Below are positions 1-64,000 of a stretch of DNA of 64,000 bases, piece after piece. Made by a program: the position numbers and the translations under genes. Within the stretch, counting starts at the first letter, position 1; each line of letters starts with the position of its first letter. The notes below the pieces were generated by a model. It did no database searches. It saw only the letters and a list, made by a program, of their open reading frames with translations, and was not told the origin of the DNA. Source of the DNA: Ceratodon purpureus (Eukaryota > Streptophyta > Bryopsida > Pseudoditrichales > Ditrichaceae); contig CM026430.1 of the NCBI GenBank assembly GCA_014871385.1, positions 3,947,040-4,011,039 on the forward strand, in the 5' to 3' direction.

Positions 1-4
1 GCGT

Positions 5-3000
5 GTGATTGATTTTCCAAACTTGAAGGCTTATGATGCAGAGATGCACCGCATTGTTGCACAACTCCGTCTATGTGGCGACGTGATCACCGAGGAGCAA
101 CTTATTGAGAAGACACTCTCAACCTTTCCTCCTGCTAGTTCTGTTCTTGCTGAGCAATATGACAATATGAATTATAAGTGTCATTCTGACCTCATGAGTA
201 AGTTGTATCAAGCTGAGAAGAAGGCGTTGATTCGATTGAAGAATGCGGAGGAACGACCAGTCCGGGAGATTCATTCCACTCAGAAGCCATCAACTCCTGA
301 ACCGTCAATTGTTCCTACCAAGAAGGAGCCAGAACATGAGACTCACAGCATTGAAGCAGCCAAACGCCAACCCCGAAGTACAAGTGGTCGTGGCAGAGGG
401 CGTGATGGTCGGTATTCCTCAAGAAGAGAAGACCACCGCTATAAATCTAACCAACGCTATCATAATGAGCGTCGAGACTATTCCAGGTACCACAACAACC
501 ATGAATATCATCAGCGCTATCAGAGTCAGTCTAGTCAGACCGCCAGAACCAGTCCCGCTAGAGATACGTGTCACCGATGTGGACGACAGGGTCATTTTGC
601 TAGAGAATGTCGTACTCCCGAGTACTTTGTTGAAATGTACAGGGAGTTACAGAAATTGAAAGAGGAGAAGAGAGAAGTGCACACTCTCGATGCACCCTCT
701 TTCAATGACATTTGCCCTGAAAACTATATGGTCTATCAGTCTAGTTCACGGTCTGACACGGCACTTCTAGATAGCGCATCTACTCATTCTATTTTTCGAG
801 ATCCTCAGTTCTTTGAGGCCAATTGCTTGGAGGGACCCTGGCAAGAGTGCACTATTACTACCATTGCCGGAAGACGGAAACTTAAGTTCCGTGAGGGCCG
901 GGCAACAATAGTATTGCCCGGAGGATTCCCCCTCGAGTGTGAAAGAGCCATGTATGCTCCAGCCGCACCCCGTAGTCTGATCAGCTACCGGGATTTGCGT
1001 GCAAATGGGATCCACGCCTTCACCCACGGGGAACGCGATGATGAAAGGGCGCTAGCACTCCGTAAAGGAGGACAATTGCTTGCCATGGTACAAGAAGGCG
1101 CCACTGGACTTTATGAAGTATTGATTTCGGCAGCTGCAAGCAATGCCCGCTCTTGCAACCTCACAGTGATTCCTAAGACTCAGCTCTGGCACCGGCGCTT
1201 GGGACACCCGGGTGCCACTATGTTCCGCAAGATGTTGCCAGTACTTACCGGCCATCCATTAAGTACCAGTGATGCAGACAAGGTGGCTGATTGCACAGCA
1301 TGTATTCAAGGCAAGTATGCCAAGGCAGCATCTCGGTGGAAGCTCCCGACCGAGCTCCCTCAACCCCTTGAGCGCCTCCAGGGCGATATTTGTGGCCCCA
1401 TCAGCCCACCGGCAGGTTAGTTTTTATATTTTCTGGTCCTTGTTGATGCGTCTGGTAGTCACGCCGAAGTATCTTTGCTTACAACCAGGAACATGGCCTT
1501 TCCAAAAATTCTAGCTATGCTCATCAAGTTTAGAACCCATTTTCCTGATAAACCCATCAAGACTCTGCGTATGGACAATGCTCAAGAATTTAGATCTCAT
1601 GCCTTTGAAGACTATTGTACAGCCACAGGTATAGAGCTCACGTATGCTGTCCCATACGAGCATTCTCAAAACGGTCTAGCAGAAGCCTACATTAAGAAAA
1701 TTCAGCTTATTACCCGCCCCTTGCTTCTTCATGCTAATCTCCCTGCTTCTATGTGGGGACATGCTGTTCTCCATGCTGCTAATCTCTTGCGACTTAGACC
1801 AACTCTTCTCAATTCTCAAACTTCATTTGAGTTAGTCTGAGGCAGAATCCCTGATGTTAGCCACCTGCGAGTATTTGGTTGTCAAGTCTTCGTACCTGCA
1901 CCTGAGCCTCAAATCCGAACCATTAGTGCTCACAGGATAGAGGGCGTTTACATTGGCTTTGACTCACCCTGCATCATCAGATACTTAGTGCCTACCTCTG
2001 GAGATATCCATAAGGCCCGTTTCGAAAACTGTCGCTTTCTGGAAACTGTCTTTCCCAAACTCCCAACCAGACGAGCAGGTGCACCCTTAATTTTCCGAGC
2101 CCCTGAGACATTCACTCAAAACCCTGATCCTCGTACTTCCCTTACAGAAACCGAAGTCAAGAAGTTACTCGAGCTTCAGTCCTTAGCTGCCCAAATCCCC
2201 GATGGTTTTGAGTTAGGGCCCCGCATTTTGAGAAATCCTATCCCTGGCGCTGGCAATGTTAGGCTATCTCCGATCCGGAGAGCTCCTAGAATTAACACCC
2301 GACCCTCCAAGAAATCCAGAATAGAGCCTCAACCCATAGAACATATTATCGACCAGCCAGAACCTGAATCCCATTGTCTTGAATCTGAATCAGACACCCA
2401 GGTTGAATCTTTTGTCACCAAGCTAGTTAGCCTCGACCATGAACCTAATTCCTTAGAGGAGGCTAGAGCTAGTCCTGATTGGCCCCAGTGGCAGGATGCC
2501 TTACAAGCTGAATACGATTCGCTCCGGAAAAGAGGAGTTTTTGGCCCCTTGTGTCTGACCCTTGAATCCAAGCCCATAGGGTATAAACTGGTCTTTACTA
2601 GGAAACGCAATGCCGAGGGTCAGATTGTCAGGTACAAGATCAGATGTGTTGCCCAAGGCTTCAACCAGCGCCCAGGAGTCGACTTCGACCAAACTTACTC
2701 ACCAGTCATGGATTGTTCATCATTCCGCTATTTGTTGGCTCTAGCAGTCCAGCTTTCGCTTGCAACCAGATTATTGGACGTGGTCACAGCCTATCTTTAT
2801 GGTGAGCTTGATGAGGAGATTTACATCAGGCCTCCACCAGATTTTTTGAAGCATAATCCCACTCCCCAACCTGGGAAATTTAGTGGCCTCAAGCTTCGAA
2901 AAGCACTTTATGGACTTAAGCAAGCAGGAAGAGCGTGGTATCATCATCTTCGACGTTTTCTTACAATTCACGGATTTACTTGTCACACAGCCCTTCCTTG

Positions 3001-4051
3001 CATCTTTGTCCTTTGTAAGGATGATGGTTATGTTATCTTGGCAGTGTATGTTGATGACATTAACTTGGTTGGTACTTCCAAACTCTGTACAGAAGTTGAG
3101 GACTTGTTATCTACCCAATTCGAAATCAAACTCCTTGGACAGACTAGCTTCTGTCTAGGTTTGCAGGTTCATCACCTCTCCGATGGGAGTATTCTTCTTC
3201 ATCAGGAGAGTTATGTGAAGAAATTATTGAAGCATTTCAATATGGCAACTTCCAACCCTATCTCAGCACCGATGATTGGCCGAAGCAAGAGTGGAGAGGA
3301 TCCTTATCGACCTTGCGAGGAGGAGGAGGAAGAAGTTGATAAGCAACGTTACCTCACTGCGGTCGGAGCTTTGATTTATCTTGCAACACATACAAGACCC
3401 GATATAGCTTTTGCCACCAGTGTACTCGCACGTCACAGCCAGAAGCCAACTCACCGCCACTGGGCGGCTATCAAACACTTGCTACGGTATCTCATGGGTA
3501 CGGAAGACCTTGGCCTTCATTTTTCCAAAAGAGCTAACCGAGATATTGTGGGATTTGCCGATTCAGGCTTCAAAACAGATGAGATCAATGGAAAGTCCCA
3601 GACGGGATATATTTTCATCAAAAATAGTGCACCCATTTCTTGGAAATCCGTGAAGCAAACTATCACTGCTACATCAACAAATCACGCCGAGTTATTGGCG
3701 CTACATGAGGCGGCAAGAGAAGCAGTCTGGCTTCGTACAATGGTACAAACCATCTCAGAACAATGCAACATCAAATGCAACAGTGAAGCTACTATCATTT
3801 ATGAAGACAATGCGGCAGCTGTAGCTCAAGTTGCAACAGGTTTTATAAAGGCGGATAGGGTAAAACATATTAATCCGACCTTATTTGGTTTCATGCAAGA
3901 TCTTGTAGAAAGTAATCAGGTTATTGTTAGGAAGATTGAGTCGGCAAATAACATAGCCGACATGTTAACCAAGGCACTTCCAGCTTACAGGCATCGTGAG
4001 TTGGTAGCAGCCGTAGGGATGAAATCGCTCCAAGAACTTGACCAGTTTTAG
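5..4051 (+). pseudogene. copia gag-pol polyprotein with two in-frame stops
   Basis: The three open segments 5-1420, 1475-1840 and 1988-4051 are one reading frame, broken only by TAG at 1418-1420 and TGA at 1838-1840. Visible in order: gag domain (first 90 residues); CCHC knuckle CHRCGRQGHFAREC (569-610); aspartic protease motif LLDSAST (about 760-790); HHCC zinc finger of the pre-integrase region (LWHRRLGHPG, then CTAC); integrase Asp in GDICGP (about 1385), Asp in RMDNAQEF (about 1574) and Glu in NGLAEAY (about 1682); reverse transcriptase YVDD (3047-3058); RNase H; and the conserved tail ADMLTKALP. All catalytic residues I can recognise are present, so loss is due to the stops. The frame is open at the left window edge, so the true N-terminus is outside. 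It would encode virus-like-particle and replication proteins for copy-and-paste transposition. Confidence 0.92.
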
Positions 4052-4132
4052 GGCATACTCTTTTCTTACCTAAGAGTTTTCCCCACTGGGGTTTTTCTCA
4101 AAGGTGAGTTTTTAATGAGGTGCTCCTAGGTC

Positions 4133-4141
4133 GAGGAGGAG
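4133..4141 (+). other. Polypurine tract of the copia element
   Basis: GAGGAGGAG lies immediately 5' of the TGTTA that opens the probable 3' LTR, where plus-strand DNA priming would occur. Confidence 0.6.
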
Positions 4142-4379
4142 TGTTAGAAAGGTTCTAGAAAGGTTCGAGAAGGGTGCGACCTCGGGAGCACCGACATGCA
4201 ACTCCCGGGTGTCTTAAACTGAAGTAGAGTACAACACTAAGTTAGTCATAGTTAATCCCTCAGTGTCATCACCTTGAGGGCTTTGGAGTTAACGTTCTTG
4301 AGGCAATAAATAAGATCAGCCTGAGGAAGGCTACACACTTTCCATCTTCATTTTCCCCTTTCCTCTGAGCTTTGTAACA
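4142..4379 (+). repeat. Probable 3' LTR of the copia element
   Basis: It starts TGTTAGAAAG directly after the polypurine tract and can end at TTTGTAACA, giving TGTTA...TAACA inverted ends and about 238 bp. It contains an AATAAATAA polyadenylation-like stretch near 4305. The 3' boundary is a best guess because the 5' LTR is not available for comparison. Confidence 0.55.
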
Positions 4380-6242
4380 AAGCCTAGGCATCAGTAGAGC
4401 CACCTACTGAGGGTTGGTAAATAACCTACTGGAAATTGGCAAATATAGTTCCTGAAATGTAGGATTACTATTTGGGAGATGATTTCATTGGTTGCAATGT
4501 TTGTGTTTTTCTAATATCAGCATTTGCGTTTTCTTAAAATGGAATTATAGTATAAAGAGTTGAATCATAGAAGTGACTTTTAAAAAATGGATAACGCCTC
4601 CGGCTGAAGCTCAACCCGGAGTGGGTCAATTCCAAAAATAATCCCATCGGGTCAGCATGAAAGGAAGCCCTGGTGACATACCCATCCATAACAAATTGAT
4701 ACCCTTCGAGAACCAGATTCACCAAAGAAACATGATACTCTGGTGATACACACATCTCCTCCAGTTACACCGAGTGATACACGGTTCATACCCGGGAGAT
4801 ACTCCCAACCTAGGGAATGTGAAGAAATGGACAACTGAAGATCACAGGAACAACTCCAAGCCTGTCAAGCGTCCTGCAAGGGATGCAAATCCACACTGCA
4901 TGATACCATCAGCGATGGTGGAGCAGGGATTTTACGACGACGATCATGCAGACACGAGGTCGGAGATGGAGATCCTTGACTGCGGCAACTTGGAGCGGTT
5001 TCTAGTGTTTAGGTCTTGGAACATGGGGAAGCACAGGTGGATCAGAGGTGAATGCCATGGTGAAGTTGGAGAATCCATGGCTTCGTCTTCTGGTTCCTGC
5101 GTTACATGAGAAGGAGAGGAGCAGGAGACGGCGGGATGTTGATTTTGAAGCTTTGTTGCGAGGTGAACTGGTGGAGATTATCATCATCGACAAGTGATTG
5201 ATCTCTTGTAGGTATGTCTGAGTTTTGGTTGTGATTGGTGTTGTTGGATTCTTGGTGCTAGGGTTTCAATGGATGTCAATTCTCGGTTGTGTTTGTTATT
5301 TGTAGTTTGGTTTCTATGATGGCTCCATCTTATGATTCTTGCATTAGTTGAGAAGAAGCAGGTTATGGCGAGATGTTGGTTATTAGACATCAATGGTGTG
5401 AGATGAATTGGTGGATATCATTATCGGCAAGCGATTGGGGTTTTCCGAGGTATGTGAGTTTTTACGTGGTTGCTGCTAAGTTCTGTATGGATGTGAGTTC
5501 TGAGTTGAGATGATCTGTTGCTAGGGCTTCGAGGGTGGTGGTTTCTTTTGGTAGATCGAGTTTTAGGTCGATTGCATTGTAAGCAATTGCAGCTCAGGAG
5601 TATCGTGATGATGCCAGTTTATGATGACAGGTGATGCTGTGATGTTTGTGGATAATGCCTGTGAGTCGACGGTTTACGACATGCTTGAGCTCTTTGTGTT
5701 GTAAAGCATGTCGAGAGGTTGGACATGCTAATGCGGTCTGAATGTGCTCGGAATGTTGCGATATTTTTCTCACCTTTGAAAGAATTTCCTCGGGGTACTG
5801 GTATCCTGTGGACATCATCGACAGGTGATTGATCTCTTCGTAGGTATGTGTGCATTTTTTATGTTTCCGTGTTGTGATTCACATTGCTATGTGTTTGCTT
5901 TAATTATGGTTCTTCTGGGAGTTGAATTTGCTGCGGATTTGAGTTGGTCTTAGGTTGTTAGGGTAAAGACGTTGTAAGCCATTGCAGGTCACTAGAATTT
6001 TAGTGGTCATGAATTCATGAGGGATGTCAATCTCCGGATGTTTCTGAATAATGCTTTGATTCGACACTGGTGAGACTTGTGGTCAAAGAAATTCGTGAAG
6101 TTATGTGTGCCGATTTCTTTTGAATGTGGTCAGTCTCTAAATTTTTACTTTGCGTGAGTTGCTATAGGTTATTTGAGAGGGATGAAGTGCGATTGATTTG
6201 TGTTGTGTTTTTTTGAATGTTTTTTAGGGTTTGAACGAAACC
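4380..6242 (+). promoter_or_regulatory. ITPK upstream region with putative leader introns
   Basis: I see no supported gene here. The stretch up to about 5100 is unrecognised. From about 5123 there are related units ending in donor-like sites: GTAG/GTATGT at about 5212, CGAG/GTATGT at about 5451 and GTAG/GTATGT at about 5843, each preceded by a version of ATCATCGACAAGTGATTG. A pyrimidine-rich acceptor (TTTTTTAG, about 6222-6229) lies 13 bases before the ITPK start codon. The simplest reading is a 5' UTR intron with alternative or duplicated first-exon ends. Confidence 0.45.
5123..5860 (+). repeat. Diverged direct repeats in ITPK leader (about 3 units)
   Basis: Three places carry the same block: ATCATCGACA(A/G)GTGATTGATCTC or a diverged form, followed by GTATGT. 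The first two are about 240 bp apart and also share an upstream GAAGAAGCAGG..GCGAGATGTTG block; the third is about 390 bp further on. Similarity is patchy, so the units are old duplications. Confidence 0.5.
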
Positions 6243-7244
6243 ATGTCGTCAGGGGGGGAGATGTTCGAGGTAGGTTACGCATTAGCAGAGAAGAAGCAGA
6301 AGAGTTTCGTGAAACCGTCACTGATCGCTCACGCCAAAAGCAAGGGCGTAAATCTGGTATGTGTCGATATGAGAAGACCGCTGGAGGATCAGGGCCCTTT
6401 CGACGCCATCATACACAAGCACGGAGGCGAGGTATGGACTCAACAACTCTTGGAGTACAAGGATCGTCACCCAGATCTCATCATAGTGGACCCTCCTGCG
6501 GCAATCGAGAAGCTTCAAAACCGCATCTCTATGCTCCAAGCTGTCGATCGTGTCCAAATCTCTGAAGGCATAGGAACCTGCGGCATCCCCAAGCAACTCA
6601 TCATCGATAACAACGAAATACTTCACGATGACAGCGCAATTGGCGAATTGACATTCCCTGTGATTGCTAAGCCTCTGGTAGCAGATGGTAGCCAATCTTC
6701 ACACGCCATGTGTCTGCTCTTTAACACTCGAGGCCTCTACAAACTAAAACCCCCGATGGTTTTGCAAGAGTTTGTGAACCACGGAGGCGTGATCTTCAAA
6801 GTGTATGTCGTTGGCAAGTACATCAAGTGCGTGAGGCGGAAGTCTCTCCCGGACATTCATGAAGACCAGGTGAGCACCGAGGAGCCTCTACCTTTCTCCC
6901 AGATCTCTAACATGGTTTCAGGAGCGACAATGGACGAGAACGTTGCGAAAGCGGAGCTTCCACCTGCAAATTTCATTGCAGACGTGGCGAATGGGTTGAG
7001 AGAGGCCCTCGGGCTGCGACTCTTCAACTTCGATGTGATCAAAGATTCAAAGGCCGGTAACCATTTTCATGTGATCGACATCAATTACTTCCCTGGGTAT
7101 GCCAAAATGCCAGCCTATGAGACTGTGCTGACAGATTTTCTTCTCGATCTTCGACATGAGAAAGCCTCTGTCGATAGCAACTCTGATGGAATTTCCTTGG
7201 CCTCTATTGCTAGCAAGCTTGGCGTTCCTGTTGAAGAGGTGTAG
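6243..7244 (+). CDS. Inositol-tetrakisphosphate 1-kinase (ITPK family, ATP-grasp)
   Basis: A 333-residue intronless coding frame. It belongs to the inositol-tetrakisphosphate 1-kinase family, ATP-grasp enzymes that phosphorylate inositol tris- and tetrakisphosphates with ATP and Mg2+ in the cytosol, on the way to phytate and inositol pyrophosphates. Supporting marks are the N-terminal block KQKSFVKPSLIAHAKSKGV (residues 18-36), the ATP-binding loop KPLVADGSQSSHAM (143-156), the substrate/ATP segment LQEFVNHGGVIFKVYVVG (174-191) and the C-terminal metal-binding motif DINYFPG (279-285), with Asp264, Asp279 and Asn281 as the likely Mg2+ ligands. Length fits the usual 310-380 residues of short plant ITPKs. 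I chose the ATG at 6243 because the only in-frame extension upstream starts at a TTG and because a good splice acceptor sits just before it. It is the only intact housekeeping-type gene in the window. Confidence 0.95.
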   Translation: MSSGGEMFEVGYALAEKKQKSFVKPSLIAHAKSKGVNLVCVDMRRPLEDQGPFDAIIHKHGGEVWTQQLLEYKDRHPDLIIVDPPAAIEKLQNRISMLQAVDRVQISEGIGTCGIPKQLIIDNNEILHDDSAIGELTFPVIAKPLVADGSQSSHAMCLLFNTRGLYKLKPPMVLQEFVNHGGVIFKVYVVGKYIKCVRRKSLPDIHEDQVSTEEPLPFSQISNMVSGATMDENVAKAELPPANFIADVANGLREALGLRLFNFDVIKDSKAGNHFHVIDINYFPGYAKMPAYETVLTDFLLDLRHEKASVDSNSDGISLASIASKLGVPVEEV

Positions 7245-7271
7245 ATTAGAAGATGGTTTTACATTAGTCTG

Positions 7272-7424
7272 GTAAGTAAATATTTTTTGTATTCCAGCAA
7301 TTTGTGCAACTGTTTATCAATTCGTTGAGTTATTGTTAATATGATGCTGACCTGATGGTCTTCCTGTATTTGCATTTTGTGCCTAATTTTTTTCAACTGG
7401 AACTCTTCAATTAATTCGATTTAG
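7272..7424 (+). other. Possible intron in ITPK 3' UTR
   Basis: A strong donor CTG/GTAAGT occurs 27 bases after the stop codon, and an acceptor GATTTAG/GTTC follows a T-rich tract about 150 bases later. Splicing here would be within the 3' UTR. No transcript data support it. Confidence 0.35.
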
Positions 7425-9678
7425 GTTCAAGGATCAAATGACCCTGAAGGGAGTCTGCATTACGAAGCCCCTATCTCTATTGATAGTATACTGCGTTTAA
7501 TTTTCCTTTGATTAAGACATTCTTTTGGCTCATTGTGCAATGCCTTCGTACTTCTTTCTTCCACATGCTGTGGTTGAGGTTGGTAGACTAAGTCATCTAT
7601 GGAACTCTGTTTTCTTTTTTCTTTTTTCTTTTTTCATCTAACTCTTCGACGCTGAGATCTGCGGGTGGAAAATTGATGATCCATGAATGAGAGAGTGGAA
7701 ATGAGGATGTCTTGAGAACAGTGATCTCAAACCTGTGAAGGCCTTCAAGTGTAGCAGATCACATAGTTGAAGTCAGCTATGGCTAAAACGACTCAACTTG
7801 GATTGGTTGAGTAGTCAAACAATTGGGTTTGCAGACGTGCTGACATCTAACAGGTCAACATTCTAACTTTGAATGATGGGAGGAAGCAGTGCCTCCACAT
7901 CTACAAGTTGCCTTTCTATCTGTCTTTGCCGTACTCCGAAGTTTACCGAATACCGACCCCGCCTGCCAATATGATTCAAATTACTCAACGAAAATTGATT
8001 GGTATCCACAACTACACATTCATCTTTTGGTCTTTCTGAGCTTGGAGGTTTTTCATTTTCAACAGAATATTACACAACAGAATTAGACATTTAAAGTCAA
8101 CAAGAACAACTTATATTCCATTGAACGTGTTGCTTCTAACTTTTGATTGGATTTTGTATGTTGGCAGTTTCACAGTTTTGGCGGATTAGAAAGCGCTCTA
8201 AAGGTGTTCACATATTATATTTCAAAATTGAGATCCTCAGTTTTTTTATTTTTTTATTTATTTTTTGGAGCAAATGAGATCCTCAGTTTAGCAGTCCGTT
8301 TAGATGTTACGCAGTTTTTGGTTGATTTCCTTCCGTTACCAAACTCTCGTGAGGCAAATCGTCTGGTCACCACTTTTAATTGAACAAACCTATGCAGTCC
8401 ACATATCCCGGCCTGCGTAGGTGACTTCATGCAAGTTATCCTCTCTGCTGCAAAATTGGATTCTTACTCACTGATTCTGCAGAGTCGAAATTGAATAACT
8501 TCAATCGTGTTAGAGCTGACAGCTGCTTGATCAACACTTTCTCCTCCTCTTCTGGCTTAACTGTTCCCACACCATAATGGCGTGTTGCGTCATGCGTCAT
8601 GCTCTGCTGGGCTGAGGCAACCAAACTGGACTTGGGCGTAAGATTCGGTGGAGGTGGTCCCAACTTCAACACGTAACCTTTGCCAGTGGTCCAGCAACCT
8701 ACGTAGACAGAATTTTCCATGAATTTTGGAATTGTCCTCTTGAGACTCGTTCCAAGACACTCTGGTCCACCAACTCTGTGAATTACCGAATTACAGATCA
8801 CAAAAAACTATAATCTAGTTGAATGGGCCATTGATGCTTTGTACCAGATGCTGTGTATGATATTAGTTCAGTCTGTGAAGCTCGTGAGTCATGACATATG
8901 TTAGCATGACGGACCCTAAGCCGCTTGAACTGGACCAAAAGGTAACTTTGAGAGCGGATGGTCGGAGAATGAAATATTGCTGGAGCGTTGTACATTGTGC
9001 AGGAGGCTCACAAGGCCAGCATGCCTATGTAGTATGCATTAGGCCCAATGTCTCCAACTTTCAAACCTCAAGAGATGCAGTCTGCTACTCTGCAAGTAAG
9101 TTGGAAGACTCAGTCTTTAATGATCCCTCAATGTGCCTGGCGGATATCTATCTCTTGTTTGGTTAAATATAAACTTCTTGCTTGAATGTTCCCATCCATT
9201 CGTATCTTTTTTATAGTCTTAGCTCCAAAAATCTGTTGACTAATTTCCACCAAAAACACTCCATGAGTCCATAAGTAACGCTTCCAAAGCAAAGAGTTAA
9301 AAAGTCAAAATAGAAGCTTACTTTACATCTCCAACTATAGAATTTTTCTTAATACTATTAAAATATAATTTAAAAATAATTTTCTTAAATTTGGCTGCAT
9401 GGGTTGAGAAATTATAGAAGTCATTAGTTTAAGATGTTCTCATATATAAGTAGAAATTAACACAACATGTATTACACACAAAACATATACTGATCAAAAT
9501 GCATTATGAGATACTTTTCAACTTCAATTTTTTTACAAATTTCAATATTAGAAAACAAATCATGTAAAAATTTGCATTCTTCACAATAACTCACTTCTAG
9601 TCCAAGAAAATTACCATCATATTAATGGATTGTCCAGAAATAGTGGACAAAACTTAAAAAGGTATCGAGCTACCTTAA
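7425..9678. other. Intergenic, no supported gene
   Basis: The AT content rises to the right. There is a TTTTCTTTTTTC microsatellite around 7611-7636. An open frame of 121 codons on the minus strand (8436-8801) has ordinary composition, but I recognise no domain in it and it has no clear promoter, so I do not call it. 9170-9678 is very AT-rich and featureless. Confidence 0.4.
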
Positions 9679-10539
9679 CCCCTAGAGACCCATTGTCCTG
9701 GAATGGGCTTTTTTAAAATTTGGGCACGTTCATAGAATTCCAATTTAATTACTAAATCTTTGAAAATAATAATTTAGGTAGGCATTTTGAAGAGGTTTGT
9801 GCAGAATTTTATTTTTATTTTTTTAACATACTGAAAAAAAGTTACGGGGTTTTGAGTGTCAAAAGCTGCATTTAGCCAAACTTCGGGCAAGCTCACAGCC
9901 ACTGTCAATGCAGCAAATTCTGCCCAAAACTGCCCAAAACTGCCCAAAATTGCCAAAATCTGCCCAAAGCCGAAACTTTGAAATTCCACCAAAAATTGAG
10001 ATTTTGATATTTTTCATGAAATAAAAATTTCTGTGTATAGAGAAGGCAGTAGAGCATGTTCCCACCGTTCCGATTTTCAATCCAATTTTTTTTCATTTGC
10101 TATTTTTATTGTCAAAAAACGGCCTTTGTTTGTAAATTTCAGTATACCCCCTAGCGGAAAATGATTTTTTTGGCAACCTTCCACAACTTTCTTGAATATG
10201 ATTTTTTTAACACAATTAGCTAACTCAGTCTTCGTTGGCGTGCATCAAAACCCCCAAAATTCATAATGCAAAAAAATGGTTAATTGGGCCTTCAAAACTC
10301 TGTTGATCCCTTTTTGCGCAGGAAAAAAAACTTGTTTTTCAACTTTGAACGTTATGATCTTGCAATTGGTGAAGAATGAGTGTGTAAGATTTGGTGGACA
10401 TGTAGACATAGAAGTTAGCTACAAGATCTTATGGTTAGATGTACTAATTAAGACCCGAAGTTTACAATAATCCACCTTGCTTTGAAGAGGGGCTGTTTTC
10501 AGGCAGTTTTGATGAAAAACACCCTTGGCCGTTTAGGGG
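9679..10539 (+). mobile_element. TTAA-flanked non-autonomous element, copy 1 (861 bp)
   Basis: The unit begins CCCCTAGAG and ends TTTAGGGG, and is flanked by TTAA at 9675-9678 and 10540-10543. It contains no coding frame but has a short internal array of CTGCCCAAAA (about 9922-9957). Three further copies at 28892, 32940 and 52017 match it along their length in either orientation. Confidence 0.8.
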
Positions 10540-10543
10540 TTAA

Positions 10544-11515
10544 TTCTACTTAGCCAATCATTTAATTACAAACATCACGGTTGAGTCACTGCAATAGACG
10601 CTAGCTCCTTAGTTGAAAGATATTGAAATTTTATAATTTTCAATCTTATGATATCACTAATTACTTTATAATCTATCCATACGTAGAATGACTAAATATA
10701 TTCACATGACTGGCTTCCTGATGGCCTCATGAGGTGCATTCAAAAAAGGCTTGTTCTGTTCAGGTTACAATGCCCTTGAAATCAGCCTGCCGTATGTTAC
10801 TCCCAACAGTGCAAACACCTCAGATTCAGGGCAAACACCTCAAATTTCACAACTCCTGAAAGAAAAATATTCTTTTTCACCTGTGCATAGTAGGTTAGCA
10901 TGACGCTTTGCTGATATTTTTTATTTTTTATTTTTTGTTTTTTGTTTTGGTTGCACAGGGTCAACAGTGTAGTTATCAAGTTATACCTCCAAAGTGGTGA
11001 CCTGAACTTGAGTTCATTGTTCTCACAATTCAACAATTGTCGCAATAAGAATTCTTTCTCTTGGACCCCACACATTCTCTTGCAATGGTGGCCAGAGCTT
11101 GTGTTTATATGCATCATTACTGCTTCAAAAGAAAAGAAAAGAAAAACTGTGCTACATTGACAGGCAACTTCAGGTTCATTGCCCTCCACATGTGCTTCAA
11201 AGACTGCATGAATTTCACTTGTTTAATTGGAGCCTGTTGATCGTTATTTTCCAAGTCAGACAGATCTGCAACTCTGCACATTCAGATACAGAAGAACTGT
11301 TCTTCACTCTCTTTCATCAATCTATTGGTTTATCACTACACCTACCCTGCCGGCACACAATTTAGAACTACATTTAAGCCGGCCGTGACCATTCTCTTCC
11401 TCCTCCCATAATTCAGAGTTGTGTATTAGTAAAGCTCCAGGTTTGAAAATCATTCAGTACTTGATCTTCGGAGTTGCTAAAAGTGGGAGTGATGTGTTGA
11501 TCTTGTCATTCTCTT
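10544..11515. other. Intergenic, nothing recognised
   Basis: No domain, RNA gene or repeat was recognised. It ends where the duplicated unit begins. Short open frames here lack codon or homology support. Confidence 0.35.
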
Positions 11516-11837
11516 TTTGTACCACCCAGACGTTATCCTTGCTTTTCTCTTGATCAGTTTAGATATGCTCTCCATCTCCAGTTGCAGCAAGCTCACTGAA
11601 AGCTGAGACTTGTGAAATTAAGCCGTTCTGTTTAGGATCCTGCTTCCTAGGTGCACAAGATTATCTGGCTATCTCTGACGTCGGTGAGTGATAATCAAAG
11701 TGCAAGTGGAGGTGAAGGTTTTCGAACTAGTGAAGTAGCGTCAGAGAATGCTACAAATTGGTTAACCAGGGTACCGACTCACCGACTTGGGCAGAAACTT
11801 TAACCCACTTTTCTAGGCTTCACAAGTTCACAGGAGT

Positions 11838-12197
11838 ATGGCTGCACAGGGAGGGAGAGTGGAGTCCCAGGGCAAGAGGAATGTGAAGGTGTCCAAGTGC
11901 CAGAGACCCAAACGGTGTTGTGCGTTGGAGCCGGTGTTGGAGCACTGTGAGTTGGCCGATAGCAACCCCCAGCAATGCAGTCAAGCTGCCCAGAACGTCA
12001 TGAGTCAGAAACTGAACATCCCCTTGCGCATCCTGTCCAAGCTTCGAGACGGTTATGTGAAGCTCATGAACGAGATGGCCTCCAGTGCAGACTTGTCTGG
12101 AGCTTCGACCTTCTACGGAGCCACTGGCCCAGGTACTGACTACCGAGCGTCCAACATGGTCGTCACCTCCAGCGGAAGACCAACTTCTGTTTCTTAG
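11838..12197 (+). CDS. Unrecognised 119-residue basic protein, copy A
   Basis: I do not recognise the family. The protein has a Lys/Arg/Cys-rich N-terminal third (RNVKVSKCQRPKRCC), a Cys-containing middle, a basic amphipathic segment IPLRILSKLRDGYVKLMNEM (about residues 61-80) and a Ser/Gly/Thr-rich tail ending SSGRPTSVS. There is no signal peptide or membrane segment. Strand choice rests on the second copy at 26315: two substitutions I found between the copies are synonymous on the plus strand (TGT/TGC and TTG/TTA), the only length change is one whole codon, and the overlapping antisense frame acquires a stop in copy B. The leader from 11521 is conserved in three unit copies, so it probably contains the promoter. 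Confidence 0.7.
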   Translation: MAAQGGRVESQGKRNVKVSKCQRPKRCCALEPVLEHCELADSNPQQCSQAAQNVMSQKLNIPLRILSKLRDGYVKLMNEMASSADLSGASTFYGATGPGTDYRASNMVVTSSGRPTSVS

Positions 12198-13226
12198 ACT
12201 CTTATATTTGTACACAGACAGGATCTGTGGTTTATTTTTGGGCACAAAAGTGGACTGGTGAGGTTGCTTCAGTTGGAAACCACGTCCTCATATAATTCTC
12301 TAATGTGTGCTGGAGGGACTTAGATTGGGTTTCCATGTAGTATCATTCACCGTAAGGTTCCTTAGGCTTATGCTAGTGACTAGGTTCCAAAATCTAATGG
12401 GTTCTAGAGAAGTCTATTGGGATTTAATTTGGAGAACCCGTTGCTCAAGAGAATGAGATTTGCAGGAATTAGTAAGTTTAGTCACCGACTCTGTGGCATG
12501 GAAATATACGCTTGGAGTAGAAAGTACTCTGATAGCACGCTCTACATAGAGATCGCCATGGTTTAGAAATATTGATCTGATGTATGGGACGTAATCATCA
12601 TCTAGAAATGTATTATAGTTAGATGCCGCCGTGCTGGCATGTAAAAATGAGAAGCATTTTCAAGGCCGTTAGTCTCATGATGTGTTTGATCCTCGTTGTG
12701 TCACTTGAGCTTTCTTGTATAATGTTCTGCTTGAGTTGCCGTTCTTCAGCAGCACAGTAGCAGGATCTACTTACCCTTCTCTTCGGAGAGTAAACGATTA
12801 AGTGCATCAAACTGCATTTTCTGCTTCCAATGCTTGTGTCTTATGTTGTGCACCTTAAATTGTTGATTTTATGGAAGATTTGAGTTTCTTAGGGTCTGTT
12901 TGCGATGATTAGATGATATGTGCTTCATTGATGCCTCATACGGTAGATACTTCATTTCAGGAGGTGATAAAAAAAACACAAGATAAAACAGAGGATGAAT
13001 CAGTTTCATCTTAAAACATTGTATCTTCTGTTGTGTACCTCCAATACTGAATCGGGTTGAAATTTTTAGATTTGTAATGTGCAATAAGTCCAAAACACTT
13101 ATTAGTTATTAGTTTACTTATTTGTTTTAAAATTTTGAAGAGTATAAAAAGATTCTATTTGTAGTTGAAGAAGACAAATGCAATGTTAGTTCATTTGAAG
13201 TGGAGGTACTTCCATGGAGCTTAACC

Positions 13227-13465
13227 TGAACCTTGTTGTATGGGTACCTAAAAGTCCTTTGGGGGGATACCATGTCCGGTATCTTCAAGGCACTTATAAC
13301 TAGCTAGAAACTAGCGTAGTTATAGTGTCCATCCTCGAGAGGGGGGAGTAGTATTGTCCCAATTTCCCCTTGTCTCGTGGGCATCGGGTCATTAACATTA
13401 CAAACGGACACTTCATTCACGCCGGCCTCCAATAAGGGACCAGAGTTTCTATTTATCCATCTATC
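13227..13465. mobile_element. 239-bp insertion flanked by a 12-bp direct repeat
   Basis: TGGAGCTTAACC occurs at 13215-13226 and again at 13466-13477, and the matching place in copy 2 (27695-27706) has a single TGGAGCTTAACC. The insert has no coding frame, no obvious terminal inverted repeat and no A-tail. The long target duplication suggests retroposition, but the class is not clear. Confidence 0.6.
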
Positions 13466-13475
13466 TGGAGCTTAA

Positions 13476-16355
13476 CCACTAAAGGGCCTTGAGACCATTT
13501 TCTGGTCTCAAGCACTTTTGGGCTGGCTGTTCTGAGGTTTCATAATTTAATTATTTTATAATTTTTTTATACTATGTAGCTTTTAATGGTAGCTTTCCAA
13601 TGGCACAAATTTCAAAGCATTTGAAGTTACGATGCAAAAGTTATGAATTTTAAAAGAATCAGTTCTAAATCTGGGCAGCCAATAATCAATCAAAATCTTC
13701 CATTTTTTGCCCAAGTTGCCCCTCATTCACAAGGGCACAAAGAGACAAATAAAATTTTAAGATCTACTCCGATTGCTATGTAATTTTTTTTAAGTAGTTT
13801 CAATTTGGAAAATGGAAGGTAATTTCAGCACACCCCGTTTCACAAAATCAAAGATTATTTCCACTTTTGGACAGGGTTGTCATAATAGACAGACCGTCCG
13901 TTAGTCCGTTAGTCCGTCCTGGTGACAAAACACAGCCAAATGTCCGTCCGATAAGGGCGTTGACCGGTTGACTCATGGTAAGGTAAAACGAATTTACCTA
14001 GCGCTGACTTTCACGCACGCGAGCGCGAGCACGCGTGCACTTGAGCGCCTGCAATCGGGCGAGTTTGCACTCGGGCGCGCGCAGACGGGCGCGAGCATAT
14101 GGGCGAACGCGCGCAAAGAAACCAGCCAGATTTTTAGAAAAAAATTAAAAAATTAAAAATATTTATTTTTTAATTTATTTTTTGCACTCGCCCAATAGCT
14201 CGCGCCGGACTTCCACCAAGTTGTTGTTCATTTCATTTTGGTGCTACTTCTTCCTTTGCACTCGCCCATATGCTCGCGCCCAAGTACTCCCGCCCGTTCG
14301 CACTCGCCCGAGAGCTCGCACCCATCTTCCACCAACAAGTTGTTCATTTCATTTTGGTGCTAGTTCTTCCATTGTGCGCGAGAACTCGAGCGCAAGCATA
14401 TGGGCGAACGCGTGCAAAGAAACCAGCCAGATTTTTAGAAAAAAAATTAAAAATTAAAAAAATTAAAAATAAAAATAAAAATTTGCACTCGCCTCTATGC
14501 ACTCGCCCATATGCTCGCGCTCATCCGCACTTACTCGATAGCTCGCGCCGGACTTCCACCAAGTTGTTGTTCATTTCATTTTGGTGCTACTTCTTTCTTT
14601 GCACTCGTCCGTATGCTCGCGACCGAATGCTCGCGCTCGTCCGCACTCGCTCGATAGCTCGCGCCGGACTTCTACCAAGAAGTTGTTCATTGCAATTTCA
14701 TGCACAAATAATTGTTGCTAGACCAAGGAGCTCAGCTGCTCGGTACGCGATGTGATGGAGATCGATGATTGATGAGAACATTTTTGTAATATGATATTGG
14801 AATAAAAATAGTAGCAAAAGGCATAGATAATTAGATTAGTAGGAGATTTTGGAGTTGATTTAACTTTGTTTAAACTATAGCACTTTGTGTTCATTTCCAC
14901 TATCTTCGCGTTGATTAAATCAAAATTTATTTAAACGTCAATTCATCGTTGACTGTGTCGTTCATCACACTTGATGGCTTTTTATCCATGACATTTTTCA
15001 TATTTCTCCCATTCTATCCTTTAATTTGTTGATTTTTCTATTCTTCTTCCATTCTATCTTCTTGTTTTCCTTTTCTTCCATTTCCAGTGGATGATGTATT
15101 TATTTATTTATTTATTCTTCCATTAGTCGCCCATTCCATCTTTTATTTTTATTTATTTTTCCAATTGTCTACTGTTCTATCATCTTGTCCTTTTTAAGTT
15201 CATTATTATTCCATTCTATCTTCTCGTTTTCTTTTTCTTCTATTCTTAGTCTATCATGTATTTATTTTATCTTTCCCATTCTATGATGTATTTTTTTTTC
15301 CTATATTTGTTATTTAAACTTATTGTATGTGCCAATTGAATGAAACATGGTAAATAAATTCAAGAATAACATGAAATATAAGTTATTTACATATTTAATT
15401 AATGAATGCAATCATGAACAAAATATAAAACTATATTTAACAAGAATAACTTTAATAGTACGAAAATCAAGATTCAAATCATATAAGAACATATCTACAT
15501 GAATTTTGGAAGTTCGGTTTCAGTTCATTTTTGTGCTAGTTTTTTCTACGCACGCACCCAACCTCCACCAAAAAGTTGTTCATTTCATTTTGGTGCTTGA
15601 TTTTTTCCTATGTGCATGCCTACATGCACATGCCCAAAGGAGGAACTATCACCAAAATGAAATGAACAACTTCTTTGTCAAAGTCTCGCGCAAGCTCTCG
15701 GGCGCGAGCATTCAGGCGCGTGCGCGCTAAAAAAATTATTTATTTATTTTTATTTTTTATTTTTAAAAAAAAAATTAGCGCGCACGCGTGCCTACGGGCG
15801 CGAGTAGACGCGACGACGGGCGCCATCCCATGGTAAACAGTGTTAAACTGTGAGGACAGTAATTTTACTCGCGCGTAGGAGCTCGTCCGATAAGCGGGTC
15901 CGATAGTCCGGTAAAAACGTGTCCGTCACGTCCGTTACGTGACAAGACGACAATTTTATGCCCCGTCCGTCTACTATGACAACCCTGCTTTTGGAGCATG
16001 TATGAGTCTCAAACTTAGCGAGCTTATACCTAACTTCCATACTTAAAGGAATTGATGATCCTCTATGCATCAAATGTGTTTGCAAAGTACAATTTTTGGG
16101 CATCAAAACTCAAGTAAACTTGAGTGGCAGTGTCAAAAAAAAACTTTTACAGTGACTTCAAACTTTATAATCTCACAATCTGTATAGTGGATTGATCTCA
16201 AAATTGGTATACATCTTTTTAAATAAGGTAATTACAAGATCCTATAGTTCAATACTTAATTTCATGTTTAAATTCAGAAAACATTGGTTTAAATTAGGAG
16301 GGGTATGTTTTTGGCAGTTTTGGCTCCAAAAACACCAAGGGCCTTTTAGTGGAGG
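13476..16355. mobile_element. TTAA-bounded element (older), split by a hAT insertion
   Basis: The left end reads TTAA-CCACTAAAGGGCC and the right end GGGCCTTTTAGTGG-AGG-TTAA. The equivalent unit in copy 2 is 27705-28861. It predates the segmental duplication because both unit copies carry it at the same place. The 2.1-kb hAT element at 13872-15987 is nested inside. No coding frame. Confidence 0.65.
13872..15987. mobile_element. Non-autonomous hAT element (2,116 bp)
   Basis: It starts CAGGGTTGTCATAATAGACA and ends with the inverted version ACTATGACAACCCTG, with a perfect 8-bp target duplication CTTTTGGA (13864-13871, 15988-15995). The unoccupied sequence is present in copy 2 near 28498 (CCACTTTTGGAGCATG). 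The outer 136 bp on the left and about 175 bp on the right align with the ends of the 13.6-kb element at 37644. There is no transposase frame. The interior has GGGCGCGAGC-type motifs at both ends (about 14010-14120 and 15690-15830), degenerate repeats containing CATTTCATTTTGGTGCTA with GCTCGCGCC, and an AT-rich core (14800-15500). Confidence 0.93.
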
Positions 16356-16359
16356 TTAA

Positions 16360-17127
16360 CACATATGAGCATAGAAGTAATTCAAATCAACAAGAGTCTA
16401 TTCTGATCATTCAGTTTCTTGCATATGGTTTTAATAGCCTTTTAGTGTTGGTTATCAATATTTTTAGACTTTTAGAAATTCACCAAGAAACCTATACAAT
16501 TGGCAACTGCAATAATTTCAAATCATTTTCCATCAACTTTGTATATATTTTCTTCACAAATTATGCCATTTAATGAGCAAAAAGACTTAAAAGTGGTGGA
16601 ATTTAATATTATTATTTTGTTTAATAAATTAATGTGCTTAGATTTAAAGTACCAAACTTTGATATAGCTTCCTATTCTATCTTCTTAGACCTTACAAAAA
16701 TGCTTAACTACAAATGTGTTGCTTTGAAACAAACTATTTTGTTGCAATTATTACTTAGATATCTATTGTATCAGAGAGTTTATCTTTGCAAATTTTAATA
16801 CTATGATGAATCTTCATTCAATATAATAATCCTTGTTGTACTTTACATCTTTAGTAATAATTGCAAAGTTCTATAATGCATTTTAAAATTGATAAGGATT
16901 GTTTTTTAATGGATTCAAATAATTCAAATAATTCCAAATTATCACCAAAATTTGGATTTTTAAAAGTGGTAGTAGATACATGACTTCATCTACTACATTT
17001 ATAAGATTGATTTATCTCTTTTCTCAAATGGATGAAATTTATTGTGAAATGTTTAGCTTTAGCTATAATTATAAATCTTGCCATTAAAATAAACTCACCA
17101 AGGAAACTAGGGTTTATACATATAGAG

Positions 17128-17172
<45 letters not shown>

Positions 17173-20100
17173 AGATCGGTAGAGGTAAGGGTCTTAGAAG
17201 GTCGAAAAAAGTAGTCTAATAAATGATATTCTATGATAATCAAGAGTTATAATAAAGAAAATAATCCATTTGCCTTAGTCACTTCTCTACGTACATAGTG
17301 GAAATTGATTTTAAATCCAAATTTCTTTAAAAGCAAGACTTTGCCCAAAAAAAAAAAACTTTCATTAAATGTTAGAGTTCTGTTAAGATGTGTAGTCCAT
17401 TTGATGTAATAAGCCTATATTGATAAATTTGTGAAGTACTACCACATAATGACAATGTTAGTCATTGTTGAAACATATTTCTGAACACTCCAATACTATT
17501 GGCAGTTTCGATCTCCGTAGCAAAATCTCCGCATGCCACATAGGTACCTAACTCAAAGGTATATTCTCATTTATTTCTACAGAAGATAAAGAATAATAAT
17601 CCACTATAGTAATCCATCTCCTGCCCTCTTAATTCAATCAGCCACCAAAAAACAAAGATTTTAGTGTATAAGCAAACAATGGACTTCTCTCTGCAATATG
17701 GTGTTAAGTGCCTCCCTTCCTCGACCCCCCGGACCTCCCTCCATGGGTTGATTCCCCCTTCACTAATGCCAAGCACTACTCCTCTAGAGAATCCGCTCCA
17801 AACTCTCAAAAGCATTGCTCCAAATCCTTGCATGCCTTGGCATGAGCAATGTAAGCTATCCTTACTTATTGTGTCCTCCATCTTCTCTAGGTTACTTCTC
17901 CCTTCCTCATAAGCTTTAGATTTGAGTTTTAACATCAAAAGACAAGTCGGCCTTTCCCTCGGCCAACATCCTTGACACCACAACAAAAGGAATTTGTGAC
18001 TTAGCTAATTGTCTTCTAAAAGCTAGGACCAAATGGTGTTATGAAATTCTTGACGGCCAAATTAAACTATTGTGAATCCTATATTTTTCTGCAGTAAACC
18101 TTGCAAATGTTATTAGCAACCATGTGATTTTCAATTAAGATTTTACAAATCCAAGGTTAGGAGTGTTTTGCGGATAACTCAAATATCATCAATTTTTTTG
18201 CATCCTTGCAATCTACAAGAAGACTACTACCAAATCTAATTTATTATATTAAAACTCAAATGACTATTAGATTTGATTCTAAAGAGTTAGAAAACAATCT
18301 AAAAACTTCATCATCCCTAAGATGTTAAAGACATTATTTAAATCTACTACTTACTTCTTATAAATTTTTTACCTTCGTATCGGAATAATAATTAGTGCTA
18401 GAAACAATCTTATTCTTGTTTCTTTTTGTGGTTTTAAATAATTCAATCATGCTTGGAACTAATGATGTAGTTACTTCAATGGATGTTTCAACTCTTGTGA
18501 ATCTAGAAGAAATTTCTTTTCTTCCACAAATTATCTCCATTATCCTAATACAAGATCTAAAATCAACACATGTTCTCTGAGTTCCATTGACAAATCCACT
18601 GCCTCACACTAAAATCCATCTTCATTCACGATTGAATCTAATCTTAATTGTGCACAATAAAATGGTTGTAATGCCATTTCCTTCTCTCCTTGATTGAGTT
18701 TTGGGACAAATGAAAACAATGCCTTCTTACTTGCAAGTCTACACACCATTCTCTTTTCTTAGATTCATCATTACTTGTAATGAAATTGAATTATCAAATT
18801 GTTGTCATGTCAATGTTTCGGTTTTGAATGATGACACATGATACTCTGTACTTGAAATTGAATTTGGTTTCAATGAATTTTACGGGCTTGTTATTTACAA
18901 CTTGTCACTATTAATGATAAGTTATTATTTGATTCTACCAAGGATGTATTCATCTACTAATCATACAAATTAAAAAAGCATATGATTGAATCAAATTGTA
19001 AGTTGGAGATGTTTCATAAGTGAATACAATGATAATTTAATCTATGGAAGAGACAATTACATGATATACCATGCAAAATGTACAACATAGTATGTTACTA
19101 GCTGCATTCTGACTTAATACACAACATGGTTGAAAACCTAAAAATTGTGACTTTTAAATAAATTTGTAAATTTGATTTTCATTTTGTACTCAAAATGTCT
19201 AGTGGTAGGGCCCGAATTGCTTAGAGTAATAAAATATAACCAAAAATCATTTAATCTAGTTTCAATTTGATGTCTTCATATCTTTTTCTATCTGAACCAC
19301 TATTTCGAAATGACCATGTTGACAAAATTTTAGTCTTTATAATATGGTCTTCATAGATCTATGAATGCAGAATTGGCCTTGTTGCCCATGGACTTCATCA
19401 TGAGGGATGAATGCATATCATTATTTTTTTTATTTTGAAAATATTTCTTTACATAGGTGTTCAATTTGACAAATGTAGACCACATGGTACGTAAAACAAG
19501 GAAAGTTGATAGAGAAAAAAAAGATTGTCATAAACAAAATATTGTTCAATTATATATATTTCATACAAAAAAATACATAAATGATGTAACAACTTTCATT
19601 CAGAAAAAATCAAGACATATTGTATACAAGACAACGTTTATAATATAAGATAGTGTATACAATTTAGATATAATACAATAAAACAATGTTTCTACAAGGA
19701 TAGGTATTAAAATATACAGTGGCAATAATAAAGAAAAGAAATCCACTGCATGTAATTCTACAGATTTATGTGAAATTAACATTAGTGCTGAATATCTTGA
19801 GATATTTTCAAATTCAATTTTTCCCTTGGCATACTTTATTGAAAATTGAAAAACTATGAAAACCTTGCAAATTACTATCATGCATCTCTAATTTAAAAGT
19901 AAGAATCATTCAACACTTTTCCAGGTACATTTGGTGAAAAATTGAAAATGATTCTAGCATTTCATCAAGAAATAAATGATTGCATTGCCAAATTCCTCCA
20001 CAAATATTCAGCTACTTTTCCAACATAATATTCAACGAAAGAGTAATAGTCAACTCTTGAATTTTGGACCAATGCACATCCTATACATGATAAAATCAAA

Positions 20101-22973
20101 TGCATTATGCAAAGTACTAATTCCGTGCAATATAGCCAAAACCTGATTCACAAGTCATACAATGATTCCGGGTAGCAAATATCTTATCATATTTCTCTAA
20201 ATCAGAATCACAAGTAACAAATCCCTTCCTAAATCCAAGACCATAGCTTATATTAGGCCAATTTAGAGTAATGACACTTAAGAGCTGATACTGTAATTTT
20301 CATACAAACTTGATTGTTTGTCTTGAAGGTAAATCAATCCTTATTATTTTCCCAAGTTTCATTTATTGGCCATGAAAGAAACACTTCCAATTGCCATTCA
20401 AAATTATACAATAAGATAACCACTTTAAATAATGAAACAATTTTTTTTGGACCATCATAAATATAATGTATTTTTAAGCCACATTAACAACGTACATTCA
20501 AATAAACATGATATATATCTTAATATGAAACCACCAAGATCCAAGTGTTGTAATTGTTATAAACTAATATACATAAAGTGTAAGGTAAAAAGCAAAAGAA
20601 AAATTGCAATTTAGAGAAAAGAATAATAAGCGTAGGTGCATGTATATAGCATCTATACAAGCAATATAGAAGGCATAAAAATAATGCATTTGAGAAAACA
20701 AAACAACTATTGGCAAGATAGCTCTAAAGATGCAACATAGAAGGGAGAAGAAAAAGCCCATTTAAAGCAAAAGACAATAAAGGTGGTTGCTGACATGTAG
20801 ATTCTACAAAACCTTTCAATCTAGAAGGCATAAGAAAAAAAATTGTTCAGAGAATGATAGAGCAGATTGTTGGTAGGTGGCTATAAACAATTTACCATAT
20901 TTGATTCTTCATATAAGGTGTCTTCATGTCATGTACCTTTGGCTCTTGTAGTGCAACAGATAAAGACCAAGTTACACATTATTGACCAAGTTGTTTGAAA
21001 AGAATTGGCATGTTCCATGTAGGTCCTAGTCATGCAGTATTGACCAAATTGGTTGAAAGAATCCGCATGTTCCATGTTGCCCAGAGTCTTGCATTATTGA
21101 CCATGTTGGTTGAAAAGAATCTGCATGTTCCATATAGGCCCCAATCAAATATAAGGTTGCTCACAAGCAGTTAGACAAATAGTTAAAGACATTGTTAGAA
21201 GTATAGATCATAGATAGCGGATTTAATAGAATCAAAAACCATACTAGCACCGCAAGACGTTGCCAACACCTCTACTAGGCACTAGCCATCTCACACAATA
21301 ATTTACAGTATCATCCAACTAGTATTTACAACAAGATCCAAAATCACTAATGACATGCACAAATCATCACTATCTTCATTGAACTAAACCAAAATGACCA
21401 TCCAAAGCAACAAAACATCAATAGTAATTACTAATTCATCCAAAAAGACCATTTAACAGACAACAAGCACCAAAGTAATACAAAACGTAACCCTTACATA
21501 TATTTTAAAGAATGAACCTAAATAAAGAGACTAATTAGCAAAGCCTACATCAACTATATCTTCAAACAAACCACATCAATTGTGGTATCCACAATTCTAC
21601 AATACCTACCTTATAAAAGAAACCTCATCTACTATTGTATGCTTAATTCTAGCTCTAGAAATCTGAATCATGAGAGATGTGTAGTCCTTAAACAAACCAT
21701 ATCTACCTCCACTTCATGGGAATTGGGCTCTATGTGCAGCCCTACTCTGACTCAGCCATTGTTGCTTTAAGGACGTGGTTGAAAGCATGTATACTACTAG
21801 CCAATTAATAAATGAAGATATTACAAAAGCTTGTGACTCTGCCACTATTGCTTTAAAGACGTGGACGGTGGTTGAAAGCATGTACACTACTTGACAATTA
21901 ATAAATGAAGATAGTACAAAAGCTTAAGTTTAGTACTCTAGCCGAGGGGACCACAATTGTCTTCCATAAACACAAATTGATCTTTCTAGTATTTCAGACA
22001 AGTACTACAGTTGCCCAGACCACGTTTCTCTTATGTGAAGACATACTAAGTCCGTCAGTATTGTAATTGATATGACCCCATGTGCCATGTACCAAAACAA
22101 CAGTGGGTGAAAATTTAAGTCCTTTAACTCACCAACATGTCTTTTTTTTTTTGGCTCATTTTAGTATCATACTTTCCTTAAAGAAGGAATCTTAAACTTT
22201 AAGATAGTTGAGAGATGAATCATGATGCCGCAGGATTTATCACCCGAAATTCGTTTATCCCTCATCCACCAAATACTCAAATACTGGGTTTGAGGTGTGC
22301 AAGGTGGTATACTAGTTGCACACTCAAACCACACTTTTATTTACTAAACTTAAATGTTTCTTGATATTTCCCTCAATCTAATTTTATTGATTCATTTACT
22401 TTTTCAAGAATGGCTTTATATTTTATTTGTTGTGATTTTACTGAATTTTTATTTATAATCATTTAACGTATTTATTTATTTTATTAATATTGGGATTCAA
22501 TATATATGGAATCCATGTGTACCATTCATTCAAGTAAAGATTGTTCTTAGTAATGAAGTATTCAATTATCCCAAAGCTTTGTGCAACTTGTTTAAATTAT
22601 TGGATATCCATCATAAAAAAATTCTTCTTATATATTTCTTAACATTGAACTTCAGAATTCGTGATGGTTTGATACAAAGGCAATGGGAAAGGTTCATATA
22701 GTGACATATGACAATTATTAGTTTAGAATCATCATGCAAAAATTATTTTTTCTTCAATCTATAGTCTTCAAAACTTTTATATGTTATTTTTACTGCAATC
22801 ATCACTTATTTATACTCAATATGTTCAATACTAAGAAAGTCATTTGTGCAACTTTTACAAAAATAAAAAATTTTGTTTCCAAATGGGGGTCATTAAAATT
22901 ACAGGATTCATTGTCTTTGTCTTTATGTATATTTTCGGGTTTCTGTAATCCATTTGTAATGAAGAAAGAGATG
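16360..22973. other. AT-rich body of duplication copy 1, no supported gene
   Basis: This matches 29766-36960 in copy 2 apart from insertions, and parts match 51786-55600 and 57963-59395. I find only short open frames. Frames conserved in copy 2 (for example 17567-17986 minus with 31014-31358 minus, and 18395-18580 plus with 31989-32174 plus) reflect DNA similarity and contain no recognised domain. A 40-base A run lies at 17131-17170. Confidence 0.5.
17131..17170 (+). repeat. Homopolymer A40
   Basis: Forty consecutive A residues. The paralogous position in copy 2 (about 30508-30520) has only a short A-rich stretch, so this run expanded locally. Confidence 0.95.
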
Positions 22974-24519
22974 GTGGGAGAAAGCACAATAAAGTGGATC
23001 ACAAAGTGCAAAATGTGATCAATAAGAAGTGAATATGAAGTGTGCTGATTTTTAAAGCTCAAAGCTGATTTTGAGCATTTTGGTGTAATTTTTATCACTT
23101 TCTACGGTGTCATGAGGTTTCTTACAGGCATCTTCATAAAAAGAACATCCTCAATTGAAACTTAATTTGACCACTAGGTCTACATCATAAAAATGAACTT
23201 TTCCAAAGTCTTAATTTCTTCATTTGGTGGCCTCTATTGTCTTTAGAGGATGTTTTTTTCATTTTAAAAAAACAAGTTTGGTGAAAAAAACGCACAAAAA
23301 GTAACGCGGAAGTGACCCTCTTAAAAAATATCCTTGCGGTACTTTTGGAACCGTAAACCAATTAATGAGTATATGAATTTATTATTCTAGAATACCTCTT
23401 AAATTTACAGAGGGCACCACTTAATAAAAAGTGATTTTTTAATAGTTTTTAATTCTTTTATAGTCACTTTTTCAAATGGCTGCATTCACTTTTGCTTGGA
23501 TTTAAAGCCTTCATACAATAACTTTAAAGTGTCTACTTTGAACGAAACTTTTCCAAGTTGTAGAAAAACAAGTTGAAAATCCATATTAGCAAGAAAAATT
23601 GACTTCAATTACATCTTTCCATCACTTTTCTGCAATTTTTACAAAAAGGCTGAAACTGGCAAATAGCTAAGTACTTTTTTGGTCCACTTTATTGTGCTTC
23701 TTCCCTGATGAATCTCACTTCATGATAAATCTCACTTCATGATAAATCTCACTTCATGGTGAATCCTATTTTAATCGGGGGGAAGCACAATAAAGTGAAC
23801 CACAAAAGTGCTTATCTTTTTTCCAATTTCAGCCCCTTCTGTAAAGACTAGAGAAAGTGGGATTTACGTTATGTTGATGCAAAATTAAGTTTGGGATACG
23901 GAAAGTAGACTTGATCTTCTTCAACTTCCCAAAGTTGCGAGAAAAGATATTGAGATTACAATGGAAAACGGAGACGTCAAAGTGAGGCAAAGTGAATGGT
24001 CGTTATTTGGAAAAGTGAACATAACGGTTTAGGGTTTTGTCCAAAATCACTTTTAATTTTGCGGTGCACTCTACATGTTTAAGAAGTATTCTAAAATAGT
24101 CAATTAATATACTCATTGATTGGTTTAGGGTTCCAAAAGTATCGCAAAAATACTTTTTAAGAGGGTCACTTCCACGGTACTTTTTGTGCGTTTTTTTTCA
24201 CCGAACATTGTTTTTCAAATTGAAAAAAACATCCTCTAAAGACAATAGATGGCTCCAAATGAAGAAATTAAGACTTTGGAAAAGTTCATTTTCATGAATT
24301 AGAATTAGTGGTCAAATTAAGTTTCAATTGAAGATATTCTTTTTATGAAAATGTATACAAGATACCTTATGACAACCTAGAAAGTGACTAAAATGCTCAA
24401 AAACTACACCAAAATGCTCAAAATCAGCTTTGAGCCTTAAAAAAACAGCACACTTCATATTCACTTGTTGGTGGTTACATTTTGCACTTTGTGGTCCACT
24501 TTATTGTGCTCTCCCCCAA
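22974..24519. mobile_element. Foldback element with about 0.7-kb inverted arms
   Basis: The left end GGGAGAAAGCACAATAAAGT is mirrored by ACTTTATTGTGCTCTCCCCC at the right end. The inverted similarity continues inward almost to the centre, including AAAGTGCAAAATGT, the blocks around 23280-23345 and 24140-24215, and an inner pair near 23680 and 23780. The centre (about 23705-23765) has about four direct copies of a unit like GATAAATCTCACTTCAT. Copy 3 lacks the element at the corresponding place (about 55585). No coding frame, and no clear target duplication was seen. Confidence 0.75.
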
Positions 24520-25185
24520 TCATGTTTGTACAACTTTTACCTTATTCATTTTCATGAATCAATTTGTTATTTTAGATTTTCAGAAGCAATTGATGTAGGA
24601 GTCTCTTGTTTCTTTATGAACATAGAATACGATATCTTTGAAGCAACTGCAAACCTTAATTAGAACTATACATGATAGAATACAAGTAGTTGTTTCAGCA
24701 AAATAGTAAAAATTACATCATAATGAAACTAACAAAACCTGAAATTGCGAAACTCGATCAGAGAAGAATAGTTGCAGAACGGGTTTGATGTGCATGAGTC
24801 TCCATGGGTTCAGGCTGGTGGATAGTTTGGATGGAAACCCATCCACCAGAGATTAGAAAGATTGTGCCCAAGTTGTACAATATTATCGTGGTAACAACTA
24901 GCGCATTAGAATTTGGCGTGAACTTGAGTCTTACACAAAAGCCAGTGAGATGATGGTGGGAGGAGAATATTGCATGTGAAGTTGGTATGCGTAGCCATCA
25001 CCGCTCTGGAGCTATAGGAAAAGGTTCTCGGGTAGGCCCAGTTGCTACGTGGCCTCGTGGCCATGGTGACCTTGATGATGAGCCAACAATGTCGAGGTTG
25101 ACGATATTTCACGCTTCCACTATCTCACTAATTTTAGATCGTCGGGCGGCTCGGGCAGGGCAAGAGGCCTTTGAAAACTTATAGA

Positions 25186-25193
25186 GTATAAAG
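25186..25193 (+). promoter_or_regulatory. TATA-box candidate of hairpin locus, copy 1
   Basis: GTATAAAG is conserved at 37107-37114 and 56441-56448, always followed by AATTGCTCT or AGTTGCTCT and CACAACTAGAATCT, about 400 bases (325 bp in copy 2) before the inverted repeat. Confidence 0.5.
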
Positions 25194-25599
25194 AGTTGCT
25201 CTCCCACAACTAGAATCTCCACTACCCACTGCACTTGCAAGCATGATTCTGTTCCTCCTTGTGTCAGTAACTTCTATGGCCAGTACTACTATGTGCCTGC
25301 GAACAGTTTGATACTAGCTGTGTTATTTGCATTTTCCCACTTCAGTTGATCATGCAGTGTGAATCCTTTGAAATTCCAACAAGCTGTCCGGTTTGGTTAC
25401 ATGTGGAACTGATGTACGTGGCCACTGATACATGCCAATGATACAGGTTGGGGCTCGGGCTCTGGACACCAGCAAATTCGCTGCTTTTGCTACTTCGTCA
25501 GCTGCCATGAACCCAGGCCGGTTCGATGGCATCAGCCGAAGTGGCCAAAGTAGCGTAATTGCGAGACAATGTCTTGGAGTCCCGCAAGGGTGTTGGCAG

Positions 25600-25735
25600 T
25601 TGCGGGCGAGAGAAAGGCTCTCTCCGGGTTAGGTTGTTGTGCAGTGTGTCTTGCGACCTTCAACCAGCTCCAAGATGTGTCAAGATCGCAGTGCACAACA
25701 ACATGCGTGATCCTGCCCCAAGGAGAGCTTTCCAG
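25600..25735 (+). repeat. Hairpin-forming inverted repeat, copy 1
   Basis: The left part AGGTTGTTGTGCA (25631-25643) pairs with TGCACAACAACATGCGTGATCC (25692-25713), and GGCTCTC pairs with GAGAGCTT further out. A loop of about 45 bases separates the arms. The left arm lacks the GGATCACGC block seen in the copies at 37431 and 56768. The right arm lies in a frame ending in an ALDII-stop tail that is also seen at 56892 and, on the minus strand, near 63608, so the arm may derive from an old coding exon. Confidence 0.6.
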
Positions 25736-26314
25736 TCGTCCTCAGCTCCCAACACCCTTCCGACCCTCACAACGTATAACGCTCTCGACATCATTTAATC
25801 GACGAGTCACGAATGTGGAACTTGAAGAGGAAGGGACCTGTATAGGAACACAAAAGAGCTAAGAATGAAATTGTATCTCATGTTGTGTACCTCCATTACT
25901 TAATCTGGTTGAAATTTTTAGATTTGCAGGGTGCCATGAGTCCATAGTTTGTAGGAGTATGAGTAATCGATTTACTAGTTTATTTTAAATGTTTTGTACC
26001 ACCCAGACGTTATCCTTGCTTTTTCTTTGATCAGTTTAGATATGCTCTCCATCTCCAGTTGCAGCAAGCTCACTGAAAGCTGAGACTTGTGAAATTAAGC
26101 CGTTCTGTTTAGGATCCTGCTTCCAAGGTGCACAAGATTATCTGGCTATCTCTGACGTCGGTGAGTGATAATCAAAGTGCAAGTGGAGGTGAAGGTTTTC
26201 GAACTAGTGAAGTAGCGTCAGAGAATGCTACAAATTGGTTAACCAGGGTACCGACTCACCGACTTGGGCAGAAACTTTAACCCACTTTTCTAGGCTTCAC
26301 AAGTTCACAGGACT

Positions 26315-26677
26315 ATGGCTGCACTACAGGGAGCGAGAGTGGAGTCCCAGGGCAAGAGGAATGTGAAGGTGTCCAAGTGCCAGAGACCCAAACGGTGCTG
26401 TGCGTTGGAGCCGGTGTTGGAGCACTGTGAGTTAGCCGATAGCAACCCCCAGCAATGCAGTCAAGCTGCCCAGAACGTCATGAGTCAGAAACTGAACATC
26501 CCCTTGCGCATCCTGTCCAAGCTTCGAGACGGTTATGTGAAGCTCATGAACGAGATGGCCTCCAGTGCAGACTTGTCTGGAGCTTCGACCTTCTACGGAG
26601 CCACTGGCCCAGGTACTGACTACCGAGCGTCCAACATGGTCGTCACCTCCAGCGGAAGACCAACTTCTGTTTCTTAG
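26315..26677 (+). CDS. Unrecognised 120-residue basic protein, copy B
   Basis: Paralogue of the gene at 11838, differing by one inserted Leu codon (CTA after GCA), one Gly-to-Ala change near the N-terminus and two silent changes. The flanking kilobase on each side is also almost identical, so the duplication is recent or has been homogenised by gene conversion. The function is unknown; the protein is small, basic and Cys-containing, with no membrane segment. The preserved frame and the pattern of changes argue for a real gene on this strand. Confidence 0.7.
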   Translation: MAALQGARVESQGKRNVKVSKCQRPKRCCALEPVLEHCELADSNPQQCSQAAQNVMSQKLNIPLRILSKLRDGYVKLMNEMASSADLSGASTFYGATGPGTDYRASNMVVTSSGRPTSVS

Positions 26678-27704
26678 ACTCTTATATTTGTACACAGACA
26701 GGATCTGTGGTTTATTTTTGGGCACAAAAGTGGACTGGTGAGGTTGCTTCAGTTGGAAACCACGTCCTCATATAATTCTCTAATGTGTGCTGGAGGGACT
26801 TAGATTGGGTTTCCATGTAGTATCATTCACCGTAAGGTTCCTTAGGCTTATGCTAGTGACTAGGTTCCAAAATCTAATGGGTTCTAGAGAAGTCTATTGG
26901 GATTTAATTTGGAGAACCCGTTGCTCAAGAGAATGAGATTTGCAGGAATTAGTAAGTTTAGTCACCGACTCTGTGGCATGGAAATATACGCTTGGAGTAG
27001 AAAGTACTCTGATAGCACGCTCTACATAGAGATCGCCATGGTTTAGAAATATTGATCTGATGTATGGGACGTAATCATCATCTAGAAATGTATTATAGTT
27101 AGATGCCGCCGTGCTGGCATGTAAAAATGAGAAGCATTTTCAAGGCCGTTAGTCTCATGATGTGTTTGATCCTCGTTGTGTCACTTGAGCTTTCTTGTAT
27201 AATGTTCTGCTTGAGTTGCCGTTCTTCAGCAGCACAGTAGCAGGATCTACTTACCCTTCTCTTCGGAGAGTAAACGATTAAGTGCATCAAACTGCATTTT
27301 CTGCTTCCAATGCTTGTGTCTTATGTTGTGCACCTTAAATTGTTGATTTTATGGAAGATTTGAGTTTCTTAGGGTCTGTTTGCGATGATTAGATGATATG
27401 TGCTTCATTGATGCCTCATACGGTAGATACTTCATTTCAGGAGGTGATAAAAAAAACACAAGATAAAACAGAGGATGAATCAGTTTCATCTTAAAACATT
27501 GTATCTCATGGTGTGTACCTCCAATACTTAATCTGGTTGAAATTTTTAGGTTTGTAGCGTGCAATGAGTCCAAAACACTTATTAGTTATTAGTTTACTTA
27601 TTTGTTTTAAAATTTTGAAGAGTAAAAAAAGACTCTATTTGCAGGTGAAGAAGAAAAATGCAACGTTAGTTCATTTCAAGTGGAGCTACTTCCATGGAGC
27701 TTAA

Positions 27705-28861
27705 CCCCTAAAGGCTATGAGACCATATTGTGGCCGTAGCACTTCTAGACATGCTATTCTAAGGTTTCATAATGTAATTATTTTCTATTTTTTTACTCTA
27801 TGTAGCTTTTAATGGTAACTTTCCAATGGGACAAATTTCAAAACATTTGGAGTTACGATGGAAAGGTTATGAATTTTAGAAGAATCAGCTCTAAATTCAG
27901 GCACCAATAATCAATCAAAATCTGCCATTTTGTGCCCAAGTTGCCCCTCATTTAAAAGGGCAAAAAGTGACAAGAGAACTTTTTAAAGTACAGACACTTG
28001 CAAAACGATGGGCCGAATAATTTTTCATTTATATACATTCATGACAGTTTTCATCCAATAGAAATTTTCATCTAATTAATCATTTCCATCTAAAGAGGTT
28101 GCTGATTTTTTCATCCAAATGACATTTATCATTGAGAGCTTATTTTCATCCAAAAACCATTTTCATCTACACAACGTATTTCATCCAATCTTCATTTTTC
28201 ATCCAAACTTAATACATTTCATCCAATATCTATGATGTGGCAAGGGTCCATCGATAGGCCCCCTTTACCTAAAGTGGCCTTTGAAATAAAAGGAAAATAT
28301 ACAATTTATATTTCAAAAAATTCTACAAATTTTAGATCTATGTAATTTATTGTGCTTCTTTCCCTCATTGACATCAATCTAATAACCGTTTGGATTTTCA
28401 ATTAGTCATTTTTAGATTACTCTTTAATAATTTTTAATTTTGGAGAATGTAAGGTAATTTCAGCACACACCCTTTCACAAAATCAAAGATTATTTCCACT
28501 TTTGGAGCATGTGTGAGGCTCAAACTTTGTGAGCTTATATCTAACTTCCATACTTAAAGGAATTGATGATCCTCCATGCATCAAATGTGTTCGCAAAGTA
28601 TAGTTTTTGGGGATCAAAATTTAAGTAAACTCTACTGGCACTGTAAAAAAAAACTTTCATAATGACTTCAAATGTTACAATCTCACAATATGTGAAGTGG
28701 ATTGATCTCAAAATTTGTTTATACCTTTTTGAATAAGGTAAGTACAAGATCCTATGGTGAAATATTTAATTTCATATTTCAATTTAGAAAACATTGGTTT
28801 ATATTAGGAGGTGTATGTTTTTGGCAATTTTGGCTCCAAAAACACCAAGGGTCTTCAGGGA
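27705..28861. mobile_element. TTAA-bounded element, paralogue of 13476-16355
   Basis: The left end is TTAA-CCCCTAAAGG and the right end CTTCAGGGA-TTAA. It carries no hAT insertion, so it preserves the empty site for the element at 13872. It contains an extra block rich in TTTCATCCAA (28026-28240) that copy 1 lacks. Confidence 0.6.
28026..28240 (+). repeat. Interspersed TTTCATCCAA motif array
   Basis: About ten occurrences of TTTCATC(C/T)A(A/T) or close variants, spaced about 17-30 bases apart by unrelated AT-rich sequence. The paralogous place in copy 1 has none. Confidence 0.7.
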
Positions 28862-28891
28862 TTAAAACATTGGAGCAAAGAAGTAATTTAA

Positions 28892-29763
28892 CCCCCAAAG
28901 TTCTGAGGGTATTTTTCATCAAAACTGCCTCAAAACACCCCCTCTTCAAAGCAATGTGGATTTTGCAAACTTGGGGTCTTAATTAGTACATCTAACCGTA
29001 AGATCTTTGTAGCTAACTTTTATGTCTACATTCCCATTAAATCTCACACACTCATTCCTCACCAATTGCAAGATCATAACGTTCAAAGTTGAAAAACAAG
29101 TTTTTTTTCCCTGCGCAAAAAGGGGACAGCAGATTTTTGAAGGCCCAAAAAACCATTTTTTAAAGTAGATATGGAATGGTTCTCTCCATATTCTTGTTCC
29201 TAAGTGAGTTAGGTACATGTCCAAAAAATATCATATTCAAAAAAGTTGTGGAAGGTTTCCAAAAAAATCATTTTCCGCTAGGGGGTATACTGAAATTTAC
29301 AAACAAAGGCCATTTTTTGACATTAAAAGTAGCACATGAAAAAAAATTGGATTAGAAATCTGAACAGTGGGAACATGCTCTACTGCCTTCTCTATATATA
29401 GAAATTTTTGTTTTTGAAAAATATCAAAATCTCAATTTTTGGTGGAATTTCAAAGTTTTTTCGTTGGGCAGATTTTGGTAATTTTGGGCAGTTTTGGGCA
29501 GTTTTGGGCAGTTTTGGGCAGAATCTGCTGCATTCATTGTCATTCTCATTGGCTAACTGACTGCCTTTGGAGGAGCTTTTGCGGTTCAGAGGTGAAAAAC
29601 TTTTCACTCCGACATTGGAATTGAGAATGAAAAATACCGACACGAAGTTCTCACTAAGGCCTACTTTCATTAAAATTTTCATAAAATCTAAGTTTAAATT
29701 GCATTTGTAGGTACATGCCCAAACTCCAAAAAAGCCCCACTTTGCCAAATTGTCCTTTAGGTG
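28892..29763 (-). mobile_element. TTAA-flanked non-autonomous element, copy 2 (872 bp)
   Basis: Inverted relative to the copy at 9679. It is flanked by TTAA at 28888-28891 and 29764-29767. The empty site in copy 1 reads GAAGTAATTCAAATCAACAA (near 16373), which equals the two flanks joined with one TTAA-equivalent, here TCAA. The GGGCAGTTTT internal array is at about 29484-29520. Confidence 0.85.
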
Positions 29764-29767
29764 TTAA

Positions 29768-31691
29768 ATCAACAAGAGTCTTTTGTAATCATTCATTTTC
29801 TTGCATATGGTTTTTATAGCCTTTTAGTGTTGGTTACCAATATTTTTAGACTTTTAAAAATTCACCAAGAAACCAATACAATTGCAATAATTTAAATTTA
29901 TTTTCCATCAACTTTGTATATATTCTCTTCTCAAATTATTCCATTTAATGAGCATAAAGACTTGAAAGTGGTGGACTTTAATTTTATTTTTTTATTTTTT
30001 TAATGTGCTCAGATTTAAAGTACCAAACTTTGATATAGCTTCCTATTCTATCTTCTTAGACCTTACAGAAATGCTTAACTACTAATGTGTTGCTTTGAAA
30101 TAGACTATTTTGTTGTAATTATTACTTAGGTACCTATTGCATTAAAGAGTTTATCTTTGCAAATTTTACTACTATGATTAATCTTTATTCAATGTAATAT
30201 TCCTTGTTGTACTTTACATCTTTAGTAAAAAGTGCAAAGTTCTATAACGCATTTTAAAATTGATATGAATGGTTTTCTTAATAGGCTAAAATATTCAAAT
30301 AATTCAAATAATACCAAATTATCACCAAAATTTAGATTTTTTAAAGTGGTAGTATATACATGTCTTCATGTATTGCATTTATAAGATTGATTTATTTCTT
30401 TTCTTAACTGGATGAAATTTAATGTGAAATGCTTAGCTTAGTCATTGTTATTGATCATGTCATTTAAAGGTTCAACTCATCCAAGACAACTTGGGTTTAT
30501 ACTTACAAAAAAATAAACTGTTAGAGGTAAGGGTCTTAGAAGGTCGATAAAAGTAGTCTAATAAATGATAGTCTATAATAATCAAGAGCCATAATAAAGA
30601 AAATAATCCATTTGCCTTAGTCACTTCTCTACGTACATAGTGGAAATTGATCCTAAATCCAAATACCTTTAAAAGCAAAACTTTGCAAAAAGAAACATTC
30701 ATTAAATGTTAGGGTATTGTTGAGATGTGTAGTCATGGATTGAGCTTTTCTATTATACCCATTAGCAACTTGCTTTGAACTTATTTGAATAAAATAAATT
30801 ACAATAACTTGATGTAATAAGCCTATATTGATAAATGTTTGAAGTACTACCACATAATGACAATGTCAGTCATTGTAGAATCATATATCTAAACACTCCA
30901 ATTTAATTATTGGCATTTTCAACCTCCGCCGCAAAATCCCCACATGCCACATAGGTACCTAACTCAAAGGTATATTCTCATTTAATTCCACTATAATAAT
31001 CCACCTCTTTCAATCAACCACTAAAAAAAAAGATTTTACTGTATATAGGTAAATAATGGAGTTCCGACGTTGGACCTCTATTTGCCAAATGCCCGCCCTC
31101 CCCTCCATCCTCCATCCATACCTTCCTTCTCCCTTCACTAATGCCAAGCGTTACTCCTCTAGAGATTTTGCTCCTAACTCTCCTAACTCTCCTAAACACT
31201 GCTCTAAACCCTTGTACGCCTTGGCGTGAGCAATCCTCACTCATTCCGTACTCTATCTTCTCTAGTTTACTTCTCCCTTCCTCGTAAGCTTTAGATTTGA
31301 GTTTTAACATCAAAAGACAAGTTCTTTCCCTCAGCCAACATCCTTGACACCACCACAAAAGGAATTTGTGACTTAATTTAGTGTCTTCTAAAAGCTAGGA
31401 CCAAATGGTGTTCTGGAATTCTTGACGGTCAAATTAAACTATTATGAATCCTATTGTTTTCTGTAGTAAAACCTTGCAAATGATATCAACAACCATATAA
31501 TTTTCAATTCAAAGTTTACAAATCCAAGGTTTGGAGTGCTTTGTAGATAATCCAAAGATCATCAAGTTTTTTGCATCCTTGCAATCTACAAGAAGACCAC
31601 TACCAAATCTGTTTTACTATATATAACAACTCAATTTACTTTCATTATAAGGAATTAGAAAAAATCTAAAAACTTCATCGTCCTTAAGATA
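29768..31691. other. AT-rich body of duplication copy 2, no supported gene
   Basis: Collinear with about 16370-18324 of copy 1. No gene recognised. Confidence 0.5.
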
Positions 31692-31695
31692 TTAA

Positions 31696-31926
31696 TCCCA
31701 AAAATACCACAAAACCCAAAGTGGGTTGCAGAAACTTCGGCAAGCTACCACAGTTAGGATTTTTAATATTTTTTGAAAAGATGTTTTTTATCAACATGAT
31801 AAATCGTAATCTTTTTGGGATTGAATTTTCAGCATTCAAAAAAAATAAAAATAAAGAAGGATTTCTTTGAAATTTTCAGCATTTAAGAAGTGAAAATTGG
31901 CAAAAACAAGGCTGGAGTTTTAGGGG
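31696..31926. mobile_element. Short TTAA-flanked element (231 bp)
   Basis: It starts TCCCAAAAATACC and ends GTTTTAGGGG, between TTAA at 31692-31695 and 31927-31930. The empty site in copy 1 has a single TTAA (18325-18328, AAGATGTTAAAGACATTATT). No coding frame. Confidence 0.8.
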
Positions 31927-32739
31927 TTAAAGACATTATTTAAATCCACTACTTCCACTTTTTTACCTTCGCAACAAAATAATATTAAGTGCTACATACA
32001 ATCTTATTCTTGTTTCTTTTTGTGGTTTTAAATAATTCAATCATGCTTGGAACTAATGATGTAGTTACTTCAATGGATGTTTCAACTCTTGTGAATCTAG
32101 AAGAAATTTCTTTTCTTCCACAAATTATCTTTATTATTCCAACAAAAGATTTTAAATCAACACATGTTTTCTGAGTTCCATTGACAAATCCACTGCCTCA
32201 CACTAAAATCCATCTTCATTCACGATTGAATCTAATCTTAATTGTGCAAGATAAATGGTTGAAATGCCATTTCTTTCTCTCCTTGGTTGAGTTTTGGGAC
32301 AAATGAAAACAATGCCTTCTTACTTTCAAGTCTACACACCATTTTCTTTTCTTAGATTCATCATTACTTGTAATGAAATTGAACTATCAAATTGTTATGT
32401 CAATGTTTTGGTTTTGAATGATGACACATGATACTCTGTACTTGAAATTGAATCGAATTTCAATAAATCCTTTATGGGCTTGTAGATTACAAAGTCCCTA
32501 TTAATGATAAGTTATTATTTGATTCTACCATGGATGTAGTTATCTAGTAATCATACAAATTAGAAAAGCATATGATTGAATCAAATTGTAAGTTGGGGAT
32601 GTTTCATAAATAAATACAATAAATCAATCCATGAAAGACACTATTATATAATATACCATGCAAAAAATACAACAAAGTATGTTATTAGCTGCATTCTAAC
32701 ATAATACACAACATTGTTGAAATCCAACAAAAAAAATAA

Positions 32740-32744
<5 letters not shown>

Positions 32745-32807
<63 letters not shown>
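32745..32807. repeat. (TA)n microsatellite
   Basis: More than 60 bases of uninterrupted TA repeat, followed to about 32880 by imperfect TATG/TATA repeats. The Tyr/Ile-rich open frames across it are artefacts. Confidence 0.97.
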
Positions 32808-32810
<3 letters not shown>

Positions 32811-32912
32811 TGTGTATATATATATGTATATAAATATGTATGTATATATATACATATACATATTTGCTTTTGAATATATATTCACTATCAATAAATTTGT
32901 AAAGTTGATTTT

Positions 32913-33914
32913 TTGATTTTTGATTTTTTGATTTTTTAACCCCTAAAGGACAATCATCCACATTTGGGCTTTTTTGGAATTTGGGCATGTACCTATGAAT
33001 GCAATTTACATCGCGATTTTCTGAAATTTTTATTGAAGGTGGGCCGTTCGGAGATCCTCGTGTAGGTATTTTTATTTTTCAATTCCGACATCGGGATCAA
33101 AAGTTATGAAGGTTTAAGTGTCAAACGCTGCTCGTAGGGCAGCTGCTGAACCACTGTGAATGCAGCAAATTCTGCCCAGAACTGCCCAAAACTGCCCAAA
33201 ATTGCGAAAATCTGCGAAAATCTGCCCAAAGATGAAACTTTGAAATTCCACCAAAAATTGAGATTTTGATATTTTTCAAAAATAAAAATTTCTATGTATA
33301 GAGAAGGCAGTAGAGCATGTTCCCACCGTTTGGATTTTTAATCCAAATTTTTTTCATATGCTATTCTTATTGTCCAAAAACGGCCTTTGTTTGTGAATTT
33401 CAGCATACCCCCTAGTGGAAAATGATTTTTTTGAAAACCTTCCACAACTTTTTTGAATATAATTTTTTTTAATACAATTAGCTAACTTAGTCTTCTTTGA
33501 CGTGCATCAAAACCACCAAAATCCATAATGCAAAAAAATGGTTTTTTGGGCCTTCAAAACTCTGATGTCCCCTTTTTTCTCCGTGAAAAAAAACTTCTTT
33601 TCCTACTTTGAACGTTATGATCTTGCAATTAGTGAAGAATGAGTGTATGAGATTTGGTGGACATGTAGACATGGAAGTTAGCTACAAGATCTTACGGTTA
33701 GATGTACCAAAAATGATTCCAGGTTTGTAAAATCCGCCTTGCTTTGAAGAGGTGCTGTTTTGAGGCAGTTTTGATGAAAAATACCCTCAGAATTTTAGGG
33801 GTTAAAGCACAATGGATTACTTTTCGCAATCCGCGGCAAAGCTAACGAGTTGCTTTCGCAACCCATTGCCGAGGTTTCCATCCGGTACATGTGAGATTTT
33901 TACAGCCGATCGGA
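32913..33914 (-). mobile_element. SINE-like retroposon, interrupted by a TTAA element
   Basis: The 15-base sequence TGTAAAGTTGATTTT flanks the region at 32898-32912 and 33915-33929; copy 1 has a single TGTAAATTTGATTTT near 19165. Read on the minus strand, about 109 bases (33914 to 33806) would be followed by an A-rich tail of CAAAAAAT-type repeats (32935 to 32913), with the 862-bp TTAA element inserted between body and tail. No RNA polymerase III boxes were confidently found. Confidence 0.5.
32940..33801 (+). mobile_element. TTAA-flanked non-autonomous element, copy 3 (862 bp)
   Basis: It starts CCCCTAAAGGACAATC and ends AATTTTAGGGG, flanked by TTAA at 32936-32939 and 33802-33805. Same orientation as the copy at 9679, with CTGCCCAAAA repeats at about 33180-33205. 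Confidence 0.85.
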
Positions 33915-33929
33915 TGTAAAGTTGATTTT

Positions 33930-36900
33930 CATTTTGTACTCAAAATGCCTTGTAGTAGCCCAAAATTGCTTAGAATAATAAAATATAAATGACCATATTG
34001 ACAAAATTTTAATCTTTATGATATGGCATTCATAGACCTATGAATATAGTGTTGGCCTTGTTGCCCATGGACTTCCTTATGAGGGATGGATGCATATCAT
34101 TTATTCTTTTTATTTTAAAAATATTTCTTTACATAGGTGTTCGAGTTGACATTTTTTGGACTGCATTGTTTAGAATGCACGAATAGAAATATAGGCTGAT
34201 GTGCGTAAATGTAGACGACATGGTCCGTAAGACAAGGGAAGTTGATAGAGAAAAAAAAAGTTGTCATAAACAAAATATTGTTCCAACAAATGATTATTCA
34301 TTTTTTATAGGTGGAATACATACAAATTATGCTGCTATACAATCATATAAATTTCATTAAAAAAAACACAGAACTGAAGTACAACAACTTTCATCCAAAA
34401 ATAATCAAGACATATTGCATACAAGACAACATATGTAATATAAGGTAGGGTATACAATTCAAATTCAATACAATAAGACAATGTTTCTACAAGGATAGGT
34501 CTTAAAATTCACAATGACAATAATAAAGAAAAGAAATCCCTTACATATAAATTGACGGATTCATGTGAAATAAACACTGTGGCCGAATATCTTGACATAT
34601 TTTCAAATTCAATTTTCTCCTAGGCATACTACATTGAAAATTGAAAAACTATGAAAACCTTGCAAATTACTATCATGCATCTCTAATTTAAAAGTAAGAA
34701 TCATTCAACACTTTACTAGGTCCATTTGGTGAAAATGACTCTAGCGTTTCATCAAGAAATAAATGATTGCATTGCCAAATTTCACACCAAATATTCAGCT
34801 ACTCTTCCAACATAATAATCAACGAAAGAATAATAGTCAACTCTTGAATTTTGGACCAATGCACATCCTATACATGATAAAATCAAATGCAAAGTACTAA
34901 TTCCGTGCAATATAGCCAAAACCTAATTCAGAAATCAAACAATGAATCCCGGTAGCAAATATCTTATCATATTTCTCTAAATCAGAATCACAAGTAACAA
35001 ATTACTTCCAGAAACCAAGACCACAGCTTGTATTAGGCCAATTCTGGGCAATGACGCTTAAGAGTGAAACCAACACCATAGCTTGTATTAGGCCAACATT
35101 TGGCAATGACACTTAGGAGCTAATACTGTAATTTCTATACAAACTTGATTGTTTGTCTTGAAGCTAAATCTATCCTTAATACTTCTTGTATTCCCAAGTT
35201 GCATTTATTGCCCATGAAAGACACACTTCCAATTGTCATTCAAAATTATGCAATAAGATATCCACTTTAAAGGATGAAAACAACTATTTTTTTGCCAATT
35301 ACAATCATAAAATATATTATGTATTTGAAAGCTACATTAACAACTTAATAAACATGATATATTTCTTAATTTGAAACCACCAAGATCCAAGTGTTGTAAT
35401 TGGTATAAACTAACATACATCAAGTGTAAGGTAGAAGGCAAAAGTAAAATTGCATTTTAGAGAAAAGAATAATTAGAGTAAGTGCACGTATATAGCATCT
35501 ACACATACAAAATAGAAGGCATAAAAAAAAATGCATTTAAAAGAAACAAGACATAGACAACTATTGGCAAGGTAACTCTAAATATGCAACGTTTAGAAGG
35601 GAGAAGAAAAAACGCATTTAAAGAAAAAGACAATAAAGGTGGTTGTTGATAGGTAGCTTCTACAAACTTTTTAATATAGAAGGCATAAGAAAAAAAATTG
35701 TTCAAAGAAAGATAGAGACGGGCTGCTGAGAATTGGCTCTCACAAATTATTTGATTGTTCATATAAGGTGTCTTCCTATCATGTACCTTGGGCTCTTGTA
35801 GTGCAGCACATTATAGACCAAGTCACACATTATTGACCAAGTTGGTTGAAAAGACTCATTAGCATGTTCCATGTAGGCCCCAGTCATGCATTAGTCATGC
35901 ATTATTGACCAGCCAACTCATTGAAAAGAAGATCTGCATGTTCCATGTAGGCCCCAATCAAATATAAAGTGGCTGACAAGCTGGTAGAAAAACAGATAAA
36001 TATGTTAGAAGTATACATCATAGATAGCGGATTTAATAGAATCAAACACCATATTAGCACCGCAAGACTTAGTCATTAGGTCCACGAACCACTAACCATC
36101 ATCCACAATAATTCCCAGTATCATCTAACTAGTATTTACAACAAGATTCAAAATCACTAATGACATGCACAAATCATCAGTAGCTTCATTGAACTAAACC
36201 AAAATAACTTTTTAAAGCAACAGAACATCAAAAGTAATTGCTAATTTATCCAAAAAGACCCGGTTTTATAGACAACAAGCACACAAGAAGTACAAACAGT
36301 AACCCTTACATATATTTTAAAAATCAAACCTAAATAAAGAGACTAATTTAACAGAGCTCTCATCACTTACATTCTTAAACAAACCACATCAACTCTAGTA
36401 TCCACAATTCTACTACACTACCCTTCTAAAACAAATCATCTACTATTGTATCCTTAATTCTAATTTCTAGCTCTAGAAATCCAAATCATGAGAGATGTGG
36501 AGTATTTAAACAAACCATAACTACATCTGGTCCTCTAATGCATGTGAATTGGACTCCATGTGCAGTCCTACTCTGACTCACCTATTGTTGGTTTAAGGTC
36601 GTGGTTGAAAGCATGTACACTACTGGCCAATTAGTAAATGAAGATAGTACAAAAGCTTGTGACTCAACCACTGTTGCTTTAAGGACGTGGTTGAAAGCAT
36701 CTCCACTACCTAACAAATAATAAATGGAAATAGTACAAAAGCTTGAGTTTGGTACTACAGCCAAGGGGACCACAGTTGTCACCCATAAACACAAATTGAT
36801 CTTTCCAATACTACATTTGCGCGGACCACGTTTCTCTCATGTGAAGGCATACTAGTTAAGTCTGTCAACATTTGCGCGGACCACGTTTCTCTCATGTGAA

Positions 36901-37100
36901 GACATATTAAGTCCGTCAGTATTGTAGTCGACAAGACTCCATGTGCCATGTACCAAAACACCGGTGGGTGAAAACTAAAGTCCTTTAAAGTCTCCCTAGC
37001 ATGTCTTGTTGATGAGCCAGCGTTGTCGATATTTCAAGTTCCACTACATCACTGGTTGGATCGTAGGGCCCGTGGGGCAGGGTAGGAGGCGTCTGAAAAT
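33930..37100. other. AT-rich body of duplication copy 2 (continued), no supported gene
   Basis: Collinear with about 19170-22130 of copy 1 until about 37000, where it jumps to sequence resembling 25077 onward. A small tandem duplication containing CTTGTATTAGGCCAA lies near 35026-35115. Confidence 0.45.
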
Positions 37101-37430
37101 TGTGAAGTATAAAGAATTGCTCTCTCACAACTAGAATCTCAACTTCCCATTGCCTTGTCCGCATTTCATCTTAGCTCTCTTTCATCTTAGCTCATTGTGT
37201 GTCTGAATGCACTTCCAAGCATGATTTTGTTCCTCCTTGTGTCACTAACTTCTATGGTCAGTTCTACTATATGCCTGCATACAGTTTGATTCTAGCTGTG
37301 TTATTTGTATTTTCGGGTTGGATGGCATCCTGGACAAAGTGGCTAACGGAGCAGGTTTGCGAGACATTTTCTTGGAGTCCCGCAAGGGTATTGGTAGTTG
37401 TGGAAGGAACTGAAAGCTCTCGTCGGGGTA

Positions 37431-37470
37431 GGATCACGCAGGTTGTTGTGCACAACAACATGCGTGATCC
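37431..37470 (+). repeat. Near-perfect 40-bp palindrome (hairpin locus, copy 2)
   Basis: GGATCACGCAGGTTGTTGTG is followed directly by its inverted copy with one mismatch (A at 37460). Imperfect pairing extends outward through GAAAGCTCTC (37412) and GAGAGCTTTC (37480). A conserved GTATAAAG lies at 37107. The loop present in copies at 25600 and 63657 is missing. Confidence 0.85.
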
Positions 37471-37643
37471 TGCCACGAGGAGAGCTTTCAATTCCGTCCA
37501 CAACTCCCAACCCCCTTTTGACCATCACAACGTATAACGCTCTCGACATCATTTAACCGAAGAATGTGGAATTTGAAGAGGAAGGGACCTGTATATGATC
37601 GCAAAAGAGCTAAGAATGAAATTGTATCTCGTGTACCTTCAAT

Positions 37644-37780
37644 CATGGTTGTCATAATAGACCGACCGTCCGTCAGTCCGTTAGTCCGTCATGGTGACAA
37701 GACAAACCCCCGCGTCCGTCACATAAGGGCGTTGACCAGTTGACTCACGGTAAGGGTAAAACGAATTTACCTAGCGCTGA
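37644..37780 (+). repeat. Left terminal and subterminal region of giant hAT
   Basis: Collinear with 13872-14007 of the small element, from the terminal inverted repeat through repeats of GTCCGT to CCTAGCGCTGA. The repeated CCGTCCGT/GTCCG motifs are likely subterminal binding sites, as is usual in hAT elements. Confidence 0.88.
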
Positions 37781-37787
37781 ATTAGTG

Positions 37788-38090
37788 CGGGCGCGAGCGC
37801 GATTACGGGCGCGAGCGAGTGGGCGCGAGCAAGACGACGGGCGCGAGCATCCGCGCGAACGCGATGTCACGGGCGCGCGCAGGAGTGCGGGAGAGCGAGG
37901 GCGCGTGCGTCGTTTCGGCCGCGCGCGTGCGCGTGCAAACGGGCGCGAGCGTCGCTGCGGGCGCGATCCAGTTGACGGTCGCGAGCACACTTATCGGGCG
38001 CGGTCATGTGGGCGCGAGCCTGGATCGGGCGCGTGCGTTCGAGCGAGTGCGCTGCATTGGGCGCCGGCGGTCGGGCGCGAGCGCTGCAGG
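37788..38090 (+). repeat. GGGCGCGAGC motif array 1 (left end)
   Basis: About 13 occurrences of GGGCGCG(A/T/C)(G/T)C in 300 bases, separated by 5-30 variable bases. The array is adjacent to the left subterminal region and downstream of the kinase gene. It is far more GC-rich than the surrounding DNA. Long Arg/Ala-rich open frames here are artefacts of the repeat. Confidence 0.9.
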
Positions 38091-38262
38091 TTAGTAGGGA
38101 AAGAGCGACATCGGGCAAAATGACAAGAGAGGAAGAGGGCAATTGAGAAGTGCAATGTTTATTGAAAAGTATTGCAAAATTGTGGCAGTAAACCACTTAC
38201 AAAAAATGTCCCCTCTTATGGAGAACTGAGAATATCACATTGTTGTCACTACTTTCCTACTT

Positions 38263-39830
38263 CTAAATATGTTTGCGATAACAACACTCTGGGATCTGGA
38301 AATTGTAGGGAGGGGCTGTTAGAGTAGCGTGGACCAACTGCAAGGTGGAGCGGTTCTTGGGATCCGGATTTGTGAGCTCCTTCAACGCCACCGCAAATCT
38401 AGCCTTCCTTGCTCCATCCTTGAAAAGGTCGAAGTCGTCCTCGTCCTTCCAAATCATATTTGCTACCACTCCAACCGAGTACGCATCGGCAGCCTGCGTA
38501 TATAGATGCCTCCTCCTTAGAGTTTCATATGAGGTCTCCAAATTTGGCTTACCATAAGTGTACCACAACTCCGGAGCGACAAAAGTACCACGTTCCTTGA
38601 AGGCAGCCGTACGCGCCTCAGCAGTTGGATAACCGTACCTTGAAGGAGTTGTTTCACACACCCGACTTGCAAGGCCCCAATCGCATACTCCAATGTAAAC
38701 TTCGCTCACTTTATCCTCTGGGAAGTGAAGCAAGACGTCTCCCGGGGAGATGTCATTCTGCTGCAAATACCCCTTATGGACCCGGTCCATAATACAGATC
38801 AGTGCCCAAGCTAGCTTGACCCTATGGGTGCGGAAGGCCTTAACACGGTCACGTGTTTCCATGGGCATATCGGTCTACTTGTGGATGTTACGGTTCTGAG
38901 TACCTCACCGATATTTGAATTGAACTTGTTCAGAAAATTCTGCAGGCAATCCCCATTCCACCAAAGCGTATAGGCTTCCATCGTCCAGTCATTGACCGCA
39001 AAAAACTTAATAACGCCGGGATGGTCAATCCTGCAAACCATGGCTTCTATTGATGTCTCGTACCGCTTCTGGGTCTCGTCAGGAGCCTTGGACATCTTCC
39101 CCGCAAAGACACAAGTCTCAGGTATGGTTTGCATGCCAACAATACGTAATTTTTGGACTTTACCATAACCGCCTTCCTTTGTGCCTGACAGCGGAACCAA
39201 CTTGACCCTTCTTGGAACTCCAACCACTGCTCCCCACAAGTACTTCTCCATTGCGCTTTTCAGTCCAGCTTCAAGCCATGGCCTCACCCTCGTCCTATTA
39301 CTCGAGAATCTCGCGCACAAATCCTGGACATATTTGAGCTTCTCTATCTCCTCCTTCTGCGCCCGCGAGTAGCCCTCCTTCGGCTTCTTGTTGACACACT
39401 CAAAGACATGCACAATGTTCGTAGTGTTTGTTGTTATTTGATGCTCCATCCACTTAGGGAAATGAAAGTAATGAATACAATCATTATATCTCTCGGAATT
39501 GTCCAGCTTCTTCCACAAATACTCTTCCAACTGGGTCTTCAAGTCCTTAATTCCGGTCTCCCCCTTCTCAACATATGTACGGGTAATCATCTCCCGTTTC
39601 CGACATCCGTACCACTCCAATGCTAGCTCTCTAACGAAATCCTGGTACCGAGGAGGTGGGTAGTCCGGGTCCCTCTCACTCGCCGACTTCCGGTTCTTCT
39701 TTCCCGATGAGCTCGATGACGGGTTTGAACCTGTATGAGATGGTGCTGTGGAGGTTGCCACCACGTCATCTACAGGAGCATCAAGATCTACGTAGGCGGG
39801 GCGTTTCCCGGATCCACGAGAGACCGACAT
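38263..39830 (-). pseudogene. Divergent protein kinase gene (hAT cargo), frameshifted
   Basis: Two overlapping minus-strand frames form one kinase of about 520 residues if a single base is missing near 38863-38865 (a CCC run on the coding strand). The start at 39830 (MSVSRGSGKRP) is preferred over the upstream 39941 ATG because of the TATA box and leader. An N-terminal region of about 200 residues of unknown type is followed by the kinase domain: Gly-rich loop GGYGKV (220-225), Lys in VFAGK (about 245), Glu in SIEAMV (about 262) and DHPGVIKFFAV; after the shift come QNDISPGDVLL replacing HRDxxxxN, CDWG replacing DFG, and VAPE. The catalytic Asp and Lys equivalents remain, but His-Arg and the usual Asn are lost, so activity is uncertain. 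Flanking motif arrays and the shared promoter layout mark it as an element gene. An unrecognised intron or assembly error could also explain the shift. Confidence 0.8.
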
Positions 39831-40007
39831 AGTTGGAATAATGAACTGGACACACAATAAAAAAAAAACAAAAGATCCCCCCCCCCACCCAATCTGGTTG
39901 CTCCCACTTCCTGCGGTTCCAAGCAGAGCACGTGGAGTCACGAGCTAGGCCAAGGAGCCACCTGGAAGAGGAGACTTTGAAAAGTAGAAAATAAGGGTTA
40001 AGGGGCG

Positions 40008-40016
40008 CCTTTTATG
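40008..40016 (-). promoter_or_regulatory. TATA box of kinase gene
   Basis: CATAAAAGG on the minus strand, about 180 bases upstream of the kinase ATG and directly downstream of motif array 2. The layout matches the three other minus-strand genes of the element. Confidence 0.65.
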
Positions 40017-40020
40017 CTCC

Positions 40021-40370
40021 CCTCGGCTGATCGCGCCCGTAAGCGCGTACACGCGCGCGCACAGGGCCTCCACACGCGCCCGTCCGCACCCGCCCGTCCA
40101 CCGCGTTCGCACGGGGGACTGCCCGCGCCAGTGCCCGCGTGTGCGCGCCCGTGCCCACGTGCGCGCCCGTCAGCCCACATCGGGCGCGCCCGACGCCGCA
40201 GGCGCCCGTGCCCGCATGCTCGCGCCTGTAACCCTGTGCACGCCGGTTATCTGTACGCGCGAGCACGCTTCACGCGCCCGTGACCGTGCACGCGCCCGTC
40301 CCCGCGCACGCGTCCGACTCCGTGCACTCGCCCGCCTTCTTGTACGCGCCCGTCCCCGTGCACGTGCCCG
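40021..40370 (-). promoter_or_regulatory. GGGCGCG motif array 2 (kinase promoter)
   Basis: Many minus-strand GGGCGCG-type motifs (written CGCGCCC on the plus strand) immediately upstream of the kinase TATA box. Confidence 0.75.
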
Positions 40371-40711
40371 GATATGCAGCGTTACATACACTGTACAGGT
40401 TTGGTTACGGTATACTCGTATATTGAACAGAATACAAAAAAAAATCACTACGAAATTACTCAATGGAGATATATTAACCGCATTTAGCGCTCAAAAAATA
40501 ATACAGAGCACAACCATACAATTCCTTCGATTGTGAGATAATGAACTAGGTTGACTCTAAGTAACAGTATAAGTCTACGTAATAAGAAGGTGCTACTAAG
40601 AAAAAAAAAAAAAAACATTAAGAATAACATAGTATTTTTTTTGGGTTTTTAGCCGGTAGATTTTATGGTTAGATTTACTGCTACTTCATGCGCTAAAAAG
40701 GTGACCACAGT
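40371..40711. other. Spacer between kinase promoter and transposase tail
   Basis: AT-rich, with an A14 run near 40601-40614. No feature recognised. It probably holds the transposase 3' end. Confidence 0.4.
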
Positions 40712-41158
40712 CTAGACTCTCCTTGCTTTGCGGGGCTTCTTCTTGCGTGAAGATTGTCTTTTCCGAGCCACAGTGGGCCCCAATTCGTGCCGGATTATCA
40801 CATCTTCATCATCTGGCGCCTCATCGCAATCTGGGTCTTCCTCCTCTGAGTGCTCGTTGTCACCTTCATCCTCAGGAGCTCCGACCACTGGAGCTTGTAC
40901 CTCTCCTTCCACCTCCGATGTAATATTGCGCACTTGCATGGAAACTTCACCCGTATCGCCATCTCTGGCACTTACTAGGCGCTTCATAGGCCTCTCCTTT
41001 CCGGAATTACCGATGGCTGTGATGCCATCCTCACTGATTATGCGTGTGCAAACAACCCCAGTTCCAGAAGATGGCCCCCCTTCAGTGTACCCTGTATAGA
41101 ATGGAAGGGGATCAGGTCCGGTTCTTTTGCTTGACTTTCGTGTTCCTCCACGGGGTTC
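40712..41158 (-). pseudogene. In-frame C-terminal extension of the transposase after a stop
   Basis: The frame continues without another stop for about 148 codons after the TAA at 41159-41161. The translated tail is rich in acidic residues (DNEHSEEEDPDCDEAPDDED) and ends in a basic nuclear-localisation-like cluster, RKKKPRKARR. This composition looks like a genuine protein end, so the ancestral transposase was probably about 1,148 residues. Confidence 0.5.
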
Positions 41159-44158
41159 TTATGATGGTGGTTTCCTAACAACCTTGTCTGTGGACTTCTT
41201 CGCACCACGTTGGGCCACATTCTGTACGGCGTCGTCTATAGCTGGCGCCACGGGGACTAGCTTGGCGGTGGAGGCACCACGCCGACTACCACCAGCTCGA
41301 TTGAGTGGAGGCCTCGCCGCTGCAGATGATCTAAGGAGTCGAGCTATTTTTGCGCCCATTGAACTTGTGGGCCTCCGAGCCAGGCCTCCATCCACGATTG
41401 TATATGGTTCGATACCCCCCATACCAGTGGATTGCGATGGAGGCACAGTCCGTGCGGGGATCGCGTGAACGGTCCTTCTCTCGTGAGCAGGAGGAATCTC
41501 TTGAAGCAAGCTTGAGTCTCCTTGTGCCGGAACGGTTCCCCAGTTGCCCTCCCCACTAACGAGGCCGGTCCAATGAGGTCCATCTGCAGCCCGTCCATGA
41601 CTTCCATCACCCCCTTCGTCATTGTCCTCGTCATCATCGCCAGCATGGATATCGTTGCCAAGATGGTCCTCGCTGGATGAATCATCTGCAACCCCGTCAT
41701 TGTTCTTGGGATTGATTTGGACTGGAATAGCATCTCCTTTGTCACGTGCGTCTCTTCCTTCTGCATTAGCCGCTTCATCAAATACTGGGAGTGTGGGTAA
41801 TTCGTCTCCATAGATGTTCATGTCCGGGTTTCCCTGGTTATATTCTGGTTCATTGTTGAAGTCGTACGCATCACCGTTATCATCGTGGTTGTTGCGGTCA
41901 CGAGGATTGTTGCGGTTAGCGTCACCGCGCTCGTTGCCATTACCGTCGTTCTGCCCATTCGTGTTAACGTCGACGTTATCATGTCCCCAAACATCATCAT
42001 CCCCACTGCCTGCGTGGTCAACTGGTATGTAATGATCGTCGTCATCTCCGTCCTCTTCGCTTGGATCTCTCTCCGGATCTGACTCCTCTGACCATGCATT
42101 GTTCTCGTACCATCTGAGGGGGTTGGGCTTTGGGCGTTCGCGGAGGAGTCTGCTATTCGTATAAATGTACACCAAGGCCTCAGACTTCTCCAACCCCAGG
42201 CGGTTGCGTACCTTGTTGTGGACAAACGAATACATGCTCCAATTCCGTTCACACGATGAGGCGGAGCAGACCTGAGATAAAATGCGCTTCGCAATGATTG
42301 CCAAGGGCCCCCCTCCAATCCTCTGCCACCATTGATGGGGTTCCAGATTCAAACCTTTGATATCGATGGTCACTTCGGGGCTGTAAGGGCCACGTCCCTC
42401 GTCGAACTCGATCATCTCTTTCATAAGAACGGCAAATGGAATTCCCATTTGGCCACCCACGTGACGAAACACCCGATTGAGAGCCGCCTTCGCTTCTCCT
42501 ATGGCTTGTAAGCCCTTATGCGTTCTAACCCAAGGGTTCAAGAGCGCCGCGGCATAATGAAGATTGGTGAGCATCATGTCCCATCTACGGTCGAACCGCA
42601 TCTCCATCCTTGTTGCCATGACCGGTGGGAAAAAGCAAGGGGATCCTCGGAGACTGTACACGTGATCCTTTAGGTTGCTCATTGTAATCCATGCCTTGCC
42701 CATTGCCGGCTGGTTTCCATCGAAGGTTCTGAGAGCTACCAGGGCTGGTTTCACTAGGTGCGTGAAGTTGTCACACTGATGCCAAAACCCATCATCACGA
42801 ATTGTTTGACGCACTACGCTTGCGCGTGCATGATTACGCACCCCCTCGGTTTGGTTGAATAAACCGTCGACATAATCGAACCACTCCGCTGCCATGACCA
42901 CTTGCTCCAAAGCAAATTTAACCTCCATAAGGCGCTCTATCATCAGATAGTTACAAGCGAATCTGGTTTCAGCGGGAACCACCAAGGACAACTTCGGTTC
43001 AAATTTGCGGAAAAGGGCCATGGGAACATGATGTCTCCGAATATAATGACACACGTGTTTAGCCTTGGCGACCAAATCCTTCACAAAGACTTCCTTGCCC
43101 CAGTCCTCCATAAGAAGATCTAGAATATGGGCACAACAGCCCTGCTTGTACATGTGAGGAAACTCCTCTAGGATATTATCCATGGCGCCAAGCATGTTGG
43201 CTGCATTGTCCGTGCAAATCTGGACAACATTCTGAGGGCCAATTTCTCGAATATATTTCTTCATCTCCCCGGCAATATATCCCATTGACTTCTTCTCGCC
43301 AGTCGTATCAACAGACCCAAGAAATACATCGCCTGCCGGACATACTAGCATGACATTCATCAACGGTCGGCGATTCACATTATCCCAACCATCGGAGCAT
43401 ATGGTAGCCCCGTATAACTCGGTCGAGGTTTTCGTACGTTCATCAATCTTTGCCTTGATCAACTTCTTTTTTTCCTTGATGTGCGTTGTTCGCATCGCGT
43501 CATAGGAAGGAGGACCGTAGTTAAATCCGGCAGCCGCGGTTGTGCTCACCGCCTTAATAAATGCTGGGTGCTTGGCCACGTTGAATGCGACGTTGGCTTC
43601 GTAAAAGAAGGATGACCACAACATGTCCAGCTCCTTTCGCTTGGCGATCTGGAGTGCTTCACTCATGTCCTGTTGCCGCAAGCTCCTAGTGGTATTCGAA
43701 CCGGCCCTACTAGGTGCAGCACTGGAGACATTTTGGTCCTCTTCGGTATCATTATACGAGGGTTCGGATCCACCGTACAGAGTGCCGTGTGTGGAAGCAC
43801 TAGAGCACGGACGTTGAACTAACGCGGGGTATGTTGGCCTTATACCATCCATCTCCTCCTGTGTCAAAGGGCCGGGAATCTTCCCACCGCAAAACTGAAA
43901 CTTCCTCTTCACTACGGTAGGTGCCTTTTGGCAAACCCTCGAGAGATTGGACTGGTCCCATCCATAATGCTGAAAGCACCTAGACTTCACGTACGAAAAC
44001 TTGGTCCTGCAATACACACATTGGGCTACCTTATGTGACAGTGACCCTTCCTGGAGCTTGACCGTAAACCATGGTGCCCACTCTCTCGTACCGAGTCTCG
44101 GAATGGCTCTAGCCGGAGCAACCACTTCAACCGGTTCAACCGCTTCAACCGGTTCCAT
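41159..44158 (-). CDS. hAT superfamily transposase (BED-like finger, DUF659, hATC)
   Basis: A 999-residue open frame. An N-terminal BED-type finger has Cys47, Cys50 and His64 (CVYC..CFQHYGWD). The RNase H-like core has the first catalytic Asp in CSDGWDN (Asp256), the second in CTDNAANM (Asp317) and the downstream CAHILDLLMEDW helix. The hATC dimerisation region near 600-670 includes WWQRIGG and the SSCERNWS signature with Glu637, followed by HNKVRNRL. The family recognises terminal repeats and cuts the element out through hairpinned flanks, leaving 8-bp duplications, exactly as seen at this element's ends. Residues 690-990 are an acidic, Asn/Asp-rich disordered tail. The frame stops at TAA but stays open beyond. 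The catalytic parts look intact, so activity is possible. The TATA box is at 44403-44410. The gene is on the same strand as the other large cargo genes. Confidence 0.95.
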   Translation of the reverse strand: MEPVEAVEPVEVVAPARAIPRLGTREWAPWFTVKLQEGSLSHKVAQCVYCRTKFSYVKSRCFQHYGWDQSNLSRVCQKAPTVVKRKFQFCGGKIPGPLTQEEMDGIRPTYPALVQRPCSSASTHGTLYGGSEPSYNDTEEDQNVSSAAPSRAGSNTTRSLRQQDMSEALQIAKRKELDMLWSSFFYEANVAFNVAKHPAFIKAVSTTAAAGFNYGPPSYDAMRTTHIKEKKKLIKAKIDERTKTSTELYGATICSDGWDNVNRRPLMNVMLVCPAGDVFLGSVDTTGEKKSMGYIAGEMKKYIREIGPQNVVQICTDNAANMLGAMDNILEEFPHMYKQGCCAHILDLLMEDWGKEVFVKDLVAKAKHVCHYIRRHHVPMALFRKFEPKLSLVVPAETRFACNYLMIERLMEVKFALEQVVMAAEWFDYVDGLFNQTEGVRNHARASVVRQTIRDDGFWHQCDNFTHLVKPALVALRTFDGNQPAMGKAWITMSNLKDHVYSLRGSPCFFPPVMATRMEMRFDRRWDMMLTNLHYAAALLNPWVRTHKGLQAIGEAKAALNRVFRHVGGQMGIPFAVLMKEMIEFDEGRGPYSPEVTIDIKGLNLEPHQWWQRIGGGPLAIIAKRILSQVCSASSCERNWSMYSFVHNKVRNRLGLEKSEALVYIYTNSRLLRERPKPNPLRWYENNAWSEESDPERDPSEEDGDDDDHYIPVDHAGSGDDDVWGHDNVDVNTNGQNDGNGNERGDANRNNPRDRNNHDDNGDAYDFNNEPEYNQGNPDMNIYGDELPTLPVFDEAANAEGRDARDKGDAIPVQINPKNNDGVADDSSSEDHLGNDIHAGDDDEDNDEGGDGSHGRAADGPHWTGLVSGEGNWGTVPAQGDSSLLQEIPPAHERRTVHAIPARTVPPSQSTGMGGIEPYTIVDGGLARRPTSSMGAKIARLLRSSAAARPPLNRAGGSRRGASTAKLVPVAPAIDDAVQNVAQRGAKKSTDKVVRKPPS

Positions 44159-44402
44159 AGTGAATGATTAGGGAAGTATCGGGACTAATAGGACCAGCAG
44201 TACCAAAAGATTATTATCTGATATAACTTAGTGTGTCTGAAATGTGCTTGACACATTGATTTATGGAGAGAAGAATTTTTACATTCCCCCCACCCAAACC
44301 AAGTGTCTCCCCAAGCTAACAGTTTCAAGCAAGGAGCCCTCAAGGAGACCCAGGACATGAAGCACGCAAGGAGGTAAGGTGGATGTCAAATCAAGGGGGC
44401 AG

Positions 44403-44410
44403 TTTATATA
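44403..44410 (-). promoter_or_regulatory. TATA box of transposase gene
   Basis: TATATAAA on the minus strand, within GGCAGTATATAAACTGCC, about 245 bases before the ATG and next to motif array 3. Confidence 0.7.
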
Positions 44411-44419
44411 CTGCCGCCC

Positions 44420-44670
44420 TCGACCGGGCGAGTACTGTCCGGACGGGCGCGATCCAACGAGCGCGCGCGCACCAGGAGATCGGGCGCGCTCCGACGCGAA
44501 CGGGCGGGCGCAGGTGGGCGCGCGCGGGGGTCCGGGGAAGACAGGCGGGGGCGGGCGCATGCGGGCGCGAGCGCTGGTTCGCGCAGCGGGCGAGCGCGGG
44601 CGGAGAACGGCGGGCGAACGCAGGCGTGGGCGCGCACGGGCGGTTGGGTGCGGGCGCGATCGAATGGGCG
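44420..44670 (-). promoter_or_regulatory. GGGCGCG motif array 3 (transposase promoter)
   Basis: Dense GGGCGCG(A/C)(G/T)C-type motifs, mostly oriented on the plus strand here, immediately upstream of the transposase TATA box. The high local GC contrasts with the AT-rich coding flanks. Confidence 0.75.
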
Positions 44671-45003
44671 AGATTGATATGGGCAGCTCAATTCACTGAG
44701 AAAAAATAACAATGAGAGGGAAAAATGAATAAAATTTAAAAAAGTTGAAGTGTGTGAACTACAAACACGTGAACATGTACATGAAATAAAAGGAATCCTA
44801 TTTAAGTGAAAAGATTGAGAAACATGAGAGTGCGGGAGGACTACCCACCCCATTCACACATGTCTAAGAACTGGAGCAGGTTCTCATCTCGCCCTTCATG
44901 TTTCTGCCCTCCCACTGGAAGGTAAGTCGTTTTAAGCTAACCTCAGGCAGTGTTAATTTAAAATATGGGATAAATTTTACTAGTTACTGCGTTAATCCAG
45001 TTG
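44671..45003. other. Spacer with possible plus-strand leader
   Basis: AT-rich. A strong donor CTGGAAG/GTAAGTCG lies near 44920 on the plus strand and could belong to a leader exon transcribed rightward from motif array 3. No protein frame is supported. Confidence 0.3.
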
Positions 45004-45240
45004 AAACCACGAGCGAGAGCGCACGCGGCGTAGTTGGGGACGGGCGCGAGCAGGCGCGCGCGAACGGGTGGGCGCGAGCAGGGCGCGCGCAGTTCGGCGA
45101 GCTCGCGACCGCGCGTGGAGAAAGCGGGCGCGCGTGTGCGCGCGCGCGTGGGCAGGTTCAATGGGTCGCCGCGGACGCGATCGCGCGGGCGCCTGCAGGC
45201 GCGGACGGACGGGCGCGATCCAACAGGCGCGCGCAATGAA
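45004..45240 (+). repeat. GGGCGCG motif array 4
   Basis: An array of GGGCGCGAGC and GGCGCGCGC motifs in about 235 bases. No minus-strand gene starts next to it. The nearest start is the small plus-strand frame at 45480. Confidence 0.8.
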
Positions 45241-45479
45241 GTTTAAAAGTCGTAAGTTCAAAAAAAATAAAAATAAAAAAAGGTAAGGGAGAGAATGGAC
45301 TACACTGAAATACCATACATCAGTATGGGAGATTGGAGTACCCAAAAGAAAATAAAATAAAATAAAATAAACGAAGTGGCATTCGAATTTATTAAATAAA
45401 CACATCTACCTTAGTTGCGAGGTTCAGCGAAGGGAATTTGTCTCTGCCGTACTATTTTCAACGAACGTCTTCTCCACCA

Positions 45480-45626
45480 ATGGCCATATCTTCTGCTACA
45501 TCTGAAACAATGGATATTAACGAATCATCAGCTGAACTCAAGCGCTTAGAGGATCTTCAGGTGACTCTGGGTCGACCCGAAGATTTACTAGCTTTAGTAT
45601 ATTATAAAAATGAACGGACGAAATGA
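45480..45626 (+). CDS. Short plus-strand frame, possible first exon
   Basis: 48 codons from ATG, starting MAISSATSETMDINESS, with a Glu/Leu-rich helical stretch. An internal CTTCAG/GTGACT could act as a splice donor. I recognise no family. It is the only plausible plus-strand frame inside the giant element and sits downstream of motif array 4, but the case is weak. Confidence 0.25.
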   Translation: MAISSATSETMDINESSAELKRLEDLQVTLGRPEDLLALVYYKNERTK

Positions 45627-46035
45627 GAGAAGGAATTAAATGAAAGCGTAGTATTCAAAGAAGGGGGAAAAAAAAAAAAAAAAAACAAATTAAAGAGTGT
45701 GGGAATATTAAACAAAAACAAGGGGATAGGATGGGAGAGTGGTGGAATCATAAAAATGAACGGACGAAATGAGAAAAGGAATTAAATAAAAGCGTAGTGT
45801 TCAAAGAAGGGGAAAATAAAATAAAAAACAAATTAAAGAGTGTGGGAATATTAAATAAAAACAAGGGGATAGGATGGGAGAGTGGTGGAATCATAAAAAT
45901 GAACGGACGAAATTAAAGAAGGAATTAAATAAAAGCGTAGTGTTCAAAGAAGGGGGAAAAAAAAATTAAAAAAATTAAAGAGTGTGGGAATATTAAATAA
46001 AAACAAAGGGATAGGATGGGAGAGTGGTGGAATTA
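45612..46035 (+). repeat. Three tandem copies of a unit of about 145 bp
   Basis: GAACGGACGAAAT starts at 45612, 45758 and 45901. Each unit contains GTTCAAAGAAGGGG, an A-rich run, AAAGAGTGTGGGAATATTAAA and GGGATAGGATGGGAGAGTGG. The differences are mainly in the A-run length. Confidence 0.93.
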
Positions 46036-46057
46036 TAAAATTTATTTGAGTGATGTT

Positions 46058-46665
46058 GTTGGAGTGCTCGCGCGCGTGCAAAACGGGCGCGAGCACAAAT
46101 GGGCGCGAGCGCGTGCGGGCGCGTGCAAATGGAACGAGGGAGTTCGGGGGGAGAAATTAGTTCCATGATATGGTTGCAGTGCTCGCGCGCGAGTATTGAC
46201 GGGCGCGAGCAGTCAGGCGCGTGCAAGATCGGGCGCGAGCGGAATGCGGGAGACATTGTGGGGAGAGAAAGAGTTTCAGAATTACGCGACCGTGCGTGCG
46301 CGGTTGGTTTGACGGGCGCGCTCAGGACGCGCGCGCGGGTACGGGCGCGTGCAAATGGAAAAGAGAGTTTGGGGAGAAAAATTAGTTCCTCAACAAGGTT
46401 GCAGTGCTCGCGCGCGTGCAATGTCGGGCGCGAGCAGTCGGGCGCGTGCGAAATCGGGCGCGAGCGGAACGACGGAGACACCGTCGGGTGTTCCACATTT
46501 CGGTATCCGTTCGCGCGCTGTTGGTGCGATGGGCGCGAGCAGTTCGCGCGCGCGCGTACGGGCGCAATCCTGGGTTTACTCTCGCTGGGGGCAGGTTTGC
46601 GGGCGCGCGGGTACGCACACTACGGGCACGCGCAAACGCACGCGTGCATGCGGGCGGGTTCAGAG
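46058..46665 (+). repeat. GGGCGCG motif array 5 within larger tandem units
   Basis: GGGCGCGAGC and GGGCGCGTGC motifs are embedded in a unit of about 225 bp containing GAAATTAGTTCC and GTTGCAGTGCTCGCGCGC (starting near 46174 and 46399, with a partial earlier copy at 46060). This is the largest array and lies 3' of the RING-type gene. Confidence 0.85.
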
Positions 46666-47075
46666 TTCAAATCCAAGTAACATAAAATTCAGTCCATAAG
46701 TTAAATACACTTACAATAACTTAAGTTCTCTTACCGTGACTTAAATCCACTGACCATATTAAACATTTTGGTGTGCAACAGAGATATTTATACACTTATC
46801 ATACGATGGAAGGAGATGAGACAACGGGCGGAATGAATAACATGATTGGCAATCAAAAAAAGGGAGGCCAATGTATTATGTAGGGAGAATAAAAGCGTCT
46901 TGAGAACCGCGACAATGATTTACAAAAGAAAATTATCATCCATTGTTTGAGTTTAACAAACATTAAACATGCGAATGTAATCCTAAACCTATCCAATTCC
47001 CTATGCCTTCTACATGTATTTATATTCCGATATCTTTTTACAAAACGTGGTCTTCACTCATGGATCTCCACGACG
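46666..47075. other. Spacer 3' of the RING-type gene
   Basis: AT-rich, with short direct repeats of the type ACTTA(A)..TCTTACCGTGACTTAAATCCACTGACC near 46705-46760. No gene. Confidence 0.4.
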
Positions 47076-48344
47076 TCACGTGCCCGGTGCAGAGGAACTT
47101 GATCCACCCTCATCGTGTCGAGCACGAGAGCTACCGGCTGCACTACTTTCTGCCCCATCGTTAGCGATGAGTTTCCGCTTTGCAGAACGGGTTCTCTTCG
47201 CTATGCCATCTCCTCCAAGCATTGCTTCCATGAAGTTGTTGTTGCGCATCCGACGGAGCACTGTTACAGTCTCCGGAGTATGTTGCGCACATAGGAAATC
47301 CACGGCTTGAGTCTTGAACAATATATCCCATTCAGATTCCGCGGTTTGTATCTCATTAGCGATCTGGAGATCCTCTTCAGTCATGTCATGCAACTCCTTG
47401 ATCTGATCCGCAACCAACTTCCCTTTGGAATTCCACTTAAATCCAAGAGGATGGGGGCCGTACTGGAATGTACGAGTTTGAATATCCCAGTGCCCATGTA
47501 GCACTTGGTAGAAGAAATTCCTCCTTCCCTCGAGTTCGTCCTCCGTCCCGCCCTTGATGAGTTCGTGGCAGATCCTTACAATCTCCGTAGGATCCTGGTC
47601 CCACCTCCACTGATCGCTCATTTGTTTAACATAGGACTGGTGCATTCCCATAAGCCAATTCCAAATCAAGTCCTCACCCCACTTGTCCGGAAAGTCAGGA
47701 GTATTTTCCTTATTTTGCTCCCAATGCGGTGGCATCCAATTCACTAGGCCGAATTGCTCATAAAAACGCTTGTGTAAGGGGGCCTTACATACTGCACACC
47801 GCCGACGTATCAAAGCATGGGAAATCAGGCATTGTGGATGATACATGCAGTGACAAGATCCCAATGACCAGGCCCCCTCTGGCCCAAATGGATTGTAACA
47901 AACGGGACACTTGGTTCCATCCAACACATACTTCTGTGGATTGGGCCAGAGCAATCTTGGCTGGGCAGTACTATTCTCAGGGATCTTCTCATTGGATCTA
48001 GCGGTCTTGTACTCCCACTCCAACTGCGTCCAATCTATTTGCTTACCAATCATCGGTATGTCGTCATGGAACATTTCATCTGGATCTGCCCACGAGGTAA
48101 GTCCGAAATCTCTCTTGGAGTTAAGCTGGAGGTAGTCGCGGTCAATCCTCTTGAACTCATCGTGCATCTGTCTGTGACGGTCGACGTTCATGATGCATAC
48201 AATCTTCCATTGGTAGTACTGTCTGCTCATCTGGATCAGATACTTTCTAAGCATCCCGTTGGTAGCTTGCAATTCGGAAACAGTGGGTACCGATGGCTGT
48301 TGAAATCCCAAAGAGTCCTCCGTCTCTTGAGAATCCACGAACAT
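47076..48344 (-). CDS. RING-type zinc-finger protein (C-terminal part of a larger cargo gene)
   Basis: 422 codons from the first ATG. A zinc-binding module has Cys146-x2-Cys149, Cys164-x-Cys166, His169-x2-Cys172 and Cys183-x2-Cys186 (CPVC..CHCMYHPQC..CAVC). This C4HC3-like arrangement resembles RING/RING-CH fingers of E3 ubiquitin ligases but with unusual spacing, so ligase activity is an inference. Downstream is a Trp-rich region (WEQNKENTPDF..WNWLMGMHQSYVKQM) and a basic tail KRTRSAKRK that could be a nuclear signal. The frame is open upstream to the C18 run, and one C fewer would join it to the coiled-coil frame at 48247-49647, making one protein of about 856 residues. I think that fused form is the real gene. 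Confidence 0.75.
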   Translation of the reverse strand: MFVDSQETEDSLGFQQPSVPTVSELQATNGMLRKYLIQMSRQYYQWKIVCIMNVDRHRQMHDEFKRIDRDYLQLNSKRDFGLTSWADPDEMFHDDIPMIGKQIDWTQLEWEYKTARSNEKIPENSTAQPRLLWPNPQKYVLDGTKCPVCYNPFGPEGAWSLGSCHCMYHPQCLISHALIRRRCAVCKAPLHKRFYEQFGLVNWMPPHWEQNKENTPDFPDKWGEDLIWNWLMGMHQSYVKQMSDQWRWDQDPTEIVRICHELIKGGTEDELEGRRNFFYQVLHGHWDIQTRTFQYGPHPLGFKWNSKGKLVADQIKELHDMTEEDLQIANEIQTAESEWDILFKTQAVDFLCAQHTPETVTVLRRMRNNNFMEAMLGGDGIAKRTRSAKRKLIANDGAESSAAGSSRARHDEGGSSSSAPGT

Positions 48345-49647
48345 GATTTGCCGCTGGGGGGGGGGGGGGGGGGTGCATCACTTGACTTGATGACGCGAAT
48401 GGGATGATTGGCTTACGGGGAACTCGGATCGGGGTATCTTCTAGGAGACCGTGCGTGGCCGATTCAATGATGGCATTCACGTCTTCCTCGTTCATTCCAG
48501 GGCTACCAGGGATTGGAGCTTGGCTTGCCTCGGGTACGTAAGTCAGAGTCCTCGCAGATCGAAGTTGCGAAATCTCTTCATTCTGCTTCCGTATAATCTC
48601 ATTCATCCTATCAGCTTCTTCGTACAAGTTCTGGATAGTCTTCTCCATCTCATAAATTATTGCATTTTTTCCTTCCAGCTCCATCTGCAATGCATCGCCT
48701 TGCGGGCCCTGGGCATCAGCGGCGGCTATTGTAGCCTCCAACTCATCTGCAAACCCAATGTCATCATCTTCCATTACATCACTCGGGCCCGCAATCTGTG
48801 GATTCAATACATGAGGAGCTACATCAACATTGCTCGGGCCCGCAATCTGTGGAAGTAATATAGGAAAAGCAACATCAACATTGCTCGGGCCCCCGACGAT
48901 TGCTGGAGGAGCCTGATGAGGAATACCCGGTCCAGTAGGATTTGCAGGCGGTGCACGATTCCTCGTCGACAAACAGGCAGCTAGCTCAGGATCCTTCTTT
49001 TTTAACCGTGTGATTCTAGCACTAGTCGCTGCTCTTGTTTGTGACTGAGCGGGACGGTCTACCGTACCATCAGAATCACTATCCTCCCCTGAGTCACTCC
49101 AATCACGAGGCAAATGATCCTCAGGATCATCCGCGTATTCCCAGTCCACACCTGGAAATTTTAGGACCCCTGTAGGTATCACCATCTCTCGTGGACGCTG
49201 CTGGACGCTAGGAGTCAACCGTATGGTCCTCCAATCCACCTGCCTATGAAGCATTACCTCGGCATATACCATTCTACAAATAAAGAGCGGAACCTCGTTT
49301 CTATCGTTCATCGCTCGGTTGTATAGAACCTGCCACACCTCCAAACACTGCCTCCCGAACTGACGGTTCTTGCAAAATCTCATGTTCGCCTTGTTTGAAG
49401 TACGATTTTTATTATGGCGGTGCAACGGGAATAACTTCCCAATGTGGCACCATTCAATGAATTGTTCACACATTGCTAGACTCCACGGTTGCGGTGCAGC
49501 TTCCCACCCTCTGAATGCCAGCTTTGCAGGATTCATTAAGACGTGAACCCTCTTATGTTGGATGGTTCCATGCCGGACCCGTCCTGCATCCTTCTGCTTT
49601 TTCCTCTGCTCTGCCGCCGTGGGCTGATCTGGTCCTCGCCGTTCCAT
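48247..49647 (-). pseudogene. Coiled-coil N-terminal part of the RING-type cargo gene, frameshifted at C18
   Basis: The start at 49647 (MERRGPDQPTAAEQRKKQK) is chosen over the upstream 49725 ATG. A conserved-looking globular region (residues about 30-160, rich in Trp/Cys/His) is followed by an acidic linker (DDPEDHLPRDWSDSGEDSDSDG), a repeated IAGPSNVDVA-type motif (three copies), a predicted coiled coil (MEKTIQNLYEEADRMNEIIR and nearby) and a Pro run encoded by the C homopolymer. After the homopolymer the frame becomes unrelated residues and stops at 48247, whereas the neighbouring frame carries the RING part. I recognise no family for the N-terminal region. TATA box at 49922-49929. Confidence 0.7.
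48356..48373 (-). repeat. C18 homopolymer at the frame junction
   Basis: Eighteen G on the plus strand (18 C in the coding strand) encode polyproline. A length of 17 or 20 would keep the coiled-coil and RING parts in one frame; 18 separates them. Confidence 0.95.
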
Positions 49648-49921
49648 AGCTGCTCGAGGTAGACCGTTCTTCGAAGTCTTCCAAAAGTGCAAAATTAAAA
49701 GGCTACGACTACCCCAAAACCTCAATCACATTTACAAATTATAAACATTTACAAAATTCTCAAATGTACCACACAGACACCATAGAGTTCTGGAGAACAA
49801 AAACAAAGACACGTGTCAGAGTGCTGGGACCCACCTGAGTACCACGCAATCAGCTACCCGGGGGCTGTTGAAGGCAAGGTGCTCAAAGGGTGGGGAGTGC
49901 AAAATGAGGGGGCAAATCGCC

Positions 49922-49929
49922 CTTTTATA
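49922..49929 (-). promoter_or_regulatory. TATA box of the RING-type gene
   Basis: TATAAAAG on the minus strand in CCCGTGAGTATAAAAGGGCG, about 275 bases before the ATG. GTGAGTATAAA is shared with the promoter at 50768. Confidence 0.7.
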
Positions 49930-49935
49930 CTCACG

Positions 49936-50110
49936 GGCGCCAGAGAACGGGCGGGAACATCTTGCTACGGGCGCGCGCGGGCGTCGTCCGGGTACCGAAG
50001 GGGCGCGCGCGCGGACGTCGATGCGGGCGCGCGGATATTAGTCGGGCGCGATCCGATTTGCACGGGCGCGACCGTCGGGCGCGAACGCTGGATGGACGGG
50101 CGCGAGCACT
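49936..50110 (-). promoter_or_regulatory. GGGCGCG motif array 6 (RING-type gene promoter)
   Basis: At least eight GGGCGCG-type motifs in 175 bases, abutting the TATA box on its upstream side. Confidence 0.78.
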
Positions 50111-50284
50111 AGTCCAGGACCGGCGCCACCACAAACTAGAAAACTGTTAAAAATCAGAGTAACCAAAGAGAACTTGCAAATTCAGAGTTAAAAAAAAATA
50201 CTTTATTTATTTTGAAAATGTATCACTTCATTGTAATGTCGATTACAGTGCCATGCACTCTAGGTACCGGTCCTCTAGGTCTTT

Positions 50285-50695
50285 CTAGTGCGTCTCGAAA
50301 TGGTTCATTTGAGCACTAGAGACAATATTGGGGACACAAAGTATTGCCATCTCCTTCTTCAGTTCTTTGATGAGATCGCCAATCTCACAGTCAAGTTCTT
50401 CGACAGTCGCTTGGGTTGCCAACTGCTCTTCACTGGTTGGAGGCAGAGGGCGTCCATCCTCTGCGTAGGCCACCAATTTGTCACGGCGAGAGATCCAATC
50501 CTCGAAGAACTCAATCAGTTGACGGAGTCGCTCCAACATTGACCAAATAACTGTATCCGTTCGCTGTGCAGTGCCCGGTGGGGTGGCACCATTCGTTACA
50601 CTCATGTACGACTTGATTTGTTGGCAATTGCAGGCGTTGGAATTCATGTTGGACGGTACAGCGATTGTTGAGAAACCCACCGTAACACTAAGCAA
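50285..50695 (-). CDS. Small coiled-coil protein (hAT cargo)
   Basis: 136 codons from 50695, or 120 from the internal ATG at 50647 (MNSNACNCQQIKSYM). The body is helical with heptad-like spacing (WSMLERLRQLIEFFEDWISR; VEELDCEIGDLIKELKKEM), suggesting a coiled-coil adaptor or dimer. No family recognised. Its promoter has the same GTGAGTATAAA box and upstream motif array as the RING-type gene, and its leader shares CAATCAGCTACCC and GGGCTGTTGAAGGCAA with that gene (49847-49876 and 50692-50722). It is the rightmost gene of the element and is intact. Confidence 0.65.
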   Translation of the reverse strand: MLSVTVGFSTIAVPSNMNSNACNCQQIKSYMSVTNGATPPGTAQRTDTVIWSMLERLRQLIEFFEDWISRRDKLVAYAEDGRPLPPTSEEQLATQATVEELDCEIGDLIKELKKEMAILCVPNIVSSAQMNHFETH

Positions 50696-50767
50696 TCAGC
50701 TACCCTTGGGCTGTTGAAGGCAAAATGTACAAAGTGGGGGGGGTGCGAATCAGTGGAGGAGGGTGGC

Positions 50768-50775
50768 AATTTATA
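50768..50775 (-). promoter_or_regulatory. TATA box of the small coiled-coil gene
   Basis: TATAAATT on the minus strand in CCCGTGAGTATAAATTGCC, next to motif array 7. Confidence 0.65.
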
Positions 50776-50779
50776 CTCA

Positions 50780-51084
50780 CGGGGCCGACAATGTGGGCGC
50801 GAGCAGGTTGGGCGCGCGCAGGCTGGTACGGGCGCGAGCACGTTCATCCTAAGCTACGGGCGCGCGCGACCGTGATCGGGCGAGGGTAATCGGGCGCGAT
50901 CACTGTGCGCGCGCGAGACAGACGACGGGCGCGATCACTGCGAGCGCGCGAGACAGACGACGGGCGCAGGCGACCCTGATCGGGCGAGGGTAATCGGGCG
51001 CGATCACCGCGCGCGCGAGACAGACGACGGGCGCGATCAACCACATATGACAGGCGCGAGCAAGCGCAAAGACGCGCGCGGACA
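50780..51084 (-). promoter_or_regulatory. GGGCGCG motif array 7 (right end)
   Basis: Repeated GGGCGCGATCA, GGGCGAGGGTAATC and GCGCGAGACAGACGAC blocks, some in tandem units of about 60 bases. It lies between the small gene promoter and the right terminal region. Confidence 0.85.
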
Positions 51085-51250
51085 CGACGACGGGCGCCAC
51101 CCATGGTAAACAGTAGTAAACTGTGGGGACAGTAATTTTGCTCGCGGTCGGGAGCCCGTCCGATAAGCGTCCGTCCGATAACCGTCCGTCATGTTCGTCA
51201 CGTGACTACATGACAATTTTTTGGCCCGTCCGTCCATTATGACAACCCTG
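51085..51250 (-). repeat. Right terminal and subterminal region of giant hAT
   Basis: Collinear with 15811-15987 of the small element: CGACGACGGGCGCCA, CATGGTAAACAGT, GGACAGTAATTTT, CGTCCGATAAGC, then the inverted repeat. The CCGTCCG motifs mirror those of the left end. Confidence 0.88.
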
Positions 51251-52016
51251 CCTTCAATACTTAATCTGGTTGAAATTTTTAGATTTATAGAGTGCAATGA
51301 ATCCTTGAAGTTCTGATGAGTTATCAATTTACTAATTAATTTTAAAATTTTGTACCACCCAGACGTTATCCTTGCTTTTTCCTTGATCAGTTAAGATAGG
51401 CTGTCCATCTCCAGTTGCAGCAAGCTCACTGAAAGCTGAGACTTGTGAACTTATATTAAGCCGTTGTGTTTAGGATCCTGCTTCCGAGGTGCATAAGGTT
51501 ATGTGGCTATTTCGGACGTCGGTGAGTGATAATCAAAGTGTCAGTGGAGGTGAAGGTTTTCCGAGAGGTTTCGAATTTGTGAAGCAACGTCAGAGAATGC
51601 TACAAATTGGTTAACCAGGGTACCGACTCACCCACTTGTGCAGAAACTTTAACCCAGTACTTTTCTAGGCTTCACAGGAGTATGAACATTTGTAAATCAG
51701 TATACTATTCACTTAATTAGACGAAAATGGCTATTTTAAGGTGATGAACAATTTGGGACATGTAAAATTCCCAAATTAATGAATATAGTGTTTATGTATT
51801 TCTAAGCCACATTAACAACCTAATAAACATGATATATTTCTTAATTTGAAACCACCAAGATCCAAGTGTTGTAATTGTTATAAACTAACAAACATCAAGT
51901 CTAAGGAAGAAGGCAAAAGAAAAATTGCGTTTTAGAGAAAAGAATAATTAGAGTAGGTGCATGTATATAGCATCTACACATGCAAAATAGAAGGCATAAA
52001 AAAACAATGCATTTAA

Positions 52017-52876
52017 CCCCTAAAGTTCTGAGGGTATTTTTCATCAAAACTGCCTCAAAACAGCCCCTCTTCAAAGCAAGGTGGATTTTGCAAACTTGGG
52101 TTTTTTTTTAGTACATCTAACCGTAAGATATTGTAGCTAACTTCTACGTCTACATGTCCACCAAATCTCACACACTCATTCTTCACCAATTGCAAGATCA
52201 TAACGTTCAAAGTAGAAAAACAAGTTTTTTTTCCTTGCAAAAAAAGGGATGAGCAGAGTTTTGAAGGCCCAAAAAACCATTTTTTTGCATTATGGATTTT
52301 GGGAGTTTTGATGCACATCAAAGAAGACTGAGTTAGCTAATTGTGTTAAGAAAATCATATTCCAAAAAGTTGTGGACAGTTGCCAAAAAAATCATTTTCC
52401 GCGAGGGGTATACTAAAATTCACAAACAAAGGCCGTTTTTGGACAATAAAAATAGCATATGAAAAAAAATTGGATTAAAAATCCAAACGGTGGGGACATG
52501 TTCTACTGCCTTCTCTATACATAGAAAGTTTTATTTTTGAAAAATATCAAAATCTCAATTTTTGGTGGAATTTCAAAGTTTCGTCCTTGGGCAGATTTTG
52601 GCAGTTTTGGGCAGTTTTGGGCAGTTTTGGGCAGAATTTCCTACATTTATAGTGGCTTAGAAAAATTCAGCAGCTGCCCAATGAGCAGCGTTTGACACTT
52701 AAACCTTCATAACTTTTGATCCCAATGTCGGAATTGAAAAATAAAAATACCGACACGAAGATCTCCGAACGGCCCACCTTCAATAAAAATTTCAGAAAAT
52801 CTTGATATAAATTGCATTCATAGGTACATGCCTAAATTCCAAAAAAGCCCAAATGTGGCAGATTGTCCTTTAGGGG
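52017..52876 (-). mobile_element. TTAA-flanked non-autonomous element, copy 4 (860 bp)
   Basis: Flanked by TTAA at 52013-52016 and 52877-52880, and inverted relative to 9679. The empty site in copy 2 near 35531 reads AATGCATTTAAAAGAAACAA with one TTAA. The GGGCAGTTTT array is at about 52588-52634. Confidence 0.87.
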
Positions 52877-52880
52877 TTAA

Positions 52881-53892
52881 AATAAAAAACAAGACATAGA
52901 TAACTATTGGCAAGGTAACTCTAAAGGTGCAATATAGAAGGGAGAAGAAAAAACGCATTTAAAGAAAAAGACATTAAAGGTGGTTGCTGACATGTAGCTT
53001 CTGGAAACTTTTAAATATAGAAGGCATAAGAAAAAGAATTTATTCAAAGAAAGATAGAGATGACTGTTGATAAGTCGCTCTCATATTTTATTTGATTTTT
53101 CATATAAGGTCTCTTCCTGTCAAGTACCTTAGGCTCTTTTAGTGCAGCAGATAAAGACCAAGTCACACATTATTGACCAAGTTGGTTGAAAGAATGGGCA
53201 TATTCCATGTAAGCTCCTATCATGCATTAGTCATGCATTATTGACCAAGTTGATTGAAAAGAATCCGCATGTTCCATGTAGGCTCCAGTCCAACATAAGG
53301 TAGTTCACAAGCAGGTAGACAAATAGATAAATATGTTAGAAGTATATATCATGATTCATAGATAGCAGGTAACTTTAATAGAATTAAACAATATATTAAC
53401 ACCATACTGAGCACCGCAAGACTTAGTTAGCATGTCTACCACCCATGTGATACAATACTTCACAGTATCAACCAACTAGTATTTACAACAAGATCCAAAA
53501 TTACTAATGACATGGACAAATCATCATTAGCTTCATTGAACTAAACCAAAATGACCATCCAAGGATCAAAGCAACAGATCATCAATAGAAATTGCTAATT
53601 CATTCAAAAAGATCATTTAACAAACAACAAGCATCAAAGTTATACCAAAAGTAACCCTTACATATATTTTAAAAATCAAACCTAAATAAAGAGACTAATT
53701 TAGCAGAGCCCTCATCACCGACATCCTTATACAAACCACATCAACTCTGGTATCTACAATTCTACTACACCACCCTTCTAAAACAAATCATCTACTATTA
53801 TATCCTTAATTCTAGCTCTAGAAATCCAAATCATGAGAGATGTGGAGTATTTAAACAAATCATAACTACCTGGGGTCCTTCAATGCATGTGA
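52881..53892. other. AT-rich body of duplication copy 3, no supported gene
   Basis: Collinear with 35545-36550 of copy 2. Nothing gene-like. Confidence 0.45.
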
Positions 53893-53901
53893 ATTGGACT
53901 C

Positions 53902-54210
53902 AGGTCTCTTTATTTCTCCCCATCGAGAGGTGCAACCGTTGGTTCAATTGCCCAACTTCGATGGGTTCTATTTTGTTGCCCCCCCCCCCCCCCCCTCCCC
54001 CCCCCCATTTTGGGATCCTAGGGTCTTTTTTTGATTATTTTTTTATAAAATTGGAGCCATAGGCCCCAAATTACACTGTGGAGGTCCTCTTGAGATCATT
54101 AGGACCCCTACTCAAGCAAATAATAGGGGCAGAGATTTGCCCCCACCCCTCCCTTCCCCCTCGAGCCTAGCCTCGGAACCACCGCTTGATGGGAGGATTT
54201 AGACAGATTC
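53902..54210. mobile_element. 309-bp insertion with imperfect TIR and 9-bp target duplication
   Basis: ATTGGACTC flanks it at 53893-53901 and 54211-54219, and copy 2 has the uninterrupted site at 36549 (GAATTGGACTCCATG). The ends AGGTCTCTTTATTTCTCCCC and, inverted, GAATCTGTCTAAATCCTCCC align loosely and continue into CATC(G/A)AG.GGTG. A 9-bp duplication plus TIR suggests a Mutator-like MITE. It contains a C run with one T (53979-54006). Confidence 0.6.
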
Positions 54211-54219
54211 ATTGGACTC

Positions 54220-56440
54220 CATGTGCAGTCCTACTCTGACTCAGCCACTGTTGCTTTAAGGACGTGGTTGAAAGCATGTACACTACCGGCCAATTAGTAA
54301 ATGAAGATAACACGAAAGCTTGTTATTCAACCACTGTTGCTTTAAGGACATGGTTGAAAGCATGTCCGTGACTACCTAACAATTAATAAAAGGAGATAGT
54401 ACAAAAGCCTGAGTTTGGTACTACAACCGAGGGGACCACAGTTGTCTCCCATAAACACAAATTGATCTTTCAGTATTTCAGACAACTACTACATTTGCGC
54501 AGATCACATTTCTCTCATGTGATGATGTGAAGACATGTACTAAGTCCGTCAACATCTGCGCGGACCACGTTTCTCCCATGTGAAGACATACTAAGTCTGT
54601 CAGTATTGTAGTCGACACAACTCCATGTGCCATGTACCAAAACAACAGTGGGTGAAAATTGAAGTCCTTTAACTCCCTAGCATGTCTTTTTTTTGGGGCA
54701 CATTTTAGTATCATACTTTCCTTATATTGTAAAACTCCATATTGGTTGTTAGATTATAGGCATTGATAATCTAAAAATGATTGTTTTCTACCTTTTCCCC
54801 TCATTCACCAAATACTGTATTACTAAATACTGGGTTTGGGGTGTGTAAGATGGTATACCAGTTGTACACCCAAACCAAACTTTTATTTGCTAAACTTAAA
54901 TGTTTCTTGATATTTATTTCAATCTAACTTCAATGATTCATTTACTTTTTCAAGAATAACTTCATATTTTATTTGTTGTAAAATTATTCAAATTTTATTT
55001 GGAATGATTAAAAACATTTAACTATTTTATCAATATTGGGGTTCATTATATATGGAATCCAATGTCCATGTGTATCATTCATTCAAGTAATGATTGTTTT
55101 TAGTAGTAAAGTATTCAATTATCCCAAAGCTTTGTGCAACTAATTTTAATTATTGGATATCCATCATAAAAATATTCTTGCATTTTTTTCAACATTGAAC
55201 TTTGAAATTAGTGATGGTTTGATATAGAGGCAATGGGAAACGTAGAAGTCTACATGTTGTTTAAAAAATATTAAACAAGTAAGTGCCTATTCTATCACAT
55301 ATGCTTTTATTTCTCTTCTGATTCACATTTGAGTCATGAAAATTGTTAATATAGAATCACCATCCAAAAAATATGTTTTCTTCAGTTTTTAGTCTTCCGA
55401 ACTTTTAAATATTATTTTATTGCATTCAACACTTCTTTACACTCATGTTCAATACTGTGAAAGTCATTTGTGCAACTTTTACAAAAAAATTAATTATTGA
55501 AATTTCCAGGTGGGGGTCATTAAAATTACATGATTCATTGTCTTGGTCTTTATGTGTATTTTTGGGTTTCTGTAATCCATTTGTACTATACATGATAGAA
55601 TACAAGTAGTTGTTTCAGCAAAAGGTCTTAGTGTCTAATGGTAAATATTACATCATAATCATTTTTTTAAATGTACGGTTTTCTGTCAGTCATGTTCCAT
55701 TATAGTTCGGGACAAGATTGTTGAATTTGGACTCATGACGACAACAACATTACAAGCACACTGATAAGCAACCCTCAGTGCCTCACCAGTTTACCTCTGC
55801 TTGCAAATGTAATTTGAGTGTATCCTGGTGCTATGAGTGCATCATGCATTCATGACTAACTTGTCAAACCAACTAGCTCAGAATCCAGATTGATCCAAAT
55901 CTGAAACACAGAATCAACTTCAGAGAGACAATTGATCGCATGCTTTCATCCGTGTTTGCAAAATAACGACTTGAACAAAGTTGCGATATTGCAAAACTCG
56001 ATCGGAGAAGAATAGTTGCAGAACGGGTTTGATGTGCCTGAGTCTGCATGGGTTCAGGCTACTGGATAGTTCGGATGGAAATGCATCCACCAGAGAGTAG
56101 AAAGATTGTGCCCAAGTTGTACAATATTATCGCGGTAACAACTAGCGCATTAGAATTTAGCGTGAACTTGAGTCTTACCCGAAAGCCACTTAGATGATGG
56201 TGGGAGGAGAATATTGCTTGTGAAGTTGGTATGCGTAGCCATCACCACTCTGGAGGTACCGCTCTGGAGGTTGAGGGAAAACTATCTTGGGTTGGCCCAG
56301 TTGCTACGTGGCTTCGTGGCCATGGTGACCGTGCTGATGAGCCATGGTTGTCGAGGTTGACGATATTCAATCTTCACTACGTCACTATTTGGATCGTAGG
56401 GCCGCTGGGGCAGGGCAGGAGGCCTCTGAATTTTTTTGGA
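54220..56440. other. AT-rich body of duplication copy 3 (continued), no supported gene
   Basis: It resembles 21730-22960 and then 24660-25190 of copy 1, but lacks the foldback element of copy 1. No gene recognised. Confidence 0.45.
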
Positions 56441-56717
56441 GTATAAAGAATTGCTCTTCCACAACTAGAATCTTGATTATCCACTGCCTTGTCCGCATAT
56501 CATGTGAACTCTCTTTCATGTGAGCTCATTTTGTGTGTGCCTGCAGTTCCAAGCATGATTTTGTTCCTCGTGTCAATAACTTCTATGGTCAGTTCTACTA
56601 TGTGCCTGCGTACAGTTTCATTCTAATTTCTAGCTGTGTTATTTGTATTTTCTGGTTGGATGGCATCCTGGACGAAGTGGCTAATGGAGCAGGTTTGCCA
56701 GACATTTTCTTGGAGTT

Positions 56718-56857
56718 CCGCAAGGGTATTGGTAGTTGTGGACGAGAGGAAAGCTCTCGTCGGCGCAGGATCACGCAGGTTGTTGTGCACAACAACCTGC
56801 GTGATCCTGCCACGAGGAGAGCTTTCCTGTCATCCTCAGCTCCCAACCCCCTTCCGA
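56718..56857 (+). repeat. Loopless inverted repeat with a perfect 40-bp core (hairpin locus, copy 3)
   Basis: The core 56768-56807 is an exact palindrome: GGATCACGCAGGTTGTTGTG followed by its inverse. The next 19 bases on each side pair with three mismatches (GAAAGCTCTC with GAGAGCTTTC), and about 31 more pair with about nine mismatches. A GTATAAAG lies at 56441. A 119-codon frame (56533-56892) runs through and ends NALDII. Confidence 0.9.
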
Positions 56858-57160
56858 CCATCACGACGCATAACGCTCTCGACATCATTTAACCGAAGAA
56901 TGTGGAACTTGAAGAGGAAGGGACCTGTATATGATCACAAAAGAGCTAAGAATGAAATTGTATCTCATGTACCTCCAATACTTAATCTGGTTGAAATTTT
57001 TAGAATTGTAGAGTGCAATGAGTCCAAAATGTTTATTACTTATTAGTTTACTAATATTCTAAAAGTTTTGAAGAATAAAAATAAGACTCTATTTGCAGTC
57101 GAAGTAGAAAAATGCAGAAAAATGCAAGGTCAGTTCATTTAATGTTAAATGGAGGCCAGT

Positions 57161-57962
57161 CAATCGTTTACGCCAACGATTTAATGGATGGTTTGTTTGG
57201 CATGTTGGATTTTGTTACAGTTTCCTTCACAAGGTTACAGGACTGAAGTGGACACAATAAGTGTATGGAGCGAGTGCATACCGTATGTGACCTCGTCAAG
57301 TGTTTCCAATTCAACCGTGGACAATTTAGATATCTAACTGTTAAAAGAATGTCTGTCAAGAAAACGAACTCTATGGTAGAATATCTCAGAAGATTAGCAA
57401 GACTGCCACAAGGAGCCATGTGGTGGATTGTTTCCACCATTCAAGCTACTGGGTTGCTATTGTAGGTGGCATGGAGAAGTTTATCCAAATTTGTTATCGC
57501 AGAGATGCGTGTTCTGAATTAAGAGATTTTCGAAGCATGTTTTGTCCATGAGGTTTGATCTGGGGCTAAGGAAGAAAGAATCTACGTCAGCTGACGTTGA
57601 GAGTGCTTTCCAGGCTGAAGTAGAAATTGTAAAAGAACAGGCATGCATCGCACGACAAGGAAATAGTACTCAAATGAAGCATTGGAAGTGGAGTGACAAA
57701 ACAAGATAGTCATACACATTACACCTCTCACCACCCAAGTTGCAATTGAAGGCAGCCTTGGCACCGCCGCTTTTCTGATCAATCCCTCCATTTTTGTCTT
57801 TGTACCCGGCACATCATTATTTTCATTTCTAGAAAATGGGTGTAGTAGCAACATCTAGAAATTAATGTATGTTTGGAAAGCAACGTGTGATTATATGTGG
57901 GGAGTAGAAGAAAGTTAACATTTAGAGAGGGTTAACACTTGTAGGTGTAACATTTATAGAGG
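57161..57962. other. Single-copy spacer, nothing recognised
   Basis: Not part of the duplicated unit. Short open frames on both strands have no recognisable domain. Confidence 0.35.
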
Positions 57963-59395
57963 GTGGATTGTACATGTGAATTGGGCTCCATGTGCAGCCC
58001 TACTCTGACTCAGCCACTGTTGATTTAAGGACGCGGTTGAAAGTATGTACACTACCTGCCAATTAATAAATGAAGATAGTATAAAAGCTGTGCTTTAAGG
58101 TCGTGGTGGAAAGCATGTACACCACTGTTCGGGAAGTTTATGATACAATCCAGCTATTATCCGTTTTCCATAAAAGCATTCAATAATTTTGTATGATACC
58201 TACATGCTACCTGGATGATATCCATGTGATACTTAGGTAATATTTGAAATTCTAGTCAGAAAAAATCTTAACTCTTTCAAATTGAATCAGTAATTTGACA
58301 ACTTCATTCGGCTGATTTACAGCTAACTGCCGGATCTCCCCGATCATTGATGTACACTACCTCGCAATTAATAAATGAAGATAATACAAAAGCTTGAGTT
58401 TGGTACTACAACCAAGGGGGACCACAGTTGTCTTTCATAAACACAGATTGATTTTTCCAGTATTTTAAACAAGTACTACAGTATTGCACGGACCACGTTT
58501 CTCTCATGTGAAGACATATTAAGTTTGTCAATATTGTAGTCGACAGGACCTGAAGTGCCATGTACCAAAACAACAGTGGATGAAAATTTAAGTCCTTTCA
58601 CTCTCCAACATGTCTTTTTTTTTGGGTTCATTTTAGTATCATACTTTCCTTAAATTTTAAAACTGCATATCAATTGTTACCAGTTAGATTATAAGCATGG
58701 ATAATCTATAAATGATTTTTTTTCTACTTTTTCCCCTCATCCACCAAATACTGTGTTATCAAATACTAGGTTTGGGGTGTGCAAGGTGGTATACCAGTTG
58801 CACATCCAAACTAGACTTTTATTTGCTAAATTTGAATATTTCTTGATATTTCTCTCAATCATATTTCATTGTTTCATTTACTTTTTTCAAGAATGGCTTT
58901 ATATTTTATTTATTGTGAATTTATTGGCAAATTTTATTTGGAATGATTAAACACATTTATTTATTTTATCAATATTGGGGTTTAGCATATATGGAATCCA
59001 TATATCATAATTCAACTAAGGATTATTTTCAGTAATGAATTATTCAATTATCCCAAAGCTATGAGCAACTAGTTTAAATTATTGGATATCCATCATAAAA
59101 AATTCTTCTTGTATATTTTTCAACATTGAACTTTAAAATTAGTGATGGTTTGATACGAAGGCAATGAGAAAGATAAAAATTATTTTTTCTTCAAATTATA
59201 GTCTTCAAAAAATTTAAATATTACTTTTATTGCATTCATCACTTACTTATAGTCATGTGTAATACTGAGAAAGCCATTTGTGCAACTTTTACAAAAACTA
59301 AATTCTTGTTTCCAGGTGCAGGTCATTAAAATTACAGAATTCATTGTCTTTGTCTTTATGTATATTTGTGAGTTTTTGTAATTCATTTGTACTTT
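57963..59395. repeat. Segmental duplication, partial copy 4
   Basis: Starts GAATTGGGCTCCATGTGCAG (compare 21719) and is collinear, with an insertion at about 58120-58350, to about 22960 of copy 1. It has no gene and no hairpin locus. Confidence 0.7.
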
Positions 59396-59754
59396 ACATC
59401 TGTTTTTGACCAGATACTTATGATAATGGTAAATTGGTAATGGTCCGCCCTTTTCAGATTTATTTTATTTTATTTTATTGTTTTTACACAAATAAACTAG
59501 GGGCACTCTTTGGATTTAGGACACGAAGTGATGGCCAAGTTTTCCCCCGTTTGGCAGATAAGTGGGGGCCCCCAAGCTTTGAATGTTTCGCTGCTGAGAA
59601 TATGATTTCAGAAACTTAAGCCGTGTTCACAATTTCACGTGTTGTCAACATTGTAATTGGTTTCAGGTACTGCTCATCTCGGTCTTCACACCTAAAAGAA
59701 CGTTTTGAACTTCTGAAACTCTTGCCTGTCCTGGCAGGTTTTCGCAATGACAGC

Positions 59755-60005
59755 CTGAGTTTTCTATTGTGTCGTGACGTGGGCCTATTGCGTCATAATG
59801 TCGGGACGTCACGACGGTTTAGAGTCACGACATAATGACCGATCCTGTCTTTACCGTGTCGGATCCGCCCCATTTTGGGCCATCGTCGACCCCTTGTTCC
59901 TTGTTTTCCTACGTTGACCCCTATTGTGACGTCACAATGGTCTCGTCACGACCCATTCCGACGTCCCGACCAGATAGTCACGACCAGACGGCATAGAAAA
60001 CCCTG
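59755..60005. mobile_element. Small hAT-like MITE (251 bp)
   Basis: The left end CTGAGTTTTCTATTGTGTCG and the inverted right end CAGGGTTTTCTATGCCGTC match over the first bases. Flanking 8-mers ATGACAGC (59747-59754) and ATGACAAG (60006-60013) share six bases. The interior is full of GTCACGAC/GTCGTGAC motifs in both orientations. No coding capacity; unrelated in sequence to the element at 37644. Confidence 0.5.
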
Positions 60006-60103
60006 ATGACAAGGTGGCGACTGGGTTATCTAGCAGCTCCGAGAAAGTTTCTGAAGCCTATGGCCAAGATCCAAAGCCAAGTAGGTCTCACAATTCAAAG
60101 TAG

Positions 60104-60588
<485 letters not shown>

Positions 60589-60599
60589 AAACCATAGAT

Positions 60600-61519
60600 C
60601 AACCAACATACTACCTTTATATATGATCTTCTTTCATTTTTGGCACAGATGAAACGGTACATTTCATTGCAGATAGAAACCGAAAAGCAAGGCCAAACAA
60701 CGGGGTCAAGGAACCCCAGTCAAGCCATAGCAAAATCGACAGACACAGGAAGTTTATTGGTGAACATATTGATGATCTATGTGACCATGTGAACATATGG
60801 TGAACATATTGATGCATGTGCCCCCCCCAAAAAAAAAACTTCCCTACCCCTAAGGGTGGGTGGGCGGGACATCCCTTTACAGGGCAGCTTTTATCACCTT
60901 CCTCACCAAATTTCATTCTGAATCAGCCCATTCTCAATTCAAACCTAAACAAATCTGTACACTCTCTTGTCATTCCAAATTACCAGTATAGACACATAGT
61001 GCTTTTCACCAGAGAATTCTCAATCAACACACTACTTACAATATAGTAGTTTATGACAAAACAATCCAAATAATAGAGAAAAATTTGTCTTAAAACTGGC
61101 AATACAAAATCAAACACAAAATAGTTTGAGTCTCCAGAAATCTTCTCATCCCTTGAATGTTGGTGTAGTAAAGTAAAAAAAATCTAGAGGTAAAGGACCT
61201 CACTTGTCCCCATAAACACAACCAAAACCACAGTTAGGATTATGTTTGTAGACAAGGTGTCAACAGCCCTTTACAGCTTGTTAATGCAGTCACAAGAAAA
61301 ATCAAACCTTACACCGAACATACAAATCAAAGGGAGAGATGAAAGAGTCTAATTGCAAACATAAACTAGAGGACCTGACTAGTAGTTCCACCAGACTCAG
61401 CCATGTTGCACTTTGCTTCAGCTCCACACCACCATAAACCAAAACTTCACAAGCTCTAAAAATCTCTCACACACATGTAGCAAACTAGAATTACTTTCAA
61501 AGCAGACAAGTAAACAGAT
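60600..61519. other. Intergenic, nothing recognised
   Basis: No domain, RNA gene or repeat family recognised. There is a C-then-A homopolymer pair near 60822-60839. Confidence 0.35.
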
Positions 61520-61520
61520 G

Positions 61521-61686
61521 CATATGGCTAAGAAACTCCCATGGTTTTATACCCTCAAAGAAGTCTCTAGAGATTCACTTGTTTGTTATATGGACAGGAA
61601 TAGCATATGGCTAAGAAACTCCCATGGTTTTATACCCTCAAAGAAGTCTCTAGAGATTCACTTGTTTGTTATATGGACAGGAATAG
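61521..61686 (+). repeat. Exact tandem duplication, 2 x 83 bp
   Basis: CATATGGCTAAGAAACTCCC begins at 61521 and 61604, and the whole 83-base unit is repeated without a difference I can see, pointing to a recent duplication. Confidence 0.93.
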
Positions 61687-61689
61687 CCT

Positions 61690-63570
61690 CGCTGGTCCAA
61701 TCATCTCTGACCCTTAGATGAAGGTTAAGCTAGATCAAATGGTCATAAATTAGTGACTTGCTAGAGTAAAGTTCAAGCTTGTAGTAAGCCCCAAGTAAAG
61801 TAAGCTTCAAGTTTGGAGTAACTACCAGTAAGTCATGTGTAAGGGAGGTGGGTGGGTTTCACTAATTTACACCTTATTTAGCATATCATGCCATAATAAA
61901 GTGACTATGTAACTGTTTGCAAAGTTTTACAAGTAATGTGCAAATTTATTTTGCAAGCCTACATAACTGAAGAGTGCAACTTCTGTCTGAATCATTGTAA
62001 TAAAAACCTTATTTAGAAAATAAATTCTAAATTAAATACGGGTATAAGATCTTTCCAATATGTTAAAAAGAAAAAATAGAAAAAAAAGAAAAAAAGAAAA
62101 ATCTTGAAGAAAATGATGTCTGCTTTAGCGTAATTTGGCTCCTGAAATCTAGCTCGACTGATTTGGAAGCTGTGCTTGCACTGATCTTCACTTTGAAGCT
62201 CTTTCACATGATGGTGCACAATTCTAGGTTTTGTGAACCTTGGTCAGATGGGGTCCAAACTAGCGCGAATGAAGTGCTTTTATTTGTAGTTCTCCGTGCT
62301 TCGACGCACTCTGCTGCTCATCAAGTTCTTCCCCTTGACATCAGCAAGTACATAGTAGGAAACGATTTGATAAATTGATAGCCACATAACAAATACATGA
62401 CATTGATTTGAAAGACAGACACGCAAGTACCGGCCAGGTTGTGAATCCTTATGAAACAGACCCGGAATATATAGAGTTGCAGATCATATTGCGGAATCCT
62501 AGCACGTCTTGAGGAGACTAAAGATGACAGTGTGACGTCAATATTCTGTATGCTTGACCAAACGTTATCAATTGTTGCACATGCAACTAATTACTTCGCC
62601 GATCAGTTACTGCACAATCACTAGAAATGCTTACTAATACTGCTCTCAGTTACTCCAACACTTGATATATCAGTGCTACAAGTCGTGTTAATTAATACAT
62701 GCAATTTTCATCTTCGCTGGTCGAGCTTTCGCTCTGGCAGCAAGCTTTTCCTTTGGTGCAGGTTACTCGTTCAGTGCCAGCGCAGCCATTCCTGCACGAT
62801 TCGCTTCAGCTGCAGCCTGCAGGTTTCTCCTTACCGCTGCCGGATGCAGGTTTCGCTTTACTTGCAAGCTTATTGCTGCCTGCTTGACTAGTTATCCAAA
62901 AGCAATTGCATCGAGAAAGCTTCCGAATCCATGGATTCTTCATTAAGCAACAAACGCTTTGTACTTAAAACAATGAAACCATATCTGTATTATTTTTCTA
63001 AATGAAGACACAATGTATCACACATAAACAAATGGCGCGAATAACAGAGATGCTTGAACTTCCAATCAACTTCTTCATCTCATGCGATAATGAGTCTATA
63101 ATGAGTGCAAAGGACGGAATCAATATTCGTGTCATTCTGAAATGGGAGAAATCACCAGTGTGGTAGCAGGGGACGTAGAAATGGACACCCATCGAAATGA
63201 ATCCAGCTGCTCCCATTTCTACGCAAACACATGGTGGGGCAGTTCTTAATGTGCCGTAATCGATGCCAGACGTTCATTGACCAGAGCTCCGTTCGCGTCA
63301 CCGAAATCGACACCGACGTTCGAGTGTCCTGCCACAACCAACGGAACTGTGACACGGCGAGTAGTGTTAGACAAGGCTTCGGGAGCATGACCATTCTGAC
63401 ATGACCATTCTGACCAGAAAACTTTACTGTAGCCCAGCAGCTTGACTGAACACAACCGACTATCTACCGAGTCAATCAGTCACATGATCTCCATTCAATG
63501 CATTCTCGCAACTCAGTGAAACAACACATCTCGTTCCAATTTCAATCTGAGCTTTTTGTGTGCATATACA
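61690..63570. other. Intergenic, no supported gene
   Basis: Several short frames occur on the minus strand (for example 63246-63455), but none has a recognisable domain. 62800-62885 contains short GCAGGTTTC-type repeats. Confidence 0.35.
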
Positions 63571-63656
63571 GGTCCCTTCCTCTTCAAGTTCCACATTCTT
63601 CGGCTAAATGATGTCGAGAGCGTCATATGTCGTGAGGGTCGACGGAAGGGTATTCA

Positions 63657-63839
63657 CAGTTGACGATGAGAGGAGCGGCTCGATATATCTCTTCAGGGCA
63701 GGATCATCCAAGTTATTGTGCTCTGTCATCTTGAGACTTTTTCTTGGAGCTGGTTGAAGGTCGCAAGAAGACAGTGCACAATAACTTGGATGATCCTACC
63801 CTGAAGATCGAGATCGAGCTTTCCTCTCATCGTCAACTG
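63657..63839 (-). repeat. Hairpin-forming inverted repeat, inverted copy (about 70-bp arms, 42-base loop)
   Basis: The arms 63657-63727 and 63770-63839 pair with one indel and about six to seven mismatches. Uninterrupted stretches include CAGTTGACGATGAGAGGA and ATCATCCAAGTTATTGTGC. The loop (63728-63769) is the inverse of the loop seen in copy 1 near 25655-25690. The whole locus, including the 3' block GGTCCCTTCCTCTTCAAGTT (63571), is in reverse orientation relative to the three other copies. On the minus strand the inner part could encode an ALDII-stop tail near 63608. Confidence 0.9.
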
Positions 63840-64000
63840 CGAACAGCCTTGCCGTGATCCACTGATCCTACCCCGAGGAGAGATTTTCTGCCATGCTCAA
63901 CTGCCAACACCCTTGGGAAACTCCAAGAAAATGTCTCGCAAACATGCTGCTTTGTCCACTTCGGCTGATGCCATCGAACCGGCCTGGGTTCAGGGCACCA

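Follow-up and report, generated by a model that had tools for sequence, protein, structure and literature searches.

Introduction

Textbook autonomous elements of the hAT superfamily (Ac/Ds, Tam3, Hermes and Tol2) encode one transposase, the best-studied among them need the transposase alone, and short terminal inverted repeats of the CAGRG type serve as a criterion for the superfamily. The maize DNA transposons En/Spm (TnpA/TnpD) and MuDR (mudrA/mudrB) encode one more protein in addition to the transposase but, unlike the moss element described here, have no kinase or RING protein and belong to other superfamilies. In the rust-fungus TET/JBP hAT7, as in the moss element, a hAT transposase and an accessory enzyme gene are united in one element; it differs in its 7-bp duplications, in having a dioxygenase where the moss element has a kinase/RING pair, and in its fungal distribution (available part of PMC12730594). 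Similarly, IS3EU elements with alpha-kinase and TET/JBP genes are DNA transposons with a kinase beside the transposase, but they use another transposase superfamily, generate 6-bp duplications and encode an alpha-kinase where the moss element encodes a Pkinase (PF00069) (available part of PMC12730594). Styx of Zymoseptoria, recently reactivated, is likewise a DNA transposon that holds several genes, with four coding sequences in all, yet it is fungal and its transposase is of the IS3EU type (available part of PMC10853768).

The moss element lies in a window of 64,000 nucleotides of Ceratodon purpureus (contig CM026430.1), the whole stretch of DNA analysed here. It represents an autonomous hAT transposon with several genes, in a copy that has decayed (Table 1). 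With Ac/Ds, Tam3, Hermes and Tol2 it shares 8-bp duplications, CAGGG-type repeats, a transposase with D-D-E and hATC signatures and a short non-autonomous relative, and it departs from them in its length (13.6–17.2 kb) and in its three further genes. Should its kinase and RING protein form a control module, this would to our knowledge be the first such hAT lineage. No kinase- or RING-bearing hAT was recognised in the titles and abstracts of papers searched for on such elements and on Ceratodon transposons; the Ceratodon genome paper, its supplements or Repbase may already describe one. Membership in IS3EU/Styx was rejected, since the moss element has 8-bp duplications and a DUF659/hATC transposase in place of the 6-bp duplications and IS3EU transposase. 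The authors of Lanisha (Maumus, McDaniel and Carey) are said to have also described the Ceratodon genome. Lanisha is, like the moss element, a DNA transposon, but it is EnSpm-like, falls in a group with 2-5 bp duplications and is not a hAT, and is therefore ruled out as an existing name for the moss element (Maumus, McDaniel and Carey 2020, cited in the available part of PMC12730594). In the accessible text of a land-plant transposon review, hAT comes up once and multi-gene hATs not at all (PMC9033089).

Results

Ends and target site of the element

The hAT-type ends and 8-bp target duplication proposed in a first-pass annotation of this DNA were borne out, an exact duplication enclosing a matching pair of terminal repeats (Table 1). 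The CAGRG-type motif was read as CAGGGTTGT at the right end of the window element and in a second family (family 2, see below); CATGG is found at the left ends of family 1, to which the window element belongs, and is mirrored at most further family-1 right ends. The first 15 bases of the left terminal repeat were identical in 10/10 other copies fetched. The window element is one insertion and not two, because the duplication is exact and two paralogous sites span the junction without interruption; this also settles in favour of a common origin the concern that the two ends might be mixed. The window copy has decayed, with an in-frame stop in the transposase tail and one frame change each in the kinase and RING genes.

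The non-autonomous relative in the same window, which also has an 8-bp duplication, matches the window element at 85.5% over the left 159 bp and 80% over the right 189 bp. This 2.1-kb relative lacks the transposase as well as the kinase and RING genes.

Table 1. Features of the element and related sites, in window coordinates
Feature	Position	Strand	Remarks
Non-autonomous relative, 2116 bp	13872..15987	+	same two ends, without any element genes; target-site duplication CTTTTGGA
Paralogous empty site 1	25691..26301	+	86% to joined flanks, alignment crosses junction
Left target-site duplication, 8 bp	37636..37643		CCTTCAAT, identical to 51251-51258
Whole element, 13.6 kb	37644..51250		decayed copy
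Left terminal inverted repeat	37644..37666	+	begins CATGGTTGTCATAAT; 20/23 positions equal to right end
GC-rich array inside left end	37789..38088		GGGCGCGAGC-type repeat
Protein kinase gene	38263..39830	-	frame change here; Pkinase on relative P0069 2.3e-10
GC-rich array upstream of kinase	40032..40351		TATA-like box near 40016
hAT transposase (DUF659 + hATC)	40712..44158	-	in-frame stop near 41159, in tail; intact relatives 1148 aa
GC-rich array upstream of transposase	44445..44658		TATA-like box near 44408
GC-rich array, intergenic	45042..45217		
143-bp minisatellite	45604..46040		3 units in window copy; several-kb array in copy C10p
GC-rich array, intergenic	46058..46607		
Coiled-coil + RING-H2-like gene, one gene	47076..49647	-	split here at G run 48356-48373
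GC-rich array upstream of RING gene	49969..50104		TATA-like box near 49929
Small gene	50285..50647	-	120 aa here; in 6/7 further whole copies
GC-rich array upstream of small gene	50795..51039		TATA-like box near 50775
Right terminal inverted repeat, 23 bp	51228..51250	-	ends ...ATTATGACAACCCTG; 20/23 matching left end
Right target-site duplication, 8 bp	51251..51258		CCTTCAAT, identical to 37636-37643
Paralogous empty site 2	56375..57068	+	87% to joined flanks, alignment crosses junction

Genes of the element

The window transposase matched DUF659 (PF04937, 5.3e-35) and Dimer_Tnp_hAT (PF05699, 2.1e-6) in Pfam, and D256, D317, C341/H344 and E637 were invariant in all 16 relatives aligned out of 68 found; we take D256, D317 and E637 to be the catalytic residues and C341/H344 the CxxH of hAT transposases. 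The earlier description of a transposase with D-D-E and hATC signatures thus stands. No Pfam match to zf-BED was obtained (E 1 in the window, E 0.01 in relatives), and a C-x2-C...H-like pattern was seen by eye at the N-terminus.

The kinase is a single open frame of 522-555 aa in 7/7 further whole copies; in the window copy part of the catalytic loop is gone, and the pieces alone give a weak Pkinase signal in Pfam. At least 33 kinase homologues were found, and in the 19 aligned the catalytic Lys, alpha-C Glu, HND, Asn and DWG residues were invariant (19/19), DWG being the reading of the DFG-type motif in this kinase. Lys, HND..N and DWG are also kept in the kinases of 7/7 further whole family-1 copies and of the family-2 copy read. 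An AlphaFold2 model of the relative P0069 (pLDDT 76, pTM 0.60) found kinase domains as its best matches in the PDB (E 7.6e-10, TM ~0.6 by target). From its residues and fold prediction, the element kinase therefore looks like a catalytically complete protein kinase of the Pkinase type (PF00069). A 34-nt intron, suggested by the window alone, was rejected on the evidence of relatives and other copies, which are continuous there.

Pattern searches of viral contigs gave 20 matches for the transposase and 549 for the kinase family, with 0 confirmed in either case, so that a viral origin gains no support from these contigs.

The remaining cargo had been described as separate RING-type and coiled-coil genes, a division that had to be abandoned. 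In the window copy, a RING ORF (47076-48377) and a coiled-coil ORF (48247-49725) overlap at a homopolymer of 18 G; the relative P0102 (850 aa) covers 100% of the 796-aa query made by joining both frames, at 89% identity, and 12 of the 19 matches to this query cover at least 98% of it. As relatives span both frames and 4/7 further whole copies are open throughout, coiled coil and RING belong to one gene. The RING spacing of eight zinc ligands, C-x2-C..C-x-[HC]-x2-H-x2-C..C-x2-C, was present in 15/15 aligned relatives (15 of the 19 found) and in the window copy, with Cys as the fourth ligand in family 1 and in P0104. The window RING match fell under the Pfam cut-off (19.3 vs 27.3 bits), neither P0102 nor P0104 matched Pfam at E 0.01, the predicted structure was poor (pLDDT 54), and PF13639 or PF14634 appears in the precomputed annotation of some relatives. 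On ligand spacing, we regard the accessory protein as RING-type and as a putative RING-H2 protein.

Of the three further genes first placed between the ends, kinase and RING-type protein are accordingly retained, the coiled coil is not a gene of its own, and the small gene is an addition. The small protein measures 134 aa in four further copies and 141 and 146 aa in two others.

In 7/7 genes tested, a TATA-like box follows 18-41 bp from where the last array motif starts, the TATA-like patterns having been picked after sequence inspection. The layout of GC-rich array and TATA-like box is common to the genes examined in both families.

Other family-1 copies in the genome

As expected from the first-pass annotation, searching the genome with the left end recovered other full-length copies whose gene content and order are unchanged: 7/10 other left-end copies fetched have kinase, transposase and RING gene at full length and in that arrangement, and 0/6 further copies with both ends reached were without the kinase or RING gene. 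Perfect 8-bp duplications flanked five of these six copies (14,214-17,158 bp); the five duplications differ, and the copies are located on C6, C9, C10 (two) and C12. All four genes are open in 2/7 further whole copies, and the transposase frame runs unbroken over its full length in 2/7. As a probe for an empty site elsewhere, the left flank of copy C10p proved to be repetitive (49 rows).

Across the genome, scoring of 1373 candidates gave 82 full-length family-1 kinases, of which 35 matched the query, whose own copy is counted, at an identity that rounds to 100%. A listed kinase lay within 20 kb of 37/53 scored family-1 RING genes, on the same strand in 37/37 cases, and the other 16/53 had no kinase within 20 kb among the matches listed. 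Frames without internal stop, counted by hand from listings, amounted to 71/82 (family 1) and 77/81 of the kinases and to 40/53 and 42/56 of the RING genes scored. Enrichment of family-1 kinases on the sex chromosome was considered and rejected, as 25/83 rows on C6 represent no excess for a chromosome of 110.5 out of 362.5 Mb.

A second family and selection on the accessory genes

The transposase-kinase-RING trio recurs in a second hAT family in an order and orientation unlike those of family 1, with proteins 38-50% identical between the families. The two family-2 copies measured were 11.7 and 12.4 kb long, as worked out by hand from offsets, and both had 8-bp duplications; neither of the two family-2 loci read, one of them partly masked, showed the small gene. 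Of the scored family-2 transposases, 24/44 were preceded on their own strand, at a distance of 0.8-1.1 kb, by a listed kinase, a position for which uniform placement would give ~0.1% per transposase, and for 19/44 there was no partner kinase among the matches listed. Similarly, 24/56 scored family-2 RING genes had, at no more than 6 kb, a kinase in divergent orientation, and 24/56 had no partner among the matches listed.

Comparison of one family-2 copy with two family-1 copies gave a pS of 0.82-0.85 and a pN of 0.31-0.40 for the kinase, the transposase (~700 codons) and the RING gene. Because silent sites are saturated between the families and the proteins are conserved, this comparison of codons indicates purifying selection on the accessory genes. 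Pooled within-family dN/dS relative to copy C10p was 0.31 for the kinase, 0.52 for the transposase, 0.51 for the RING gene and 0.28 for the small gene, with single comparisons of up to 0.74 (RING gene) and 0.69 (transposase); these values are just moderately below 1, which counts against the view that the accessory genes are working parts of the element.

Discussion

Taken together, these results make it likely that the accessory genes are working parts of a multi-gene hAT transposition system, since many copies, and a long-separated second family too, combine the transposase with kinase and RING gene. The first-pass annotation had favoured such a system over a simple element with passengers, a reading which the recurrent gene set and the rearranged trio of family 2 uphold, with its gene inventory corrected as described above. 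One pair of hAT ends would then mobilise a transposase, a kinase, a coiled-coil/RING-H2-like protein and a small protein, whose four genes may be switched on together from array plus TATA-like promoters. Kinase and RING protein would act in trans on transposition; in the simplest case, the transposase or a host factor responsible for silencing would be the target of their phosphorylation and ubiquitination. The first-pass annotation had likewise suggested that they could control transposase phosphorylation or turnover, or host silencing. Short gene-less relatives with the same ends could be mobilised by the same proteins. As the transposase alone suffices in the best-studied hATs, the accessory genes are not necessarily required for cutting and pasting. 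A more elaborate proposal, in which this hAT lineage would carry its own signalling relay, the kinase marking the transposase or a host silencer, the RING protein removing the marked target and an element-encoded protein reading the shared array promoters, is speculative and rather unlikely in this full form.

A hAT lineage with conserved accessory genes, present in many recent copies in a moss open to experiment, renders element-encoded regulators testable, be they regulators of the transposase or of host silencing evolved by cut-and-paste elements, and the trio, being arranged differently in the two families, provides natural replicates.

In a variant of the working-parts model, which has somewhat less than an even chance of being correct, the host and not the transposase is the main target of the accessory proteins, which might for instance counter silencing or DNA-damage responses. 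Chromatin-modifying genes occur in other multi-gene DNA transposons, for example the TET/JBP dioxygenase in fungal hAT7 and IS3EU (available part of PMC12730594), and a kinase and a RING protein could plausibly cooperate to remove a host factor; action on the transposase, however, fits the present evidence equally.

It is improbable that kinase and RING protein are negative regulators or addiction-like modules kept for limiting copy number, a role with which their conservation and shared upstream layout would agree, because the high recent copy number, with 35/82 kinases at ~100%, does not suggest tight self-limitation.

Capture of passengers, in which an ordinary hAT swallowed host kinase and RING genes by pack-type transduplication and gave them no role, appears very improbable. 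Although hAT elements are able to carry foreign DNA and the within-family dN/dS is moderately below 1, this reading has to contend with a trio present in two families at 38-50% identity, in different order and orientation and with saturated silent sites, with kinase catalytic residues invariant in 19/19 aligned, with the internal-stop counts given above for both kinases and RING genes, and with the element's own upstream layout in the genes examined.

A chimera or assembly artefact, with two ends from different insertions or nested elements, might be suspected from the window copy alone, which is degraded and sits in duplicated DNA, but is practically out of the question given its exact duplication and two empty sites and the 5/6 further copies with the same ends, perfect and different duplications and the same gene order.

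Seen apart from the transposon, the scored genes, 163 kinases and 109 RING genes, could pass as moss gene families.

A single insertion in a duplicated neighbourhood

The element occupying 37644–51250 is one insertion, since its joined flanks align gap-free, across the junction, to two uninterrupted paralogous sites in the window, each with a single, slightly diverged target site. Direct 8-bp duplications lie immediately outside terminal repeats identical between the ends at 20 of 23 positions, so the hAT element described in the first-pass annotation does stand where it had been placed. GC content is 51% within it versus 38% outside. The surroundings, in which several repeated segments lie ∼14.5–14.8 kb apart, appear as from tandem or segmental duplication, with the element in one unit and the empty sites representing other units. 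A 2.1-kb segment with the same kind of ends lacks all of the window element's genes and appears to be a non-autonomous relative.

Features of the window
Feature	Position	Details
Window element	37644–51250	multi-gene hAT transposon
Target duplication, left	37636–37643	CCTTCAAT
Target duplication, right	51251–51258	CCTTCAAT
Paralogous empty sites	25691–26301; 56375–57068	
Repeated segments	11500–37600; 51300–59100	roughly 60–99% alike in parts
2.1-kb relative (2116 bp)	13872–15987	both element ends at 80–86%; own 8-bp duplication CTTTTGGA; own GC-rich repeats
Minisatellite	45604–46040	inside window element; 143-bp unit, 3 units
Copia-type retroelement pieces	1421–4051	plus strand; RVT_2, and an integrase core scoring below Pfam's cut-off
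Open frame	6228–7244	338 aa; inositol 1,3,4-trisphosphate 5/6-kinase-like (Pfam 1.5e-74)

Gene content of the element

All four genes lie on the minus strand, transcribed in the order small protein, coiled-coil/RING gene, transposase and kinase. The transposase carries DUF659 and hATC (Pfam) and, using residues 1–700 as query, has at least 68 relatives, the best being P0001 (96%, 1148 aa). Another protein of this family, P0043, is filed under a Bacilli metagenome bin in a public database and probably derives from a mis-binned eukaryotic contig. The coiled coil and the RING had been taken for products of two genes; this division did not hold, as both frames are fused in the database protein P0102, in most relatives and in other copies of the element, and the break in the window falls at a run of 18 G. 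The joined query gave 19 matches of 451–928 aa, 12 of them spanning at least 98% of it. Likewise, with the two window kinase frames joined as query, at least 33 relatives were found, those spanning at least 93% of the query being 512–603 aa long. The kinase family shares a region of ∼200 residues, predicted to be largely helical, N-terminal of the kinase domain, and the kinase part adopts a kinase fold in a predicted model. In the window copy three genes are decayed and part of the kinase catalytic loop is gone, while the loop is whole in other copies.

The gene set recurs in other copies

Using the element ends as queries, we retained the best 40 of 409 first-look candidates for the left end and the best 40 of 388 for the right. 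Among these matches nine pairs of ends were found, including the window's own, eight spaced 13.6–15.4 kb and one 34.7 kb. We then read the first ten further copies following the window's own among the left-end matches, six of them with extended sequence. The association of several genes with one element, as proposed in the first-pass annotation, is borne out by seven of these ten (C13m, C12p, C10m, C10p, C9m, C6m1 and C6p, named by contig), which hold kinase, transposase and RING gene full-length and in the same order, the small gene being visible in six. Copy C6m2 is diverged and broken, yet keeps the gene order; the C9p match ends within the transposase, and C11m matches the left end only and has no kinase. 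Among the seven whole copies, a single open frame is present for the kinase in all, the RING gene in four and the transposase in two, with all four genes open in two. Both ends were reached in six copies, five of which (14,214–17,158 bp) show perfect 8-bp duplications (CCTTGCTT, CTGCTCGG, TTCAATAC, CTAAGAAG, CCCACATA); the sixth, C6m1 (14,516 bp), has none. Length differences are partly due to the minisatellite, whose unit number differs strongly among copies and which reaches several kb in C10p.

Throughout the 362.5-Mb assembly, 82 full-length kinases of this family (family 1) were scored from 1373 candidates, 71 without internal stop and 35 at a rounded 100% identity to the query, its own copy counted. 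A listed kinase lies just inside at least 25 of the 40 left ends, a lower bound because the 15 misses include, besides C11m, the window copy and C6m2, whose degraded kinases exist; at least 21 of the 40 right ends have a listed kinase 8–30 kb inward. Of 53 RING genes scored from 1676 candidates (40 without internal stop), at least 37 lie no more than 20 kb from a listed kinase, which is on the same strand in all 37 and downstream in 35; 16 have none within that distance among the matches listed. Contig C6, which we take to be the V sex chromosome of Ceratodon purpureus from the tag KC19_VG232100 of the database protein P0059, comprises 110,524,308 bases.

A second family carries the same trio

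Searching with more distant relatives uncovered a further high-copy hAT group, family 2, in which 81 kinases (77 without stop), 44 transposases (35) and 56 RING genes (42) were scored from 1367, 1538 and 1645 candidates, respectively. For at least 24 of the 44 transposases, a listed kinase lies on the same strand 0.8–1.1 kb upstream; one further transposase has one 9.4 kb off in opposite orientation, and 19 have none among the matches listed. Similarly, a kinase lies within 6 kb of at least 24 of the 56 RING genes, divergent in all 24, and at least 17 have a transposase within 12 kb among the matches listed (opposite orientation in 15); 24 have neither among these matches. In the copy on contig C9, read through the trio, the RING gene points leftward, followed by kinase and transposase rightward. 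Copies on C4 and C1 (11.7 and 12.4 kb) have ends CAGGGTTGTC...AACAACCCTG and 8-bp duplications GTCCGCGC and GCTCGAGC, and by coordinates the trio lies between the ends in both. Neither of the two family-2 loci read, one of them partly masked, yielded the small gene. P0059, an annotated V-chromosome protein, shares 82% identity over 761 columns with the family-2 transposase, a hint that this genome may hold a third related family.

Conservation of the accessory proteins

Between the families, protein identity is 48% for the kinase, 50% for the transposase (777 columns) and 38% for the RING gene. Comparing the family-2 C9 copy with two family-1 copies (transposase over ∼700 codons), silent differences are saturated (pS 0.82–0.85), against a pN of 0.31–0.40 for these three genes. 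Within family 1, dN/dS relative to C10p, pooled over six copies, is 0.31 for the kinase, 0.52 for the transposase, 0.51 for the RING gene and 0.28 for the small gene; single comparisons scatter (0.14–0.56, 0.37–0.69 and 0.34–0.74 for the first three), and two have zero silent change. Constraint on the accessory genes within family 1 thus looks like that on the transposase and not clearly stronger. It is the between-family comparison, not within-family dN/dS, that carries the case for the accessory genes.

A common upstream layout

The window element contains GC-rich motifs of one set (GGGCGCG, GCGCGAGC and their complements) at a density of 6.2 per kb, with no occurrence in its coding sequence or, excluding the 2.1-kb relative, in the remaining window. 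Arrays of these motifs lie upstream of all seven genes tested (four in C10p, three in the family-2 C9 copy), each with a TATA-like box 18–41 bp past the start of the last motif, an arrangement found in 0–4% of shuffled 60-bp segments per gene. Since the TATA-like patterns were chosen after the window had been seen, this is only suggestive of a promoter layout. The same layout precedes all four genes in both the window copy and C12p. In the window element, 7 of 14 GTCCGT/ACGGAC occurrences fall within the terminal 250 bp; for C10p and the 2.1-kb relative the figures are 7 of 10 and 7 of 8, respectively, making this end-clustered motif a candidate transposase binding site.

Interpretation and known systems

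Taken together, these elements constitute a mobile unit with several conserved genes and a common upstream layout, which has spread recently and whose accessory proteins are conserved between families. We consider it quite likely that the accessory genes are working parts of the element. In a possible model, the genes would be co-expressed, the kinase and RING protein would target the transposase or a silencing factor of the host, and gene-less relatives would be mobilised in trans; either target is a less secure proposition than that the accessory genes work.

Passages in PMC12730594 describe IS3EU, with an alpha-kinase and TET/JBP, and hAT7 elements with a TET/JBP gene as multi-gene DNA transposons, and a passage in PMC10853768 does so for Styx, with four coding sequences. 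No kinase- or RING-bearing hAT was found in the literature searched, which did not extend to the Ceratodon genome paper, and we do not claim a first description. Its transposase, duplication and ends identify the present element as a hAT; the genes it contains make it a new variant.
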